Source of the DNA: Tautonia plasticadhaerens
GTDB lineage: Bacteria > Planctomycetota > Planctomycetia > Isosphaerales > Isosphaeraceae
DNA: 64,000 nucleotides
Assembly: GCF_007752535.1 (NCBI RefSeq)
Contig: NZ_CP036426.1
Span: 6,386,001-6,450,000, forward strand
Direction of reading: 5' to 3'
The position numbers were made by a program, and so were the translations under genes. This document shows positions 1 to 64,000 of this stretch, in pieces (the stretch's first letter is position 1; every line of letters starts with the position of its first letter). The notes beneath the pieces were generated by a model, which saw nothing but the letters and a program-made list of their open reading frames with translations, did not search any database and was not told where the DNA came from.

Positions 1-863
1 AGCGTCATGAGCCCAGCCTCGTCGGGGGGGCAGAGTGGCAGTCTCATGCGGCCGTCGATGCGGCCGAGTAGCCCCATGGCGGCCTTGACGGGGATGGGAT
101 TGGCGGCGATTGAGAGCAGGTCGCGACAGAGGGGGAACAACTCCAGGTGGCGGCGACGGGCTCCCTCCAGATCTCCCTGCTCGAAGGCAGCGATCATCGC
201 CATCACCTGCCGGGGGACGAGGTTCGCGGCCACCGAGACGACACCGCCGGCGCCGACGGCCAGCATCGGCAGCGTCAGGCTGTCATCACCGGAGAGGATC
301 GTCAGATCTGTCCTCATGCGGATCTCGCTGACCTGGTCGAGCGAGCCGCTCGCCTCCTTGATGGCCACGATTCGGGCGACCCGGGAGAGCCGCTCGACCG
401 TGGCCGGCTCGATGTTCCGGGCCGTCCGGCCCGGCACGTTGTAGAGGACCAGCGGCAGGTCGCTCGCCTCGGAGATCCGGGCATAGTGGGCGTACAGACC
501 CTCCTGACTGGGCCGGTTATAATAAGGGGCGACGAGCAGGGCGCCGTCAGCACCGGCACGTTGGGCAAACTTTGTGAGGCGGACCGCCTCGCTCGTGGCG
601 TTGGAACCGGTCCCGGCCATGACTCGGGCCCGACCGGCGGCACGCTGGACGACGGTCTCGATGACCCGCTCGTGCTCCTCGTGTGAGAGCGTCGGGGATT
701 CGCCCGTGGTACCGACCGGGCTGATGGCGTGGGTCCCCTGCTCGACGTGCCAGTCGACCAGTCCGCCGAGGGCATCCAGGTCGACCTCGTCATCCCCCTT
801 GAACGGCGTCACCAGCGCGACCGTGCAACCGTTGAACAGTTCACCCTGGGTTGGCATGGCCAT
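1..863 (-). CDS. dapA: 4-hydroxy-tetrahydrodipicolinate synthase (3' end cut by window)
   Basis: Condenses pyruvate with aspartate semialdehyde in the diaminopimelate/lysine pathway (cytosolic TIM barrel). My reverse-strand translation from the ATG at 863 shows the family signatures in order: VTPF near the N terminus, VGTTGES (substrate threonines), PYYNRP, LYNVPGRT with the catalytic Tyr, and AIKEASG with the Schiff-base Lys. About 287 codons are present against a usual length near 290, so only a few C-terminal residues lie outside the window. A second ATG two codons downstream (857) is an alternative start; no strong Shine-Dalgarno decides between them. It is the last visible gene of a leftward group with pdxJ and uvrD. 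Confidence 0.93.
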   Translation of the reverse strand, partial: MAMPTQGELFNGCTVALVTPFKGDDEVDLDALGGLVDWHVEQGTHAISPVGTTGESPTLSHEEHERVIETVVQRAAGRARVMAGTGSNATSEAVRLTKFAQRAGADGALLVAPYYNRPSQEGLYAHYARISEASDLPLVLYNVPGRTARNIEPATVERLSRVARIVAIKEASGSLDQVSEIRMRTDLTILSGDDSLTLPMLAVGAGGVVSVAANLVPRQVMAMIAAFEQGDLEGARRRHLELFPLCRDLLSIAANPIPVKAAMGLLGRIDGRMRLPLCPPDEAGLMT

Positions 864-945
864 GGCCTCGGACGTCTTCGGAGGGAAGCGGGGAGGGTTG
901 GACGAGAACCTCGGGAATGAAGTCCGTCCCGGAAACGCCCCAATC

Positions 946-1722
946 TTACTGATCCGGAGCGTGACCGGGTAGGCCCGAACCGACTTCAGCCGGCCGGCCG
1001 GAGACCGAGTCGAGGATCGCACGCTTCATCTCGGTTACGGCACGCTCGATTCCGAGGAATACGGCCCGGGAGATGATGCTGTGGCCGATATTCAGTTCGA
1101 GCATCCCCGGGATCCGGGCCACGTCCGGGACGTTCTGAAGGTTCAGGCCATGCCCGGCGTGCAGGGAGAGCCCGGCCTGGCGGACGAGGCGGCCCGCGTC
1201 GATAAGGGACTGGAGTTCTCGACGGCGATCGGGACCCTCGGGCGCGTCGGCATAGCGGCCGGTGTGCAGCTCGACGGCCAAGGCTCCGACCGCCGAGGCC
1301 AGCTCGATCTGGACCGGGTCGGGATCGAGGAACAGGCTGACCTCGATGCCGGCCCCCAGGCAACGGGAGACGGCTTCGGCCACCCGGTCCCGGTGGCCGA
1401 TCAGGTCGAGCCCCCCTTCTGTGGTCAATTCCATCCGGCGTTCGGGTACGAACGTGACCTGATCGGGTCGGGTATTCAGCGCAATCGAAACGAGTTCCGA
1501 GGTGGCCGCCGCCTCCAAATTCAGGCGGGTGCGGACGGTCTCCCGGAGGACCCGGAGATCCCGGTCCTGGATATGGCGGCGGTCCTCCCGGAGATGAACC
1601 GTGATGCCGTCCGCCCCGGCCAACTCGGCGAGGGCGGCGGCCCAGGCGGGGTCGGGCTCCCGGCCTCCCCGGGCCTGGCGGAGGGTGGCGACGTGGTCGA
1701 TGTTGACGCCGAGGCGGATCAT
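946..1722 (-). CDS. pdxJ: Pyridoxine 5'-phosphate synthase
   Basis: Final ring-closing enzyme of the DXP-dependent vitamin B6 pathway, joining 1-deoxy-xylulose 5-phosphate and 3-amino-2-oxopropyl phosphate. The start at 1722 gives 258 residues opening with [20 protein letters not shown], the textbook PdxJ N terminus with the phosphate-binding N and [17 protein letters not shown], the catalytic-Glu region VELHTGRYA and the C-terminal GHGLNLQNV and [12 protein letters not shown] motifs all follow. A longer reading frame reaches upstream to 1842, but its 40 extra residues are Arg/Pro-rich and unlike PdxJ, so they are left out. Transcribed leftward, 158 bases after uvrD and 82 bases before dapA; an operon is possible but not shown. 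Confidence 0.95.
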
Positions 1723-1880
1723 GGCGGTTCGACTCCGGGGGCGGATCGGGCGTCCCCGCCTCGGCGGGTCGACCCGGAGGCAGGGGAACACCCCTCGATC
1801 GGCCCGACCCCGGAATCCGTTCCTCGGTTCGCCCGGGGACACCAGGGCCGTGATCGCTGCATATTGTAGCCGATCGGTCC

Positions 1881-4160
1881 TCAGGCTCCCTTCACCGGCC
1901 TCAGGGGGGCCTTCGAGAGCACGAAGGTACGTTCCCCCCCGACGGCGAAGGCCACGCGTCCCTTGCGGTTCGGGCCAGCACCGTCGATCGCGGTGATCTT
2001 GCCGAGCCCATACTGGGGGTGGAGCACGAGCACCCCCGGCCGGAACGCGGCGAGGTCGTCGCCCGGGCCGTCGACGGTCGAAGCGGATCGCCCCCCTCCA
2101 CCCAGGGAGGCTGCGGTCGTCAGCCGGAAGCCCGACCCAGAGGGAGCGGGCGGTTCGGCGGGCCGGGACGCCCGGGATGAGTCGGGCCGGGGGCCGATAC
2201 GCCGGGAGGCCAGGGTAGTTTCCCCATCCATTCCGGAGCGGTCCCTGTAGACGATCGGCCCCTCGGGAAGCTCACCGAGGAAGAGTGAGGGGATGGCGAC
2301 CGACCGTTGGCCCCGAAATTCACGGATCCGGCAATGGCTCAGGCGCAATTCCTTCTGGGCCCGAGTGATGCCGACGAACAGGAGGCGTCGTTCCTCCTCC
2401 AGTTCGGCGTCACTCTCCGAGGCCCGGGAGTGCGGAAGGAGCCCCTGCTCCAGCCCGACGATGAACACGACCGGGAATTCCAACCCTTTCGCCGCATGGA
2501 GGGTCATCAAGGTGACCGCGCCCCCCTCGTCCTTCCAGCGGTCGACTGCGGAGCTGAGCGTCACGTCGGCGAGGAAATCGAGCACGGTCGCCTCGGGGTG
2601 CTCCAGGTCGAATTGCCGGGCGGCGGAAACGAGCTCGTCGAGGTTGGCGACCCGGTCCTCGCCGTCCCCCTTGGGCTGATTGGCCCAGTAGTCGCGATAG
2701 CCACTGAGGCTCATGAGCCTCCGCGTGACTTCCTCGGCCGAGTGATCGCTGAGGGCCCCGAGTTCGTCCATCAACAGGGCGAAGTCCCTGAGGCCGGAGC
2801 GGGCCTTGGGGGAGAGGCCGGCGACCGACGCGGCATCCCGGGATGCAGCGAGCATCGGGATGCCGCGTCCTCGGGCGAAGGCCAGCAGGCGGTCGAGGCT
2901 GACCTTGCCGATCCCCCGGGGAGGTGCATTGATGGCCCGGAGGAACGCCACGTTGTCCTTCGGATTGTTCAGGAGGCTGAGGTATGCCAGCGTATCCTTG
3001 ACCTCGATCCGCTCGTAGAAGGAGACGCCGCCGACCACTTGATACGGGATCGACAGGGAACGGAGGGCCGATTCGAGGCCCCGGGTCAGGGCGGTCACCC
3101 GGACGAAGACAGAGACCTCGCCGTAGGAATACTCGCCTTCTCGGACGAGGTCGGCGATGGTGGAGGCGACGGACTGGGCCTCGTCGGTCTCGGAGGCGAA
3201 GGTGGTCAACTCGACCGGATCTCCCTCGGGGTTCCCGGTGGTCAACTCTTTCGGCTTGCGGCGTCGGTTGTGGCGGATGAGGTGGTCGGCCACCCGGAGA
3301 ATGTTCTTGGTGCTCCGGTAGTTCAGCTCCAGGCGGACGACCTTGCATTCCGGGTAGTCGTGCTCGAATTCGAGGATATTGTTCAGATTCGCACCCCGCC
3401 AGCCGTAGATCGACTGATCCGGGTCCCCGGTGACGCAAAGGTTCGGCGAGTCGACCGACAGGGCGCGGACGATGGCGTACTGGGCGACATTCGTATCCTG
3501 GTATTCGTCGACCAGCACGTATCGGTAGCGGTCGTCGAGCTTCGCTCGAAGCTCCCGGTCCCCCCGGAGCAGGCTGACGACGTGGACGAGCAGGTCGTCG
3601 AAGTCGACCGCCGAGGATTCGAGCAGGCGGAGCTGATATGTTTTGAACACCCGTCCGACGACGGCGGAGACGTGGTCGGCGCCGTCACCTCGTCTGGCGA
3701 GGAATGACTCGGGGTCGAGCATGTCGTTCTTCGCCCGGCTGATGGCGGCCTCGACCTTCTCGGGGGCGACTCCCGAGTCGGCCAGGTCGAGTTGCTCCAT
3801 CACGGACTTGATGACACGGAGGCGATCGGGTTGGTCGTAGATCGTGAAGCCGCGGTCCAGGCCGATCCGGGGACCGAACTCGCGGAGCAGCCTGGCGCAG
3901 ATGGCGTGAAACGTTCCGACCCAGACGCCGTGGTCGGGGACCAGCGAGGTGATCCGCTCGCGCATCTCCCCGGCGGCCTTGTTGGTGAAGGTGAGGGCGA
4001 GGATCCTTCGACCCGGGATGCCCCGGCCCAGGAGGTACGCGACCCGTCGGGTGATGACCCGCGTCTTCCCCGAGCCGGCGCCGGCGAGCACGAGCAAGGG
4101 GCCGTCGACATGGGTGACGGCCTCGCGCTGAGCGGCCGTGAGGTCCGAGAGCAGGTCCAT
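1881..4160 (-). CDS. pcrA: UvrD/PcrA-type ATP-dependent DNA helicase
   Basis: Superfamily 1A 3'-5' helicase acting in nucleotide-excision repair, mismatch repair or replication-fork maintenance. The 759 residues carry Walker A AGAGSGKT (about 26-33), [13 protein letters not shown] (Ia), VDEYQDTN (II), [14 protein letters not shown] (III), LNYRST (IV), [10 protein letters not shown] (V) and VGITRAQ (VI). The C terminus ([16 protein letters not shown]) matches the UvrD/PcrA C-terminal Tudor-like domain that contacts RNA polymerase. Length and domain order are normal. An extended -10 promoter candidate lies 64 bases upstream. Sequence alone does not separate PcrA from UvrD naming; RecQ- or Rep-type enzymes are less likely given the C-terminal domain. 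Confidence 0.95.
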
Positions 4161-4223
4161 GGTCGATCCGTCCCTGGCTTCGTCGAGTCGGGCCGAGCGG
4201 TACGTCCGTATCGCATTGCCCGC

Positions 4224-4232
4224 AGTATAGCA
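4224..4232 (-). promoter_or_regulatory. Extended -10 promoter candidate for uvrD/pcrA
   Basis: On the minus strand the sequence TGCTATACT has the TGn extension directly before TATACT (5 of 6 to the sigma-70 -10 box). The matching -35 position (TCGCCG) is poor, so only the extended -10 supports it. It would start transcription about 57 bases before the helicase ATG. Confidence 0.35.
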
Positions 4233-4341
4233 ATCGGGGGTCCGCCCGGCGACGCCGATCCGGGGAACCTAGGACCGTCGCACGAGGCGAGGGGGATAGT
4301 GGGAGGATCTCCCGGTCGTCGACCGGTCGCGGGAGGTCGAA

Positions 4342-4370
4342 TTGGCCTGCGGGGTGATCTCGGATACACT
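4342..4370 (+). promoter_or_regulatory. Sigma-70-type promoter candidate for acpS
   Basis: TTGGCC at 4342-4347 and TACACT at 4365-4370 are separated by 17 bases, each matching 4 of 6 consensus positions. It would give a leader of about 80 bases before the acpS ATG. Confidence 0.35.
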
Positions 4371-4457
4371 ACAACTGGGTTGTCCGGTCCTGCCGGGAGA
4401 GACCGGGCAGGCGGCTCGGTCGTCGGCGCCGGGCCCTCGTCCTTGAGTCGTTCGCGC

Positions 4458-4877
4458 ATGAATATTTTGGGGATCGGCACCGACATCATCGAGGTGCCCC
4501 GCATCGGCAAAATGATCGAGCAACACGGCGAGCTGTTCCTGAGGCGGGTCTACACCGAGCGGGAGATCCGCTACTGCCAGGGGCGGAAGCATGCCCTGGA
4601 ACACTTCGCCGGACGATGGGCGGCCAAGGAAGCCATTCTGAAGGCAATCGGGACGGGATGGGCCCGGGGCATCTGCTGGACGGACATGGAGATCCGCCGG
4701 GATCAGATGAGCGGGCCGAAAGTCCTGGTCCGGGGCGGTGCCCGAGACGCCGCCATTCAACGTGGGATCGGAGACATCATGGTCTCGATCTCGCATTGCC
4801 GGACCTATGCCACGGCCACGGCCATCGCCATGTCGATCGAGCCGGGGGCTTCGCTTCCGCCTGTCGACGAGGGTTGA
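4458..4877 (+). CDS. acpS: Holo-[acyl-carrier-protein] synthase
   Basis: Transfers 4'-phosphopantetheine from CoA to the acyl carrier protein, switching on fatty-acid synthesis. The 139 residues from the ATG at 4458 begin MNILGIGTDIIEVPRI (Mg-binding Asp in GTDIIE) and hold the second signature FAGRWAAKEAILKAIGTG with the Mg-binding Glu, then a VSISHCRTYATA segment. Normal length for the family. The frame stays open upstream to 3792, but that extension overlaps the helicase gene and has no family match, so the internal ATG is chosen. It is divergent from uvrD and convergent with topA. Confidence 0.95.
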   Translation: MNILGIGTDIIEVPRIGKMIEQHGELFLRRVYTEREIRYCQGRKHALEHFAGRWAAKEAILKAIGTGWARGICWTDMEIRRDQMSGPKVLVRGGARDAAIQRGIGDIMVSISHCRTYATATAIAMSIEPGASLPPVDEG

Positions 4878-5152
4878 GCGACGTGCCTTTTCCCTTCTCA
4901 TGCCGAACCGGGGGGAGCGGATTCTGATGTCCTGACACTTCCCGGCGAGTTGGTTCTCAGAGAATCGGCTCCTCCGACGCACGTAACGCGTGAGAGATCA
5001 GGCCGCTCCCCGACACCCTGGCCCGGCCGAGCCCCGGTGCCCGGCCTGCGGCAGGGCCTTCCGGGTCTCGGCCGCGGGGGTGCCCCCCCTCGGGACAAGG
5101 TCTGGGAAACCCGGCCGGGTCGGGAGTGGCCCGGCCGCTGAGGATCGATCTC

Positions 5153-7702
5153 TCAGGACTTGGACTTCCCCTTGCCCGCCGCCTTGCGACGCCCGCCACC
5201 GGTGCCCTTGCGATCGGCGGCCTCCTTGAGCAGCGGGATCGCTTCATCCAGGGTGATCTGATCGGGGGTCCGGTCCTTAGGGATCGTGGCATTGACCTTC
5301 CCGTGTTTGACGTAGGGGCCGTATCGCCCCTCGAAGACGGACACAGGCTGGTCGTCCTCGGGGTGGTTGCCCAGCTCCTTGATCGGCTCGGCCCCTCGCT
5401 TCTTGGGGGCCTCGGCGATGAGCTTCACGGCGCGATCGAGGTCGATCGCGAGCACGTCGTCCTCGGGCTTGAGCGTCGTGTATTTGCCCGAGTGCAGCAC
5501 ATACGGGCCGTAGAGGCCGCTGCCGGCCTTGACCACCTTGTTCGTCTCGGGGTGCTTGCCCAAGGTCCGGGGCAAGGCGAGCAGCCCCCGGCCCCGTTCG
5601 AGGTCGACCGATTCGGGATCAGTCCCCTTGGGGATGGAGACGCGCTTGGGCTTCTTACCCTCACCGAGTTGGACATAGAATCCGTAGGGGCCTTTGCGGA
5701 CCGAAATCGCCTGACCCTCGGCGTCCTCGCCGAGCACCTTGGGCTCGACGGGCGCGTTCGATCCGTCGCCGTCTCCGGTACCGTCTCCCTTATCCTTGTC
5801 CTTCGTCAGCTCCCGGGTGAAGCGGCACTCGGGGTAATTCGAGCAGCCGACGAACGCCCCGTACTTCCCGATCTTCAGCGAGAGTTGACCGGCGCCGCAG
5901 GAGGGGCACTTGCGACGCTCCTCCAGGCTGCCTTCGCCGGGGAACAGCAGGGACGCAAGGGCCTCGTTCAGCTCGGAGATGACGTTGGTGATCTCCAGGC
6001 CCTTGGCCTTTTCCACGTTGACGGCGAAATTCTCCCAAAAGGAGCGGAGCACCTGCTTCCAATCGACCTGGCCGTCGGAGACGAGGTCGAGCTCGTTCTC
6101 GAGGTTCGCCGTGAAGTCGTACTCGACGTAGCGCCGGAAGAAATGGGTGAGGAACGCCGTGACGACCCTCCCCCGGGGTTCGGGGATGAACCGCTTGCTG
6201 TCGAGCTTGACGTAGTCCCTGTCCTGCAAGATCGAGATGATGCTGGCGTACGTCGAGGGTCGGCCGATGCCGAGTTCCTCCATCCGCTTGACGAGGCTGG
6301 CCTCGGTGTAGCGGGGGGGGGGCTCGGTGAAGTGCTGGGCCGGGATCAGATCGGCGAGGTCGACCGCCTCGCCGTCACCGAGTGGCGGGAGGGCCCCGGA
6401 CTCGTCGTCTTCGTCGGAGGAGTCATCCTTGCCCTCGATATAGAGCTTCAGGAAGCCGTCGAACTTCATCGTGGTGCCGACGGCCCGGAGTGTGGCAGAG
6501 CGGTCCTCGGCGTCGATCTCTGCGACGACCTGGTCGAAGACGGCGGTGGCCATCTGGCTGGCCATCGTTCGCTTCCAGATCAGGTCGTAGAGCCGGGACT
6601 CGTCGGCGTCCACCTCCTTGGCCACGGCCTGTGGGAGCCGGGTGAGGTCGGTGGGGCGGATGGCCTCGTGGGCCTCCTGGGCGTTGGCCGCCTTGCTCTT
6701 GTAGACCCGAGGGGAGTCGGGCAGGTACTCCTTGCCGAATTGGCCGTCGATCTGCTCCCGGATCGCCCGGAGGGCCTCGGGAGCGATGTCGACGCCGTCG
6801 GTTCGCATGTAAGTGATGCGGCCCGACTCGTAGAGCCGCTGGGCGACCTGCATCGTGCGCTTGGCGCCGAAGCCAAGCTTGCGGGACGCTTCCTGCTGGA
6901 CCGTGGAGGTGGTGAACGGCGGGTTCGGGTTGCGGCGGACCTGCTTACGCTCGACCGACCGGACCCGGTAGGGCTTGTCCTTCAGCCCGGCGACGACCCG
7001 ATCGGCCTCGGCCTGCTTGGGGATGTCGAACTTGTCGAGCTTCTTCCCCTCGAAGTGCGTAAGCCGGGCGAGGAAGCGGGATTTCGCTTCGTTCTGCTTG
7101 AGGAATGCGCCTCGGACGTCCCAGTATTCCTGGCTAACGAACCGCTCGATGTCGTCTTCCCGGTCGCAGATCAGCCGAAGGGCGACCGACTGCACCCGGC
7201 CGGCCGACTTGCTGCCGGGGAGCTTACGCCAGAGGACCGGGGAGAGGGAGAAGCCGACGAGGTAGTCGAGGGCCCGGCGGGCCTGCTGGGCGTTGACCAG
7301 GGCCATATCGATGTCGCGTGGATGCGCCATCGCTTCGAGGATGGCGTCCTTGGTGATCGAATTGAACACCACGCGACGGACGGGAAGATCCTTGCGCAGC
7401 GCCCGCTTTTGGCGGAGGGCCTCCAGGACGTGCCAGGAGATGGCCTCCCCCTCCCTGTCGGGGTCGGTGGCGAGGATCAGCTCGTCGGCCTCCTTGACCG
7501 CGTCGACGATCGCCTTGACGGCTTTCGTCGACCCGGGCTGGATCTCGTAGTCCATCGAGAAATCCTCGTCGGGCCGGACCGATCCGTCCTTGGGAGGAAG
7601 GTCTCGGATGTGGCCGAACGAGGCGAGGACCTGGTACTCGTTGCCGAGGTACTTATTGATCGTACGGCACTTGGCCGGCGATTCGACGATGACGACATTC
7701 AT
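5153..7702 (-). CDS. topA: DNA topoisomerase I (type IA)
   Basis: Relaxes negative supercoils by single-strand passage through a 5'-phosphotyrosine link. The 849-residue protein starts MNVVIVESPAKCRTI (Toprim motif), then ATDPDREGEAISWH (acidic Toprim residues), GRITYMRTDG with the active-site Tyr, and a four-cysteine zinc finger (CPSCG ... GCSNYPEC) near residue 600. At least two 'YGPYV'-type topoisomerase C-terminal repeats and a Lys/Gly-rich basic tail follow. A TTG three codons upstream (7711) is the other possible start; the ATG at 7702 matches the family N terminus. Convergent with acpS, divergent from the SurA-like gene. Confidence 0.96.
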   Translation of the reverse strand: MNVVIVESPAKCRTINKYLGNEYQVLASFGHIRDLPPKDGSVRPDEDFSMDYEIQPGSTKAVKAIVDAVKEADELILATDPDREGEAISWHVLEALRQKRALRKDLPVRRVVFNSITKDAILEAMAHPRDIDMALVNAQQARRALDYLVGFSLSPVLWRKLPGSKSAGRVQSVALRLICDREDDIERFVSQEYWDVRGAFLKQNEAKSRFLARLTHFEGKKLDKFDIPKQAEADRVVAGLKDKPYRVRSVERKQVRRNPNPPFTTSTVQQEASRKLGFGAKRTMQVAQRLYESGRITYMRTDGVDIAPEALRAIREQIDGQFGKEYLPDSPRVYKSKAANAQEAHEAIRPTDLTRLPQAVAKEVDADESRLYDLIWKRTMASQMATAVFDQVVAEIDAEDRSATLRAVGTTMKFDGFLKLYIEGKDDSSDEDDESGALPPLGDGEAVDLADLIPAQHFTEPPPRYTEASLVKRMEELGIGRPSTYASIISILQDRDYVKLDSKRFIPEPRGRVVTAFLTHFFRRYVEYDFTANLENELDLVSDGQVDWKQVLRSFWENFAVNVEKAKGLEITNVISELNEALASLLFPGEGSLEERRKCPSCGAGQLSLKIGKYGAFVGCSNYPECRFTRELTKDKDKGDGTGDGDGSNAPVEPKVLGEDAEGQAISVRKGPYGFYVQLGEGKKPKRVSIPKGTDPESVDLERGRGLLALPRTLGKHPETNKVVKAGSGLYGPYVLHSGKYTTLKPEDDVLAIDLDRAVKLIAEAPKKRGAEPIKELGNHPEDDQPVSVFEGRYGPYVKHGKVNATIPKDRTPDQITLDEAIPLLKEAADRKGTGGGRRKAAGKGKSKS

Positions 7703-8210
7703 GCGCGGCAATCAATCCCAGGGCCTCTCGCGTCGGACGCGAGGACGACTTCGATTCCGTTCCGGGTGCAGCTTCGGCGGTCAACGCGGCGCGGCCAGTT
7801 ACCCTCTGCCCGACCCGCCCGAGTCGACTCGGGTACGGCCGGCCCGTCTTCCGGCGGCCGGACGTCCTCCCACGGCCGGGAGGGGTGTGGGGCACCTCGT
7901 CAGGAGGGAGCAAGGAGGCGGGGAAGCACTCCTCGACGGGACGCCCGTTCGGCAGTCATGATGCCGGTGCGAGGTTCCGTCTCGGTGGTCGTCCCTGGTA
8001 CACTACGTCCTTTCGGGCTCGAACGATTGACCCGCTGCGCCCTATTCACTTAGCTAGCGTATCCGCGGCTGTCAAGGGGTAATGGACAAGTGTTCAGGAC
8101 GGCACGAGGCCGGATCCTCGGCCCCCCGACCCCTGAGGCGCCGATGGTGATCGCGGCGAAGGACGCCGGATCGACGGCCCGGACGATCGAGCGTCACCGA
8201 GGGAAACGTC
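7703..8210. other. Intergenic region between divergent topA and the SurA-like gene
   Basis: About 500 bases with no supportable gene; long reading frames here are extensions of antisense shadows. It must hold the promoters of both divergent genes, but no box pair beats background. A TACACT at about 7998-8003 and a TTGACC near 8026 are the best fragments. Confidence 0.4.
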
Positions 8211-10415
8211 ATGCCGTTCCAGGTTTTCCGTCGCCACCAGCGGAAATTGTTGGCGATGCTGGCCATCATGGCCATGTTCGCGTTCGTGGTCGCCGACTCG
8301 CTACCTCGCCTTTTCAACAATTACGCCACCCCGGCGGGCGTGGATCGGGTCGTGGTCGAGCTGGACGGCGAGGACGTCCATCAGGGGGACCTGGAGGGCC
8401 TCCGGCTGCAGCGGGGGCGGTCCAACTACGTGCTCTCGCAGCTCTTCCTGCGAATCGGCCGCCAGCCCCTGGCCCCGTACTTCGACCAGCAGACCTTCGG
8501 CCCGACCGACGAGGCGGCGATGGTCGACGCCCTGATCCTCGAACGAAAGGCCGATGAGCTGGGACTGCCCCGGTCGGCCGAGTTGGCCCGGGCCTGGATC
8601 TTCGAGCAGGCCCGGATGCGTCACGAGCTGTTCCGGAACCTCCAGCCGACTCTGCCGGCCTTCGAGCCAGTCGACCTGGCCGAGCAGCTGCAGGTAGTCT
8701 TCAATCAGGCCTTCGGCCGGGAGCTGACCGAGGCGGCATTTCTGGCCGACGTCGCCGGCCAGGTCCGCATCCTTCAGGCATTAGAGCTGCTCTCGCAGCC
8801 CACCGTCACGCCGCTGGACACATTCCAGATTTACAGCGACCGCCAGGTCGAGGTCGAGGGACGCTACGTCGCCTTCCCCGTCTCGAATTACCTGGACGAT
8901 GTCCCCGAGCCCGAGGAGGCCGATCTCCGGGCCTTCTTCGAGGAGCATAGCGATCGCGTGCCCGACCCCTCGACGGGCACGATCGGCTTCCGGGCCCCGA
9001 GGAGGGCGAAGGTCGAATATCTCGCCCTCGGCCTCAATGCGATCGATCGCATTCGGGAACTGGTCCGTTCCGAGACGGATTCGTCGGAAATCACCGGCAT
9101 CGCCGGATTCGGGGACGTGGTCCGCGAGGCTTATGCCGAAGAGCTTCTGCGCAGGGAGGGGGCGACGGTCGCCGAGGCGATCCCGGTCAACCCGTTCACC
9201 GATCCGGAAGGCGAGGAGGGCATTGAGCTTTCCTACCCGGCCGATTTCGAGCGGCGATATGTCCAGCAGCAGTTGGACGAACTGGTCCAGGAGCGGACCC
9301 GACAACGGATCGAGGATCTCTTCGACCCGGTCCGACAGGCCATGAATGACTTCAGCTACTCGATCGAGGACCTCGACGAGGTCCAGACCGGCCTGGAAGC
9401 CGAGGTCGTCCGCGAGGAATTGCCCGACCTGGACGCGGAGTTCGGATCCGGCGAGGCCGGTCGCCGGTTGATCGAGGTCCTCGGCGGGCTCGAGTCGGCT
9501 CGGAGGGACGAGGGAATCAGCTTCGTCCGCATCGGGCTCACCCCGACCCTGGCCGAGCCGGGGACTTTCGAGGAACTCGTCGGACCAGAAGGGATGCCTC
9601 CCGTCTGGAGGGACTACCTCGCCATTGCCCGGCTCGACTGGGCGGACGCCCCCTACGCCCTGCTCCGGAGCATCGAGCGGATCACGGGTGCGATCGAGGG
9701 CGTCGAGCGACCCGACCCGATCAACCCGACGGATAACGAGACCTTCGCGGACGTCCTCTTCGACGAGGATGCCCCACTGTTCGAGCCCCGAGAGTTCACC
9801 GACCCCGAGGGCCGACGCTACCTGGCCTGGAAGACCATCGACCTCCCTGAGCGTACCCGGAGTTTCGGTGACACGCCCGAAGAGGTAATCGCCTCGACCT
9901 GGCGTCGCGATCGGGCCCGGGAGCTCGCCCGAGAGGCCGCCGAGTCGCTGGCCGGGAAGGTCCGGGAGACGATCAACACGGAGGTGTCCCCCTCGACGGC
10001 GCTCGACGAGATCGCCGTGCAGGAGGGCTTGACGGCCCGATCCACGGGCCCGCGAAGGAGGAGCGAATTGCCTAGCTCCTTCGCACCGATCGACGCCGGA
10101 GCGGATCTCCAGGACAGCTTCTTCCAGCTCTCGGATCGGGGAGAGGACGCCGCCGTCGTCGCCCCGGACCAGGGGAAGCAGGCGTATTATGTCTTCACCC
10201 AGGCCCGTCGATCGACCGGGTTGCAGGGGACAGCCCTCGACTACGCGAACGACGAGAGCATCGGCCGGTTCTTCTCCGATGCCCTCACCAGCCTCCAGTT
10301 CTTCCGCACCGATGCCGACGAGGAAGCGACGATCGATCGGGCCGGGGCCGTCATGGCCTACCTCCGTCGGGAGGCCGGGATGGAGCCCGACTGGACGCCT
10401 CCCGTCCCCGAGTGA
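8211..10415 (+). CDS. Membrane-anchored SurA/PpiD-like protein
   Basis: A 734-residue protein with a basic N terminus and one membrane helix (about residues 11-30, LLAMLAIMAMFAFVVAD), then a long soluble region that would sit outside the cytoplasmic membrane. The segment after the helix (RVVVELDGEDVHQGDLEGL) resembles the N-terminal domain of SurA/PpiD-type periplasmic folding factors ('v.vNGe.I...el'). I see no clear parvulin prolyl-isomerase domain, so enzyme activity is not claimed; a chaperone-like or cell-envelope role is inference. The ATG at 8211 follows a GAGGGAAAC stretch. It ends just before a strong hairpin shared with the convergent hydrolase gene. Confidence 0.7.
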   Translation: MPFQVFRRHQRKLLAMLAIMAMFAFVVADSLPRLFNNYATPAGVDRVVVELDGEDVHQGDLEGLRLQRGRSNYVLSQLFLRIGRQPLAPYFDQQTFGPTDEAAMVDALILERKADELGLPRSAELARAWIFEQARMRHELFRNLQPTLPAFEPVDLAEQLQVVFNQAFGRELTEAAFLADVAGQVRILQALELLSQPTVTPLDTFQIYSDRQVEVEGRYVAFPVSNYLDDVPEPEEADLRAFFEEHSDRVPDPSTGTIGFRAPRRAKVEYLALGLNAIDRIRELVRSETDSSEITGIAGFGDVVREAYAEELLRREGATVAEAIPVNPFTDPEGEEGIELSYPADFERRYVQQQLDELVQERTRQRIEDLFDPVRQAMNDFSYSIEDLDEVQTGLEAEVVREELPDLDAEFGSGEAGRRLIEVLGGLESARRDEGISFVRIGLTPTLAEPGTFEELVGPEGMPPVWRDYLAIARLDWADAPYALLRSIERITGAIEGVERPDPINPTDNETFADVLFDEDAPLFEPREFTDPEGRRYLAWKTIDLPERTRSFGDTPEEVIASTWRRDRARELAREAAESLAGKVRETINTEVSPSTALDEIAVQEGLTARSTGPRRRSELPSSFAPIDAGADLQDSFFQLSDRGEDAAVVAPDQGKQAYYVFTQARRSTGLQGTALDYANDESIGRFFSDALTSLQFFRTDADEEATIDRAGAVMAYLRREAGMEPDWTPPVPE

Positions 10416-10425
10416 GGGCGATCGC

Positions 10426-10467
10426 CCCCCACGTGCCGGGTCGGGCGTTCGACCCGGCACGTGGGGG
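10426..10467. terminator. Bidirectional hairpin between convergent genes
   Basis: A perfect 18-base inverted repeat (10426-10443 with 10450-10467, six-base loop) lies between the stop of the SurA-like gene and the stop of the GH15-like gene. There is no U-run, so it may act as a terminator or an mRNA 3'-end barrier for both strands. Confidence 0.7.
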
Positions 10468-10496
10468 AGGATTTCGGGCGACTTGCACGCCTCGGT

Positions 10497-13274
10497 TCAG
10501 ACGGCGGAGATCCACTCGCCACTGTCCTCCCCCCATGTCCACTCGGCGTCGAGGGAACCGGGGGGAAGATCGAGCGACCAGCGGACCCGACCGGTCGGCA
10601 GTTCCGGCTGCGGGGGAGGGATCGAGGGGCGGGACGACCAGGGGCCGAGATTGCCGAGCCCAGGGCAGGTCACCTCGACGTCGAGCCGGACGGCCTGCTC
10701 CAGGTGTCCCGAGAGGGTCAGTCGATGGGCTCGACTCCCGACGGGACGCTCGAAGCGGAAACCGAGTCGTCCGCAGGGAAAGTCTCGGGAAAGTCCGATC
10801 CGGGGCCAGCTCGGAGGCAAGACCGGTCGGAGCGAAACTCGTCGGTCGAGGGCGTCGTACTCGAGTTCCGCCAAGTCGAGGATCGTGTCGATCAGCATCG
10901 TGTGCAGCCCCCAGACCCCCTGGAAGCATCGGGTGAAGCTGCTCTGCGCGGCGACCGACCGCGGGCCGGATCGCAGGTTCAACCCCAGCGGGCCGAGCCG
11001 GGCGATCATGCGGTCCAGGAATTCGACCGCCTGGGCCCAGTGCCTGGCCTCTCCCGTCTCCCGGCCGAGCCGGATCAGGTATCGGGCCATCCAGAGGGTG
11101 GCCAGGCTCGACGGCGCGTCTCGGTGGGACTCGCTCGGGGCGAGCGTCGCATCCTCGACCCGTGATGGGTCGGGCGCCCATCGCGTCAGTCCCCCGGGAT
11201 CGGCCCGGTTCACGTTGTGCACGAGCATAGCCCCGGCGGACCGTCGCAGTCTCGGGTCGGAGGCGGGGAGAAGGCCCAGGGGGACGACCAGTCCCAGCGC
11301 CCCCACATCGAGCGCCGCCGAGCGGTCGACGAGATTCGGCGGCTGATCGGCCCAGAGGCCGATCCGAGGCGAGAGCCGTCTCCCTTCAAGGAATCGGCCG
11401 CTTCGAGGGTCAACCAGGCCGGGTTCGCCACGATCCACCCCCTCGCCGAGGATGCCGACTTCCCAGATTCGATCGGCCCGCTCCTCCCAGGTCTGCACCT
11501 TGGCGTCAGCCCCGGGCGGATCGATCAATCGGGCCAGGCGGCCCGCCGCCCGGAGGCCGGCGACCACGCAAGCGTTGCTCGAAAGGAAGGCGCCGAAGCG
11601 GGTCTCCCAGAGGCCGGCGGAGCTGATCAGCGCGAGGTCCTCCGACCATCTCAGGCCGGGATGCCCATCGCAATCGAGGCAGACCTCGGCCACCCGCTCC
11701 ACCAGCGACCAGCGGTCCCGGGCGAAGTCCAGGTCCCCGGTGCGTCGGACATGACGTTCAAGGGCCAGGGGGACGAGGGCCGTCTGGTCGATCGCCGGCG
11801 TCTCCCACTCGGGGACGCCGTCGATCGTATATTTCATGAACCAGGCGCGGTTTGTCCGGGTCCGGCCCCGGACCCGTGATAGCCAGTCGAAGATTGCACC
11901 TCCGATCTCGGGGTGCCCGAGCCGATCCATCGCCGCTCCGGCCCAGATCGCGTCCCGCGGCCAGCAGTAGGCATTCAGCCCGCGGTCGAAGCCCGCTGCG
12001 ATCGCCCCGTGCTCCTGATCGCAATGAAGGACAGCGGCCAGGGCCGAACGTCGGAGCACCTCGGCGTGTCCCGGACGGGGAGACTCGACGCTCGGCAGCG
12101 CCCGGACGAATCCCACCCACCGGCTCACCGAGGACTCCTCGACGCTCTCCAGGTCGACCGAACGGAACCAGTCGAGCGCAGGGCGAAGCCAGTGCTCGAA
12201 GGTCCCCTGGTCGCCTCGCCACCCCGTGAAGGCCCCGCTGACCAGGACATCGACGCGGGCCTCCCCACCGGCGGGGAGGTCCAGCGGCCGGAGGATGATC
12301 GCCTCACTCGGCCCGGTCGGCTCGCAATCGACGGGCCCCCGGTCATCCAGGGCGATGGCGAACTCGACGGTGGCGTCCCGAGCGAGCTTGCGATTCGCGT
12401 GGCCGTGACCGCGATTGGCCGCCAGCAGGCAATGACCTGTGTCTTGCCAGCTCAAGCTGGGCTCTCCGATACCGCCGTTTACCTCGGCATGAACATAGAG
12501 GCCGAACACCGCACGGAAGGGCTCAGAACCCTCGTTGAAGATGCGGAACCGCTTGAGATACTGGCCATGGGACTCGACCCCTCCGCCCGTCCGAGGAAGG
12601 TTCGGGCCGACGGCGGCGAAGTCGACCGCCTGGAGCCGTATCGGGCCTCGTCTCCATCGAAGCTCGGTCACCAGCAGGTTCGTCTCGGGACGGTAGTGCT
12701 GTGAGGCGTCCCAGCCCATCCGTTCTGCGAACCAGTCGAGCCGTGAGCCGATAGCCAGACCTCCGACAATAGTCCGGAAATGGGATCGGCTATTGGGCAG
12801 ATCCCCCTCTGCGGGTCGGACGTCGGAGTGCAGGCCGACGGTCGGGAAGAACAGATCGAAGGTCGCTCCGCGATCGTCGACCCGGGCGGTCATGTACCGG
12901 TTGCCGACCAGCCCGATCGTGGCCGGCTCGGACGTCTCGGTGAGGTCGGGCAAATTGGGGCGGACGAGGATCTCTCGCCAGGGACCCGCGGCCGGATCGG
13001 ATCCGGACCGTCGGGCCATGGGCCGATAACGCAGCCGGGCACCGATCCGTTGCGGGGGAACCGGGGCGTGCCAGAGGCTGTTCACCCCCCTGTCTTCCAG
13101 CCAGTAGGCCGGGAGCAGGCCGAATGGCTCGTCGTCGACGACGAGCTCCAGCCAACACTGGGTCTCTTCATGGTCAGCCGGATGAGACCCGAGTACGACG
13201 TTGCCCCACATTCCGGCCCGGATCGGCCCTCCCTGTCGCCCGCTCGCCGAGGCCTCAATCCAGGATGTCAGCAT
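10497..13274 (-). CDS. GH15-like (alpha/alpha)6-barrel glycoside hydrolase
   Basis: A 925-residue protein without an obvious signal peptide. The first 370 residues look like an all-beta N-terminal domain. From about residue 400 it has the six-hairpin helical toroid of glucoamylase/trehalase-type enzymes, with the signature AYCWPRDAIWAG close to the GH15 'WPRDA' motif, then repeated W/E-rich helices (WETRFGAFLSSNACVVAGL, LATLWMARYLIRLG). A role in breaking down alpha-glucans, trehalose or related glycosides is inference from fold; GH63- or GH37-like chemistry is possible. Normal length for two-domain bacterial glucoamylase-like proteins. Convergent with the preceding gene across a strong hairpin. 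Confidence 0.75.
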   Translation of the reverse strand: MLTSWIEASASGRQGGPIRAGMWGNVVLGSHPADHEETQCWLELVVDDEPFGLLPAYWLEDRGVNSLWHAPVPPQRIGARLRYRPMARRSGSDPAAGPWREILVRPNLPDLTETSEPATIGLVGNRYMTARVDDRGATFDLFFPTVGLHSDVRPAEGDLPNSRSHFRTIVGGLAIGSRLDWFAERMGWDASQHYRPETNLLVTELRWRRGPIRLQAVDFAAVGPNLPRTGGGVESHGQYLKRFRIFNEGSEPFRAVFGLYVHAEVNGGIGEPSLSWQDTGHCLLAANRGHGHANRKLARDATVEFAIALDDRGPVDCEPTGPSEAIILRPLDLPAGGEARVDVLVSGAFTGWRGDQGTFEHWLRPALDWFRSVDLESVEESSVSRWVGFVRALPSVESPRPGHAEVLRRSALAAVLHCDQEHGAIAAGFDRGLNAYCWPRDAIWAGAAMDRLGHPEIGGAIFDWLSRVRGRTRTNRAWFMKYTIDGVPEWETPAIDQTALVPLALERHVRRTGDLDFARDRWSLVERVAEVCLDCDGHPGLRWSEDLALISSAGLWETRFGAFLSSNACVVAGLRAAGRLARLIDPPGADAKVQTWEERADRIWEVGILGEGVDRGEPGLVDPRSGRFLEGRRLSPRIGLWADQPPNLVDRSAALDVGALGLVVPLGLLPASDPRLRRSAGAMLVHNVNRADPGGLTRWAPDPSRVEDATLAPSESHRDAPSSLATLWMARYLIRLGRETGEARHWAQAVEFLDRMIARLGPLGLNLRSGPRSVAAQSSFTRCFQGVWGLHTMLIDTILDLAELEYDALDRRVSLRPVLPPSWPRIGLSRDFPCGRLGFRFERPVGSRAHRLTLSGHLEQAVRLDVEVTCPGLGNLGPWSSRPSIPPPQPELPTGRVRWSLDLPPGSLDAEWTWGEDSGEWISAV

Positions 13275-13540
13275 TCCCGCCCCCGCCCACGCCGACCTCC
13301 GACCGGGACGGGAATCCGGCCACGACGGCCACGACCCGGATCAACTCGCTTACTTGCTCGCGAGTCGCGAGCCGGACTGATTTTCATGGGTGGGGACGCC
13401 CGCGCCAAGGGAGCCGCGAGCGGCGACGGCCCAATCCGGCTCCCCCACCCCAGGGATCGACCTGGAACACGCCGGCCCCGACCGCGAGCATCCCCCCGCC
13501 CGCTCTGGTCGTACCCGAGTCGCCAGGAGCCGATTCGATC

Positions 13541-14454
13541 ATGCGTCCCTTTCTCAGCCCCTGGATGCTCGGACTAAGGCTCGATGCTGTCACGACGTTC
13601 GATGTGGCCACCCGACACGGATTCCAGGTGTCGAACTGCTGGTCCGGGATCTCGTCGACGGCGACGTCGGGCTCGCCTCGATCGCCGCCTTGAAGGCCGA
13701 ACGGGCATTCGACGGAGGCTCGTGGCCACTATCAGTCGCCTGGAGAGGCGACGCCGACCGATTCCGTCAGGACCTCAAGCGCCTGCCGGCCTACGCCGAA
13801 GCCTCGGCCGAAGAGGGGCACGACCGGATGGGGTCCTGGGTCATGCTCGAGTTCCTCGACACCGAAGTGATCGGGCGAGTCCGTCCCGACGAGGAAGCCA
13901 TCGGCTGGCACATCGAGCGACTGGACGCCGTCGTACCCGTCCTGGGGGATCACGGGCTCCTCGCCTCGAGGCAATCGGCGTAGCGTCATCCAGGACCGGG
14001 CAAGGGTGGACATTCACCGATCGAGTGCAGACGCTCACTCCGCTAGTCTGCGCGCTCCGCGATCGAGGCCGGAAGGTCGGACTGATCGTTGATGCAATCT
14101 ATCACTTCGTGTCGGGAGAAACCGCCTCAACTGCCCTCTCATTGGGGCCGGTATCGATCGTCACCGTTCACCTGCGTGACACTCTCGAGGGGGATCCCCC
14201 CCTGATCCTCGATCCGAGACGACCGCCGAGCCCTCTCCCGAGTCTCCGGCACCACTCGCTGCACAAAACCTCTACGACATCACGCCGAGGCCGGCTATGA
14301 CGGCCCCGTTTTCGTTGAACTGTCGACCGGTCGGGGCTTCATGTTGGGGGCTGGTCATTCGGTCGCCGAGGTCGAGTTGATCGTCCGAGGCGCCGCCGAT
14401 TCCCTCCGTACGATCTGGCCCGAGAATGGTCGAGTCGCACGGGACGAATGGTAG
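13541..14454 (+). pseudogene. Decayed xylose-isomerase-like TIM-barrel gene
   Basis: No single frame is open, but fragments in two alternating frames join into a sugar-phosphate isomerase/epimerase-like protein. MRPFLSPWMLGLRLDAV (from 13541) runs to about 13625, a shift leads to GVELLVRDLVDGDVGLAS..., another near 13960 leads to RLEAIGVASS...KVGLIVDAIYHFVSGET and VTVHLRDTLEGDP, and a third near 14285 leads to GYDGPVFVELSTGRGFML and the end at 14454. The order (GVE, RLEAIG, DAxHxxxSGE, VHLxD, GYDGPVxVE) is that of the AP-endonuclease-2/xylose-isomerase fold. At least three frameshifts make it non-functional unless the sequence has errors. Confidence 0.75.
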
Positions 14455-14484
14455 AGGGTCATTTCCAACAGTTCGAGACTCGAC

Positions 14485-14673
14485 TCAGCGGAGTACGGTC
14501 TCGCGAACCCGAGTCGTGGGTTGGGTCGGGGCGATTTCCTCACGGTAAACCGGCACGTCGTGAGGGGCTTCGATGCCGAGGCGAATCTGGTTGCGGTCGA
14601 TCTTGACCACCGTCACCACGATGTTCTCGCCGATGACGATCTTCTCCCCGAGCTTCCTGCTGAGCACGAGCAT
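14485..14673 (-). CDS. csrA: Carbon storage regulator CsrA
   Basis: A 62-residue RNA-binding protein that binds GGA-containing hairpins in mRNA leaders and controls translation. The start at 14673 gives MLVLSRKLGEKIVIGENIVV, the conserved CsrA/RsmA N terminus; RNQIRLGIEAPHDVPVYREEI is the second RNA-binding strand with the key Arg. A GGAGAG Shine-Dalgarno sits about 7 bases before the ATG. The frame is open upstream to 14775, but those residues are not CsrA-like. A near-consensus sigma-54 promoter lies upstream, so expression may need an enhancer-binding activator. It stands alone between the isomerase pseudogene and the phosphoesterase. Confidence 0.95.
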   Translation of the reverse strand: MLVLSRKLGEKIVIGENIVVTVVKIDRNQIRLGIEAPHDVPVYREEIAPTQPTTRVRETVLR

Positions 14674-15129
14674 GGCAACTCTCCGTCGCTGTGCTACTGG
14701 TCGTGACCTCGATAGTGGATAACCGAGCGAATAAATCGTTTGCAATTGCAGTGCCACTCGCGGAATCGCCGACACGAAATGACATAAAGTACTTGACTAC
14801 CATTTGTTATCCGATCGGGACGGTTGATGGGACGTGCGAGTTGGTGACGATGATCTGGCACTCTCCCACCCGTTTCCCTCCTCCTTCACATCGGATGGGA
14901 AGTCGGATTCCCAATTGGGGCTTCGCCCCGAATTGACGTCACCCATGAGCAACGGAATAAATGATTGCAATCATTATGGCTCGACCCTCGTATTAAGAGT
15001 ACTCTTCAAGCGGATAATGATCTTACTTTGATCGACGATTGGTCCGGTACCGTCGCGAGGGAGACGATCAGGAGTCTGGTTCCTCGTTCAAAGTGAGGCT
15101 CCGTGCAAGGGAAAGGGCCTGGACCCAAG
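14674..15129. other. AT-richer leader/promoter region upstream of csrA
   Basis: About 450 bases, noticeably less GC-rich than its surroundings, with no supportable gene. It contains the sigma-54 promoter candidate at 14741-14756 and presumably the control region of csrA. The part from about 14800 to 15060 holds nothing I can name. Confidence 0.5.
14741..14756 (-). promoter_or_regulatory. Sigma-54 (-24/-12) promoter of csrA
   Basis: The minus strand reads TGGCACTGCAATTGCA. This is TGGCAC-N5-TTGCA, with exactly ten bases between the invariant GG and GC, matching the RpoN consensus at every key position. Transcription would start near 14730 and give a leader of about 57 bases ending with the GGAGAG ribosome-binding site of csrA. 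Confidence 0.7.
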
Positions 15130-15843
15130 TTAATGGGTATCGAGACCGTCGATCCGGAGAGGACGAAACCCAATGGCGTCGGCGGCGACACAATGATAGC
15201 GGATCCCGCCGATGCTCCCCTGAACGGCCAGAGACCACTGCAGCTGAGCGTGGAGGTGACCGTAGACGCAGGCCGTCACGCCGCTCGCCTCGAAACGGTC
15301 GACCCACGGGCCCGGCCTCCCGTGCTGGTCGAAGGGGGGATGGTGCCAGAGCACGACCAGGGGCATATTGGGCTCCCGGAGTCTGGAGGCAGCTTCGAGC
15401 ATCGCCTCGGCCGAGGCAATCGCGCGATCAGTAGCCTGACAGTCAGCCTCCGAATGATCGGGGTCGACGTTGACCGGAGCCCCCCGGGCCCCGCAAATCA
15501 CGATCCCGTATTCCTGAATCGCGTCGCCGTCGACGGCCCGTTGCGAGCGTCGGAGCATCGGTCGGATCGAATCGACCTTGCCGAACCAGGAGTCATGATT
15601 CCCCGGGGAGAGCACCTTTAGACCCGGCAGCCTGCCAAGCCAGTCGAGGTCGGGCTGCAACTCACGATGGTTGCGGGCCATCGAGATGTCGCCAGGTATG
15701 AGGACAAGATCGTCGCGACCCACGGCGTCTTGCCAGTGACGCTCCATCGTCAGGGCATGGTCCTGCCACCGAGCAGCGTGGCGTTCCCGGCGATCCGGCC
15801 GTGCGAACGAGAGGTGGAGATCGCTGATCGCCCAGACTTTCAC
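15130..15843 (-). CDS. Calcineurin-like metallophosphoesterase
   Basis: A 237-residue cytosolic protein with the complete metallophosphoesterase motif set in order: WAISDLHLSF (D-x-H), PGDISM (GD), GNHDSW (GNHD), WHHPPFD and VYGHLHA (GHxH). These bind two metal ions for phosphoester hydrolysis; the substrate cannot be read from sequence. The frame is open to 15945, but I prefer the GTG at 15843 because it leads straight into the first beta strand (VKVWAISDLHL) and follows a GGGGAGA ribosome-binding site. An ATG start at 15945 would add about 34 unstructured residues. Confidence 0.88.
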   Translation of the reverse strand: MKVWAISDLHLSFARPDRRERHAARWQDHALTMERHWQDAVGRDDLVLIPGDISMARNHRELQPDLDWLGRLPGLKVLSPGNHDSWFGKVDSIRPMLRRSQRAVDGDAIQEYGIVICGARGAPVNVDPDHSEADCQATDRAIASAEAMLEAASRLREPNMPLVVLWHHPPFDQHGRPGPWVDRFEASGVTACVYGHLHAQLQWSLAVQGSIGGIRYHCVAADAIGFRPLRIDGLDTH

Positions 15844-16676
15844 GCTCGAATCTCCCCCTGCACCGATTCCCCCAGGGTCCGTATTCCCTGCGATTCCTCT
15901 GGATAAGAACGAGGCCGATGATGAAAGTACCATCGGACCCACCAATGATCGATCGGGTCATGCCGATGACGAGGCCCGAGGGGAGCGTCATGAAGCATCG
16001 GGATCGCTTTCAGTAACGATTCCTGCATTGGCCGATACTGGTCGAGGTCATCCCCGGACGAGGGCTCGGGTGCTTGGTCATCGGCACGTACGAGGGGAAC
16101 GTTGTCGGAATCGTGCCCTTGAGGATGACCGGGGCCGGTTAATCGGGCTCCCCCTGCCCCCTGGCCCTCGAACGTTCTGGAGGCCAACTTCAGGACATAC
16201 GTCCACGGGATCGCCCAGATACTGGGATTTGGCCCTTCAGCCTGGGTGCGGCCAACCGCAACCCCATCTGACTGGGTCGGACATTCTGGAACTATCCCGA
16301 CTTCCGGGCGAGTTTGAGCCAGGACATCGGTGAAACGATGGTCTGAAACCGGACTTACGAATCCTGCTGACACCGAGCGGGTGCAGACACCCTCTTCAGA
16401 GTCCGTTCCAGGCCGATCGAATCGACGGCGAGGGTGACCGCGCGAGGTACGCTGGAGCGCGTCCTGGTCGAGCGATTCATCATCTACCCGGCGAAGGGGT
16501 ATGCCCTCAGGCTGGGCCGGGTTCACCACCCAGCCTATCGGGTCCAGGGGACTGAGCTTCTTCATATTGGAGGCGAAACTTGTCGACGTTACGGGGATCG
16601 AGGCGAGCGGACCCCCTCCAGGGTCTCACCTCGCCTCGGGCGTTGACATCCATATCTTTGCGATAAAATGCATCGA
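15844..16676. other. 830-base stretch without a recognised gene
   Basis: GC content is lower than the flanking genes. The longest leftward frame (15840-16565, 241 codons) overlaps the phosphoesterase start and shows no family signature, although a stretch such as DPIDHWWVRWYFHHR has protein-like character. It may be a decayed gene. No RNA gene or repeat was recognised. Confidence 0.35.
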
Positions 16677-17360
16677 TCAGTCGAGGAGAAAGGGCGTGGT
16701 CCCGTCTCTCACGAACGGGTTATTCCGCCGTTCGAACCCGATCGTCGTCTCGGGGCCATGACCGGGATAGACGCGAGTTTCGTCCGGGAGATCGAAGAGT
16801 TTCGAACGGACGCCGGTGATGAGTAGCCGGCCGTCACCACCGGGAAAATCAAATCGACCGATACCTCCGGCGAAGAGCACGTCGCCGCCGATCACGAATG
16901 GTAGTCCCTCGGCGGTTGCCGCGAAGACGACCGACCCAGGGCTATGACCGGGGATCTCCCTGACCTCGAACGAGATACCGGCGAGGTTGAGCCGATCACC
17001 ATGATCGACGAGGAGGTCGGCCGGGGGGCTTGTGATCGATTGGCCGAACCGTGCGCTGAGATTCGCCTCGGGGTCGACGAGCAACGACGCCTCGTTGCGG
17101 CCGATGACGATCGGGGATTCCGGGAACGCCTCCTTGATCGCCCGGTTGCCGGCGATGTGGTCGCTATGGCCGTGCGTGTTCAGGATCGCCGCGGGCCGGA
17201 GCCCGCAGGACCTCAAGTGTTCCAGCAGGGGACCGGTCAGGAATCCCGGATCTACGACGAGCACTTCTTCGGTGCCCGGACGTCGGACGATATACGCCCA
17301 CTGCTCGAACGGCGGGGAGAGAAACGGCTCAATCAACACCGCTGGCGTGTCGGTCCCCAT
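16677..17360 (-). CDS. MBL-fold (glyoxalase II-like) metallo-hydrolase
   Basis: A 227-residue metallo-beta-lactamase-fold hydrolase. The metal-binding NTHGHSDHIAGN (HxHxDH) lies near residue 58, followed by GHSPGSVVF (third His), IGGDVLFAGGIGR (bridging Asp) and YPGHGPETTIG (last His), the pattern of glyoxalase II and related thioester or persulfide hydrolases. The exact substrate is not readable. The start at 17360 is chosen because the protein then begins MGTDTPAVLIEPF and goes directly into the fold, with a GAGAGG element upstream; the frame is open to 17858 but that part is antisense-like. Confidence 0.88.
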   Translation of the reverse strand: MGTDTPAVLIEPFLSPPFEQWAYIVRRPGTEEVLVVDPGFLTGPLLEHLRSCGLRPAAILNTHGHSDHIAGNRAIKEAFPESPIVIGRNEASLLVDPEANLSARFGQSITSPPADLLVDHGDRLNLAGISFEVREIPGHSPGSVVFAATAEGLPFVIGGDVLFAGGIGRFDFPGGDGRLLITGVRSKLFDLPDETRVYPGHGPETTIGFERRNNPFVRDGTTPFLLD

Positions 17361-17733
17361 TGTATCGCTCTTACCTCTCGGCCCAAATTCCCCGAATGAC
17401 CGGCCTTCGTAACCGCGAGGGCCATTGTAACGAGCGAGTAATCCCCTTGAAAAATGTGCTGAAGTCAGTGCTTCCGTTCGTGCGCATCCAGCACGCAATC
17501 GGCATGACCTGAGCGCGATCACCAGAAAGTGGATCGGGATGAGACTCTGGGCCTTCCCGGCCCGGGGTTTGCTTGGTATGGTCGGAACAGTCCGCGACCA
17601 TTGAAGATGCACCTCGCTCGCCTTGATGGGACGGCGCTCGCTTGCCCATCCTCGCGATTGAATTCTCCCCAGGTCGTCCGAACCCGTACCGACGTGCGTC
17701 GCACCCGTTCCGAGGCCGGATGGGAGGGCTCCG
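17361..17733. other. Intergenic region between divergent MBL hydrolase and DUF1571 genes
   Basis: About 370 bases with no supportable gene. It must contain two divergent promoters; I saw no box pair good enough to name. Confidence 0.35.
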
Positions 17734-18897
17734 ATGGCGGCTGACCGGAAGACCAGCTCGAGGGTCGATCGATCGATTCGATCCGTCTCGGCGATCGCCA
17801 CGATCACCTTGCTGATGAATGACTTCGGGCCCGCCGCATGGGCCGCCAATGCGGACAAGTCGGTTCAATTCTACTCAACCGCCTCTCCCCCCCCGGGTTA
17901 CTCCGGCCTGACTCCCGAGGCCCCCGCCCCAGTCACCGTTCCCATCACTGGGGACGACCCGGCTGATCCGTTCGCCGGGGCCGAGCCGGCCGAGTCGCCT
18001 GCCTCCGATCCCCCTGACGAACGGGAACCCATCTCGAAGTCAGACGAGGTCGTCCCGACGGATGACGATCCTCACCCGAAGATTCCGGGGATCGAGCCCG
18101 CTCCGATGCGGCTGGCCTCGACCGACCCGTTCGACCGGGTCCCCCCCGCGAGCGAACAACCGCCGGTCGCCGGGGCAACGGCATCGCCGGACGGGGCCGA
18201 GGCGGACCCGATCTCGACCGCCAAGGCCCGACTCGCCGCGTGCAGGTCGCGATTCCAGTCGGTTCGCGACTACACCTGCACGTTCATCAAGCGGGAGCGG
18301 ATCGACGGCCGCCTGTCGAGCTACGAGGTCATGACGATGAAGGCTCGGACCGGGCCCCAGAGCGTCTACTTCAAATTTCGGCGGCCGAACGCCGGCCGCG
18401 AGGCGATCTACGTCCACGGGCGGAACGGCGGCAAGGCGATCGTCCATGACGTCGGCATCGGCCGCCTCGTCGCGGGGTCCCTCCACCTTGACCCCGACAG
18501 TCGTCGGGCGATGGACGGAAACCGGCACCCGATCACGGAGGCGGGGATTGGCTTCATGATCGACACGCTGCTGGAAGGCTGGCACCGCGAGATGAACCCG
18601 CTGGACACCGTGGTGACGATCCGAGAAGGGGTTCTCGTCAACAAACGGCCCAGCACCATGATTATCTGCAACCACCCCCAACGCTCACCTCACTTCGTCT
18701 TCCACGAGGTCAGGCTCTATATCGACTCGGAACTCGGACTGCCGACCCGCTTCGAGGCGTATGACTGGCCACGAGGGTCTGGAGAGGCCCCCCCTCTGGT
18801 CGAGGAATACACTTACACCGATCTCCGACTGAATGTCGGGTTGACCGACCACGACTTCAGCCCGTCTAACAAAGCCTATTCGTTCGGCCGATTCTAG
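17734..18897 (+). CDS. DUF1571 domain protein, probably exported
   Basis: A 387-residue protein with a basic N terminus and hydrophobic stretch (SAIATITLLMNDFGPAAWAA) that looks like an export signal. A Pro/Asp/Glu-rich low-complexity linker spans about residues 45-165. A DUF1571-type domain follows (FQSVRDYTCTFIKRERIDG, VYFKFRRPNAGREAIYVHG, LVEEYTYTDLRLNVGLTDHDFSP). This family is typical of planctomycetes and is thought to be envelope-located; its function is unknown. The start is the ATG at 17734, preceded by GGAGGGCTCCG. It ends 317 bases before rimI, which has its own promoter candidate. Confidence 0.85.
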   Translation: MAADRKTSSRVDRSIRSVSAIATITLLMNDFGPAAWAANADKSVQFYSTASPPPGYSGLTPEAPAPVTVPITGDDPADPFAGAEPAESPASDPPDEREPISKSDEVVPTDDDPHPKIPGIEPAPMRLASTDPFDRVPPASEQPPVAGATASPDGAEADPISTAKARLAACRSRFQSVRDYTCTFIKRERIDGRLSSYEVMTMKARTGPQSVYFKFRRPNAGREAIYVHGRNGGKAIVHDVGIGRLVAGSLHLDPDSRRAMDGNRHPITEAGIGFMIDTLLEGWHREMNPLDTVVTIREGVLVNKRPSTMIICNHPQRSPHFVFHEVRLYIDSELGLPTRFEAYDWPRGSGEAPPLVEEYTYTDLRLNVGLTDHDFSPSNKAYSFGRF

Positions 18898-19214
18898 GGG
18901 CCATGCCCCTCACGAATGGGATGTGTCCGGCCGATAAGAGTGGGGGTCGCGGGCCCAATCGAGCGGCCAGTCGGGCTTGGGGAGGGCCGAAGGAAGCGGG
19001 GTTGGCATGGCCGGGGGGGTCCGATAGAATCCGCCCCGCCTTGGCGAAGGACTCAGGTTCCCGCATTTCGACGCGGGGCCAGTAGGCCAGTCCAGGTGTC
19101 ACCTCCGACCGACCCATCGCGGCCCGTCCCGCAGATTGAATCAATCGTCCCCACGCCGGGCCCCGCAGGATGCCGGGGCACCGCCGTCTTTAATAGTCCA
19201 CGGAGGGAGGCTCG
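18898..19214. other. Leader and promoter region of rimI
   Basis: About 315 bases without a supportable gene. It holds the sigma-70 promoter candidate at 19002-19030 and, just before rimI, a strong GGAGGGAGG ribosome-binding site. Confidence 0.45.
19002..19030 (+). promoter_or_regulatory. Sigma-70-type promoter of rimI
   Basis: TTGGCA at 19002-19007 (5 of 6) and TAGAAT at 19025-19030 (5 of 6) are 17 bases apart, the optimal spacing. It predicts a leader of about 175 bases before rimI. Confidence 0.55.
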
Positions 19215-19760
19215 ATGAGCACGGTCCCCACCGCCACTGCCAAGGCCCAGGTCCGCGTGCACATCCGATGGATGATCCGCCGCGACATGCCCGAGGTCCT
19301 GGCCATCGAGCACGCCAGCTATGATTTCCCCTGGTGCGAGGAGGAGTTCCTCCGCGTGCTCCGCCAGCGCAACTGCATCGGCATGGTCGCCGAGTGCGGA
19401 GAGCGGGTCGTCGGGTTCATGATCTACGAACTCCACAAAACGAGGCTCCAGGTGCTGAACCTGGCCGTCGCTCCCGAGGCCCGACGCACCGGGGTCGGCC
19501 GCCAGATGGTCGGAAAGCTCGTCGGCAAACTGTCGAGCCACCGTCGGACCCGGATCGCCTTGCAGGTCCGGGAGTCGAACCTCCAGGCCCAACTCTACTT
19601 CCGGGCCCTCGACTTCCGCGCCGTCGAGGTCCTCCGCGAGCACTACGAGGACACGGGCGAGGACGCATACTCGCTCCAATATATCCTCCCTGATCTCATG
19701 CCGACCGAGTTCGTGGACGGCTCCCCAGTGAATCGGATCGCTCGCCAGTTCGAGGGCTGA
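19215..19760 (+). CDS. rimI: GNAT acetyltransferase, ribosomal-protein-alanine N-acetyltransferase type
   Basis: Acetylates an N-terminal alanine, classically of ribosomal protein S18, using acetyl-CoA. The 181 residues show RimI-type GNAT order: IRWMIRRDMPEVLAIEHASYDFPWCEEEF, then LQVLNLAVAPEARRTGVGRQMV with the acetyl-CoA-binding RxxGxG/A loop, and a C-terminal NLQAQLYFRALDFRAV. Length is slightly above the usual 150 because of an N-terminal extension and a C-terminal tail. The ATG at 19215 has a very strong GGAGGGAGG ribosome-binding site. A GC-rich hairpin terminator follows. The substrate is inferred from family only. Confidence 0.85.
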   Translation: MSTVPTATAKAQVRVHIRWMIRRDMPEVLAIEHASYDFPWCEEEFLRVLRQRNCIGMVAECGERVVGFMIYELHKTRLQVLNLAVAPEARRTGVGRQMVGKLVGKLSSHRRTRIALQVRESNLQAQLYFRALDFRAVEVLREHYEDTGEDAYSLQYILPDLMPTEFVDGSPVNRIARQFEG

Positions 19761-19792
19761 ACTCTCTGGTTCGGTAGTGTAGTGACGAGACG

Positions 19793-19842
19793 CGGCGATT
19801 GCCGCGAGGGCGGCCGGTGGGCCTCCCTCGCGGCAATCGCCG
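19793..19842 (+). terminator. Hairpin terminator after rimI
   Basis: A perfect 18-base inverted repeat (19793-19810 with 19825-19842) with a 14-base loop begins 33 bases after the rimI stop and is followed by a short TTT. Confidence 0.7.
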
Positions 19843-20310
19843 TTTGCGGCCCTGGGAATCCGGTTGTTCTACTTCCCAGTTCGCTTCGACAAGGCCGTTC
19901 GAGAGACGTGAAATGATCAACGGATGATCGGCGGTGGGACGTTTGGGCTCTCGAGGTAGGTCGCGGCGGCGACCAGCGTCTCCCGACGGCGTGACATGGT
20001 GCCCAGGTGCATCGTGACGACGCAAGCGACCGGGATGGTCGGCACGGCGGACACGGTCATTCCCCCGATTTTCGGCAATCGTCCGGCGAATCCACCTCAA
20101 TCGTTTCGCACGCCATGCCGGGAGCCACCGCGTATCCTGTCAGTCTCGAGGGCGTGAGGACTCAGGTCGCGGACCGCTTGCCGATCCCGGACGGGGCTGT
20201 CAGACTGTGGTCTCGTCCGCCCTGCTTGATCGCCAATTGCGGATTCCGGTCCCAGGGCGCCCGTCGTCACGACCGCCCCCCTCCGAGTCGATGATCCCGA
20301 GGATGCCACG
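19843..20310. other. Intergenic region without recognised gene
   Basis: About 470 bases between the rimI terminator and the three-domain exported enzyme. Short frames exist on both strands, but none has a ribosome-binding site and family-like sequence together. It presumably contains the promoter of the downstream three-gene group. Confidence 0.35.
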
Positions 20311-22446
20311 ATGAGGCGACTCTACGGCGCCCTTTGCACGATGGCGTTCGTGCTGGCGGCCCAAACCACGCTCCCGGCTCAATCGCTCAGCGTCTCGGAG
20401 CGTCAGGAGACTGCGGGGTTCGCAGCGATCAGGCAGGATCCGAGCGGGGGATTCTCGACCGAGGCGGGAGAGTCTCCGAACCTGGGTACGACTACCGCTT
20501 CAATTCGGATCCTCCGATACACGGGCTCCTCGGTCCCCGATGTGCTTTCCTGCATCGACTTCGTCCGATCGTGTTTCGACCCCGAGTCCGGTGGCTTCTC
20601 CCAGATTCCCGGAGGGGAGCCCGACGTGGGGACGACGGCATCAGGACTGATGGCGTTGGGGGAGCTTCGGATCTCCGACCCAGGGCTCATCGACCCGGCG
20701 ATCGCCTACGTGTCCGATCACGCCGAGACCTTCCCCGAAGTGCGGATCGCCGTCGCCGGTACGGAGGCGGTGGGCCGGGAATCCCCGAAGTTCGGAGCCT
20801 GGTCGGCCGCGATCCTCGAGAATCGCAACGAGAGTGGCACCTGGGGGTCAGGTCCGGCCCTCACATTCGACACGGGGGGCACGGCCGCCGCCCTCCTCCG
20901 CATGGGTCTCGACTTCGACCGCAAGGAGACCGTCACCGAGGCGATCCGGGCCGGGCAGCGTGATGACGGCGGCTGGTCTCCGGGCGAAGGGGAGAGCGAC
21001 CTCTCGGCCACCTATCGGGTCATGCGGGCGGCCTACATGCTGGGGTTCGCCCCCGATCTGGATGCGCTCCGTCGCTTCGTCGGACGATGCCGTCGCGAGG
21101 ACGGGGGCTACGCCCCGGCTCCGGGCGTGACCGAGCCCACGATCGGTGCGACGTACATGGCGACCATCCTGCTCCGCTGGGCCGACCTCCTCGAAGGCCT
21201 CCTCCCCCTCGTCGAGGACGCCGGATTCCGGCCCTTATTCAACGGGCGCGACCTGAGCGGATGGGAGGGAGACTCTTCGCTCTGGTCGGTCGAGGACGGG
21301 ACTCTGGTTGGGACGTCCCCGGGGCTCGACCATAACGAGTTCCTCGCCACCGAGGAACGCTTCTCCGATTTTGTCCTCAAGGCCTCATTCCTCCTCTTCG
21401 ACGGACAAGGAAATAGCGGCATCCAATTCCGGAGCGATCGGCTGCCGGGCACCGAGATGATCGGCTTCCAGGCCGACATCGGCGAGAGTTACTGGGGGTG
21501 TCTCTATGACGAGTCCCGTCGCAATCGCGTCCTCTTGCCCGCGACCGAACGGGCCCGGAACTCCATCAGGCCGGATGGCTGGAACCAGTACGAAATCCGG
21601 GCGATGGGCGATGAGATCCGCCTGACGCTCAACGGCGTCCCCTCGGTCGACTACACCGAGGCCGAGGCGAACATCGCCGACGCCGGACGGATCGCCGTCC
21701 AGCTCCATTCGGGACGGCCGATGGAAATACGATTCCGGGATCTCCTGATCCAGCCACTGCCCCGGCCGACCACTGGAGCCGACCCGAACGAGCCCGGATT
21801 TCACTCGCGGACGCTCGATGGGTCCGATCCAGCCGTCCGCTACTCGGTCTTCATACCGGAGGGGTATGACGGCCAGACTCATTTCCCGGTCGTCCTGTTC
21901 CTACACGGTTCCGGTGAGCGGGGCGAGGACGGCATCTTGCCGAGTCAGGTTGGACTCGGGCCGATCATCGCCGCCGAGCCCTCTGCCCACCCGTACATTG
22001 CCGTCTTCCCACAGGCCCGGGAGACCTGGGCGGCCGAGTCGGACGACGCCCACCAGGCCCTGGCAATTCTCGACGAGATCCTCGAAGACTTCGCGGTCGA
22101 TACCAGCCGGATCGTCCTCACCGGGCTGTCGATGGGGGGTATGGGGACCTGGTCGATCGGAGCCGCCCATTCCGATCGGTTCTCGGCCATCGTGCCCATC
22201 TGCGGGCCGGGCAACGCCGAGTTTGCCGGGCAATTCCGCACGATCCCCGTCTGGGGATTCGTGGGGGACCAGGATCGGGGGACGCTTCTCGATGGGATGA
22301 GGGCCACGGTTCGGTCGCTGAAAGAACTCGGCGCCCCGGTGAAGTACACGGAATACCGGGGAGTCGGCCACAATAGTTGGGACCGAGCTTACTCCGAGCC
22401 AGGACTCGTCGAGTGGATGCTCTCGCCTCACCGGATCGCCGATTGA
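20311..22446 (+). CDS. Exported fusion: prenyltransferase-like repeats + DUF1080 + esterase
   Basis: A 711-residue protein with a signal peptide (MRRLYGALCTMAFVLAAQ, cleavage near AQS) and three domains. Residues about 30-300 are repeats of the prenyltransferase/squalene-cyclase alpha-toroid type (DPESGGFSQIPGGEPDVGTTASGL, REDGGYAPAPGVTEPTIGATY). Residues about 308-480 are a DUF1080/3-keto-glycoside-hydrolase lectin-like domain (FRPLFNGRDLSGWEGD, GNSGIQFRSDRL). Residues about 490-711 are an alpha/beta hydrolase with LFLHGSGERGED, nucleophile motif GLSMGGMGTW, and a terminal His in GVGHNSWDRAY. It is likely periplasmic and acts on glycosides or ester-decorated polysaccharide (inference). A GlcG/HbpS gene follows after 46 bases and a cyclotransferase gene after that. 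Confidence 0.85.
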   Translation: MRRLYGALCTMAFVLAAQTTLPAQSLSVSERQETAGFAAIRQDPSGGFSTEAGESPNLGTTTASIRILRYTGSSVPDVLSCIDFVRSCFDPESGGFSQIPGGEPDVGTTASGLMALGELRISDPGLIDPAIAYVSDHAETFPEVRIAVAGTEAVGRESPKFGAWSAAILENRNESGTWGSGPALTFDTGGTAAALLRMGLDFDRKETVTEAIRAGQRDDGGWSPGEGESDLSATYRVMRAAYMLGFAPDLDALRRFVGRCRREDGGYAPAPGVTEPTIGATYMATILLRWADLLEGLLPLVEDAGFRPLFNGRDLSGWEGDSSLWSVEDGTLVGTSPGLDHNEFLATEERFSDFVLKASFLLFDGQGNSGIQFRSDRLPGTEMIGFQADIGESYWGCLYDESRRNRVLLPATERARNSIRPDGWNQYEIRAMGDEIRLTLNGVPSVDYTEAEANIADAGRIAVQLHSGRPMEIRFRDLLIQPLPRPTTGADPNEPGFHSRTLDGSDPAVRYSVFIPEGYDGQTHFPVVLFLHGSGERGEDGILPSQVGLGPIIAAEPSAHPYIAVFPQARETWAAESDDAHQALAILDEILEDFAVDTSRIVLTGLSMGGMGTWSIGAAHSDRFSAIVPICGPGNAEFAGQFRTIPVWGFVGDQDRGTLLDGMRATVRSLKELGAPVKYTEYRGVGHNSWDRAYSEPGLVEWMLSPHRIAD

Positions 22447-22492
22447 TCGGCCGGAATCGAACTGGCCGAGGCCACCTCAGGAGCAATTCGCC

Positions 22493-23080
22493 ATGCCGAC
22501 AAGCCTCCTCGCACCTTGGTTGACGCTGCTGGCGGTCGCCTCGCCCGGGATGGGCCAGGATTTGCAACCGATCGAATCCCCCGCGCCCTCTTCCGAAGAT
22601 TCCCCGCTCGTCGAGCGTGGCCGGATCAGGCTGACCCTCGGCGGCGCCCAGGCGATTCTCGACGGGGCCCACGCACAGGCGAAGGAGATGGGCCTGAAGG
22701 TGAACATCACGGTCGTGGACGAGGGAGGCCACCCGATCGCCTTCGCCCGGATGGACGGGGCCCGATCGGCAAGTTCTTACACGTCGATGACCAAGGCCGT
22801 CGCCGCCGCCACCCTCCGGCAGCCGACCGGCCCTGTCCCGCCCGGGACCGATCAGCCCGACATCCTGCTGAACCTCAGCCTCCAGTTGACCGCGTCCGCC
22901 TCCGGGGGCACGGTGACGACGCTCTACGGCGGCGTTCCCGTGATCGTAGAGGGCCAGATCATCGGCGGAGTCGGGGTCGGAGGGGCGACAGGCGAACAGG
23001 ACGCCGAGATCGCCCGCGCCGGGATCGCCCGGTTGATCGAATCGATCGGCTCGCCCGAAGCCCCCGCCGATGGACGATAA
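22493..23080 (+). CDS. GlcG/HbpS-family (haem-binding-like) exported protein
   Basis: A 195-residue protein with a signal peptide (MPTSLLAPWLTLLAVASPGM) and one GlcG/HbpS domain: RLTLGGAQAILDGAHAQAKEMG, ITVVDEGGHPIAFARMDGA, SYTSMTKAVAAAT and a Gly-rich GGVPVIVEGQIIGGVGVGGATGEQD. HbpS of Streptomyces binds haem, and GlcG accompanies glycolate oxidase; the role here is not readable. It lies 46 bases after the fusion enzyme and 3 bases before the cyclotransferase, so the three are probably one transcript. Confidence 0.85.
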   Translation: MPTSLLAPWLTLLAVASPGMGQDLQPIESPAPSSEDSPLVERGRIRLTLGGAQAILDGAHAQAKEMGLKVNITVVDEGGHPIAFARMDGARSASSYTSMTKAVAAATLRQPTGPVPPGTDQPDILLNLSLQLTASASGGTVTTLYGGVPVIVEGQIIGGVGVGGATGEQDAEIARAGIARLIESIGSPEAPADGR

Positions 23081-23083
23081 TGC

Positions 23084-23971
23084 ATGACAAATGCACTCCC
23101 TCGCTCGGAGGCCCCTGCCCCGATGACCACGAAGGCCCGAACCCCTTCGACCACAGGTCGGCATTCCCACGGTCGACGCCGTCGAATCGGATTCGTCCTG
23201 GCGTCGGCGGCCGTCACGGCCGCCCTCTGCGGGGGCGTCCTCGCGGCCTTGAACTCCTCGCAGTCAAGTCGTCCGGCAGTCTTCGACGTCGAGATCATCA
23301 AGGCCTACCCGCATGACCCGAAAGCGTTCACACAGGGCCTCGAGTTCTTTGGCGATAATCTCTATGAGGGGACCGGCCAATATGGTCGATCCCGCTTGCG
23401 GAAGGTCCGGCTGGAGACGGGCGCCGTGGTCCAGGAGGTCGCCCTCCCGGACGACGTATTCGGCGAGGGGATCACCGTTTGGGAGGACCGGATCATCCAG
23501 CTTTCATGGCAGGAGCGCCTCGGTTTCGTTTTCGACAGGGACACGCTGGAGCCCAAGGGGCGATTCCGATACGCCGGAGAGGGTTGGGGCCTCACGCACG
23601 ATGCGACCCACTTGATCATGAGCGACGGATCCTCGACCCTCCGGTTCCTCGACCCGCAGACCTACCGCGTGGTTCGTTCGGTCCGGGTCATCACCCCCGA
23701 AGGGCAGCCGGTCGAACAGCTCAACGAACTCGAATACATCGACGGCGAGATCTTCGCGAACATCTGGAACACCAGCACGATCGCCCGCATTTCTGCCGCC
23801 ACCGGTCGCGTTGTGGGTTGGATCGACTTGAGGAACGTCCGGCCCCGGCAAGCGGTCGGCAGCAACGCGGTGCTCAACGGCATCGCCTACGAACCGAAGA
23901 GCAAGCGACTCTTCGTCACGGGAAAGAACTGGTCCGACCTATTCGAAATCCGGCTCGTCCCCCGGGATTGA
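23084..23971 (+). CDS. Glutaminyl-peptide cyclotransferase (glutamine cyclotransferase family)
   Basis: A five-bladed beta-propeller enzyme of the plant/bacterial QC family that turns N-terminal Gln into pyroglutamate. The 295 residues carry a basic N terminus and a membrane/signal helix (RIGFVLASAAVTAALCGGVL). The family run follows: KAYPHDPKAFTQGLEFF, LYEGTGQYGRSRLRKV, FGEGITVWEDRIIQLSW, LNELEYIDGEIFANIW and NAVLNGIAYEPKSKRLFVTGKNW. The protein is probably exported or membrane-tethered. The ATG is 3 bases after the upstream stop, suggesting translational coupling; an ATG 13 codons in (23123) is the alternative start. Confidence 0.9.
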   Translation: MTNALPRSEAPAPMTTKARTPSTTGRHSHGRRRRIGFVLASAAVTAALCGGVLAALNSSQSSRPAVFDVEIIKAYPHDPKAFTQGLEFFGDNLYEGTGQYGRSRLRKVRLETGAVVQEVALPDDVFGEGITVWEDRIIQLSWQERLGFVFDRDTLEPKGRFRYAGEGWGLTHDATHLIMSDGSSTLRFLDPQTYRVVRSVRVITPEGQPVEQLNELEYIDGEIFANIWNTSTIARISAATGRVVGWIDLRNVRPRQAVGSNAVLNGIAYEPKSKRLFVTGKNWSDLFEIRLVPRD

Positions 23972-24069
23972 CGTCGTCTCTGCCGGGAGTTCGATCGGTC
24001 GCGTTGCGCTCGGGGCTGCCTCGGATCGCGCCCCACGCCACGAGAGCCGTCCACTGGACCCGGCAGCGT

Positions 24070-26316
24070 TCATTCGGGTTCGAGCAACCAGGAGACCGCC
24101 GCTTCCAGCTCCCCGGATGGGTCTCCCTGGAAACAGATCGGTCCGGTTATCCCGGCCGATTCATACGCTGAGCGGACCAGTTCCGGGGCCTCAGGGCTTT
24201 CTCCCGAGAGCCAGAGGCGGGTCGGGGCACACAGGGCGAGCATCGAGGGGAGGTCGCCGTATTTCACGGCCCCCGGGAAGAGGTCGAGATCCCGGATCTC
24301 GGTAATCCCGGCGAATCGGAAGCCGCCCGTGCCGACGGCCAGGGAATCGACCGCATCCCCGGCCACGGCGACGGCCGTCGCTGCCCATCGACCGGCTCGT
24401 CCGGGTGCCAGGAGATCGACACGCCCGGGGCTGAAGTCGTGGTGGCGGACGAAGGCGAGGACCGAGAGGATGTCGTGCACACGCTGCGCAAACAGCGGGT
24501 GATTATAACCGAGGGTGTAACCGAGGAATTCGCGGGGGTTCTCGACGCTGCGGGTTCCCCTCAACTCCCCTCCGGACGAAGTCGACTCGCCCTGCCCGAG
24601 GAGGTCGCATCCGACAACGCAGATCCCCTGCTCCATCAGCCGTCGGGCGGTGCCGACGGGGTTCCCGTCAGATCCATGCAGCACGGACTTCCCGTCGTCG
24701 TCGACCCAGAGCACCACCCGCCCCCGATAGTCTTTCGGGTAGAGGAAGACCGCGGGCACGGCTTCCCCCTCGGATTCGAAGCGGAGCAAGGCGGTCGTCT
24801 GGAGATAGTCCCCCTTGTCGAGCTCCACCTGCTTGTCGTATACCACATCGCCCGCCTCGGGGAGAGAGCGGCCGACCATCGTCTCGATCGCGCCCCCGAC
24901 GACGCGACGGAACTCGTCGAGTGTCTCACGGTCGACCGGACGGAGGGGTCTCAGGATTGAGCTGGCGTCCGCGTCGAGGCCGACCAGGAGTCGGACCTCG
25001 GCATCCTGGTCGGTCGGGGGCTTCGGGTGGCCCTCGTCCCAGACCGACGCCTCCTCGATCGTGAGCGGCTCATAGTCGCGTTCCTCGAGGGACACGTCGG
25101 GGCCGAGCCCGAGATGTTCGGCGAGGAAGGAGTACATCATGGCCCGACTCGGGGCGTTATAGTTGTGACCGAAGTCGAGGTAGCGGCCGGAGACCTTGCC
25201 TGGGGCCCCGAGCAACTCATAAAGCCGCGTCAACTCGGGGAGCCCCTTCGTCTCGATCTCCCGGGTCCAGTCGTTGGCCCCGGTCATGCCGAGCGGGCGG
25301 GGTGCGACCAGGGCGGCGAACTCGACGTTCCCGGTGTCGATGCGCAAATAGCTCGCGTTCTCGCAGGTACAGCCTCCCTGCATCGCGGTCGAGACCATCA
25401 CGGCGGGGAAGACCGCAGCCGGTCGGGAATCGACGGCCGAGAGCAGGAAGGTCTGCGTCCCCCCGCCGCTGGAACCGGTGACCGCAATCCGGTCAGGGTC
25501 GACGTCGGCAAGGCCGGAGAGGAAGTCGAGGGCCCGGATCGAGTTGAGCAACTGCAGCCCCAGGACGTTCTGGAGGCGGAGTTCGGCCTGGGCGCTGAAG
25601 AGCCCCCAGCGTTCTGGGCTGCTCAGCTCGGGACGTTGCTCGGAGAATCGATGGGCGAGCTCATAGGTGATCGGGACGCTGTCGGCATAGCCGATCATGT
25701 CGTAGAGGAAAACGACACACCCCATCCGGGATAGCTGGACGCAACGGGCCTGGACCGGGTGCCGGCCTCCGACCTCGAAGCGTTCCGCGCCGGCCTCCAA
25801 CTCGCTCCGGATCGTCTCTTCACCGTGGTCATGGAATCGACCGTCCTGCCAGTGGCCGTGCGGGCAGAGGACACCGGGGCGAAGGCCATCAACCGCGGTC
25901 GGCCGGTACAGACTGCCCGTCACGAACAGGCCGGGGAAGCTCTCGAAGTAGACCTTCTCCACGGTATAGCCTTCGCGCCCGACCGGTCCGTGGACGACCG
26001 GGACCAGTTCCGGGGTGGTCGGCATCGGCCAGAGGCCGGCGGCGACGAGGATGCGCCTGCGGACCCGTTCAGCTCGGACGGCCCACTCCTCGACGGAACC
26101 AGGGGGCAAGAACGGGAAATACCCGTTCAGGTCGTTCAGCGGGCCGAGCCTCCGGTCATCTGAAGCCTGGCCGTCGGGGAAGACAAGGGGGGGCGACTCG
26201 CCGTCCTCGGCACCCAGGGAGATCGACGGCAAGCGGGCGTCGAGCCCTCCGGCGATCAGGGACGCCGTGAGCGTCTGCAGGACAGAACGCCGACTCAGTC
26301 GATCTTCGGGAATCAT
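24070..26316 (-). CDS. Tat-exported acetyl-xylan-esterase-like hydrolase
   Basis: A 748-residue protein beginning with a twin-arginine-type signal (RLSRRSVLQTLTASLIAGG), so it is probably exported folded. The first half is an alpha/beta hydrolase of the acetyl-xylan-esterase/dienelactone-hydrolase kind (RPGVLCPHGHW, nucleophile region VTGSSGGGTQTFLLSAVD, ALVAPRPLGMTGANDW and a late His in LDFGHNYNAPSR). The second half looks like a repeat of the same fold (VPAVFLYPKDYRGRVVLWVDDDG, GQGEST) with no clear Ser nucleophile, so it may be non-catalytic. Two-domain proteins of this kind are common in planctomycetes; a role in deacetylating plant or algal polysaccharide is inference. Confidence 0.8.
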   Translation of the reverse strand: MIPEDRLSRRSVLQTLTASLIAGGLDARLPSISLGAEDGESPPLVFPDGQASDDRRLGPLNDLNGYFPFLPPGSVEEWAVRAERVRRRILVAAGLWPMPTTPELVPVVHGPVGREGYTVEKVYFESFPGLFVTGSLYRPTAVDGLRPGVLCPHGHWQDGRFHDHGEETIRSELEAGAERFEVGGRHPVQARCVQLSRMGCVVFLYDMIGYADSVPITYELAHRFSEQRPELSSPERWGLFSAQAELRLQNVLGLQLLNSIRALDFLSGLADVDPDRIAVTGSSGGGTQTFLLSAVDSRPAAVFPAVMVSTAMQGGCTCENASYLRIDTGNVEFAALVAPRPLGMTGANDWTREIETKGLPELTRLYELLGAPGKVSGRYLDFGHNYNAPSRAMMYSFLAEHLGLGPDVSLEERDYEPLTIEEASVWDEGHPKPPTDQDAEVRLLVGLDADASSILRPLRPVDRETLDEFRRVVGGAIETMVGRSLPEAGDVVYDKQVELDKGDYLQTTALLRFESEGEAVPAVFLYPKDYRGRVVLWVDDDGKSVLHGSDGNPVGTARRLMEQGICVVGCDLLGQGESTSSGGELRGTRSVENPREFLGYTLGYNHPLFAQRVHDILSVLAFVRHHDFSPGRVDLLAPGRAGRWAATAVAVAGDAVDSLAVGTGGFRFAGITEIRDLDLFPGAVKYGDLPSMLALCAPTRLWLSGESPEAPELVRSAYESAGITGPICFQGDPSGELEAAVSWLLEPE

Positions 26317-26563
26317 CTGAGATCGTCCCCCATTCGCGCCGAGATGCAGATCGGGGCGCCTGATGCCCCATCGAGATCGGCCGAGTTTATCACCCCCTCC
26401 GGACGATCGCCACGGCCCGGATCTGGGCGATCCCGTGGCGGACGCACCACATCGACTGCTCTGCTATGATCGTCAGCACGCCGCGTGTACACCCGAGACG
26501 CCTCAACCGCCTCGGTCGACGCCGGCAGACTCCATTCAAGAATGATTACACGGGAGACATCCG

Positions 26564-27208
26564 ATGATTCGTCGATCCCTGCTAGCGGGCATGGCCCTGG
26601 TGTGCCCGACGATCGCCTGGTCCCAGGAGCCGATTCGCCTCTTCAATGGCGAGGATCTCTCAGGCTGGACCGCAGTCCTGGCCGGGGAGGACGCCCGAGC
26701 CGAGGACGTCTGGACCGTCCGGGACGGGGTCCTCTCCTGCTCCGGTAAGCCGAATGGGTACATCCGCACCGAGGAAAGCTACAAGGACTACACGCTGACG
26801 CTCGAGTGGCGCTTTCCCGAAGGGAGTGACGGCGGCAACAGCGGCGTACTCGTCCATACGAGCGAGCCGGGGGCGATCGGCATCTGGCCGAAGTCGATCG
26901 AGGTTCAGCTGTTTTCCGGCAACGCCGGAGACTTCTGGGTCATCGGCACGGACCTCGACGTCGAGAACGAGGAGCAACGGAAGATGGGCCGCCGCCACTT
27001 GAACCTCACCGACGATTCAGAGAGGCCGATCGGGGAGTGGAACGAGATGGAGATCGTCTGCGAGGGAGACGCGATCCGGGTCAGCGTCAACGGCGATCTC
27101 GTCAACCAGGCCACCAACTGCACCGTCACGGAGGGGGCAATTTCCCTCCAGTCCGAGGGCGTCCCGATCGAGTTCCGCGAGGTCGTACTCACCCCGATGG
27201 GCGAGTAA
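26564..27208 (+). CDS. DUF1080 (3-keto-disaccharide hydrolase-type) exported protein
   Basis: A 214-residue single-domain protein with a signal peptide (MIRRSLLAGMALVCPTIAWS). The DUF1080 fold is marked by IRLFNGEDLSGWTAV, VLSCSGKPNGYIRTEESYKDYTLTLEWRF, GGNSGVLVHTSEPG and a C-terminal GAISLQSEGVPIEFREVVL. Members have been linked to hydrolysis of 3-keto-glycosides, acting after GFO/IDH-type oxidases. It is convergent with the large cytochrome protein, which carries its own DUF1080 domain. Confidence 0.9.
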   Translation: MIRRSLLAGMALVCPTIAWSQEPIRLFNGEDLSGWTAVLAGEDARAEDVWTVRDGVLSCSGKPNGYIRTEESYKDYTLTLEWRFPEGSDGGNSGVLVHTSEPGAIGIWPKSIEVQLFSGNAGDFWVIGTDLDVENEEQRKMGRRHLNLTDDSERPIGEWNEMEIVCEGDAIRVSVNGDLVNQATNCTVTEGAISLQSEGVPIEFREVVLTPMGE

Positions 27209-27240
27209 TGGCCTCCGGGTCAACGCGTCGGAAACGGAAC

Positions 27241-27269
27241 GGGGCCGGCCGTCGCAGACGGCCGGCCCC
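27241..27269. terminator. GC-rich hairpin between convergent DUF1080 genes
   Basis: A perfect 13-base inverted repeat (27241-27253 with 27257-27269) with a 3-base loop lies between the two convergent stops. It can serve both strands; there is no U-run. Confidence 0.65.
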
Positions 27270-27302
27270 GGGGATGCCTGATCAAGGGCCATCGCCCCAG
27301 GC

Positions 27303-30300
27303 TCATTCGAATCGCTCGGCCTCGCGGTCGCCCCGGGAGAGCAGATAGGCGAGCAAATCGAAGACCTCCTCCTCGTCGAGCGTGTTCAGCAGCCCCTCTG
27401 GCATCATCGAGACGGGAGAAGGCCGCATCTCCTCGATCTTCGATCGCTCGACCCGGTCGAGGGCATTGGGGTCGAGCATGTTCGACATGACCATCAGGTT
27501 GTCGCCGTTGAGGTTGACGATCCGGCCGGTGACGACGCGGCCATCCTCGGTGGCGATCATCACGGCCTGATACTGGTCACTGATCTCCTTGCTCGGGTGG
27601 ATGATCGACTCGATCAGATCTCGGGGGCTGAACCGGCCGGCCACGCCAGTCAGGTCGGGTCCCACGGCCCCGCCCTCTCCGGCATACCGGTGGCAGGAGA
27701 AGCAGGTGGTCTCGGCGAACAGGCGACGCCCCCGGTCGTAGTCTCGACCTCCGTCTAGGCCCTCGTCGAGCCGGGGGATCAGTTCGTCGAGCGACCATTC
27801 CTTCACGAACGGCCGGAGGACGGCGACCTCCGCAGAAGCGGGCTCGGGCTGGGCCTCGATGGTCGGTCGGAGTGCCTCCGCTTCGTCATCGCTCAACGTG
27901 GCCACCGCATCGTTCTTGATGTTGCGGACGAAGTTGGCGAAGCTCGATCCGCCCCGATAATTGGCCGCCCTGAGGAACCAGCGAAAATAGGTCTCTCGGA
28001 GTTCGGGAGTCCAGCCGGTCGTCAAGATGCGGAGCATCTGGGCATAGTTGATCTGCTCCTCCTGCGTCGGCGCCTGGTCCAGCAGGGAAACAGTCTTGGT
28101 CGCGGCGTTCGGGGCCTGGAGATAGATGAGCAGCCGGGCGAGTTCGGCGTTCAGTTCCACGGCTTGGGCCGGGTAGGCCGGGTCGAAACGGGAAACCAGG
28201 CGAGCCCGGGTCTCGTCATCGGGCGGGCCCATGCGGTTGAACAGAACGGCGTAGACTCGAAGCAGATCGAGTTTCTGCGTCGCGGTCAGCTCCTCCCAGG
28301 CCGGTGCGAGGCGGTCGAGGGCATCCAGAATTCGTTGTTTGAGCTGGAGGTCGACTGGCGGATCGGCGGGCTCGCGGTGGGCCGGGTCGGGAGCACTCAC
28401 GCGGATCAGGGCGAGAAGGGCATTGGCCGCGGCCTGGGGATCGACTTCGGCGAGGGCGCGATCGTGCCAGAACTCCCCGTTCTGGAACTCGATGGCAACC
28501 CGGGCCGCGTATCGAACGAATCGATCCGGATGTCCCAGGTGAGGCCAGATCGAGCCGATCGCATCCGAATCCCTCCGCCCGTGATAGGCTTCCAGCGTGC
28601 GACGGAGTTCCCGGAGGTCGGCCCCCTCGTCGCTCTCCACGGTCGGGCGAATCGGCTCACCTCCCGTGTACCTGACGCGATAGAGGCTCGACGAGGTGCG
28701 TCGTCCGCCGACGGCGACATACATCGCCCCGTCGGCCGGGTTGATAACTAGGTCGGTCAAGGGGAGCGGCGTGCCGGTGAGGAACTCCTCGGTGGTGGCG
28801 GTATAAGTGGCACCCGAAGGCTCCAAATGCACGGCATAGAGCTTCCCGTAGCTCCAATCACAGATGAAAAGCGCATCTTGATACCTCGCCGGGAACTTCG
28901 CGTCGTAGCCGAACGCGATGCCGGTCGGGGAGCCGGGACCGATGTCGACGACGGCGGGGAGGCTGTCGAGGTAGTACGACGGCCACTTGCCCGCGCCGTT
29001 CCGCCAACCGTAGTCGGAACCGCTGACGACGTGGTTGATCCGGGTCGGCCGATACCATGGGGTGTTGATGTCCCACTCCATGTCCGCGTCGTACGTGAAC
29101 AACTCCCCCTCGCGGTTGAACGCGAGGTCGTAGGGGTTTCGATATCCCATCGAGATCAGCTCCCACTCCCTGCCGTCGGGATCGACCCGGTAGATGCAAC
29201 CTCCGGGGGCGAGGACGTCGGCCATGAAGCCGTTGCCGTCGGGCATCCGGGGTAGGAGTTGGTCCTCTCCCCAGACGGGGGGGACTCGGGTGGCATCGTA
29301 GTCGGTCAGCTGAGTGCCGTTTCCGCAGACGACGAACAGGGCGTCGCCCTGCGGACTGGGGACGATCGCGTGAGGGCCGTGCTCGCCCCGGCCGTCGAGG
29401 GCATGGAGCTGCTCGACGGTATCGAGGGCATCATCCCCGTCGGTGTCCCGGACGCGATACAGGCCGCTCGCGAACCTGCCCCCGGTGTTGACCATGACGT
29501 AGAGGCTGTCGAATGCCCAGAGGAGCCCCTGTGCCTCACCGACCTCGACGTCGATCGGCTCGACGGCCACCTCGCCCTGCTCTCCGACGGGAGGCGGGGT
29601 GACGCGGTAGAGCTTGCCGTACTGGTCGGAGACGATCAGTCGCCCTTCGGGATCGACGGTCATGGCGACCCACGACCCCTGCGTTTCGGCCGGGACCGAG
29701 TATAGCAACTCGACCTCGAATCCGTCGGCAACCTTCAGAGTCCCGAGATCGGCCGCCGGAGGGGCCTCCGAATCGACGGGAGCTGCATCCCTAGGTCGCT
29801 CGGCCTCCTCCCGGACCCGGGCCTTCTTCGAACGGCCCTCGCCTTCGGGGAGACGACGGAGGCGGAGATCCTTGAATTGCACCGTCATCGGTGGGCCTGC
29901 ATGGACCTGAAGCGCGATCAGGCCTTCCAGCTCACGCTCGGACGCCTGGCGGTCGATCACCTCGACGACCGTCCGGCCGTTGATCCTGTGGACCAACCTC
30001 GGGCCCCGGGCGATGATCGTCAGTTCGTTCCATTCTTCGAGGTCGACTTCAGGAACCTCACCTTCCAACTCCCCCTCGACAACCTTCTCGCCCTCGGGGG
30101 TCACGACGACCCGCTGACCGCTCTCGGCGACGATCCCCCGGCCCCGCTCGTCGTAGAGCATGCCGAGGTAGCGAGGGTCCGGGTGGATATCGGCCTGATA
30201 GCCCCCGACGGAATATTCGCCGATTTCCGGCCGCTCATTGCTTCGGTACTGGATCCCGGAGTTGTTGTCCCCGATGAGTCGGAACTGGGCCCGAAGCTCG

Positions 30301-30566
30301 AAGTTCCGGACGGGATCACCCCGATAGACGAGGAACTTGTTGTATTCCAGGGGAGCGTCGGCGGAGGTTTTGCCGGTGATGGCGCCGTCCTCGACGGACC
30401 AGAGGGAGGGGTCGCCCTCCCATCCGGAAAGGTCTTCGCCGTTAAAAATGGGCTCGAAATCTCCCTCGTCCTGAGGCGGCTCGACGGCGCCGGCTAGGGA
30501 GAGGGCCAGGACCAGGGCGACCGACATACCGAGGACGGCGGTCAACCGGGGACGCGTTCGGGACAT
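27303..30566 (-). CDS. DUF1080 + PVC-type dehydrogenase + cytochrome c protein
   Basis: A 1087-residue exported protein. From the ATG at 30566 (after a GAAAGG site) it starts with a signal peptide ([20 protein letters not shown]), then a DUF1080 domain ([37 protein letters not shown]). A beta-propeller of the PVC membrane-bound-dehydrogenase type follows ([47 protein letters not shown]), then helical repeats. The C-terminal c-type haem domain has [26 protein letters not shown] (CxxCH) and a distal Met region. Probable function: periplasmic oxidation of a sugar or sugar derivative with electron transfer through haem (inference). An upstream TTG at 30584 is a less likely start. Confidence 0.85.
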   Translation of the reverse strand: [1087 protein letters not shown]

Positions 30567-31159
30567 TGCTCGGACCTTTCGCAATCGACAGGGATGGAAC
30601 TGGTCTCCGAGGGCGGAATTGCAAGCTCCCCGGCGACCGGCCGCGAGCAGGGGCGGCGAGGTTCACGACGGGGCCCAGCACGATCGATCGATCCCCTCGA
30701 CCAGGATCTTGGCCGATCGAGGAGGATGGGCGATCCTCGAGAGACCTTCGCTTCATCCTGCCCGGCTCGCATCCTTCACACAAGTCGGGAGCGGGGGGCG
30801 GCAAGGTCGATCGCGTGGACTCCCTGCGAGGGGCGTCGGCCAGTGGCTGCCTGAAAGACCCCGAGGCCAACCGTATGACCCGCTCGATGCCGGGCGGCAT
30901 GCCGGTTTCCCCGCCCGGGGTCCATGACCCGAGTTCCCGTACAGGCCTCGGACACTTCCTGCCGGCGACCTCCCCCATGCCAGCTAAACCATCTCCTGCG
31001 GCATCCGCGACATCGATGCACTCGCCCCGAGGATCCGTCCCTCTGGGTGATCTTGTACGATCCGGCGGGGACGCACCCCAACGAAGACGACTATTTCTAC
31101 AGTTGTAACTACTGACCGGCGCGCAAAGAGCGTCAAACTGATAGCAGTAAGATCGAGGG
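30567..31159. other. 590-base region before the IS cluster, no recognised gene
   Basis: It holds the promoter of the leftward cytochrome gene and the left flank of the insertion cluster. Overlapping frames exist on both strands, but none has family-like sequence with a ribosome-binding site. The GC content drops near 31080-31150, close to the IS boundary. Confidence 0.4.
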
Positions 31160-32125
31160 ATGGATACAACCTATCCCATCCCGTCTGAACGCCTCGAGTG
31201 GCGGAGGTTCCGGGCGTTGGACCTCAAGCGACGGGGCTGGTCTCAGCGCGATATCGCCGAGGCCCTGGACGTCTCCGAGGTCTCCGTCAGTCGCGGGCTG
31301 GCCGACGCCCGAGCCTGCGGCCCCGAGTCGCTCCGGGCTCGCCCCGCACCGGGACCCTCGCCGAGGCCCTCCTCCGAGCGGAAGCAGTTGGTCCCCGAAC
31401 TCCTCTGGCACGGGCCGGAGTCCTATGGCTCCCGGGGCCAGGTCTGGACCCGCGCCCGCGTCGCCAAGGTCATCGAGTGGGAGTTCGGCGTCCGCTATCA
31501 CAAGGGGCACGTCGGCCGGCTCCTCGAGGACCTGGGTTGGGCCCCGCAGCGGCCGATCCGGCGGGCCATCCGTCGGGACGAGGACGCCATCCGGCGGTGG
31601 CGTGAGGAGACCTGGCCGGAGCCGCGGCGGCGTGCCCGCCGGGAGCACCGGGCCCTAGTTTTCGAGGACGAATCGGGCTTCTACCTCCTGCCGGGGGTGG
31701 TCAAGACGTATGCCCCGGGGGGATTGACCCCGGCGCTCCGCGAGGGGCAGGCTCGGGACCACCTCTGGGTCATGCGGGATGACGCCGGAGGGCCGGGTCT
31801 ACACCCCGACCCGGCCGGAGTCGCTCAACGGGCTGCATTGCGTCGAGTGCCTCCTGCATCTGCTCCGCGTGGCGGGGGATCGGTTGTTGGTGGTCTGGGA
31901 TGGCTCGCCCATCCACCGGCGCATGGCCGTCCGGGAGTTCGTGTCGAGCACGCGCGACCGCGTCGCGCTGGAGGCCCTGCCGGGGTATGCGCCGGATCTG
32001 AACCCCTGGGATGAGGGTGGCTGGCACCACCTGAGGAATGTCGAGATGCGGAACCTGGTGTGCCGCGACCTGGACGAATTGCACCAGGAGCTCGTCCTTG
32101 CTGGGGGGCGCCTGCGGGCGCCCAC
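31160..32125 (+). pseudogene. IS630-family transposase, frameshifted and 3'-truncated
   Basis: The N-terminal half (from 31160) has a helix-turn-helix (GWSQRDIAEALDVSEVSVSRGL), a winged DNA-binding region and the first catalytic Asp in ALVFEDESGFYLLP. At about 31770 the frame breaks. One base shift joins it to MTPEGRVYTPTRPESLNG, LLVVWDGSPIHRRMAV (second Asp) and ALPGYAPDLNPWDEGGWHHL (catalytic Glu/Asp region). The shift lies inside the catalytic domain, not where IS630 elements normally recode, so I read it as a mutation. The usual C-terminal tail is missing after ELVLAGGRLR. Confidence 0.75.
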
Positions 32126-33011
32126 CGACCTATACGGCCGAGCGACGCGCCGAGGTGATCGCCGCGGCGTCGACCGACCCGAGGAGCCTGGGCCTGCCTC
32201 TCGCGTGCCGGGCGCCCGATCGCCTGCAAGCCTACCTCAACGAGCAGAGGGGCATCCCGATCCGGCGCAGCCGCATCGACGAGCTCCTCCTGGCCGAGGG
32301 CCTGCGTTGGCGCCATCAGGGGGCCTGGTTCGGCGAGCGGGTCGATCCCGCCTTCGCCGAAAAACGGGGATCATCGAACGGCTCCACACGCCGCCGCCGC
32401 CGGGCTCCGTCGTCGTCTGCCCCGACGAGATGGGGCCGGAGAGCGCCAAGAGCTTCCCGGGCCAGCGACTCGTCCGGGCCGAACCCCGGGCGGGGGCCGA
32501 AGGACAAGCCCGAGCGGCCGAACGAGCCCGGCAGGAGGTCGACTACGGCCGCCGCGGCGAGGGGTACATCTTCGGCGCGTTCCGCCCGGCCACCGGCGAG
32601 GCGATGACCCGCCCGTACCCGAGCCGGAGTGCGGCGAGCCGGGCCGACTTCCTCGCCCGGGTCGACGGATGGGTCCCGGCGGAGGCGGGACGCGTCTATG
32701 CGATCGTGGGCAACCTGCAGGCGCATCGGGCCACCGATGTGCTGCCGTTCGCGTCGGCTCACCCGCGGTGGGGGCTCGTCTCCCGGCCGGTGTACGCGGC
32801 GTACCTGAACCTGATCGGACCCTGGTGGGAGGTCCCGCGGAGCCTGGCGCTGAAGGGGCGTCGGTTCGAGACCTGGGAGGAAGTCTGCCGGGCAGCCGAG
32901 GAGGCGACGGCCTACTGGAACGGGCATCGGCATCCGTTCGTCTGGGGCCGCCGACGGCGCCGCCGGCCGGGCATCGCGGCCGTCCCCGGTATCAGACGAC
33001 TTGCCGGATGA
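32126..33011 (+). pseudogene. Second IS630-family transposase, 5'-truncated
   Basis: The visible protein starts around TAERRAEVIAAASTDPRSLG, without the N-terminal helix-turn-helix. At an A5 run (32360-32364) a -1 shift joins FAEKRG to IIERLHTPPPPGSVVVCPDEMGPESAKSFPG, then RVYAIVGNLQAHRATDV (usually 'VDNLxTH') and AAYLNLIGPWWEV. Homologues end shortly after HPFVWGRRRR, as here. The Asp of the usual VDN triad residue reads Gly (IVGNLQ) and 'LIEPWW' reads LIGPWW, so two catalytic acids look lost, in line with a dead copy. Confidence 0.7.
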
Positions 33012-33020
33012 ACCACTGAG

Positions 33021-34319
33021 GGGATTGAAAGGACAAAACTCTTCCGTATCCTGAGACCTTCGCACCAGGAGATCAAGGAGATACGCAGATGCGGCCCAGC
33101 CCCGAGATGATCCCCGTCCTCATCGATGCCGCCAAGGCCCTCAAGGGCAGTCCGAAGCGAGTCTTCATGGCCAAGACCGTCGCAGCGATGGGGCGGGGTG
33201 GACAACGCTGGGCCCAGGAGCATCTCGGCTGGTGCCGGGAGACCATCCGCAAGGGCACGCACGAACTCCGCTCGGGCATGACCTGCGTGGACGCCTTCTC
33301 GGCCCGCCGTCGCAAGCCCGCCGAGGAGCACTTGCCCCGACTCCTCGATGACATCCGCAGCATCGCCGACGGGCAGAGCCAGGCCGACCCCAAGTTCCAG
33401 ACCAAGGGGCTCTTCACCCGGATCAGTGCCGCCGAGGTCCGACGCCAGTTGATCGCCACGAAGGGCTACACCGACGAGGAGTTGCCCACCCAGCAGACCA
33501 TCAACACCAAGCTGAACCTGCTGGGCTATCGCCTCTCCAGGGTGGCCAAGTGCCGCCCCCAAAAAGAGTCCCGCAGACCGATGCCATCTTCGATCAACTG
33601 AAGGCGGTCAACCCCGAGGCGGATCGGGCCAGGGGCACCCTGCGGCTCTCGATCGACGCCAAGGCGACGGTGCATGTCGGCCCCTTCTCACGGCGGGGCC
33701 GGAGCCGGACCGGCACGAAGGCGGCGGATCACGACTTCAAGCCCGTGGCGACGCTGACCCCCTTCGGCATCTTCCTGCCCGAGCACGACGACCTGTGGCT
33801 GTACATGGCCCGGTCGAAGGTCACCAGCGACTTCATCGCCGATCGCCTGGAGCAATGGTGGGAGGGCGTCCGCCTGCGGTTCCTGCGGGTCAAGACGCTG
33901 GTGATCAACCTGGACAACGGCCCGGAGAACCACAGCCGGCGGAGCCAGTTCCTCAAGCGGATCGTGGCCTTCGCCCGCAAGTATCGCCTGGTGGTGCAGT
34001 TGGCGTACTACCCGCCGTACCACAGCAAGTACAACCCGATCGAGCGGTGCTGGGGCGTGCTGGAGATGCACTGGAACGGGTCGCTGCTGGACTCGGTGGA
34101 GGCGGTGTTGGGATTCGCCCGATCGATGACCTGGAAGCGGAAGCACCCGGTGGTCAGCCTGGTGGAGACGACCTACGCCAAGGGGGTCAGGCTGAAGCCC
34201 GAGGAGATGGAGGCGTTGGAGGCCGAGGTGATCCGCCTGCCGTCGCTTGAGAAGTGGTTCGTGAAGATCCCTCGTAAGCGAGGCAGGCCACGGAAGACGT
34301 AGCTTCTTTCTGGTGCCTA
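33021..34319 (+). mobile_element. ISAzo13-family insertion sequence, copy 1
   Basis: The same 1.3-kb sequence occurs at 44531-45829; I see no difference over the shared stretch 33019-34322. Both copies are flanked by AG on each side. The ends are weakly inverted (GGGATTGAAAGG on the left; TAGGCACCAGAAAG read inward from the right). It carries a two-frame transposase. Confidence 0.85.
33089..34302 (+). CDS. ISAzo13-family transposase ('Rhodopirellula transposase' type), two frames
   Basis: The first frame (33089-33601) begins MRPSPEMIPVLIDAAKALKG and holds DNA-binding helices; the second (33550-34302) holds the DDE catalytic domain: LSIDAKATVHVG (first Asp), LVINLDNGPENHSRR (second Asp), YYPPYHSKYNPIERCWG (catalytic Glu). 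The frames overlap, and a -1 slip on the A5 run at 33561-33565 joins CRPQK to RVPQTDAIF, giving the continuous family protein. The identical arrangement in the second copy argues that the slip is programmed rather than a mutation. An active copy is plausible, since two identical copies exist 11.5 kb apart. Confidence 0.88.
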
Positions 34320-34322
34320 AGC

Positions 34323-34535
34323 GACCATCGCGGAGGCGATCGTCGGCCGATTCGCCGTGCCTTGGGATTTCGTCCACGCTTCTGGAGTCCCGAGCCCACC
34401 CTGGTTCGGGTCGACGAGCGACTGCCGGTGCCGCTCCTCCCTCGATGGATTCTGGAACCGAGGTGGACGCATCGGGCAACATCCGAGGCGAGACGGCCAG
34501 AGGCGACGGTCCGTGCCGGCACCTCCGGGGTGACC
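34323..34535. other. Remnant between ISAzo13 copy 1 and the ISAs1 element
   Basis: About 210 bases, probably a piece of the original target sequence. A frame passes through it (GFRPRFWSPEPTLVRVDERL) without a family match. The last ten bases are the left target duplication of the ISAs1 element. Confidence 0.35.
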
Positions 34536-35748
34536 CAGGGCTACCGCACTATGAACTACTGACGGCGTAGGGGTTTCCGGCTATGCCGGGGGGAAACCAG
34601 GAGCCCCATCCCATGCCGCCACTGCCGATCACGGCCGTCTTCGCCGAGGTGCCCGACCCCCGCCGGGAGACGGCCAACACGCTCCACGACCTCACCGACA
34701 TCCTGACCGTCGCCACCTGTGCCGTCATCGGCGGGGCCGAGTCCCGGGAGGCGATCGCCGAGTACGGGAGGACCAAGGAGGGGTTCTTCCGCCGCTTCCT
34801 CCGCCTCGACAACGGCATCCCCAGCCCGGACACCTTCGAGCGGGTCTTCGCCAAGCTGGCCCCGGGGGCGTCCGCCCGGGCGTTCGGGCGCTGGATGGCG
34901 GCGGCCTGCGGGGCGACCGGCCTGGTGCCGATCGCCATCGACGGCAAGTCGGCCCGGGCGGCCAGGCGGGACACGGCCACCGGGTGCCTGCACGTCGTCA
35001 CGGCGTGGGCCGCCGAGAACCGCCTGGCCCTCGGCACGGCCTGCGTCCCGGGCGGCTCGAACGAGGTGGCGGCGATCCCCGCGCTGCTCCGGGTGCTGGA
35101 CCTGGCCGGGGCGATCGCGACGATCGACGCGGCCGGCTGCCGGGTCGAGGACGCGCGGATCATCCGCCAGCAGCAGGGGCACTCTCTGCTGACCGTCAAG
35201 GACAACCAGCCGACGCTCCGGGCGGCCGTCGAGTCGGTCTTCGAGCGGGCGTGCGAGGCCGACTTCGAGGATGTCCGGTGCGACGGTCACGAGTCGGACG
35301 AGGACGGCCACGGGCGGCACGAGGAGCGGTACGTGACGGTGATCTACGACCCCGTCGGCCTGCCGGCGGGGTGGCCGGACGTGGCGGCGGTGGTGCAGGT
35401 CAACCGCGAGCGGGAGGTCGGCGGGGAGCGGGCCGTAACCACCCCCTACTACATCGCCAGTCACCCGGGGACAGCCGCCGAGTTCGCGGGCCGGATTCGG
35501 GGCCATTGGGGTATCGAGAACGGGCTGCACTGGGCCCTCGACGTGGTCTTCCGGGGGGATCGCAGCCGGATCCGGGCGGAGAACGCCGGGGCCAACCTGG
35601 CGTTGATCCGGCGGGTGGCGGTCGCGCTGTGGTGGCGGGCACCGGGCAAGGGGAGCGGGGTCACGAAGCGTCTCAAGGCCGGCTGGGACGACGACTATCT
35701 GCTTCAGGTCCTTCAAGGAATGACAGCAGTTGTAGTGCGGTAGCCCTG
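34536..35748 (+). mobile_element. ISAs1-family insertion sequence
   Basis: Terminal inverted repeats of about 25 bases begin CAGGGCTACCGCACTA at both ends with few mismatches. Flanking 10-base sequences CGGGGTGACC (34526-34535) and CGGGATGACC (35749-35758) match at 9 of 10 positions, as expected for the family's target duplication after one substitution. Confidence 0.88.
34613..35743 (+). CDS. ISAs1-family transposase
   Basis: A 376-residue DDE transposase in one frame. It begins MPPLPITAVFAEVPDPRRE (family N-terminal domain), then PIAIDGKSARAARR (first Asp), ATIDAAGCRVEDA (second Asp), SLLTVKDNQPTL and the C-terminal GHWGIENGLHWALDVVF (catalytic Glu), SRIRAENAGANLALIRR. The ATG at 34613 has an AGGAG site; the frame also has an upstream ATG at 34583. 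Length is normal, so the copy looks complete. Confidence 0.92.
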   Translation: MPPLPITAVFAEVPDPRRETANTLHDLTDILTVATCAVIGGAESREAIAEYGRTKEGFFRRFLRLDNGIPSPDTFERVFAKLAPGASARAFGRWMAAACGATGLVPIAIDGKSARAARRDTATGCLHVVTAWAAENRLALGTACVPGGSNEVAAIPALLRVLDLAGAIATIDAAGCRVEDARIIRQQQGHSLLTVKDNQPTLRAAVESVFERACEADFEDVRCDGHESDEDGHGRHEERYVTVIYDPVGLPAGWPDVAAVVQVNREREVGGERAVTTPYYIASHPGTAAEFAGRIRGHWGIENGLHWALDVVFRGDRSRIRAENAGANLALIRRVAVALWWRAPGKGSGVTKRLKAGWDDDYLLQVLQGMTAVVVR

Positions 35749-35856
35749 CGGGATGACCTCCTCCGCCTTGCGGGCTTCTCGTCGGCCCCAGACGGGCAAG
35801 TTCCGGTGATCCAACAGGCTCCTGCGATGGGGGCAGGAGCCCCCCCGATGGGCTAG

Positions 35857-37089
35857 TGGGTCGTCAATCTTCATTTGACCGGTAGCGTAGGGTCCTGTCT
35901 TGATGAGGTTTGGCGAAGGCACGAACCTCATGAACCAGGAGCATCGCGATGGACAAGTACCGGGTCACCCTGACCGAGGAGGAGCGGGCTGAGTTGCAGC
36001 ACCTGGTCTCCACCGGCAAGGCTGCCGCCCGCAAGCTGGCCCATGCCCGTATCCTCCTCCTGGCCGATACCAGAGCCGGCCAAGAGCACTCGGATGAGCG
36101 GATCGCCGACGCACTTGGGGTCAGCCTACGAACCATCGCCCGGGTCCGTCAGCGGTTCGTCATCGACGGCGTTCAGGCGGCCATCAGTCGGGGTCCCCAG
36201 CCGCCACGACCGGACAAGATCAAGATCAAGGGGGACATCGAGCAGCGGTTGGTCCGACTGGCGTGCAGCGATCCGCCGCAGGGCCGATGCCACTGGACGC
36301 CGCAACTGCTGGCCGACGAACTGGTCGTCCTGGGCCTGGCCGAGTCGATCAGCACCGAGACCGTCCGCCAGGCTCTCAAAAGAACGACATCAAGCCCTGG
36401 ATCGTCGAGACCCGGTGCATCCCGCCCGAGGCCGACGCCGAGTACGTCTGGCGGATGGAGGACGTGATCCAGGTCCACCTGCGGCCCTACGACCCGAGGT
36501 TCCCGGTCGCCTGCTTCGACGAGGCGTGCAAGCAACTCTTCGGCGAGGTGCGGCCACCCAGGCGGTGCCGCTCGGGCCGACCGGCTCAGGTGGACTACGA
36601 GTACGAGCGGGAGGGCGTCTGCCACCAGTTGATGATGTGCGAGCCGCTGCGGGGCTGGCGTCATGTCAAGGTGACCGGACGCCGGACCCGGCGGGACTAC
36701 GCCGGCTGCATCCGGGACCTGGTGGAGGTGCACTACCCCCGAGCGGAGAAGGTCCTGCTGGTGCAGGACAACTTGAATACGCACGACGGGGCGAGCCCCT
36801 ACGAGGCGTTCTCGCCGGAGGTGGCACGTCGGCTCCTGGACCGGATCGAGTTCCACTACACACCCAAGCACGGCAGTTGGCTGAACATGGCCGAGACGGA
36901 GATCAGCGTCATGAACCAGCAATGCCTGGATCGCCGGCTGGAGGGTCCGGCCAAGCTGGCGGCGGAGGTGGCGGCCTGGGAACACCGGCGGAATGTGAGG
37001 AGAGCCCGAATCCACTGGACCTTCACACTGGCCGCCGCTCGCCGGAAGCTGCGGAAGCTTTACCCGTCAATTGAAGATTGACGGCCCAC
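35857..37089 (+). mobile_element. IS630-family insertion sequence A
   Basis: Terminal inverted repeats (left GTGGGTCGTCAATCTTCA, right mirror with few changes) are flanked by TA at 35855-35856 and 37090-37091, the family's TA target duplication. The right TA is shared with the next IS630 element. Confidence 0.88.
35949..37081 (+). CDS. IS630-family transposase (two frames, -1 shift)
   Basis: The first frame (35949-36467) holds the helix-turn-helix part (MDKYRVTLTEEERAELQHLV, SDERIADALGVSLRTIARVR). The second frame, continuing to 37081, holds the catalytic part: PVACFDEACKQLFG (first Asp), KVLLVQDNLNTHDGAS (second Asp) and YTPKHGSWLNMAETEIS (catalytic Glu). A -1 slip at the A4 run 36378-36381 (CTCAAAAGAAC) joins RQALK to the next frame. 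The same layout occurs in the neighbouring IS630 element and is known for the family. All three acidic residues are present. Confidence 0.85.
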
Positions 37090-37091
37090 TA

Positions 37092-38316
37092 GTGAAGCGT
37101 CACTCGTTAATCTTCGGGTAGAGGTGCCTCAGCTTGATCCGGGCGTCCTCGGTGGTGAAGTGCCACTCGACGCCCACCTGTTTGGCGTTCCGGCGCTCGC
37201 CCCAGGCGCCGGCCTCCCCGGCCACCTCGTCCTGCACCGCGATGCGCCGGTCCAGGCACTGCCGCGTCAACACCGACAGCTCGATCTCGGCGACGTTCAG
37301 CCAGCTGCCGTGCTTCGGCGTGTGCACCAGCTCCAGTCGCCGCGCCAACCGCAAGGCCTCGGCCGGCTCGAACGCCTTGTACAGCGACGCCAGCGAATGG
37401 GTCACGAGGTTGTCGCAGACCAGCGTGATCCGCTCGGCCTCGGCGTGGCGCGGGTCGTCCACCAGCCGCTGCACCCGGTGGGCCCAGTCCACGGCCGTCT
37501 TCGCCTCGGTCACGCGCACGTCGCGCCAGCCGGCCAGCGGCTCGACGAACATCCACACCGTGCAGGTCCCCTCGCGGACATACTCGTAGTCGACCCGGGC
37601 CGGGCGTCCGGGCGCCGCCGGCGATGGCCGCCGCGCCTCGGCGATCAGCTGCTTGGGCTGTTCGTCCATGCAGACGACGGGGCGCCTCGGATCATACGGG
37701 CGCCGGTAGGCCTCCAGGACCTGCTCCATCTGGCAGACGAAGGCCGCGTCCTGCTCCGGCGGGATGCACCACATCCGCCTGAGCCACGGCTTCAGCGCGC
37801 TTTTTTCAAAGAGCGGCGGACGGTCTCGTGCGAGACCGCCGCGACGACCTCCAACTCCACCAGGCGCTCGGCCAGCAGCCGGAGCGACCAGCGGGCCAGG
37901 CCCCTGGGCGGCTGCGAGCAGGCCAGGGCCGTCAACCGCGCCTCGTTCTCGCCGCCGAGTTTGGGGACCGCCGACGGGGTCCGCGGCCTGCGCTGCAGCA
38001 GCGCCATCGGCCCGTGCTCGACGGCCCGCTTGCGCCACGACTCCAGGCTGCGGGTCGTGACGCCGAACGCCTCGGCGATCTTCGCGTCGGGCCAGGCCGG
38101 CCCGTCGGGCCCCTGGTCGCACTTGAGCAGGGCCTGAGCCCGCTGCACCTTCCAGCCGGCGATGTTGCCCTTGCGGACCAGGCGAGCCAGCTCGGCCCGC
38201 TCTTCGGCCGTCAGCTTCAGGACGTACTTCTTTGCCATGGCAACCCCCCCGGCGAGCCACGATGCGGCCGGACAAGGGGGGTCATTTTACCCGAAAATCA
38301 GCGAGTGACGCTTCAC
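37092..38316 (-). mobile_element. IS630-family insertion sequence B
   Basis: Inverted repeats GTGAAGCGTCACTCG at both ends, flanked by TA at 37090-37091 and 38317-38318. The left TA is also the right TA of element A, so one element inserted at the target site of the other. Confidence 0.88.
37100..38238 (-). CDS. IS630-family transposase (two frames, -1 shift at A6)
   Basis: On the minus strand the first frame (38238 to 37792) starts MAKKYVLKLTAEERAELARL with a helix-turn-helix (DAKIAEAFGVTTRSLESWRK). Near an A6 run (37801-37806 on the plus strand reads T6) a -1 slip leads into FEKSALKPWLRRMWCIPP and the catalytic domain: PVVCMDEQPKQLI (Asp), ITLVCDNLVTHSL (Asp), HTPKHGSWLNVAEIELS (Glu). It ends PKINE at 37100. 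Element B is related to element A but differs at many positions, so they are separate families of copies. Confidence 0.85.
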
Positions 38317-40151
38317 TAGGAGTGATCTCGTTGGCGGGCCCCGCTCCCACCTCGGTGACCACTCCGATCGGCATCAGTCGAGCCCAAGAGTCGCCGGACA
38401 AGGCGATGGAGGTCGGATCGACCGATGGGTATCGCCACATAGCCGGCCACGAACGCGACGCTCCCGATCGCCAGGTGGACCGAAAAGGGCGTAATCCGAG
38501 CGATGGGTCCGTCGCCCCTGGGGTCGGCTGTGTACCCCGAGCCGTGCAGGAGCCAGCAAGACACCAGCATGGCGGCCGCCCCGGACAGCGGGGCGATCAG
38601 GGTCCGTCGAACGTATGCCGCAATCCCCACGTCGAGCACGCGGAAGGTATAGATCGCCGGGACGAGCAGGTTCGAGAACAAGGTGGTGAGCACGGTCCCC
38701 CAGATCACCCCCGAGACGCCCATCCGGTACGTCAGGAACAGGCTGAGCGGGAAATTCACGACGGCCCCGGCCAGCGCAGCCACAGCCACCACCGCGATCC
38801 TCCCGAGTCCCGTCGCCACTTGCACGTGAACGGCTACCACCAGCGGCAATGCGGCGATGAGGAACAGCCTCATCAGCCGAGCAAGTTCGGGGATCGAGTA
38901 AACTTTACTGCCTTCAAACTGCTGACCGACCCAGAGCTCCAGGAACGGACCGGCATACAGGAACGCGAGCACGCCAACCGGGAGGACCGCGGCCGTGTGC
39001 AATCGTGCACCGTCGTAGGTGACGCGGTCGAGACCATGCCGATCGCCGACGGCGGCGAGGCTCGCCACGGCGGGCATCACGAGGAAGGAAAGGGTCCAGC
39101 CGAGTTGTCGGAGCTGGAGGAACGGGCTGCTCACCGCCTTGTAGGCGGAAACCGCCGCGTCCGGATTCTCGATCGCGAAGCCGAGGATGGTCGTGTCGAC
39201 CTTGTCCGCTAAGACGACGCTCAACTGGATGAGGAAGATGTAGAAGCTGAAGTGGGCGAGACTTCGGAAGTCGGCAAGCCGGACGCGAGCCAGGCGCGGC
39301 CGGTACTCAAGCTTCCGGGCGATCACCCAGAGCGCCGGGCCGAGACTCAGGCCGACCTGGACGATCGTCTGGGCGACCACGACCGTCAGCAATGCCGGGG
39401 CGACCGCGACGTGTCCGAGCGTCACCCCGATCGCCGTCCCGGCGAGCGCACGAACGAGATCGCTCCCCCCCGGGGCGATGGAGAATTCCGCCCGATTCGA
39501 GGCGATCGCGACCAGAACGGTCCCGATGACGACCCCGATCAAGAGGACCGCGAAGCGGATCACGACGATGAGGACGTCGAAGCGCGGCATGACCTCATAA
39601 CGCCTGGCCGCCTGGAGGATGCTGGAGACGACCACGCTGATCCCGTAACAGGGGGAGGTCAACGCTTGGAGCCAGAGTAACTGGATGATCAGGCGATACT
39701 GGACGTCGTTCTCGGCGAACGTCGAATGCGGCATCAGCCCGTAGGCGACCACCATGAGGGCCGCGGATTGGACCAGTGCGATGATCGCGTAGAAGAGCAT
39801 GCCGCAGGAGATCGCCCGATCGACCCCGGCACGGTCGCCCCGCGTCCAACGCTCGGAGACCTGACGCTGGAGCGCGGAGCTCATGCCGAACTCGAACAGG
39901 AACTGGAAGAACCCGAATCCCCAGGCATACCAGTAGGCGCCGCTCAGGCCCTCTCCGAAAGCCCCCAGCATCAGCGGGATGCTCCAGAAGGCCGAGATCG
40001 CCTGCAAGGGGGTGCGTAACGCCAACCAGAAGGAACCGCTGAGGAGCTTCCCCAGCACCGGTGGCAGGGCCCGAGCTGGGGACCCCGGGCCGGAGGAGGG
40101 CTGCAACGGCGTCGGGGGCGTGGTGGCCGATTCCAAGGCGATTGTGCTCAC
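38316..40151 (-). CDS. Multi-spanning flippase-like membrane protein (MOP superfamily)
   Basis: A 611-residue inner-membrane protein with about 12-14 hydrophobic helices, resembling Wzx/RfbX-type lipid-linked polysaccharide flippases (LLSGSFWLALRTPLQAISAFW, YWYAWGFGFFQFLFEFGMSS, VDTTILGFAIENPDAAVSAYK). Such proteins move O-unit or exopolysaccharide precursors across the membrane. The N terminus is a Pro/Ser-rich cytoplasmic tail. The TAG stop consists of the TA target dinucleotide plus the terminal base of IS630 element B, so the natural C terminus may have been altered by that insertion. Divergent from the aspartic-protease pair. Confidence 0.82.
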   Translation of the reverse strand: MSTIALESATTPPTPLQPSSGPGSPARALPPVLGKLLSGSFWLALRTPLQAISAFWSIPLMLGAFGEGLSGAYWYAWGFGFFQFLFEFGMSSALQRQVSERWTRGDRAGVDRAISCGMLFYAIIALVQSAALMVVAYGLMPHSTFAENDVQYRLIIQLLWLQALTSPCYGISVVVSSILQAARRYEVMPRFDVLIVVIRFAVLLIGVVIGTVLVAIASNRAEFSIAPGGSDLVRALAGTAIGVTLGHVAVAPALLTVVVAQTIVQVGLSLGPALWVIARKLEYRPRLARVRLADFRSLAHFSFYIFLIQLSVVLADKVDTTILGFAIENPDAAVSAYKAVSSPFLQLRQLGWTLSFLVMPAVASLAAVGDRHGLDRVTYDGARLHTAAVLPVGVLAFLYAGPFLELWVGQQFEGSKVYSIPELARLMRLFLIAALPLVVAVHVQVATGLGRIAVVAVAALAGAVVNFPLSLFLTYRMGVSGVIWGTVLTTLFSNLLVPAIYTFRVLDVGIAAYVRRTLIAPLSGAAAMLVSCWLLHGSGYTADPRGDGPIARITPFSVHLAIGSVAFVAGYVAIPIGRSDLHRLVRRLLGSTDADRSGHRGGSGARQRDHS

Positions 40152-40450
40152 GGGAATCCGTCCCCGTCGGCCTTCGACATTCTGATGATCCCGCGCCCGG
40201 GTCGACGCGACGGGGCCCCATCATAGTCGTCAGGGACGATCGAAGGGTAGATCAATCGACCCACCCCGGAAACGGCCGACCGCCAATCGGCGGGTACGAG
40301 ACGCCGGGATGTATCGCCGGAACTTGCGTCCTCGTGGGGACATGAGATGCGGCCCAGGGCCTGTTCGGCAGGCAACGTCCGTTCTATGATGGAGGTGGCA
40401 TTCCCGATCATTCAGGATCGAGTCGATCGACCCCGAGAGGTGAGCCGCTG
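40152..40450. other. Divergent control region between flippase and protease genes
   Basis: About 300 bases with no supportable gene; it must hold both promoters. The region before 40451 includes a short AGAGGTGAG ribosome-binding site for the first protease gene. Confidence 0.4.
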
Positions 40451-41353
40451 ATGTCGCACTCCCGACGGTGGAAGCCCGTCCCGCTGCTGGCGATCGTCGC
40501 CCTGGCGGCGAGCCCGGCGGCAGAGGATGGCCAGCAGGATGAGGGCCGGCAAATCGGCCGGTCATTCCGGGTCCCCTATTTACTCACCGAGACGAATCAT
40601 CACGTCGTGCGTTGCCGGATTAACGGCCATGGTCCCTTCAATCTCGTCGTCGACACCGGGGCCCCCGCGCTTTTTCTCTCCGAAGAGGCAGCCGCGATGG
40701 CCGGCCTGGGGCGGAGCGACCGGAACTATTTCAGCCGCGTCGACCGCCTGGAGTTCGAGGGAGGTGCTGTCCTCGACGACGTGCAGACCAGGGTCGAGGA
40801 CATCTTTCAACTCGTCGGCATGAATGCCCTCGGGCTCCCCGGGGCGAAGATCGACGGCATGCTTGGCTTCAACGTGCTCGCCCGCTACAAGCTCGAGCTC
40901 GACCCGACCGACGATCGCATGACCTGGACCCGCCTCGAGTTCGAGCCCGAAGATCTCCCGGACCCCGGGCGACGGGGCAATAATGCCCCGGCCGAGGTGC
41001 AGGCCATGAGCCTGCTCGGCGGCGTCGCCAAGCTGGCCGCCTTGTTCGTGGGGAAGCAGCCCGAGGACACGAGAATCCCCCGGGGGTTCCTCGGCCTGGA
41101 ACTCGCCGAAACCAACGGAGAAGTGACGATCTCGGCCGTGCTCCCCGGCTCCCCGGCCGAAGGGGTGGGCATCTCGCCGGGCGATCGGTTGGTCCGCGTC
41201 CTCGGCCGGGATGTCGACTCGCTGGAGGACGCCCGGAAGGCCGTCGCCCGGGTGGAGCCGGGAGACACCGTGACATTGCGGATCGCTCCCTCCTCAGGTG
41301 GAGCGGATGTCGAGGCCAGGGAGCTGACCGTGATCGCCGGAAAGGGGCTCTGA
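40451..41353 (+). CDS. Retropepsin-like aspartic protease with PDZ domain (1)
   Basis: A 300-residue protein, probably exported (MSHSRRWKPVPLLAIVALAAS). Residues about 40-160 form a clan AA retropepsin-like domain with NGHGPFNLVVDTGAPALFLS (catalytic DTG), IDGMLGFNVLARYKLELD being the usual second half. Residues about 205-300 are a PDZ domain (FLGLELAETNGEVTISAVLPGSPAEGVGISPGDRLVRVLG). Together this suggests a periplasmic peptidase or peptide-binding protein. A related protein starts 3 bases after its stop, so they are probably co-transcribed. Confidence 0.82.
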   Translation: MSHSRRWKPVPLLAIVALAASPAAEDGQQDEGRQIGRSFRVPYLLTETNHHVVRCRINGHGPFNLVVDTGAPALFLSEEAAAMAGLGRSDRNYFSRVDRLEFEGGAVLDDVQTRVEDIFQLVGMNALGLPGAKIDGMLGFNVLARYKLELDPTDDRMTWTRLEFEPEDLPDPGRRGNNAPAEVQAMSLLGGVAKLAALFVGKQPEDTRIPRGFLGLELAETNGEVTISAVLPGSPAEGVGISPGDRLVRVLGRDVDSLEDARKAVARVEPGDTVTLRIAPSSGGADVEARELTVIAGKGL

Positions 41354-41356
41354 TCC

Positions 41357-42196
41357 ATGAGATTCGCTCGACGTCTGCTGCCGACGACGCTCGCCGCCTC
41401 ATTGGCGCTCGTCGGCCTCGGCTCGGCCAGGCCCGCCGTCGATCCCGAGGCCAAGGTCGAGGTGCCCTTCGATTTGCTGCCCTCGAACCACATGGTGGTC
41501 GAGGTCTCGCTCAACGGCGAAGGGCCTTATCGATTGATCTTCGACGTCGGCTCTCCCGTCACCCTGATCGGCAACTCGGCCGCCAAGGAGTCGGGGATCA
41601 TCGACGGGAACGCCCCCTTCGCCTTCCTGTTCGCCGCCCGGGGAGAAGCCGAGGTTAAGACGATGCAGGTCGGCTCACTGACGACCCAGGACGTGCCGGT
41701 GATCGTGATGGACCACCCCGTCGTGAAAGCCCTTGGCGACATCCTCGGCAAGCCGATCCATGGTCTCGTCGGGCACTCATTCTTCGCCCGATACAAGACG
41801 ACGATCGACTACCAGGCCGAGACGATGGCCTTCGAGCCGGTCGAGCACGAGATCCGGGACTTCTTGACCGACCTCCCCGATCGGCTGATGGGGCCGAAAG
41901 TCGCCCGCCGGATCATCGTCGAGCCGATGGCGCTCATCGGGTTCGCCCTGGAAGACACGCCCGAGGACGGGCCTCGGGGCGTGACCATCGTCTCGGTGCT
42001 CGACGACTCCCCCGCGGCACGCGCGGGACTCAGGCCGGGTGACGTCATCACTTCCCTCGACGGTCGATGGACGACCAGCATTCCCGACACCTACACTGCG
42101 GCTTCCAAGGTCGAACCGGGCCTCGAAATCGAGGTCGTCATCGACCGCGACGGTGAGGAAATGAAACTCGAGATGACCCCCACGGCGGGCATCTGA
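41357..42196 (+). CDS. Retropepsin-like aspartic protease with PDZ domain (2)
   Basis: A 279-residue paralogue of the preceding protein, with an export signal (RRLLPTTLAASLALVGLGSA), a retropepsin-like domain (NGEGPYRLIFDVGSPVTLIG, LVGHSFFARYKTTIDYQ) and a C-terminal PDZ domain (GVTIVSVLDDSPAARAGLRPGDVITSLDG). The catalytic motif reads D-V-G-S rather than D-T-G-S/A, so proteolytic activity may be reduced or lost and it could be a binding partner of the first copy (inference). Confidence 0.8.
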   Translation: MRFARRLLPTTLAASLALVGLGSARPAVDPEAKVEVPFDLLPSNHMVVEVSLNGEGPYRLIFDVGSPVTLIGNSAAKESGIIDGNAPFAFLFAARGEAEVKTMQVGSLTTQDVPVIVMDHPVVKALGDILGKPIHGLVGHSFFARYKTTIDYQAETMAFEPVEHEIRDFLTDLPDRLMGPKVARRIIVEPMALIGFALEDTPEDGPRGVTIVSVLDDSPAARAGLRPGDVITSLDGRWTTSIPDTYTAASKVEPGLEIEVVIDRDGEEMKLEMTPTAGI

Positions 42197-42316
42197 TCGG
42201 ATGGAATTCGGGCCACCGATCCGAACGATCTCCGATCGGTGTCCCCATGCGTGAAGGACTGATTCCCTCATCAAGCGGCGGAGGACCTCGTGCCGTACGG
42301 GAATCGGCAGCGACGG

Positions 42317-43528
42317 TCAGGCCCCGAATTTCTGGAGTCGGCCGGCGTGGGCCATCGCCAGGGGCATGATGTCCTTGGCGAGGATCTGGCCGAGCCCGCC
42401 CTTCATGCAAGGACGCTCCCCGAAGGTCGTGACCTCATCGGGCCTGACGGTGGCCGGGGCCGAGATGAGCAGCGGCACCGGATGGAAGCTGTGTGATTTC
42501 ATCCGACTGGGCGTGGAGTGGTCCCCGGTGACGACCAGGACGTCCGGCTTCAATTCCAGCAGTCTCGGCAGTTCGGCGTCGAGCGCCTGGATGACATCGA
42601 CCTTCCTGGCGAAATCGCCATCCTCGCCGGTGCTGTCCGTGTACTTGTAGTGGATGAAGAAGAAGTCGAAGTTGTCCCACTGTTCCCGGGCGACCTCAAA
42701 CTGGTCGGCGATCGTCCTGCCGGGTTCGACGACCGTCATCCCGACGAGCTTCGCCAGGCCCCGATACATCGGGTAGACGGCGATGGCCGCCGAGCGGAGG
42801 CCGTAGACCTCCTCCATCGTGGAGATGTCCGGGAACTTGGCGAATCCTCGCATCATGAGGAAGTTGGCGGGCTGCTCGTCTTTGAGGATCTCCTTCGCTT
42901 GCCGGAGGAACTCCGCGGCGACCCTCGCCGTCTTCTCCGATCCCGGCTCGAGGGCCTTCGGCTCCAGGGTGTGTAGCCCGGTCTGGAGCGGGTCGGTGTC
43001 AGCGACCCGATCGCCCAGGTCGTCTCCCCGGAATCGGACGACGAGCCGGTACTCCCGGACCGCCTCGACGAGCGTCTCGACCCCGTCGATCTGCACCCCA
43101 TCGGCGAGCTTTGCGACGAGCGTCTCGCCGACCTCGGTCGGAATCCGGCCGGCTCGTCGATCGGTGACTCGCCCCTCGCCGTCGATCGTGCAGAAGTTGC
43201 CTCGGATGGCCACGTCCCTCGGCCCGACCTCGACCCCGATCCCCAGCGCCTCGAGGACGCCCCGGCCGATCTGGTGGCGGAGCGGGTCGAAGCCGAAGAG
43301 GCCGAGATGCCCCGGACCCGACCCCGGCGCGATCCCGTGGGCGACGGGGATGCTCAAGCCCACCGTCCCCTCGGCGGCCAGCCGGTCGAGGTGGGGGGTC
43401 CTGGCCTCCTCCAGCTCGGTCGGCCCACCCGGTTCGATCGGCAGGCCGCCCAGCCCGTCGGCGACGAGCATGACGATCTTGGTCCCGTTGGCCTCTCGGA
43501 GTTGCCTGATCAGGTCCTGCTGGTTCAT
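42317..43528 (-). CDS. apgM: 2,3-bisphosphoglycerate-independent phosphoglycerate mutase (ApgM family)
   Basis: Interconverts 3- and 2-phosphoglycerate in glycolysis. The 403 residues show the archaeal-type iPGM (alkaline-phosphatase superfamily) pattern: KIVMLVADGLGGLP (metal-binding Asp), TPHLDRLAAEGTVG, GPGHLGLFGFDP (Ser nucleophile region), AIRGNFCTIDGEGRVTDRRAGR, and VLVVTGDHSTPSRMKSHSFHPVP with the metal-binding D, H, H. Length is normal. It is the last chromosomal protein gene before the tRNA and the island. Confidence 0.92.
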   Translation of the reverse strand: MNQQDLIRQLREANGTKIVMLVADGLGGLPIEPGGPTELEEARTPHLDRLAAEGTVGLSIPVAHGIAPGSGPGHLGLFGFDPLRHQIGRGVLEALGIGVEVGPRDVAIRGNFCTIDGEGRVTDRRAGRIPTEVGETLVAKLADGVQIDGVETLVEAVREYRLVVRFRGDDLGDRVADTDPLQTGLHTLEPKALEPGSEKTARVAAEFLRQAKEILKDEQPANFLMMRGFAKFPDISTMEEVYGLRSAAIAVYPMYRGLAKLVGMTVVEPGRTIADQFEVAREQWDNFDFFFIHYKYTDSTGEDGDFARKVDVIQALDAELPRLLELKPDVLVVTGDHSTPSRMKSHSFHPVPLLISAPATVRPDEVTTFGERPCMKGGLGQILAKDIMPLAMAHAGRLQKFGA

Positions 43529-43731
43529 CGCGGGAAGGCTCTCGCTCCATGCGGCTCGGTCGATCAGTCGAACATCGAGGAGGCATTGTGCCGTCCCCGG
43601 GCATAGCGGGTCAACTCGCCTCTCGACTCCCCTTCCGCCGGTTGCCCTCTTCCCGGGCCCTGGATCGTCCTGTTAAACTGATCGTCCGACACTCATGATC
43701 CTGTCCGGAAGATTCCCTGCAGGAAGTCGTG

Positions 43732-43814
43732 GCCGAAGTGGCGGAATGGCAGACGCGCCGGACTCAAAATCCGGTGGGGTAACACCCGTGTGGGTTCGAG
43801 TCCCACCTTCGGTA
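43732..43814 (+). tRNA. tRNA-Leu(CAA), 5' half plus island-derived 3' half
   Basis: The 83-base class II tRNA folds with acceptor GCCGAAG/CTTCGGT (last pair G-U), an anticodon stem CCGGA/TCCGG with loop CTCAAAA (anticodon CAA), a variable arm GGGG-TAACA-CCCG and T arm GTGGGTTCGAGTCCCAC. CCA is not encoded. It is the attachment site of the genomic island: its 3' portion recurs at 63948-64000 with a different variable arm. Confidence 0.95.
43756..43775 (+). repeat. Attachment-site repeat, left (attL core)
   Basis: CGCCGGACTCAAAATCCGGT, covering the anticodon stem-loop of tRNA-Leu, is repeated exactly at 63948-63967. A second shared block of 21 bases (43788-43808) covers the T arm. Strand exchange in this first block explains why the variable arms differ at the two ends. 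Confidence 0.8.
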
Positions 43815-43819
43815 TTCAG

Positions 43820-43848
43820 AAGCCCGGCGAGCAATCGACGGGCTTTTT
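43820..43848 (+). terminator. Rho-independent terminator after tRNA-Leu
   Basis: AAGCCCG (43820-43826) pairs with CGGGCTT (43839-43845), loop of 12 bases, followed by TTTG and TTT. It lies on the island side of the crossover. Confidence 0.75.
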
Positions 43849-43980
43849 GTTTGCGCCGCAATCACTTACGACAACCCGTTGTTCCTCCGTCGGCTCTGCG
43901 GCGGGGTCTGCCGAATGTCTTGTCCCGTCGCTATCCTTGACCCATCTTGTCACAAATCGACCGAAGTTGAATTCGATCCC

Positions 43981-44019
43981 TGTAAGCATTACTGTAAGCA
44001 GGAGGCCCTCCTGTAAGCA
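43981..44019 (+). repeat. Left arm-type repeats TGTAAGCA (three copies)
   Basis: TGTAAGCA occurs at 43981-43988, 43993-44000 and 44012-44019. The first two, 12 bases apart, match a pair at the right end (63853 and 63865) in both sequence and spacing. They are probably arm-type binding sites of the island's tyrosine recombinase. Confidence 0.65.
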
Positions 44020-44530
44020 GCACCAAAGCAACCGGGGACATCGGAGATGGGCTACCTCTTCAAGCAGTAGTGGACCCGCAACGGCGTCGTCCACGAGTCG
44101 AAGAAGTGGTACGGCGAATACCGGGACCAGGACGGCAAGCTCCTGCGGGTCGCCCTCTCCTCGGACAAGCAGGCGGCCAAGGCCATGCTCGTGGACCTGG
44201 AGCGCAAGGCCGAGCGCCGCAAAGCTGGATTCATTGATGGATTCACCGAAGCGGGACGGAGTCCGATCCTCGGTCTCATGTCCGACTACCTCGGAGACAT
44301 GAAGCTTGGAGGACGCTCGGAGCGGCACCGCAAGGACACCGAGCGGCTCCTCCGGATCGTGATCCGAGAATGCGGGTTCGAGACCCTGGCTTCCCTGCAC
44401 GCAACCAAGCTCGACAAATTTCTTGCCCGGCTCACCTCCTCGGCGCGGACCAAGAACACTCACCGGCAAGCAATCCTGGGGTTCGCCAATTGGTGCGTCC
44501 GAAAAGGGCACCTGGAATTCAACCCCTTAG

Positions 44531-45829
44531 GGGATTGAAAGGACAAAACTCTTCCGTATCCTGAGACCTTCGCACCAGGAGATCAAGGAGATACGCAGAT
44601 GCGGCCCAGCCCCGAGATGATCCCCGTCCTCATCGATGCCGCCAAGGCCCTCAAGGGCAGTCCGAAGCGAGTCTTCATGGCCAAGACCGTCGCAGCGATG
44701 GGGCGGGGTGGACAACGCTGGGCCCAGGAGCATCTCGGCTGGTGCCGGGAGACCATCCGCAAGGGCACGCACGAACTCCGCTCGGGCATGACCTGCGTGG
44801 ACGCCTTCTCGGCCCGCCGTCGCAAGCCCGCCGAGGAGCACTTGCCCCGACTCCTCGATGACATCCGCAGCATCGCCGACGGGCAGAGCCAGGCCGACCC
44901 CAAGTTCCAGACCAAGGGGCTCTTCACCCGGATCAGTGCCGCCGAGGTCCGACGCCAGTTGATCGCCACGAAGGGCTACACCGACGAGGAGTTGCCCACC
45001 CAGCAGACCATCAACACCAAGCTGAACCTGCTGGGCTATCGCCTCTCCAGGGTGGCCAAGTGCCGCCCCCAAAAAGAGTCCCGCAGACCGATGCCATCTT
45101 CGATCAACTGAAGGCGGTCAACCCCGAGGCGGATCGGGCCAGGGGCACCCTGCGGCTCTCGATCGACGCCAAGGCGACGGTGCATGTCGGCCCCTTCTCA
45201 CGGCGGGGCCGGAGCCGGACCGGCACGAAGGCGGCGGATCACGACTTCAAGCCCGTGGCGACGCTGACCCCCTTCGGCATCTTCCTGCCCGAGCACGACG
45301 ACCTGTGGCTGTACATGGCCCGGTCGAAGGTCACCAGCGACTTCATCGCCGATCGCCTGGAGCAATGGTGGGAGGGCGTCCGCCTGCGGTTCCTGCGGGT
45401 CAAGACGCTGGTGATCAACCTGGACAACGGCCCGGAGAACCACAGCCGGCGGAGCCAGTTCCTCAAGCGGATCGTGGCCTTCGCCCGCAAGTATCGCCTG
45501 GTGGTGCAGTTGGCGTACTACCCGCCGTACCACAGCAAGTACAACCCGATCGAGCGGTGCTGGGGCGTGCTGGAGATGCACTGGAACGGGTCGCTGCTGG
45601 ACTCGGTGGAGGCGGTGTTGGGATTCGCCCGATCGATGACCTGGAAGCGGAAGCACCCGGTGGTCAGCCTGGTGGAGACGACCTACGCCAAGGGGGTCAG
45701 GCTGAAGCCCGAGGAGATGGAGGCGTTGGAGGCCGAGGTGATCCGCCTGCCGTCGCTTGAGAAGTGGTTCGTGAAGATCCCTCGTAAGCGAGGCAGGCCA
45801 CGGAAGACGTAGCTTCTTTCTGGTGCCTA
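44531..45829 (+). mobile_element. ISAzo13-family insertion sequence, copy 2 (inside integrase)
   Basis: Same sequence as 33021-34319, flanked by AG at 44529-44530 and 45830-45831. Insertion splits the island integrase between its core-binding and catalytic domains. Confidence 0.9.
44599..45812 (+). CDS. ISAzo13-family transposase, copy 2 (two frames)
   Basis: Two overlapping frames (44599-45111 and 45060-45812) encode proteins identical to those of copy 1, with the same A5 slip site at 45071-45075. DDE residues in LSIDAKATV, LVINLDNGPEN and NPIERCWG are intact. Identity with copy 1 implies very recent transposition within this chromosome. Confidence 0.88.
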
Positions 45830-46520
45830 AGCCCGTTCGACCAGGCCCGAAGGCGAGACGATGCTCAAGCGGAGGGCCTTGACTGTAGATGAATTACGGC
45901 GACTCTTGGAGGCGACCCTGGTCCGAGCCCTGCGGGAGCGGCAACTCGTCCGAGCTGTGCCGAACAAGGGTAAACCCGTCGCACGGGTCAAGCCCGTGGT
46001 CCGGGCTCGTCTGGAACGGCTGGGGCGGGAGCGGGCCTTGCTCTACAAGGCAGCCTTTTACACCGGTTTCCGTCGGGGCGAGTTGCGTGAGATGAGGGTC
46101 AATCACCTGACCCTGGACGGCTCGGCTCCCCGCATCTCTCTCCCGAAGGAATTGACCAAGAACAAGCGGGACGCCCATATCCCGCTCCGGGCCGACTTCG
46201 CCTCGGAACTGACGCGCTGGATCGACGTGGCGGGTCTGGGGCAGGGAGACCGACTCTTCATGGTTCCCAAGCGGATCGCCCTGGTGATGCGGAAGGACCT
46301 GGAGTTCGCCGGGATCGCCTACCGGGACGACCGTGGCCGGGTGGCCGACTTCCATTCCTTGCGGAAGTGCATGGCGACCCACCTGAACACGCAAGGCGTC
46401 CCGATCGTGACTGCCAAGGAATTGCTGCGGCACGGCACCGTGGAACTGACAGCCGGGGTCTACAACGACGCCGAATCGCACGACTTGAGGACGGCGGTTT
46501 CCAAGCTGCCGGTGCTGTGA

Positions 46521-47267
46521 TTAGCGAGTGTGCTTCCTGAGCAACCGGTCGATCTCGGAGCGTTCGATCAGGAATACCCGCCCCTTCTTGAAGACCTTGA
46601 GCGTGCCCGAGGCCGCCCAGCGGTTGATCGTCCGCTCGGAGACCCCCAGGAGGCGGGCGGCCTCACGCTTCCTGTAAGGTCCTTGGGGACGCTGGAGTGG
46701 GGCGACTCCTGGATTATTAGAGCTTGCATGTTGGGCGAATTTGATGACTTTCTGTTGTTTTGCTTCGGGCTCGGGCCGATTATCCGCCATCCGATCGGAC
46801 CTGGAGCCCGCCCAGGTTCGTTCACCGAGCCCGAAATACTGGTCGAGAAAGCGATCGACCTGCTCCTCGGGAATGCGGATCGTGCCGTCGGGCCAATCAA
46901 GCGTCGGCAGGTCGAGGCTGAGGAGGTGGTCGAACTGCTCAATGGTGATCTGGCATAGTTCGCAGAATTGCTCGACCGTCCAGACCCGACCGACGCCCTT
47001 CCGGCCCGAGGTGAGCAAGAACTCCAGGGTCTCGCCACCCTTCAGGGGGTGATCTTCGCTGACGGGCTCGCTGTCAACGCATGCCGCCGCCCCGGGGGCG
47101 ATGTTCAAGGCATGGCCCAGGTTCGAGCGTGCCCAGGCGACGGTTCTCCCTCCAATCGGTAGGTGTAGCTCGTTCGCCCCCTGGACGCAGCGGACGACCT
47201 CTCCGGCTGTTTCCATCTGTTGCCGGGTCGGACGAGGTACCCTGTCGATCAAACCGCTGGCGGACAC
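46521..47267 (-). CDS. Two-HTH excisionase/regulator-like DNA-binding protein
   Basis: A 248-residue protein starting at GTG 47267, which has a good AGGAGG-type ribosome-binding site. The C-terminal segment PYRKREAARLLGVSERTINRWAASGTL ... RVFLIERSEIDRLLRK is an excisionase/MerR-like winged helix-turn-helix. A second similar segment lies in the middle (WTVEQFCELCQITIEQFDHLL, GTIRIPEEQVDRFLDQYF). The N-terminal 90 residues are not recognised. Its stop abuts the integrase stop, convergent and without a gap, so it may be the recombination directionality factor of the island (inference) or a plain regulator. Confidence 0.7.
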   Translation of the reverse strand: MSASGLIDRVPRPTRQQMETAGEVVRCVQGANELHLPIGGRTVAWARSNLGHALNIAPGAAACVDSEPVSEDHPLKGGETLEFLLTSGRKGVGRVWTVEQFCELCQITIEQFDHLLSLDLPTLDWPDGTIRIPEEQVDRFLDQYFGLGERTWAGSRSDRMADNRPEPEAKQQKVIKFAQHASSNNPGVAPLQRPQGPYRKREAARLLGVSERTINRWAASGTLKVFKKGRVFLIERSEIDRLLRKHTR

Positions 47268-47346
47268 TCCTCGCCTCCTGCTTCTCCTGCTTCCGAGCGT
47301 GGTCGGGTACGGTTGATCAGCGACGTAACCCGAGTGCCCCTCAAAG

Positions 47347-47718
47347 TCAGTCGATCAGCCGCTCCACGTTATCTAGGGCTTGTTCCATTCCCTCTAGCCG
47401 CCTCGTCGCCTTCGCCAACTCTTTGCGCGCCTCTACGATCTCACCTCGACACTGAGAGAGAATCTCCCGGATTTCCTGGCTCGTGTCGTCGTCCAGCTTG
47501 CCGGCCATCGCTGCCCCGAGTTTGAACCGGGTCTCCATCACCAAGTTCAGATTCATCGCCTGGCCGATCTGGTCGAGCGTGTCTTTTCGACCGGTGCGTT
47601 CGCCCTTAGCGATCCGGGCAACTTGCGACGGGTCGAGCCCGGCTTTCCGTGCGATCTCGGAATAGTTTCCCGAATTTTTAATTAGCTCGGCCAGTTGCTC
47701 GGACAGTTTCTTCGCCAC
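47347..47718 (-). CDS. XRE-family repressor-like protein
   Basis: A 123-residue protein with a GTG start at 47718. An N-terminal helix-turn-helix of the Cro/CI/XRE type (NYSEIARKAGLDPSQVARIAKGERTGRKDTLDQIGQAM) is followed by a C-terminal coiled coil (EIREILSQCRGEIVEARKELAKATRRLEGMEQALDNVERL) that could mediate dimerisation. It is divergent from the DUF5131 gene across a region with palindromic TTTGGTC/GACCAAA sites and a perfect TATAAT on its own strand, so it probably represses both itself and the DUF5131 promoter. Confidence 0.82.
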   Translation of the reverse strand: MAKKLSEQLAELIKNSGNYSEIARKAGLDPSQVARIAKGERTGRKDTLDQIGQAMNLNLVMETRFKLGAAMAGKLDDDTSQEIREILSQCRGEIVEARKELAKATRRLEGMEQALDNVERLID

Positions 47719-47757
47719 TTTATTGCTTCGCTCAGCGGTCCGTTCGCGTAATCTTCG

Positions 47758-47764
47758 TTTGGTC
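47758..47764 (+). promoter_or_regulatory. Operator half-site near the XRE start
   Basis: TTTGGTC at 47758-47764 lies just downstream of the TATAAT of the leftward regulator gene, where binding would block its own transcription. It matches the halves of the palindrome at 47838-47858. Confidence 0.45.
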
Positions 47765-47772
47765 AGCGGGAC

Positions 47773-47778
47773 ATTATA
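47773..47778 (-). promoter_or_regulatory. -10 box of the XRE regulator gene
   Basis: The minus strand reads a perfect TATAAT. The -35 position 17-18 bases upstream (ATGGAA/AATGGA) is weak, which suits a regulated or activator-dependent promoter. Confidence 0.5.
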
Positions 47779-47788
47779 CCACGCCGGG

Positions 47789-47807
47789 GGCCAAATTCCA
47801 TTGGTCC
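47789..47807. promoter_or_regulatory. Imperfect palindromic operator
   Basis: GGCCAAATTCCATTGGTCC is an imperfect inverted repeat made of halves like those at 47838-47858. It lies between the two divergent promoters. Confidence 0.45.
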
Positions 47808-47809
47808 GT

Positions 47810-47839
47810 TTGACATGGCGTTCCGCCTCTGACTAGCAT
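47810..47839 (+). promoter_or_regulatory. Sigma-70 promoter of the DUF5131 gene
   Basis: A perfect TTGACA at 47810-47815 is followed after 18 bases by TAGCAT at 47834-47839 (4 of 6). The palindromic operator starts inside the -10 box, so repressor binding would occlude RNA polymerase. Confidence 0.6.
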
Positions 47840-47858
47840 TTGGTCGGCGTGACCAAAT
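47838..47858. promoter_or_regulatory. Palindromic operator ATTTGGTC-N5-GACCAAAT
   Basis: A perfect 8-base inverted repeat with a 5-base spacer overlaps the -10/start region of the rightward promoter. Similar half-sites lie at 47758-47764 and 47879-47885. This is the expected binding site of the adjacent XRE regulator. Confidence 0.65.
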
Positions 47859-47896
47859 TTCCCATCCTTAGTCGTTCCGACCAAACCAGGGGCGAG

Positions 47897-48721
47897 ATGA
47901 GCCAGCAATCCTCGATCGAATGGACGGATTCCACCTGGAACCCCGTCCGGGGCTGCACCAAGATCAGCCCCGGGTGCGCCTACTGCTACGCCAAGACCTT
48001 CGCCGAGCGCTTCAGGAACGTGCCTGGCCATCCCTATGAACAGGGCTTCGACCTCCGGCCCATCCCCGGGAAGCTGGACGACCCGCTCCGCCGGTCGGCC
48101 CCGAGGATGATCTTCGTCAACTCGATGAGCGACCTCTTCCACGAGGGCATCCCCGACGACTACATCGAGGCGGTCGTTGAGGTGATGCGGCTTGGGGGCT
48201 GGCACACCTACCAAGTCTTGACCAAGCGTTCGGAGCGGATGCGGGACCTGCTCTCGTCCACGCACCGTGCCGCCACCGAGGCGGATCACATCTGATGGGG
48301 CGTCAGCGTCGAGGACCGTCGCTATGGGCTGCCCCGGATCGATCACCTGCGGCAGAGCCCGGCGCGATTCCGCTTTCTGTCGATCGAGCCGCTGCTGGAG
48401 GACCTCGGGCCGATCAATCTCAGCGGCTTCTCTTGGGTCATCGTAGGGGGCGAGAGCGACCACGGAGCCAGGCCGATGTCCCAAGAATGGGTCCGATCCA
48501 TCAGTGACCAGTGCCAGGCAGCAGGAGTCCCGTTCTTTTTCAAGCAGTGGGGCGGATTCAAAAAGAAAGCTGCCGGTCGTGAACTAGACGGACGGACTTA
48601 CGACGAGGTGCCGGAGCGGCCCCCCCACCCGGTCCCCAGCCCGGCTCGACGGCGGGAGATGATCGCAGAGGTGCAAGGGTTGGTCTCCGACCTACCCATC
48701 AACAAGGCGGCTACGTCGTAG
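47897..48721 (+). pseudogene. DUF5131 (phage Gp37/Gp68 family) gene with internal TGA
   Basis: From the ATG at 47897 the protein reads MSQQSSIEWTDSTWNPVRGC with the radical-SAM-like cysteine cluster CTKISPGCAYCYAKTFAERF, then MIFVNSMSDLFHEGIPDDYI and YQVLTKRSERM. A TGA at 48293-48295 follows EADHI where the family has Trp (ATC TGA TGG GGC GTC). After it the same frame continues GVSVEDRRYGLPRIDHLR, SIEPLLEDLG, WVIVGGESDHGARP and FFFKQWGGFKKK to the stop at 48721. The change is most simply TGG to TGA. Family members are often found with a three-Cys-motif partner gene; I do not see one here. Its promoter and operator remain intact. Confidence 0.85.
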
Positions 48722-48747
48722 GCCGGGATCGCGACCAATTTCACCAG

Positions 48748-48799
48748 CGAAGGCCGCCAAGGACGCCATCCCCTCGCTTGGCAACCTTGGCGACCTTCG
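48748..48799 (+). repeat. Inverted repeat after the DUF5131 gene
   Basis: CGAAGGCCGCCAAGG (48748-48762) pairs with CCTTGGCGACCTTCG (48785-48799) at 14 of 15 positions with a 22-base loop. It may be a transcript-end hairpin. Confidence 0.4.
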
Positions 48800-48940
48800 C
48801 CCCGGAGCCATCTCCTCTAATTCCGACCGCTGGCTCGCCTAAAAGGTCGATGCACAGCGCGCCGGTTCATCAGCGCCTCCTGACGGCTCCACGGACAAGG
48901 AGTGAATCCGCTGCGCCGAGCGACGAATGTAGAACCGTTC

Positions 48941-48980
48941 CAGCCCGGGGACACCATCACGGCGTCCCCCGGGCTGTTTT
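48941..48980 (+). terminator. Rho-independent terminator
   Basis: CAGCCCGGGGAC (48941-48952) pairs with GTCCCCCGGGCTG (48964-48976, one bulge), followed by TTTT. It would stop rightward transcripts before the convergent deaminase gene. Confidence 0.7.
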
Positions 48981-48991
48981 CATCGGCACAC

Positions 48992-49444
48992 CTATTCTCC
49001 GATGTCCTCGCCCCAGAGGTCGGGCCTGGCCCGGATGAACTGCTCCATCAGCCGGACGCACTCCGGGTCGTCGAGCACCTCCAGGACGACGCCCCGGGAT
49101 CGGAGGTACTCCTCCGGCCCCCGGAACGTCCGGTTCTCGCCGACGACGATCCGGGGAATCTTGTAGAGCAGCGCGGTGCCCGAGCACATCTCGCACGGGC
49201 TGAGCGTCGAGTAGAGGACGGCCCGCCGGTAGTCGCCTGCCCTGAGCCGACCGGCATTCTCGACGGCGTCCATCTCGGCGTGCAGTATGACGCTGCCCCG
49301 CTGGACCCGGCGGTTGTGGCCCCTGCCGACGATCCGGCTGTCGAGGACCAGCACCGAGCCGATGGGGATGCTGCCCTCGGCGAGACCGGCCATCGCCTCG
49401 TCGATCGCCGCCTGCATAAACGGGTCGCGTGCCGGGGGGTTCAT
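48992..49444 (-). CDS. Cytosine deaminase-like enzyme, yeast Fcy1 type
   Basis: A 150-residue zinc-dependent deaminase of the CDA fold. HAEMDAVENAGRLRAGDY carries the zinc His and catalytic Glu, and STLSPCEMCSGTALLYKIPRIVVGEN the two zinc Cys (PCxxC). The C terminus FIRARPDLWGEDIGE is strikingly close to my recollection of yeast cytosine deaminase ('FIDERPQDWFEDIGE'), and the IPIGSVLVLDSRIVGRGHNRR stretch matches too. So cytosine to uracil conversion (pyrimidine salvage) is a better guess than guanine or tRNA adenosine deamination. The start at 49444 begins MNPPARDPFMQAAIDEAM. It lies in the island between the DUF5131 gene and an IS630 element. Confidence 0.82.
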   Translation of the reverse strand: MNPPARDPFMQAAIDEAMAGLAEGSIPIGSVLVLDSRIVGRGHNRRVQRGSVILHAEMDAVENAGRLRAGDYRRAVLYSTLSPCEMCSGTALLYKIPRIVVGENRTFRGPEEYLRSRGVVLEVLDDPECVRLMEQFIRARPDLWGEDIGE

Positions 49445-49769
49445 AACGACGCTCCTCGGGTCGGGGTAATAACTGGCATCGGGGGGGAGCGGCCGGCCTT
49501 GCGCTCGGCCCTCCCCGGGGCTTGGGCAGCGATCATAACCCGTAGCGCCGTTCATACGGTAAGGGGGCGTGGTATCGTCAGTTGATAGAAAACGTGGTCG
49601 GTGTGATGTCGGTTTAGTGAGCCGCTGCCTGGGAATGTCTTCCTCCGGCCTGCGCCGAAAGTGGAATCCTTGGCCCACTTTATTAAATTGAACAATTATG
49701 CCTTTAACTATAAATACGGAGAGGCTCCGGCGGGCGTAGGTGGAGCGAACGGCCCGGCCTCCGTTATTA
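49445..49769. other. Low-GC stretch before IS630 element, no gene seen
   Basis: About 325 bases; the part from 49680 to 49730 is clearly AT-rich. It would contain the deaminase promoter. No gene or RNA was recognised. Confidence 0.4.
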
Positions 49770-50885
49770 TTGACTCCATCCTGGCCAAAGAAACACCTGG
49801 GCGGTTTGCGGCGTAGTACCGGTATGAGGCCCATCGGGACCGCAGGCGAACTGGAACGCCGCCGGCGCCGAGCCGTCGAACTGATGCAGCAGGGCGAGTC
49901 CCCCACCGTCATCGCTCGCATCCTCGGCGTCTGCCGTACCTCGTTGTATCGCTGGCTCGGCATGGCCAAGGACTCCCCCGAGGCCCTGGCCGCCAGGCCG
50001 CATCCCGGCCCGACGCCCCGGCCCTCCGACGAGCGACTCCGGGAGCTCGAGGACTTGCTGCCGCGGGGGGCCAGGGCCCACGGCTGGCCCAACGACCCGC
50101 GGAGTGCCCAGCGGGTCGCCGAGGTCATCCGCCGCCGCTTCGGCGTCACCTACCACGTCGAGCACGCCCGCAAGCTCATCCGACGGCGGCTGAACCGGGC
50201 CGGCCAGAGGCCGCAGAGGCGGGCCAAGCAGCGCAACGAGGAGGGGATCGCCCGCTGAAGGGCCGAGGTGCTGCGCCGGATCGTCGAGCGGGCCGAGCAG
50301 CGGAAGGCCCGACTCGCCTTCCTCGACGGGTCGGGGTCCCCGCTCGAGCCGGTGGCCCGCCGCACCTACGCCCCCGGGGGAAAGGCCCCGATCCAGGGGG
50401 CGTGGCATCGCAAGGGCCGGATCTCGGCGATCGGCGCCGTGGCCGTCAGCCCGGCGCTCCGGCGGCCCAACCTCGTCTTCCGGTTGCTGCCGGACGACGC
50501 CAACGCCCACGGGGAGGACACGGTCTCCTTCCTGGCCCGGCCCCGGGGCCGGCCCCGGGGGCCGATGACGATCCTCCGGGACCGGGGCGGGATCCATAAG
50601 CGGTCGAGGGTGGTGGAGGCGTACCAGGCCAAGCATCCGGGGATCGAGGCCGAGGACTTCCCCGGCTACGCCCCGGATGCGAATCCGGACGAAGGGGTGT
50701 GGGGCGACACCGAGTACCCGCGATTGCCGAGCTATGCGCCCGAGGACACCCGAGAGCTCCGGCTCCGGCTGTGGGACGAGTCCTCGGCCTTGCGGCAGCG
50801 ACCGGACCTGCCGGCCTCGTTCATCCGCCACGCCGGGATCCCACTCCGGTTGGAGTCCTTGTCTCTTTGGCAAGGCTGGGCTCAG
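49770..50885 (+). mobile_element. IS630-family insertion sequence C
   Basis: Ends are inverted (left TTGACTCCATCCTGGCCAAAG, right mirror CTGAGCCCAGCCTTGCCAAAG) and flanked by TA at 49768-49769 and 50886-50887, as for this family. About 1.1 kb. The transposase is interrupted by a stop. Confidence 0.82.
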
Positions 50886-50888
50886 TAG
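49824..50888 (+). pseudogene. IS630-family transposase with internal TGA
   Basis: From the ATG at 49824 (MRPIGTAGELERRRRRAVEL) a helix-turn-helix (SPTVIARILGVCRTSLYRWLG) and winged domain run to EEGIAR, then TGA at 50256-50258 where the family has Trp (IARWRAEV). The frame continues RAEVLRRIVERAEQRKARLAFLDGSG, YAPGGKAPIQGAWH, GGIHKRSRVVEAY and GYAPDANPDEGVWGDTEY to 50888. The final TAG again uses the TA target. The catalytic stretch reads FLDGSG where FxDE/ES is usual and 'DRGGIH' where 'DxxxxH' is usual, so the copy is probably dead. Confidence 0.75.
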
Positions 50889-50932
50889 ACCAGCCATCGT
50901 GTCAGCACGGCGATCCAATCCCCATGTCCCCC

Positions 50933-51417
50933 TCACCGCAGGGCGAGCGACGTGATCGTGGCCCGGCCGGGCGTGCCGCCCTTCTCCGGACTGTGATCAC
51001 CAGACGAAGGTGACTGATCCCCTCGGCCTGGACCGCCCAGTCCTTCCGCTCGAAGGTCGAGCCCTGGGGGCTGAAGCTGAACTCTTGCCGGAGCAGTTCC
51101 CGGTAGGTCTGGCCGCCGTCGGTGGAGGCGGCAAGCTGGAGTTCCTGCGTGCGGGCCACCTCGGCCTCCTCGACCTCCAGGATGACCCGGCGGATGGCCT
51201 GGGGTGCGTCGAAGGCCAGGATGACTTCCTGCTCGCCGGGCTCCCCGGCGATCCAGCGGGTCCCGCCCGGCCCCCGATGGTCGTCGAAGGCGTGGTCAAT
51301 GGGGTGCCCGGGGTCCTCGGAGGTGACCAGCACGGTGGCTACGGAGGCGATGTCGATCTCCCCGGACGTAGGGGCCGGGGGCTCGGGCTGTGGCTTGATG
51401 ATCTGCTTGCGGAGCAT
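50933..51417 (-). pseudogene. Small beta-sandwich protein (F5/8 type C-like), late frameshift
   Basis: The frame from 51417 reads MLRKQIIKPQPEPPAPTSGE, then VLVTSEDPGHPIDHAFDDHRG, EVILAFDAPQAIRRVILEVEE and ASTDGGQTYRELLRQEFSF, resembling discoidin-like or carbohydrate-binding sandwich proteins. Near 50996 it runs into Arg/Pro-rich sequence. One base aside, the neighbouring frame gives HSPEKGGTPGRATITSLALR and stops at 50933, which is a natural ending for this fold. A single-base indel close to the 3' end is the simplest reading; the unshifted frame would stop at 50902. Function unknown. Confidence 0.55.
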
Positions 51418-51467
51418 GGTTCCCCCCGGTGGTTCGAGGTCGATGGGGCGGTCGAGCCCCGAGCGGC

Positions 51468-52087
51468 TCAGCCGAACTGGGACCAGAGGTCACGCTCGGC
51501 CTCCACGACCTGATCGACCCAGCCGCAGAATTCCCGAGGAACTCGACCGCCTCCTGGTCAGCCTCCGAGGGAGCCCTCTTCCGGCTGACCCGGTAGGCGA
51601 CCTGCACCCGCAGGTCCTCCAGCCCCTTCCGGAAGAACCGCAGCTTCTCCAGGCCGATGGCGGCGTAGGCTGTGCCGTCCTCGGCCGGCTTCTGCCCGAA
51701 CAGAGGGACGCCCTCGACCAGTCCACGCAGGAACCCCTTGACCTCGGGGCGGGCGAGCCTGCCGAACCGCCGCCAGAGCCCGTCCTCCAGGGCCGAGGCG
51801 TGGTAGTGGCTGGCGTCGGTGACCAGCCAGTCCTGATCGTCGCCCGCCAGGGCCGACGCAGCCAGGGTGTGCAAGTGGGTCTCGGCCCGGAGGTCGGGGA
51901 AGGGAATCCCGTGCCGGATCGCCCGCGCGACGATCTCGCCGACCCCCTCGTGCTCGTCCTGGCGCCAGTGCGGGTGGCCCTCGGCCAGGCGGCCACGGAT
52001 GCGTTCGATGGCCCCCTCGTCCTCCGAACCGAGGAGCCGTCGCATCTGGGGGAGAGAGAAGCCGTACAGATTCAATCGCCTCGACAT
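51468..52087 (-). pseudogene. Uncharacterised protein gene with a late frameshift
   Basis: The frame from 52087 reads MSRRLNLYGFSLPQMRRLLG, EDEGAIERIRGRLAEGHPHW, HYHASALEDGLWRRFGRLARPEVKGFLRGLVEGVPLFG and LEKLRFFRKGLEDLRVQVAYRVSRK. Near 51535 the next frame continues with REFCGWVDQVVEAERDLWSQFG and stops at 51468, a far better ending than the Arg-rich unshifted tail (to 51296). The layout resembles DUF7691-type proteins, but I am not sure of that. It lies 117 bases after the 111-residue gene in the same direction and may be co-transcribed. Confidence 0.55.
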
Positions 52088-52204
52088 CCTCGCGCTCCAA
52101 GATCAGGCGACCATCCACCGGCGTCCCGCCTCGCCGTCGATAACCGGGGGATCGAGCGACCATCCTTGGCGGGAGCCGTCGGGATGGTCTGCGGGCCGGA
52201 CCTC

Positions 52205-52540
52205 TTACCCGAGGCCCGTCCGGGACAGCGGGTAGAGGCTGTGGAAGACGACCGCCCGGTAGGTCCCGTCCTCCTCGGGGCGGGCCAAGATCAGGCAGCC
52301 GATGCGGCCCCGCTCGCAGTAGTCGTGCCCGACCTCGCCGATCAGGTAGAGCAGGTCGCCAGCGTCGTCCACCCGCACGACCCGCTCGACCCCGTTGTCG
52401 TAGGCGATCGGCACCCGCACCCGGTACGCCCGGCCGGCGTGCTCGACCTCCAGCCATTGCCACCAGTCGTCCCGGTCGGTGTCGAAGCCGAGGAACTCGT
52501 GCTTGTCGGTCAGCAGGTCGATCGGGACGTTCACGGCCAT
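52205..52540 (-). CDS. Conserved-looking 111-residue protein, function unknown
   Basis: The protein reads MAVNVPIDLLTDKHEFLGFD, WWQWLEVEHAGRAYRVRVPIAYDNG and GCLILARPEEDGTYRAVVFHSLYPL, with no signal or membrane segment. The ATG has a close GGAGG site. It follows the NTF2-like gene by 13 bases in the same direction, so the two are probably co-transcribed. No family recognised. Confidence 0.6.
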   Translation of the reverse strand: MAVNVPIDLLTDKHEFLGFDTDRDDWWQWLEVEHAGRAYRVRVPIAYDNGVERVVRVDDAGDLLYLIGEVGHDYCERGRIGCLILARPEEDGTYRAVVFHSLYPLSRTGLG

Positions 52541-52553
52541 GGCCTCCGGCGCC

Positions 52554-53006
52554 CTATCGGACGAACCAGACGTTGGTGATCTTGCCGCCCTCGACCTGAT
52601 AGATCGCCACGGCGGTCATCTCCCGGCCCCCGGCGGTGACCCGCTCGTGGTCGATCACGTAGTCGCCCTGGACGATCCGCCTCGTGACCTCGGCGTGCAG
52701 GTCCGGCGTCCGCTCGAAGAAGGCCCCGTACCGCTCCCGCATCGCGTCGAGGCCGGAGGTCCGCAACTCGTCGGGGAAGTCGTAGAGCTTGACCTGCGGC
52801 GAATAGGTCCCCAGGAAGCCGTCGAGGTCCCGGCGGTTGAATGCCTCAAGCTGCTCCTGGACGACCCGCTCGGGTTCGCTCGCCTCGGCGGGGACCGCCC
52901 GTTCCTCCGTCGTCTCCTGACGGGCAACCCCGGACCCAGCGACCAATGTGACTCCCATGACCACGATCCCGGAGCAACAGAGAACGCCCCGAAGCCTTCG
53001 TCGCAT
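52554..53006 (-). CDS. Exported NTF2/SnoaL-like protein
   Basis: A 150-residue protein whose ATG at 53006 follows a GGAGG site. It has a signal peptide (GVLCCSGIVVMGVTLVAGSGVA) and a nuclear-transport-factor-2-like fold: VVQEQLEAFNRRDLDGFLGTY, LRTSGLDAMRERYGAFF, GDYVIDHERVTAGGREM and AVAIYQVEGGKITNVWFV. The fold serves many steroid-isomerase, dehydratase and stress-related proteins; the ligand is not readable. Confidence 0.85.
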   Translation of the reverse strand: MRRRLRGVLCCSGIVVMGVTLVAGSGVARQETTEERAVPAEASEPERVVQEQLEAFNRRDLDGFLGTYSPQVKLYDFPDELRTSGLDAMRERYGAFFERTPDLHAEVTRRIVQGDYVIDHERVTAGGREMTAVAIYQVEGGKITNVWFVR

Positions 53007-53350
53007 CAGTATCCCTCCTATGGAGATTTGGAGATCGACCGAGGGCATCGTGCCTCGTGTCGCCCTCTCCCCGGCCAACCTACGGTCCAGCCCGACGGGC
53101 ACCAGGATACACCGGAGAGCACCCCCGACGCACGCAAGCCGAGCCTGGCGTCCCAGGCGTCGGCTTCGACCCGCTTCGACCCGAGAGGTCCCGCCCTCGT
53201 TCTGGGCAGCCCCAGCAGCTTCGACCGCTCGGCCCTTGCTTTTCCTGGGGGAAACATCACCCTGTTGCGAGGGCCGCTCGGCCCCTTCCCGGAGGCTCCT
53301 CCGGGACCCATCTCCTCTCACGTCTCGTCGGACCGAAGGGAGCGGATGCC

Positions 53351-53458
53351 ATGGGCGACAAGGCGCCACGCGACAAGGCGAAGCAGAAGAAGATCGCCGA
53401 CAAGAAGGCCACCCCCTCCAAGCCCGCCTAGGGCCAGGAGAAGCCGGCGAAGAAGTAG
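53351..53458 (+). pseudogene. Tiny Lys/Ala-rich protein with internal TAG
   Basis: MGDKAPRDKAKQKKIADKKA starts at 53351 and stops at TAG 53429-53431; the frame then continues GQEKPAKK to TAG 53456-53458. Short basic proteins of this style occur in planctomycete genomes. If the first TAG was CAG, the original would be 35 residues. Weak evidence, no ribosome-binding site beyond GGGAGCGG. Confidence 0.35.
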
Positions 53459-53508
53459 ATCACCGGGACGGCCGGCAGATCACCGGCGAGGAACGGCTCG
53501 GCGACGAT

Positions 53509-53542
53509 GCCGGATGGATGGGATTCTCGTCATCCATCCGGC
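53509..53542 (+). terminator. Hairpin before the TauE/SafE gene
   Basis: GCCGGATGGATG (53509-53520) pairs perfectly with CATCCATCCGGC (53531-53542), ten-base loop. It ends 30 bases before the permease ATG and could be a leader hairpin or a terminator of the tiny upstream gene. Confidence 0.5.
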
Positions 53543-53571
53543 GTCCGGCTTCGAGGGGCGGCAGGGGCACC

Positions 53572-54318
53572 ATGCCAGCGGACCACACGACGATCCCGGT
53601 GCTCGCCGTCCTCTTCCTCGCCACCCTGATCCGCTCGGCGTTCGGCTTCGGCGAAGCCCTCGTCGCCATGCCGTTGCTCGCGTTGTTCATCCCCGTCACG
53701 ATCGCCGCCCCGCTGGCCGGCCTCGTCTCGGTCACGGTCGCCGGGCTCATCCTCCTGCGGGACTGGAGGGAGGTCCACGCCGGCGGCGCCGGGCGGCTCG
53801 TCATCGCCACCCTGCCCGGCATCCCGCTCGGCCTGCTGCTGCTGACGACGGTCGCCGAGCCGGTCGTCAAGGCGGCCCTCGCCGTCGTCATCATCACCTT
53901 CTCGGCGTCCCGACTGGTCGGGGACAGCGGGTTCGCGCTGGAGGACGACCGCCTGGCGTGGCTGTTCGGGTTCGCCGCCGGGGTGCTCGGCGGCGCCTAC
54001 GGCATGAACGGGCCGCCGCTGGTGGCCTATGGGGCGCTGCGGCGCTGGTCCCCCGAGCGGTTCCGGGCGACCCTCCAGGGCTACTTCCTGCCCGCCAGCC
54101 TGGTCGGCATGGCCGGCTACTGGGCGGCCGGGCTCTGGGTCCCCGCCGTGGCCCGCTACTACCTGATCTCGTTGCCGGTGGTCCTGGCGGCGACGGCCCT
54201 GGGCCGTGTGCTCAACCGCCGCATGGACGGGCGTCGGTTCCTCCTCTACGTCCACGTCGGCCTGGTGATGATCGGGGGGATGCTCCTGATCCAGTCGGTG
54301 TGGGGTATGGGCCGGTGA
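53572..54318 (+). CDS. TauE/SafE-family permease
   Basis: A 248-residue inner-membrane protein with about eight helices in two repeated halves, typical of the TauE/SafE (DUF81) family of sulfite, sulfonate or other anion exporters. Family marks are LIRSAFGFGEALVAMPLLAL near the N terminus and WLFGFAAGVLGGAYGMNGPPLVAYG in the second half. The ATG at 53572 follows a GGGGCAGGGG stretch; the frame is open far upstream but that region is not family-like. The substrate is unknown. Confidence 0.88.
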   Translation: MPADHTTIPVLAVLFLATLIRSAFGFGEALVAMPLLALFIPVTIAAPLAGLVSVTVAGLILLRDWREVHAGGAGRLVIATLPGIPLGLLLLTTVAEPVVKAALAVVIITFSASRLVGDSGFALEDDRLAWLFGFAAGVLGGAYGMNGPPLVAYGALRRWSPERFRATLQGYFLPASLVGMAGYWAAGLWVPAVARYYLISLPVVLAATALGRVLNRRMDGRRFLLYVHVGLVMIGGMLLIQSVWGMGR

Positions 54319-54360
54319 TGATCCGCCCAGCCTGGCGTGGGAATCGAACCATCTCGCCGC

Positions 54361-54939
54361 TCATTCGAACAAGGTCGGAGCCTGGTCCATCTGCGGTGCC
54401 GGGTAGCTCAACCCGCCATCGTCGATCCTGGCCCCTTCGGTGAGGGTGTGCGGGCGCAGGTCGCCATCGGGCATGATGTGCTGGACCACGTTCCCCCGGG
54501 CCAGTAGGAAGTCGCTCACCAGCCGCCGGTGGCAGCGCCAGAAGAGTCCCTCGGAGCACATGAAGGCGGTCCGATTCCGCCGGGCGAGTCCCAGCAGGTG
54601 CCCGACCGCCTCCTGGAACTCCGGGGTGGCCATGTAGTCGGCGTAGTTCCGGAAGCTCTCGTTCCGCAGCCCGAGGTTCCGGGGCGAGCCGCCGGGCTGC
54701 TTGCGACGGCCCCCCAACGCCTCGAACCAGCGATATTCGACGCCCACCCGGGGCAAGGCCGAGGCGAGATGGTCCCGGTTGAAGTGCGGGTATTTCCGTG
54801 AGCCGGGGAACCGCCGGATGTCGGCCAGGGCCTCGATTCCATGCCGGGCGAGGACCTCCAGGAAGCGATCGAGCGGGTGGGTCGAGTGGCCGATGGTGAA
54901 AAGCTGGAACGGCATGTCGTCTGGCTTCGACTTCGCCAT
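54361..54939 (-). CDS. DUF488 domain protein
   Basis: A 192-residue soluble protein. The signature is FTIGHSTHPLDRFLEVLARHGIEALADIRRFP near the N terminus, then YPHFNRDHLASALPRVGVEYRWFEALGG, LLGLARRNRTAFMCSEGLFWRCHRRLVSDFL (the CxE...CHR motif). It matches DUF488, a widespread family often next to phage or stress genes; biochemical role unknown. The ATG at 54939 has a GGAGG site about ten bases upstream. It is convergent with the permease gene. Confidence 0.85.
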   Translation of the reverse strand: MAKSKPDDMPFQLFTIGHSTHPLDRFLEVLARHGIEALADIRRFPGSRKYPHFNRDHLASALPRVGVEYRWFEALGGRRKQPGGSPRNLGLRNESFRNYADYMATPEFQEAVGHLLGLARRNRTAFMCSEGLFWRCHRRLVSDFLLARGNVVQHIMPDGDLRPHTLTEGARIDDGGLSYPAPQMDQAPTLFE

Positions 54940-55025
54940 GGTCCTGTCCCTCCCCCGATCAGTGCGGGGCGAGCGAACGAGCAGGCTGGCGCGGCACGAT
55001 CCCCACATACCGACCACCGGCATTG

Positions 55026-55364
55026 TCACTGCTGAGTCCGCACCTCGCCCTTGAGCCAGGCGGCGACCCGGGCCAACTCGGCGTGCCCGAACGGCTCGAC
55101 GCCCCCTCGGTCATGGCTCGGCCCGTGGAGGGCGTTGAGCACCCGGTCCAGCACCGGCAGCCCGGGGCAGCACCACCGCCCCTCGCCAGCGAGGATCGCC
55201 TCGGCCCGCTCCCCCCGATGCGTCCGGAAGACGACCATGCCGATGACCGGCGGTCGGTCGGGGTGCGGGTCCCGATCGGTGGCCTGAGTCCCCCGACGCT
55301 CGTCACAAGGACCCGGGCCCGATGCGGGGATCGAGGGGCCGGTTCGGCAGGGAGGCAGGACCAT
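55026..55364 (-). CDS. 112-residue protein of unknown function
   Basis: The ATG at 55364 has a good GAGGAGA ribosome-binding site. The N-terminal 35 residues are Pro/Arg-rich; the rest looks folded (RPPVIGMVVFRTHRGERAEAIL, LPVLDRVLNALHGPSHDR, FGHAELARVAAWLKGEV). No family recognised. It lies 86 bases before DUF488 in the same direction. Confidence 0.5.
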   Translation of the reverse strand: MVLPPCRTGPSIPASGPGPCDERRGTQATDRDPHPDRPPVIGMVVFRTHRGERAEAILAGEGRWCCPGLPVLDRVLNALHGPSHDRGGVEPFGHAELARVAAWLKGEVRTQQ

Positions 55365-55463
55365 GACGATCTCCTCGGGGTGATGCCGGGTTCGGGCGCC
55401 ACGCCGGGGACTCTACCATGGTGAACTTGCGTATACAAGGAAAACCTCGGGGAGTCGGTCCCT

Positions 55464-55973
55464 TCATCCCAGGTAGATCGCCGCAAGGCGGGGCAGACGC
55501 CGACGGACCTCCTCGTCGTCGTCGAAGTCCCAGGCTTCGCCGCGCAGTTCCGCGCGCTCGTTGCGGGCCGGATAGGGGGCGGTGTCCGGCCTGCCGGTGA
55601 CCGCCATCCAGGCCGAGTGGGCGGCGGCGTAGATTTCGGCCTCGGCGTCGATGCCCGGGATGGCCGCATCGGCGAGGCTGTCCGGGTCGGCCAGGGCCGC
55701 CTCGTAGACCCGCCGCCCCATCCCGATCAGCCAGCACCGGAAGTCGTAGAACCCGTCGTCGGAGGCGCCGCCGTTGATGGCGTAAGCGGCCCCCCAGAGG
55801 CCGATCGTGTACGCCTCGGCGGCGAGGCGATCGAAGAGATGGTCCCACTCGATGATCTCGTCCGGCTCCAGCTTCTCCAATTCCGCCTGGAGGGCCTGGT
55901 CCCACTGCTCGGCCCGCTCCGCATCGGACCGGCACGCCCGGACGATGATCCCCCAGAACCGCTCCTGATCCAT
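55464..55973 (-). CDS. DUF4240 domain protein
   Basis: A 169-residue soluble protein with the DUF4240 pattern: MDQERFWGIIVRACRSDAER, LEPDEIIEWDHLFDRLAAEAY, LWGAAYAINGGASDDGFYDFRCWLIGMGRRVYEAALADPDSLAD. Family function is unknown; members occur in bacteria with social or defence-like gene neighbourhoods. A GGAG site lies upstream of the ATG at 55973. Confidence 0.88.
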   Translation of the reverse strand: MDQERFWGIIVRACRSDAERAEQWDQALQAELEKLEPDEIIEWDHLFDRLAAEAYTIGLWGAAYAINGGASDDGFYDFRCWLIGMGRRVYEAALADPDSLADAAIPGIDAEAEIYAAAHSAWMAVTGRPDTAPYPARNERAELRGEAWDFDDDEEVRRRLPRLAAIYLG

Positions 55974-57085
55974 CGGGTTCGTCTCCGCACCACCTACGAA
56001 CCGATCCCGACGGCCCGCTCCGATCGGCCTTCGATGATACCAGAGGTCGATGAGGAGATCGGCTGAGGCTGGCCCGGGGCTTGGATAGGCCCGGTAGTGA
56101 ACCGCGGCTCATGGGGCCGAATCCGTGCCCGGCATCTTGACGACCGTTTCCGAAGGCGTTCGCATCGAGGGAGATCCGTCGCATCACGCGGAGGGCCCCG
56201 CCATGGACCTCCCCCTGATCGACTTCCTGGACGAGGACGCCTGCTACCGCAAGCTGGTCGAACTGCTGCACCCCGGGGGGTTGGCCTGCCCCAGGTGCGG
56301 CCGACGGGAGCGGCTGGGCATCCGCAGCCGCCACCGGGAGCCGGTCCTGGAGTACCAGTGCGGTCATCGCGGCCGGGTCTTCAACGCCTGGACCGGGGCC
56401 GCCCTGCAGGGGACGCACCGCCGCCCCGGCCAACTGCTGCTGATCCTCCACGGCGTCGCCACGGGCGAGCCCACCGCCCGGATGGCGCGCGAGCCGGGCT
56501 GCGACCGCAAGCACCTGCTGGAGCTGCGGCGCCGGCTCCAGGACAACGCCCGGCTCGGGCTGGACCGCAACCCGCTGGATGACGCCGTGGTCGAGGCCGA
56601 CGAGATGGATCAGGACGCGGGGGAAGAAAGGCATCCCGCATCGCGACCCGGCCGACCCGCCGCGGCGGCGGGCCAATCGCCGCCGCGGGCACGGCACCTT
56701 CGCCGATGACCGCCCGCCGATCGCCGGCGTGGTCGGGCGGCGGTCGGGTGAATTCCGCTCGGAGGTCCTGGGTCACGCCAACGCGGCGGAGTTGGAGGAG
56801 GTCATCGACTGCGCGACGTTGGAGGGGACGGTGGTCGACACCGACGAGTGGAAGGGGTACAACGGCTTGCCCCGGATGGGGCGGGTGCGCGTGACGGTGG
56901 ACCATTGGGGGCCGAAGTCCACCTGGGCGCGGGACGACGACGGGGACGGGGTCCGCGAGGTGCACTGCGACACGCAGGAGGGGATCTGGACACACGTCCG
57001 GGACTTCCTGAGGCGGTTCTACGGCGTGAGCGAGTGGTACCTGGCCCGGTATCAGGCGGTCTTCCAGTGGGGGTTCGAGATTAAG

Positions 57086-58473
57086 GGGCCATCCAGGATC
57101 AAGTTCCAGTTTTCTGGTAGGATGACATGGACTCCGACGAGACCACAGGGAAGGCGCGTCCATGCCCCAGCGTGACGTCCATCCGTGCCAGTGCCCCTCC
57201 TGTACCGGCCCCGAGCCACATCCCGATCAGGAGATCCATCGCCGGATGAACCTCCTGATGAGCCGGCTCGACGAGCAGCAACGCCGCTGGTACGCCGCCG
57301 TCGAATCCTCCAAGGTCGGCCACGGCGGCGGTCGCCTCCTGTCCCGGATCACCGGCCTGGACGTCGATACCATCCGCCGGGGCCGACGGGAACTGGCCGA
57401 CTCGCTGCAGGGCCAACCCGGCGATCGGGTCCGCTTGCCCGGTGGCGGACGGCCTGCCGTCGAAAAAAAAGCCCCGAGGTCGTCCCGGCCCTGACCGCCG
57501 TCGTCGAGCCGACGACCGGCGGCGACCCGATGGGTCCGACCGAGTTCGTCCGCCGCAGCCTCCCGGCCATCGGGGCCGACCTGGAGCGGCTCGGGCACGA
57601 CCTCAGCCCCACCACCATCGCCCGGCTGCTGCGGGATCAGGACTGCTCGTTGCGGGTCAACCGAAAGCGGTTCACCGGGCCGGATCACCCCGACCGGGAC
57701 CGGCAGTCCCGCAACATCGACGAGCGGATCGCCATCTTCGAGGGCCTGGGGCAGCCGATCATCGGCGTCGATAGCAAGAAGAAGGAACTGGTCGGCAACT
57801 TCAAGAACGCCGGGGCCGCCTGGCTCCGAGAGCCCGAGGAGGTCAATGTCTATGACTTCCTCAGCGATGCCGAGTGCCGGGCGACCCCCTACGGCATCTG
57901 CGACGTGCTCTCGGGCCGGGGGCACGTCTGCGTCGGCACCTCGGCGGATACGCCGGCCTTCGCCGTCGAGGCGATCGGCTCGTGGTGGGCACGCCACGGC
58001 TCGGAGCGATACCGGGGGGCCGACGAGTTGCTGATCCTGGCCGACGGCGGCGGCAGCAACGGCCATCGCCCCCGGCTCTGGAAGGCCCGGCTGCAGGAGC
58101 GGATCGCCGACCGCTACGGGCTCCACGTGACGGTCTGCCACTACCCGACCGGGGCGTCGAAGTGGAACCCGGTGGAGCATCGGCTCTTCGGGCCGGTGAG
58201 CATCAATTGGGCCGGGCAGCCGTTGCGAAGCCTGGAGGCGATGCTCGGCTGGGCCCGTGGGACGGAGGTCGGCGGGGCGGGAGTGACGGCGAGCCTGGAC
58301 CGGGCGGAATATCCGACGAAGGTGAAGGTGCCCGCCGCCGTGATGGAGCGGCTGGACCGGGAGCGGCATGAGGTCTGCCCGGACTGGAACGACACCATCA
58401 GCCCACGGCAGCCGCAAGTGCTGCATTGATATGGGCCAAGAGGAACTCGGAACTTATTCTTGGATGGCTCCTA
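57086..58473 (+). mobile_element. ISAzo13-family insertion sequence, divergent copy nested in IS1595
   Basis: Inverted ends: left GGGGCCATCCAGGATCAAGTT, right mirror TAGGAGCCATCCAAGAATAAG. Flanked by AG at 57084-57085 and 58474-58475, the same flank as the other two ISAzo13 copies though its transposase is quite different. Confidence 0.78.
57162..58429 (+). CDS. ISAzo13-family transposase, divergent copy (A8 slip site)
   Basis: The first frame (57162-57494) holds the DNA-binding part (MNLLMSRLDEQQRRWYAAVE, VDTIRRGRRELADSL). At an A8 run (57463-57470; A AAA AAA heptamer in the zero frame) a -1 slip continues into the second frame to 58429: ATIARLLRDQDCSLR-type region, PIIGVDSKKKELVGNFKN (Asp), ELLILADGGGSNGHRPR (Asp), CHYPTGASKWNPVEHRLFG (Glu). 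The A_AAA_AAA heptamer is a classic -1 recoding site. All acidic residues are present, so it may be active. Confidence 0.85.
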
Positions 58474-58635
58474 AGTCCGTCACCGATGAATTCCTGCGAG
58501 TCCTGCTGGGGAGACCCCCGAGCATGGATTCGGCCCCATGAGCCATTAATATTTACAGCAGGCTGAACCCCAGAGGGGGCCCTGGATCACCTCGGAGGCC
58601 GGCGACTCGAAACGAGAATACAGCCGAGCTACACC

Positions 58636-59457
58636 TCAGCCGCCCCGACGGACCCGCTCGAAGAACTCGACGATGGCTTCGGGGTCGTCCAGCCCGTGGG
58701 GGTGGTGGTCCTGCCCCCACTTGACGATCCGCTCCACCGGGCCGCCCAACGCCCGGTATCGCTCGAACACCACCTCCGAGTTCTCCCGGTGCGGCACCAC
58801 CGTGTCAGAGTCCCCGTAGACCAGCAGGATCGGTACCCCGGCGTCGGCCAGGGGTGCCAGGCGGTCCACCGGATTGAGCCGGGAGGAGATCGCCTCCTCG
58901 TCGTCCCGGAAGCCATACACCCGGAGCAGCTTGGACCACTCCTCGGGCGAGCCCTTCCCCTCGCCCAGCCCCTTCGGACGCCCTCCCGGCCAACTCCGGA
59001 AGTCGCAGACGCCGTTGTCGAGGTAGACCAGCAGCGTCCGGTCGGGATGCCCGGCCGCCCAGGCCATGCAGTAGAGCGCCCCCCGGCTCAATCCGATCAG
59101 GGCCGGCTTCGGCGACAGCCCATGATCTCGGACCAGCACGTCGTAGAACGTCTCCCAGTGCTCCATGGCCCGGGGCGATCCGAACTGGTCGGGCACGGCG
59201 AGGTAGGCCAGGTGCCAGCCCCTCCGGAGCGGTTCGAGGTCGGCATTGGGGAACGCCCCGAAGAACTCGCCCCGCCAGGCCCAGGGGCGTCCGGGGAGGG
59301 GCTCGGGGGGCTCGACGACGATCGCATCGGCCCCGCCGACCCGGAAGTCGTGCCGGACGAAGCCGTGCCAATCGCTCACCCGCCCCGGGAAGGGGTGGGG
59401 ATCATCGGCCGTTGCGGCGGCCAGGGCGATCCCCAGGATCAGGGGCGGGAACATCAT
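58636..59457 (-). CDS. Exported alpha/beta hydrolase
   Basis: A 273-residue protein with a short signal peptide (MMFPPLILGIALAAATADDP). The hydrolase fold has GLSRGALYCMAWAAGHPDR (nucleophile Ser in G-L-S-R-G), ILLVYGDSDTVVPHRENSEV (acid Asp) and GQDHHPHGLDDPEAIVEFF (His). The W/P-rich front (WAWRGEFFGAFPNADLEPL) is common in planctomycete esterase-like proteins. Substrate unknown. Two ATGs in a row make the start 59457 or 59454. Confidence 0.82.
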   Translation of the reverse strand: MMFPPLILGIALAAATADDPHPFPGRVSDWHGFVRHDFRVGGADAIVVEPPEPLPGRPWAWRGEFFGAFPNADLEPLRRGWHLAYLAVPDQFGSPRAMEHWETFYDVLVRDHGLSPKPALIGLSRGALYCMAWAAGHPDRTLLVYLDNGVCDFRSWPGGRPKGLGEGKGSPEEWSKLLRVYGFRDDEEAISSRLNPVDRLAPLADAGVPILLVYGDSDTVVPHRENSEVVFERYRALGGPVERIVKWGQDHHPHGLDDPEAIVEFFERVRRGG

Positions 59458-59834
59458 GGGGTCGGACCTCCGGTCGGCATGCGGGGCGATTCGTCGGCTC
59501 CCACATCCTCGGACGCTGGGACGACCGACGCAATCGAGCAGGTCCCCGACGACGAGACCCCTTACATGAGCAGCGTCTCGATGCGGTGGGCCACCGGCGG
59601 CACGACCGACCCTACCCGCCTTCGTGGATCGTGATGTAAGGACGCCCTCCCTGCTGATCCGGCCTGCCTCCTCCCGTAGCCGCACCATTCCCTGTGGTCA
59701 TTCGTATAGAAGTCCCGGGCTGCTCGACATCGAGGCGATGGAGTTGCCCCTCCGTCACGGGGGGCGGCTCGTGGGCGTAAGCCCGGCAGACGCAATGATG
59801 CAATCATTGGAGGCCCACTCAGGGAGGTTCGGCG
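59458..59834. other. Intergenic region without recognised gene
   Basis: About 375 bases between the hydrolase start and the small rightward gene. Short frames overlap on both strands without family-like sequence. A GGGAGG ribosome-binding site of the next gene ends it. Confidence 0.35.
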
Positions 59835-60035
59835 ATGGATTCACACTCCTACTTCGAGCGGCTGGTGGAGACGGCGGGGCTGATCGCCCGGCATCCCGAC
59901 TACCCCGGAAAGCACCGGGTCGTCGAGGACTGCCGGTCGGAGGTCGAGGACCTGGCCCACGCCGGGCGGATCAGCGCCGAACAGGGGCAGGTTCTCCTGC
60001 ATATCCTCCTCGGGGCCTGCCAGCCGACGGTATAG
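59835..60035 (+). CDS. Small 66-residue protein, function unknown
   Basis: MDSHSYFERLVETAGLIARH begins 8 bases after a GGGAGG site. The protein is acidic and helical (RVVEDCRSEVEDLAHAGRISAEQGQVLLHILLG) with no membrane segment. No family recognised. Convergent with the large cytochrome gene. Confidence 0.55.
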   Translation: MDSHSYFERLVETAGLIARHPDYPGKHRVVEDCRSEVEDLAHAGRISAEQGQVLLHILLGACQPTV

Positions 60036-60063
60036 GGCGACAATTCCCGGGCGGGTCGCAGGC

Positions 60064-63000
60064 TCAACGCCCCGACGATCCGGATGCCTCGGGGCCTGTA
60101 GCACCGGCAGTCGCCCCCGGTGCGCCGGGGATGGGGCGGGCCTGCGGGTCCTCCGGCGGCCGGTCCAGGGCCAGGTAGGCGAACAGGTCGGCAAGCTGGC
60201 GGCGGTCCAGCAGGTGCTCGATCCCCTCGGGCATCATCGACAACCCGCCGACCCGGACGTACTTCACCTCGTTGCGCGGGATCACCTCCCGGCCGCCGCC
60301 GGGCAGGGCCAGCACGATCCGCTCTGCGCCGTCCTCGGCCACCAGGCCGGTGAGGTTGCGCCCGCCCTCGGTGACGACCGTCGTCGTCCGGTAGGACTCG
60401 CCGATGACGAGGCTGGGGTCGAAGACGCTGGCGAGCACCTGCTCGAACGAGCCCCGGCCGTTAGAGGTCAGGTCCGGGCCGACCGCCGTCCCCTCGCCGT
60501 AGATCGTGTGGCACTGGGCGCAGAGGTTCCGAAAGACGACCCGCCCGGCGAGCGGATCGCCGGGGTCGTGCCGGAGGTACTCATCCATCTCGGCGACGAC
60601 CCGCTCCCGCTGAGGGTCCCGCTCGGCCCGGATGGTCCCCCAGGCGTCCTCCACGGCCCAGATCGCCTCCCGGTCGTTGCCCTCCATGATCCGCCGCAGG
60701 TGGGCCTGGTTCAGGGTTCTGCGGGGCAAGTCGCCCGAGATCACGGCGTCGAGGAGCCGCCTGGCCCAGGGTTCTCGTTGCAGCAGCAGATCGACGGCGA
60801 GCGGCTGAAGCTCCGGGGCCATCGCCGGGTACCGCCCCAGCACCACCTCGGCGACCTTGCGGTCGTCCGACCGCCCCAACGTCGCCAGGACCCCGGTCAG
60901 GAACTCCGGTCGGCCTTCCGAGAGGACCCGATCCAGGGCCTCCGGCAGTTCGGGGTCCCCGAAGGCGACCAGCGCCTCCAGGGCTCGAAGGCGGATGTCC
61001 TCGGGCGTCCCCGGTGAGGTGAATTGCCCCCGGATGGCGTCGGCCTCCACCGACCCCACGCCCAGCCGGGCGGCGAGCAGCAGGGCGCCGAAGGCCAGCG
61101 GCGAGTCCGATTCCTCGGCCTGGATGCGGTCGAGGACCGGTCGAAGCTGATCCCGCAAGGCGACCCGCCGTTCCTCGGAGACCTCCGGCACCCGGTCCGA
61201 GACGGCCGACAGGCACTCCTGGGCCAGTGCGGCATCCTGTTCCACCAGCCGCCCGAGGATGGCCCGCACCGGCCCAAGGTCGGCGTCGGGGTCGCCGACG
61301 AGCCGGTCGATGACGTTGGGCAGCAGCTTGGCCAGGCCGGGGGCAGAATCCAGATCGATCTCCTCGATCAGCCGGACGAAGCGGTCGCCCTCCTCCGGCA
61401 GCAGGGGATGCAGGTTGGGCCAGGCGATGCTCGTGATCATCCGGTCCTCGCCGCAGGAGGCCAGCACCTCCACCAGCACCGGAAGCGGGTCCAGCCCCGA
61501 GACCTTCCGGGCGGCGATGGCGACCTGGAGTTGCACGTCGGGCGAGGCGTCCGTCGCCAGGGAGGTCACCGCCTCACGGATCGTCGGCTCGACCTCGCCG
61601 AAGTCGCCGGCCGCCCGCACGCCCCAGGCCCGGTAGGCGGGATCGGCGTGCGCCAACAAGCGGGCGTGGAAGCCCGGCTCCAGGTGCCCGGTGCCGATCA
61701 AGGCCCACAGCCCGTGCAGCCGGGCCTTCTGGGGGGCCGACTCGTCCAGGACCAGGGCTTCCAGCCGCTCCCGGATCAGCGGCGAATCCCGCTCGGCGAG
61801 CAACCGCTGGGCAGCCTCCCGGAAGAAGATGTTCGCACTGGACAACCGGGCGATCAGCGCCTCGTCATCCTCGCTGCCCAGGTCGAACACCGGTGCCCTC
61901 GGCGTGTCCTCGTAGCGGACCCGGTAGAGCCGCCCCTTGAGCCGGTCGATCCCCTCGGGGTCCCGGTTGGCGTCCTGGTAGCAGTGGTAGCGGTCGTACC
62001 AGTCCAGGACATACAAGCAGCCGTCCGGGCCGACCTTCTGGGCCACCGGCATGAACCAGGCGTCGTTCGCATTCAGGAAGTCCGGCTCGGCGCGGGCGAC
62101 GTAGGTCGAGCCGTCCCGCTCCAGCCGATCGACGTTGATGCAGCCGCCATGGATGTTGCCCGTGTAGAGCCGATCCCGATACTCCTCCGGGTAGGCATCG
62201 CTGTCGAGGTAGGCCAGGCCGCAGTAGGCGGTCATCTGGTGCCCGTGGTCGGTGATCGAGCCGAGGCGGATCGTATAGGGCGGATAGGCCCCGGCCTGGC
62301 GCTTGTAGTAGCCCGTCTCGACGAAGTGGAACAGGTGGTCCTTGGCCCAGTGGCACGCCTCGACGATGGCCGCACCCTCCGGGTCCCAGGCCAGGCCGTA
62401 GGGGTTGCTGGTGCCCTCGCAGACGACCTGGAATTCCCGGGTGCGCGGGTGGACCCGCCACATCGCGCAGGTAAACTCGTAGGTGTTGCCGTTGTTCGAC
62501 TCGATCGTGCTGGGGTTGAAGACGCCGTTGAGGCCGTAGAGCCAGCCGTCGGGGCCCCAGGTCAGCGTGCTGGGAAGCTCGTGGGCGTCGGCCCGGCCGA
62601 AGCCGGTGACGACCACCTCGACCTCATCGGCCCGGTCGTCGCCGTCGGTGTCCCGCAGGAACAGGAGGTCGGGGGCGTTGAGGACCCAGACGCCGCCGTA
62701 ACCGACGGCGACCCCAGTCGGGATGTTCAGGGCGTCGGCGAAGACGGTGGTGCGGTCAGCGGCGCCGTCGCCGTCGGTGTCCTCCAGCAGCTTCACCCGG
62801 TCCCGCCCCGAGCCTGGCTCCCGGCGGGGATACTCCAGGCTCTCGGTGACGTAGATGCGGCCCCGGTCGTCGAAGGCCATGGCGATGGGGTTGACGATCT
62901 GCGGCTCGCTGGCGACCAGTTCGACCGTGAACCCCGGGGGGACAGTCATCGCCTCGATGGCCTCCTCGGGCGAGTAGGGGCGGTTGGGGAGCCGGTCCTG

Positions 63001-63093
63001 TCGGTGGGGGATGACCTCCTGTCCGCTCGTGAGGGCGGGGGCGACGAGGGCGAGGCAGAGTGCGGCGGTCATGGCGGGCCTGGTCATCGGCAT
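60064..63093 (-). CDS. Large PVC-type dehydrogenase/HEAT-repeat/cytochrome c protein
   Basis: A 1009-residue exported protein. The ATG at 63093 has a GGAGG site and starts a signal peptide (MTRPAMTAALCLALVAPALT). Residues about 40-400 form the PVC-type beta-propeller dehydrogenase domain (GFTVELVASEPQIVNPIAMAF, IYVTESLEYPRREPGSGRD, PTGVAVGYGGVWVLNAPDLLFLRDTDGD, HGHQMTAYCGLAYLDSDAYP). The middle consists of HEAT-like helical repeats. The C terminus is a c-type haem domain with FRNLCAQCHTIYGEGTAVGPDLTSNG (CxxCH) and a late MMPEGIEHLL segment like that of the 27.3-kb protein. Likely a periplasmic oxidoreductase; substrate unknown. Confidence 0.87.
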   Translation of the reverse strand: MPMTRPAMTAALCLALVAPALTSGQEVIPHRQDRLPNRPYSPEEAIEAMTVPPGFTVELVASEPQIVNPIAMAFDDRGRIYVTESLEYPRREPGSGRDRVKLLEDTDGDGAADRTTVFADALNIPTGVAVGYGGVWVLNAPDLLFLRDTDGDDRADEVEVVVTGFGRADAHELPSTLTWGPDGWLYGLNGVFNPSTIESNNGNTYEFTCAMWRVHPRTREFQVVCEGTSNPYGLAWDPEGAAIVEACHWAKDHLFHFVETGYYKRQAGAYPPYTIRLGSITDHGHQMTAYCGLAYLDSDAYPEEYRDRLYTGNIHGGCINVDRLERDGSTYVARAEPDFLNANDAWFMPVAQKVGPDGCLYVLDWYDRYHCYQDANRDPEGIDRLKGRLYRVRYEDTPRAPVFDLGSEDDEALIARLSSANIFFREAAQRLLAERDSPLIRERLEALVLDESAPQKARLHGLWALIGTGHLEPGFHARLLAHADPAYRAWGVRAAGDFGEVEPTIREAVTSLATDASPDVQLQVAIAARKVSGLDPLPVLVEVLASCGEDRMITSIAWPNLHPLLPEEGDRFVRLIEEIDLDSAPGLAKLLPNVIDRLVGDPDADLGPVRAILGRLVEQDAALAQECLSAVSDRVPEVSEERRVALRDQLRPVLDRIQAEESDSPLAFGALLLAARLGVGSVEADAIRGQFTSPGTPEDIRLRALEALVAFGDPELPEALDRVLSEGRPEFLTGVLATLGRSDDRKVAEVVLGRYPAMAPELQPLAVDLLLQREPWARRLLDAVISGDLPRRTLNQAHLRRIMEGNDREAIWAVEDAWGTIRAERDPQRERVVAEMDEYLRHDPGDPLAGRVVFRNLCAQCHTIYGEGTAVGPDLTSNGRGSFEQVLASVFDPSLVIGESYRTTTVVTEGGRNLTGLVAEDGAERIVLALPGGGREVIPRNEVKYVRVGGLSMMPEGIEHLLDRRQLADLFAYLALDRPPEDPQARPIPGAPGATAGATGPEASGSSGR

Positions 63094-63573
63094 CCGGCCT
63101 CCGGGGCGGGGAGAGGTCATGGTGTCCGTGGGCGGCGGCGGGGAGCCGGTCCACGCCATCCGGGCCACGATAACCCGGCTCCGGAGCCGGGAGCAACGAA
63201 CTCTCCCGACCCCGGCCGACGCCAGACGAGGAGGGCCGACGACGGGGGGCCGCTCGAAGCCGAGAGGTCCCTTCACCTCGGATCGATCCGGAGCCCCGGT
63301 ATGGTCTCCCCGGTTCCCCGCTACCCGGTCCCGACCTGGGCAGGCTCGTAGTAGGAGTCCACGGCGGCCTCGCCCGTGACGGTCGGCCCCGCACGGTCAT
63401 CGGACCGCAGGCGTCTCGGGCATAATCTCGTCTCCGGCCTTCGAACGGCGTGATTGAACGGCCCTACGATACGTCTCGACCGGCCCGAGCGGCAGCCCGT
63501 CCCCCGGCGGATCGCCGCCCTCGGCGGATCGGGCCGGAAACCGGCCACGAGCAACGCCGCTCGTCAATCCCCG
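63094..63573. other. Region upstream of the cytochrome gene, no recognised gene
   Basis: About 480 bases. It should include the promoter of the leftward cytochrome gene. The frames seen here run antisense or are Arg/Pro-rich and unlike proteins. Confidence 0.35.
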
Positions 63574-63861
63574 TCAGCCGAGGGATGAACCGAGCCTCAG
63601 CCGCACCAGCAGGTCGTCCAGGGCCGGGCGGGCTGACGGGGCCTCGGGCAGGAGGCTCTCCCGCTGGGCCTCCATCAGCCCGGCCACCAGCCGCTCCCTT
63701 ACGGACGCCACGTCGGTGTCGTCCAGGGCCGACTGCTCGGGGCCGGACTGCTTGCGGGAGATCAGGTCATCGACGTGCGGCAGCCGGGACTCCTCGTTGA
63801 CCCGCACGAGGTTCTGGAGGTGAGGGTCGAGGGGAAGGTCTGGGCATGCCACTGTAAGCAT
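63574..63861 (-). CDS. Possible 95-residue protein at the island edge
   Basis: The frame reads MLTVACPDLPLDPHLQNLVR, LPHVDDLISRKQSGPEQSAL, VRERLVAGLMEAQRESLLPEAP and ALDDLLVRLRLGSSLG. It is acidic and helical, without signal or membrane segments. Its first codons overlap the right arm-type repeats, so either the start is further in or the gene is not real. No family recognised. Confidence 0.35.
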   Translation of the reverse strand: MLTVACPDLPLDPHLQNLVRVNEESRLPHVDDLISRKQSGPEQSALDDTDVASVRERLVAGLMEAQRESLLPEAPSARPALDDLLVRLRLGSSLG

Positions 63862-63872
63862 TGCTGTAAGCA
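63853..63872 (+). repeat. Right arm-type repeats TGTAAGCA (two copies)
   Basis: TGTAAGCA at 63853-63860 and 63865-63872, 12 bases apart, mirror the spacing and context of the pair at 43981 and 43993 (CTGTAAGCATTxCTGTAAGCAG on both sides). Direct, not inverted, orientation. Confidence 0.65.
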
Positions 63873-63947
63873 GTACAACCCAGGTCCGGAATTCAATTCA
63901 CAAGTTATTCAACGAGAATGATTTACGGGAAATCAAAAAATGAAATT

Positions 63948-64000
63948 CGCCGGACTCAAAATCCGGTCCCCGCAAGGGGGTGTGGGTTCGAGTCCCACCT
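63948..64000 (+). repeat. Right attachment site: 3' portion of tRNA-Leu
   Basis: CGCCGGACTCAAAATCCGGT (63948-63967) and the T-arm block (63980-64000) repeat the tRNA-Leu at 43732, but the variable arm reads CCCC-GCAA-GGGG rather than GGGG-TAACA-CCCG. No 5' half of a tRNA precedes it. This is the expected displaced original tRNA 3' end at the far end of an integrated island; the window cuts it at the start of the acceptor strand. Confidence 0.82.

Follow-up and report, generated by a model that had tools for sequence, protein, structure and literature searches.

An island in tRNA-Leu(CAA) of Tautonia plasticadhaerens with different variable arms at its two ends and a probable anticodon-loop crossover

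The tRNA-Leu(CAA) gene, its displaced copy and the island between them

We analyzed a 64,000-nt stretch of the Tautonia plasticadhaerens genome (contig NZ_CP036426.1), called the window below. ARAGORN found a single tRNA in the window, tRNA-Leu(CAA) at 43732-43814 on the + strand. A displaced 3' piece of tRNA-Leu(CAA) lies at 63948 to about 64008, running past the window end to ...CTTCGGTATT. The island between the two copies is about 20 kb long and contains a tyrosine integrase gene, which starts about 230 bp to the right of the tRNA. An intact tRNA gene at one end, a 3' fragment in direct orientation at the other end and the integrase gene inside are the arrangement of a tRNA-integrated island. 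Variable arms were scored by eye as G type (GGGG-TAACA-CCCG and near copies) or C type (a C-rich 5' strand, with forms such as CCCC-GCAA-GGGG, CCTC..GAGG, CCTG..CAGG, GCCC..GGGC and the like). The features of the locus are as follows.

43732-43814 (+): functional tRNA-Leu(CAA) (ARAGORN) at the attL junction, with a host 5' part and a probable island 3' part
43756-43775 (+): anticodon arm block at the left end, common to both copies; core (direct repeat)
43763-43769 (+): 7-nt anticodon loop within the left anticodon arm block
43776-43788 (+): left variable arm, G type, GGGGTAACACCCG, a class to which 21 of the 39 tRNAs read in the family belong
43788-43816 (+): T arm, 3' acceptor strand and GGTATT at the left end, common to both copies (direct repeat, extended by reading)
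43820-43849 (+): terminator-like hairpin on the island side of attL, with 27 of 30 bases as in genome G004
43980-44019 (+): three CTGTAAGCA repeats at the left end, probable integrase arm-type sites (repeat search)
44048-44535 (+): N-terminal part of the tyrosine integrase (phmmer similarity), with an early in-frame stop, truncated by a transposase gene
44599-45812 (+): ISAzo13-like transposase (PF07592), frame-shifted, inserted in the integrase gene
45861-46520 (+): C-terminal catalytic part of the tyrosine integrase (PF00589, 59.2 bits)
57185-58429: second ISAzo13-like transposase (PF07592, by Pfam), one long frame
63852-63873 (+): two CTGTAAGCA repeats at the right end (repeat search); CTGTAAGCATTRCTGTAAGCAG is common to this segment and 43980-44001
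63948-63967 (+): anticodon arm block at the right end, beginning two bases before the anticodon stem (direct repeat)
63968-63980 (+): right variable arm, C type, CCCCGCAAGGGGG, the probable host original (single match and tRNA reconstruction)
63980-64000 (+): T arm of the displaced fragment (direct repeat), with about 8 bases more beyond the window end

The two copies share direct repeats of 20 bp (43756-43775 = 63948-63967) and 21 bp (43788-43808 = 63980-64000, cut by the window end), and the spacing of both blocks is 20,192 bp. With the sequence beyond the window, the T-arm repeat is 29 bp in total (43788-43816), to ...CGGTATT. The att core runs from the anticodon stem (63948 on) to the 3' end of the tRNA and is interrupted only at the 13-base variable arm (43776-43788 versus 63968-63980), which alone distinguishes the two copies. 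An earlier note on this DNA had described a common 20-base anticodon arm and 21-base T arm with differing variable arms at both ends, and the repeat search confirmed this. The note had also stated that both arms fold. Both are predicted to do so, but the left arm is given a 3-bp GGG/CCC stem with a 6-base loop (-5.2 kcal/mol) instead of the 4-bp GGGG/CCCG pairing of the note; the right arm has a predicted 5-bp stem including one U-G pair, with a GCAA loop (-8.2 kcal/mol). The left arm has one match in the window at one mismatch or fewer (0.05 expected). The right arm has one match with 0.51 expected, and its weight comes from its setting, not from its letters. A whole-genome scan for the pattern of anticodon arm plus T arm gave no match beyond these two copies. 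Gene conversion from the genome's tRNA-Leu(TAA) was considered and rejected, as its arm differs.

The integrase gene is in pieces. A 155-aa piece of 44048-44535 resembles a 546-aa integrase relative (phmmer, E 2.5e-6), and a Pfam search of 44074-44535 found no match. The inserted transposase scores 206 bits with PF07592 at 45060-45812 and 23.7 bits, below the cut-off, at 44599-45111. Because the integrase gene is broken by the transposase gene, self-excision is unlikely, and the island is probably no longer mobile by its own integrase. The related integrase of Aquisphaera insulae (G035), by contrast, is uninterrupted, with a 573-aa open frame free of stops. The 22-bp sequence CTGTAAGCATTRCTGTAAGCAG is found once inside each island end (43980 and 63852; 0 expected in shuffles). 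A further copy of CTGTAAGCA by itself is at 44011, and it occurs once in the other scanned loci (G013). The island also carries genes for a DUF5131 protein (47840-48295), a TauE/SafE-like permease (52948-54318) and a large DUF7133/HEAT-repeat protein (60064-63276), in this order.

The upstream gene block is syntenic in the congeneric genomes G002 and G003, but in the window genome it is inverted relative to both neighboring blocks. The inverted block and its neighbors are at 27300-30620 and 38589-43542 of the window and at 70263-74100 of the extension (in L026); gene order close to the island is thus locally rearranged. The island is followed directly on its right (L026:1145-5958) by a gene pair encoding an AAA_27 ATPase and a metallophosphoesterase. 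In G002 and G003 the second gene of the pair lies on other contigs, and a search of T. sociabilis GM2012 (G001) gave no match for it at E <= 1e-40. Assignment of the host side by right-flank synteny failed, with the upstream block inverted and one searched right-flank gene on other contigs in G002 and G003.

Variable arms in Tautonia and in the family Isosphaeraceae

The sample consisted of 45 Isosphaeraceae genomes, four of them from the genus Tautonia (the window genome, G000, is counted in both). Besides T. sociabilis, the named genomes are Aquisphaera insulae (G035), G026 of the same genus, Singulisphaera acidiphila (G028), Singulisphaera sp. GP187 (G011) and Paludisphaera soli (G016).

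When 43775 is joined to 63968, the resulting attB model is a valid 83-nt tRNA-Leu(CAA), identical in 83/83 bases to the tRNAs of T. sociabilis and G003. The G002 tRNA is one base from the window tRNA and 10 bases from the attB model, all 10 in the variable arm, which is of the G type (GGGGTAAAACCCG). G002 has a clean empty site, the only one in the genus: host sequence homologous to G003 resumes 68 bp past the tRNA. G003 has a 6.3-kb insert at the tRNA, containing a decayed tRNA fragment and no PF00589 match. In T. sociabilis the conserved upstream gene is 26.9 kb from the tRNA, the tRNA-bearing contig has no PF00589 match, and no second tRNA fragment was found in the 39 kb scanned, apart from chance matches of 23 bases or fewer. 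Directly after the T. sociabilis tRNA comes a motif that is likewise found behind tRNAs and fragments at islands elsewhere in the family, and which is taken for the end of another island class. The C-type arm is the state of two congeners, neither of them a perfect empty site, and the sole perfect empty site is of the G type. The earlier note had expected the right-end arm in island-free relatives, with the left-end arm there as the contrary outcome; the expectation held for T. sociabilis and G003 and failed at the clean empty site of G002. Both window copies end in GGTATT and the tRNAs of the three congeners in GGTACT.

In an rpoB tree, in which 13 of 36 inner branches are not well supported, G013 and G014 are joined to Tautonia (97/90), followed by G006 (91/76), all with C-type arms. 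The next branch is G005 (84/72), with a G-type arm. G002 and G003 are sisters (100/100), and the branch uniting G000 with them is weak (90/67). Identity of the upstream gene to that of the window is 90% in T. sociabilis, 87% in G003 and 86% in G002. The tree needs 11 changes if the window is scored by its right-end arm and 12 if it is scored by its left-end arm, a slight preference for the right-end arm as the host state. The tree favors a C-type ancestor of Tautonia; a G-type ancestor of G000, G002 and G003 is possible because the branch joining them is weak.

In the family, 39 tRNAs were read through the arm: 21 are of the G type (18 with GGGGTAACACCCG exactly) and 18 of the C type, whose stems vary. 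Different arms again are found in G014 and in G022, which was not scored. Six genomes (G019, G022, G024, G027, G032 and G066) were left out, with no full tRNA-Leu(CAA) of either class among the matches listed; the G021 tRNA was scored although a contig end cuts it after 77 bases. The tRNAs of G007, G010, G034 and G060 were read and are absent from the tree. The states of the arm, T loop and stem were assigned manually. Mapped on the rpoB tree, the arm type of 35 genomes had no phylogenetic signal (12 changes versus a mean of 11.86 in 5000 shuffles, 65% of them as good). The T-loop base required 7 changes versus 11.19 expected (0.9% of shuffles as good), the anticodon-stem pair 4 versus 5.77 (1.7%), and the tail base (GGTAC/GGTAT) showed no signal, with 6 versus 5.67 in 33 rows. 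The tRNA-Leu(TAA) control was uninformative (4 changes versus 4.75 expected, 30 rows); on the 27 rows in common with it, tRNA-Leu(CAA) gave 8 changes versus 9.32 expected (26% of shuffles as good). The lack of signal in tRNA-Leu(CAA) is therefore based on the 35-row test together with the different behavior of the T loop and anticodon stem.

At least 8 of the 39 genomes (G000, G003, G004, G017, G020, G026, G028 and G035) have a 3' fragment downstream of the tRNA on the same contig and strand. In two of the eight pairs found, G000 and G026, the arm class differs between tRNA and fragment, in opposite directions: the tRNA of G026 is of the C type and its fragment of the G type, the reverse of the window. 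The variable arm has probably been exchanged often, and exchange seems to have gone in both directions, which weakens arguments from arm class alone. Island presence was not significantly associated with arm type (8/21 G type versus 4/18 C type, Fisher p = 0.32). Evidence for an island was scored manually as either an integrase match no more than about 5 kb away or a tRNA fragment elsewhere on the contig, and many contigs end early. Integrase similarity searches were run with tRNAs masked.

A motif like GACTTACGGCGAATC is found directly 3' of many tRNA-Leu(CAA) genes or fragments of the family (e.g., L027, L030, L033, L066, L067 and L089); it probably marks the end of a different class of islands that use this site. 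In G007 (L083), an integrase of the window's similarity group is located tail to tail with a C-type tRNA-Leu(CAA). In G023 (L098, L099), integrases lie near tRNA-Leu fragments whose anticodon loop reads CTTAAAA, which suggests that tRNA-Leu(TAA) is a target too.

Crossover site and direction of transfer

Positions 43747-43853 of the window show 93.5% identity over 107 bp to the right-hand tRNA copy of G004, a genome of another genus. The alignment is unbroken from the D arm through the G-type arm (GGGGTAATACCCG in the G004 copy) to the terminator. Among the loci scanned, the terminator is matched within 7 mismatches by the window's own sequence and that of G004 only. At the left end the terminator lies beyond the repeat, in the direction of the island, and the arm linked to it is therefore probably island-borne. 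Whatever the crossover, the terminator arrived with the island or by a later change, and it is simplest to assume that the arm was captured along with the terminator and came in with it. The 3' half of the working tRNA looks imported; the DNA right of the G004 copy is taken for host DNA.

Strand exchange probably took place in the anticodon loop, leaving the island's G-type 3' half in the working tRNA and the host's C-type half displaced to the right. The ~20-kb tyrosine-integrase island would have entered tRNA-Leu(CAA) with an attP carrying the anticodon arm, G-type variable arm, T arm, 3' end and terminator. After exchange within 43763-43769, the working tRNA would be of host origin as far as the anticodon and of island origin from there on, and the host 3' half with its C-type arm would lie at the right end. 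An anticodon-centered attP predicts what is seen at the right end, where identity sets in two bases ahead of the anticodon stem. The earlier note had placed the crossover in the anticodon arm with the same direction of transfer, and this is still the best fit, partly supported, with two congeners in favor and one against. Further points against it are the reverse arrangement in G026, the want of a clean empty site in either C-type congener and the GGTATT ends of both window copies where the congeners have GGTACT. From the sequence we infer the exact crossover, the direction of transfer and the arm-type role of CTGTAAGCA.

With a T-arm or 3'-end crossover instead, the G-type arm of the working tRNA would be the host's own and the right-end C-type arm would be that of the island. 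This would agree with the G-type arm at the clean congeneric empty site of G002 and with the C-type tRNA and G-type fragment of G026, and attP in the T-stem region (J, 1836) is about as common in the Islander survey as the anticodon-centered kind (2083) (PMC4383910). A T-arm attP, however, needs no anticodon arm at the right end, where 20 bp are present and bounded at the stem, and C-type arms are found in T. sociabilis, G003 and the nearest other genera. We consider a T-arm or 3'-end crossover unlikely, although from this locus by itself, where the copies differ in the variable arm only, a T-arm exchange would be possible. It is more doubtful still that the mismatch arose later or otherwise, by successive tandem islands or by homologous recombination or gene conversion among copies of the tRNA. 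The downstream fragments in the family show the site to be a hot spot, arm type is unlinked to phylogeny and the local gene order is rearranged, all of which would suit a later change. Against it, a single integration is enough to explain the one fragment and the one matching pair of end repeats in the window, and the two other tRNA-Leu genes read in the genome have different arms. Divergence in place by compensatory mutation is very improbable: the C-type stems do vary (CCCC, CCTC, CCTG and GCCC) and G014 and G022 differ again, but all 10 differences between the attB model and the G002 tRNA are in the arm, and no intermediates between GGGG-TAACA-CCCG and CCCC-GCAA-GGGG were seen among the 39 family tRNAs, read by eye.

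Known integration systems and meaning of the arm exchange

The mechanism of the favored anticodon-loop exchange is already known, with anticodon-centered integration and sequence differences described in mycobacteriophages. Islander assigns an anticodon-centered attP to 2083 of 3919 catalogued tRNA islands, about half (PMC4383910), and a review describes the anticodon loop and stem as fitting the 7-bp overlap and core-site layout (PMC8371274). The window island is like the Islander class A islands in having a tyrosine integrase, a restored tRNA with a displaced 3' fragment and, in the favored reading, the anticodon-loop crossover assigned to those islands (PMC4383910); unlike in those, the entire variable arm differs between its restored tRNA and the displaced piece, and its integrase is broken by an insertion. 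Mycobacteriophage Boilgate integrates at attB-4 in tRNA-Lys(TTT), and its attP carries a tRNA 3' half with five differences in 43 bp; strand exchange is placed before the first mismatch, and the host tRNA gains phage bases and is predicted to fold (PMC10865867). As proposed for the window, attP-borne differences enter the host tRNA, and putative arm-type sites flank the Boilgate core. Boilgate, in contrast, is a phage whose integration was shown by PCR, and it carries point differences where the window has an exchanged arm class (PMC10865867). Mycobacteriophage Omega uses the same tRNA isotype as the window, tRNA-Leu(CAA) at attB-11, with a 44-bp core over the 3' half and the tRNA rebuilt at attL; its host belongs to an unrelated phylum, and the account of Omega consulted mentions no arm difference (PMC10865867). 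The portions consulted of the open-access literature, including PMC4383910, PMC8371274, PMC10865867 and PMC11476347, contain no report of a whole variable-arm swap or of its scatter through a family. The integration is of an ordinary type, and its scar is unusually easy to read.

Where attP and attB are not identical within the tRNA, the island ends record the donor of each half, and the point of exchange and direction of transfer can be read from the sequence. It is possible, and we suggest it tentatively, that the variable arm of tRNA-Leu(CAA) in Isosphaeraceae is a mobile allele: islands would enter at the anticodon loop and be lost through the identical T arm, leaving the swapped arm behind as in G002. 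This would explain why the arm lacks phylogenetic signal and the T loop, only a few bases from it, does not. If arm swapping is as frequent as the family data suggest, mobile DNA would be rebuilding an essential tRNA gene again and again, and an apparently empty site could still show by its arm that an island had once been there.
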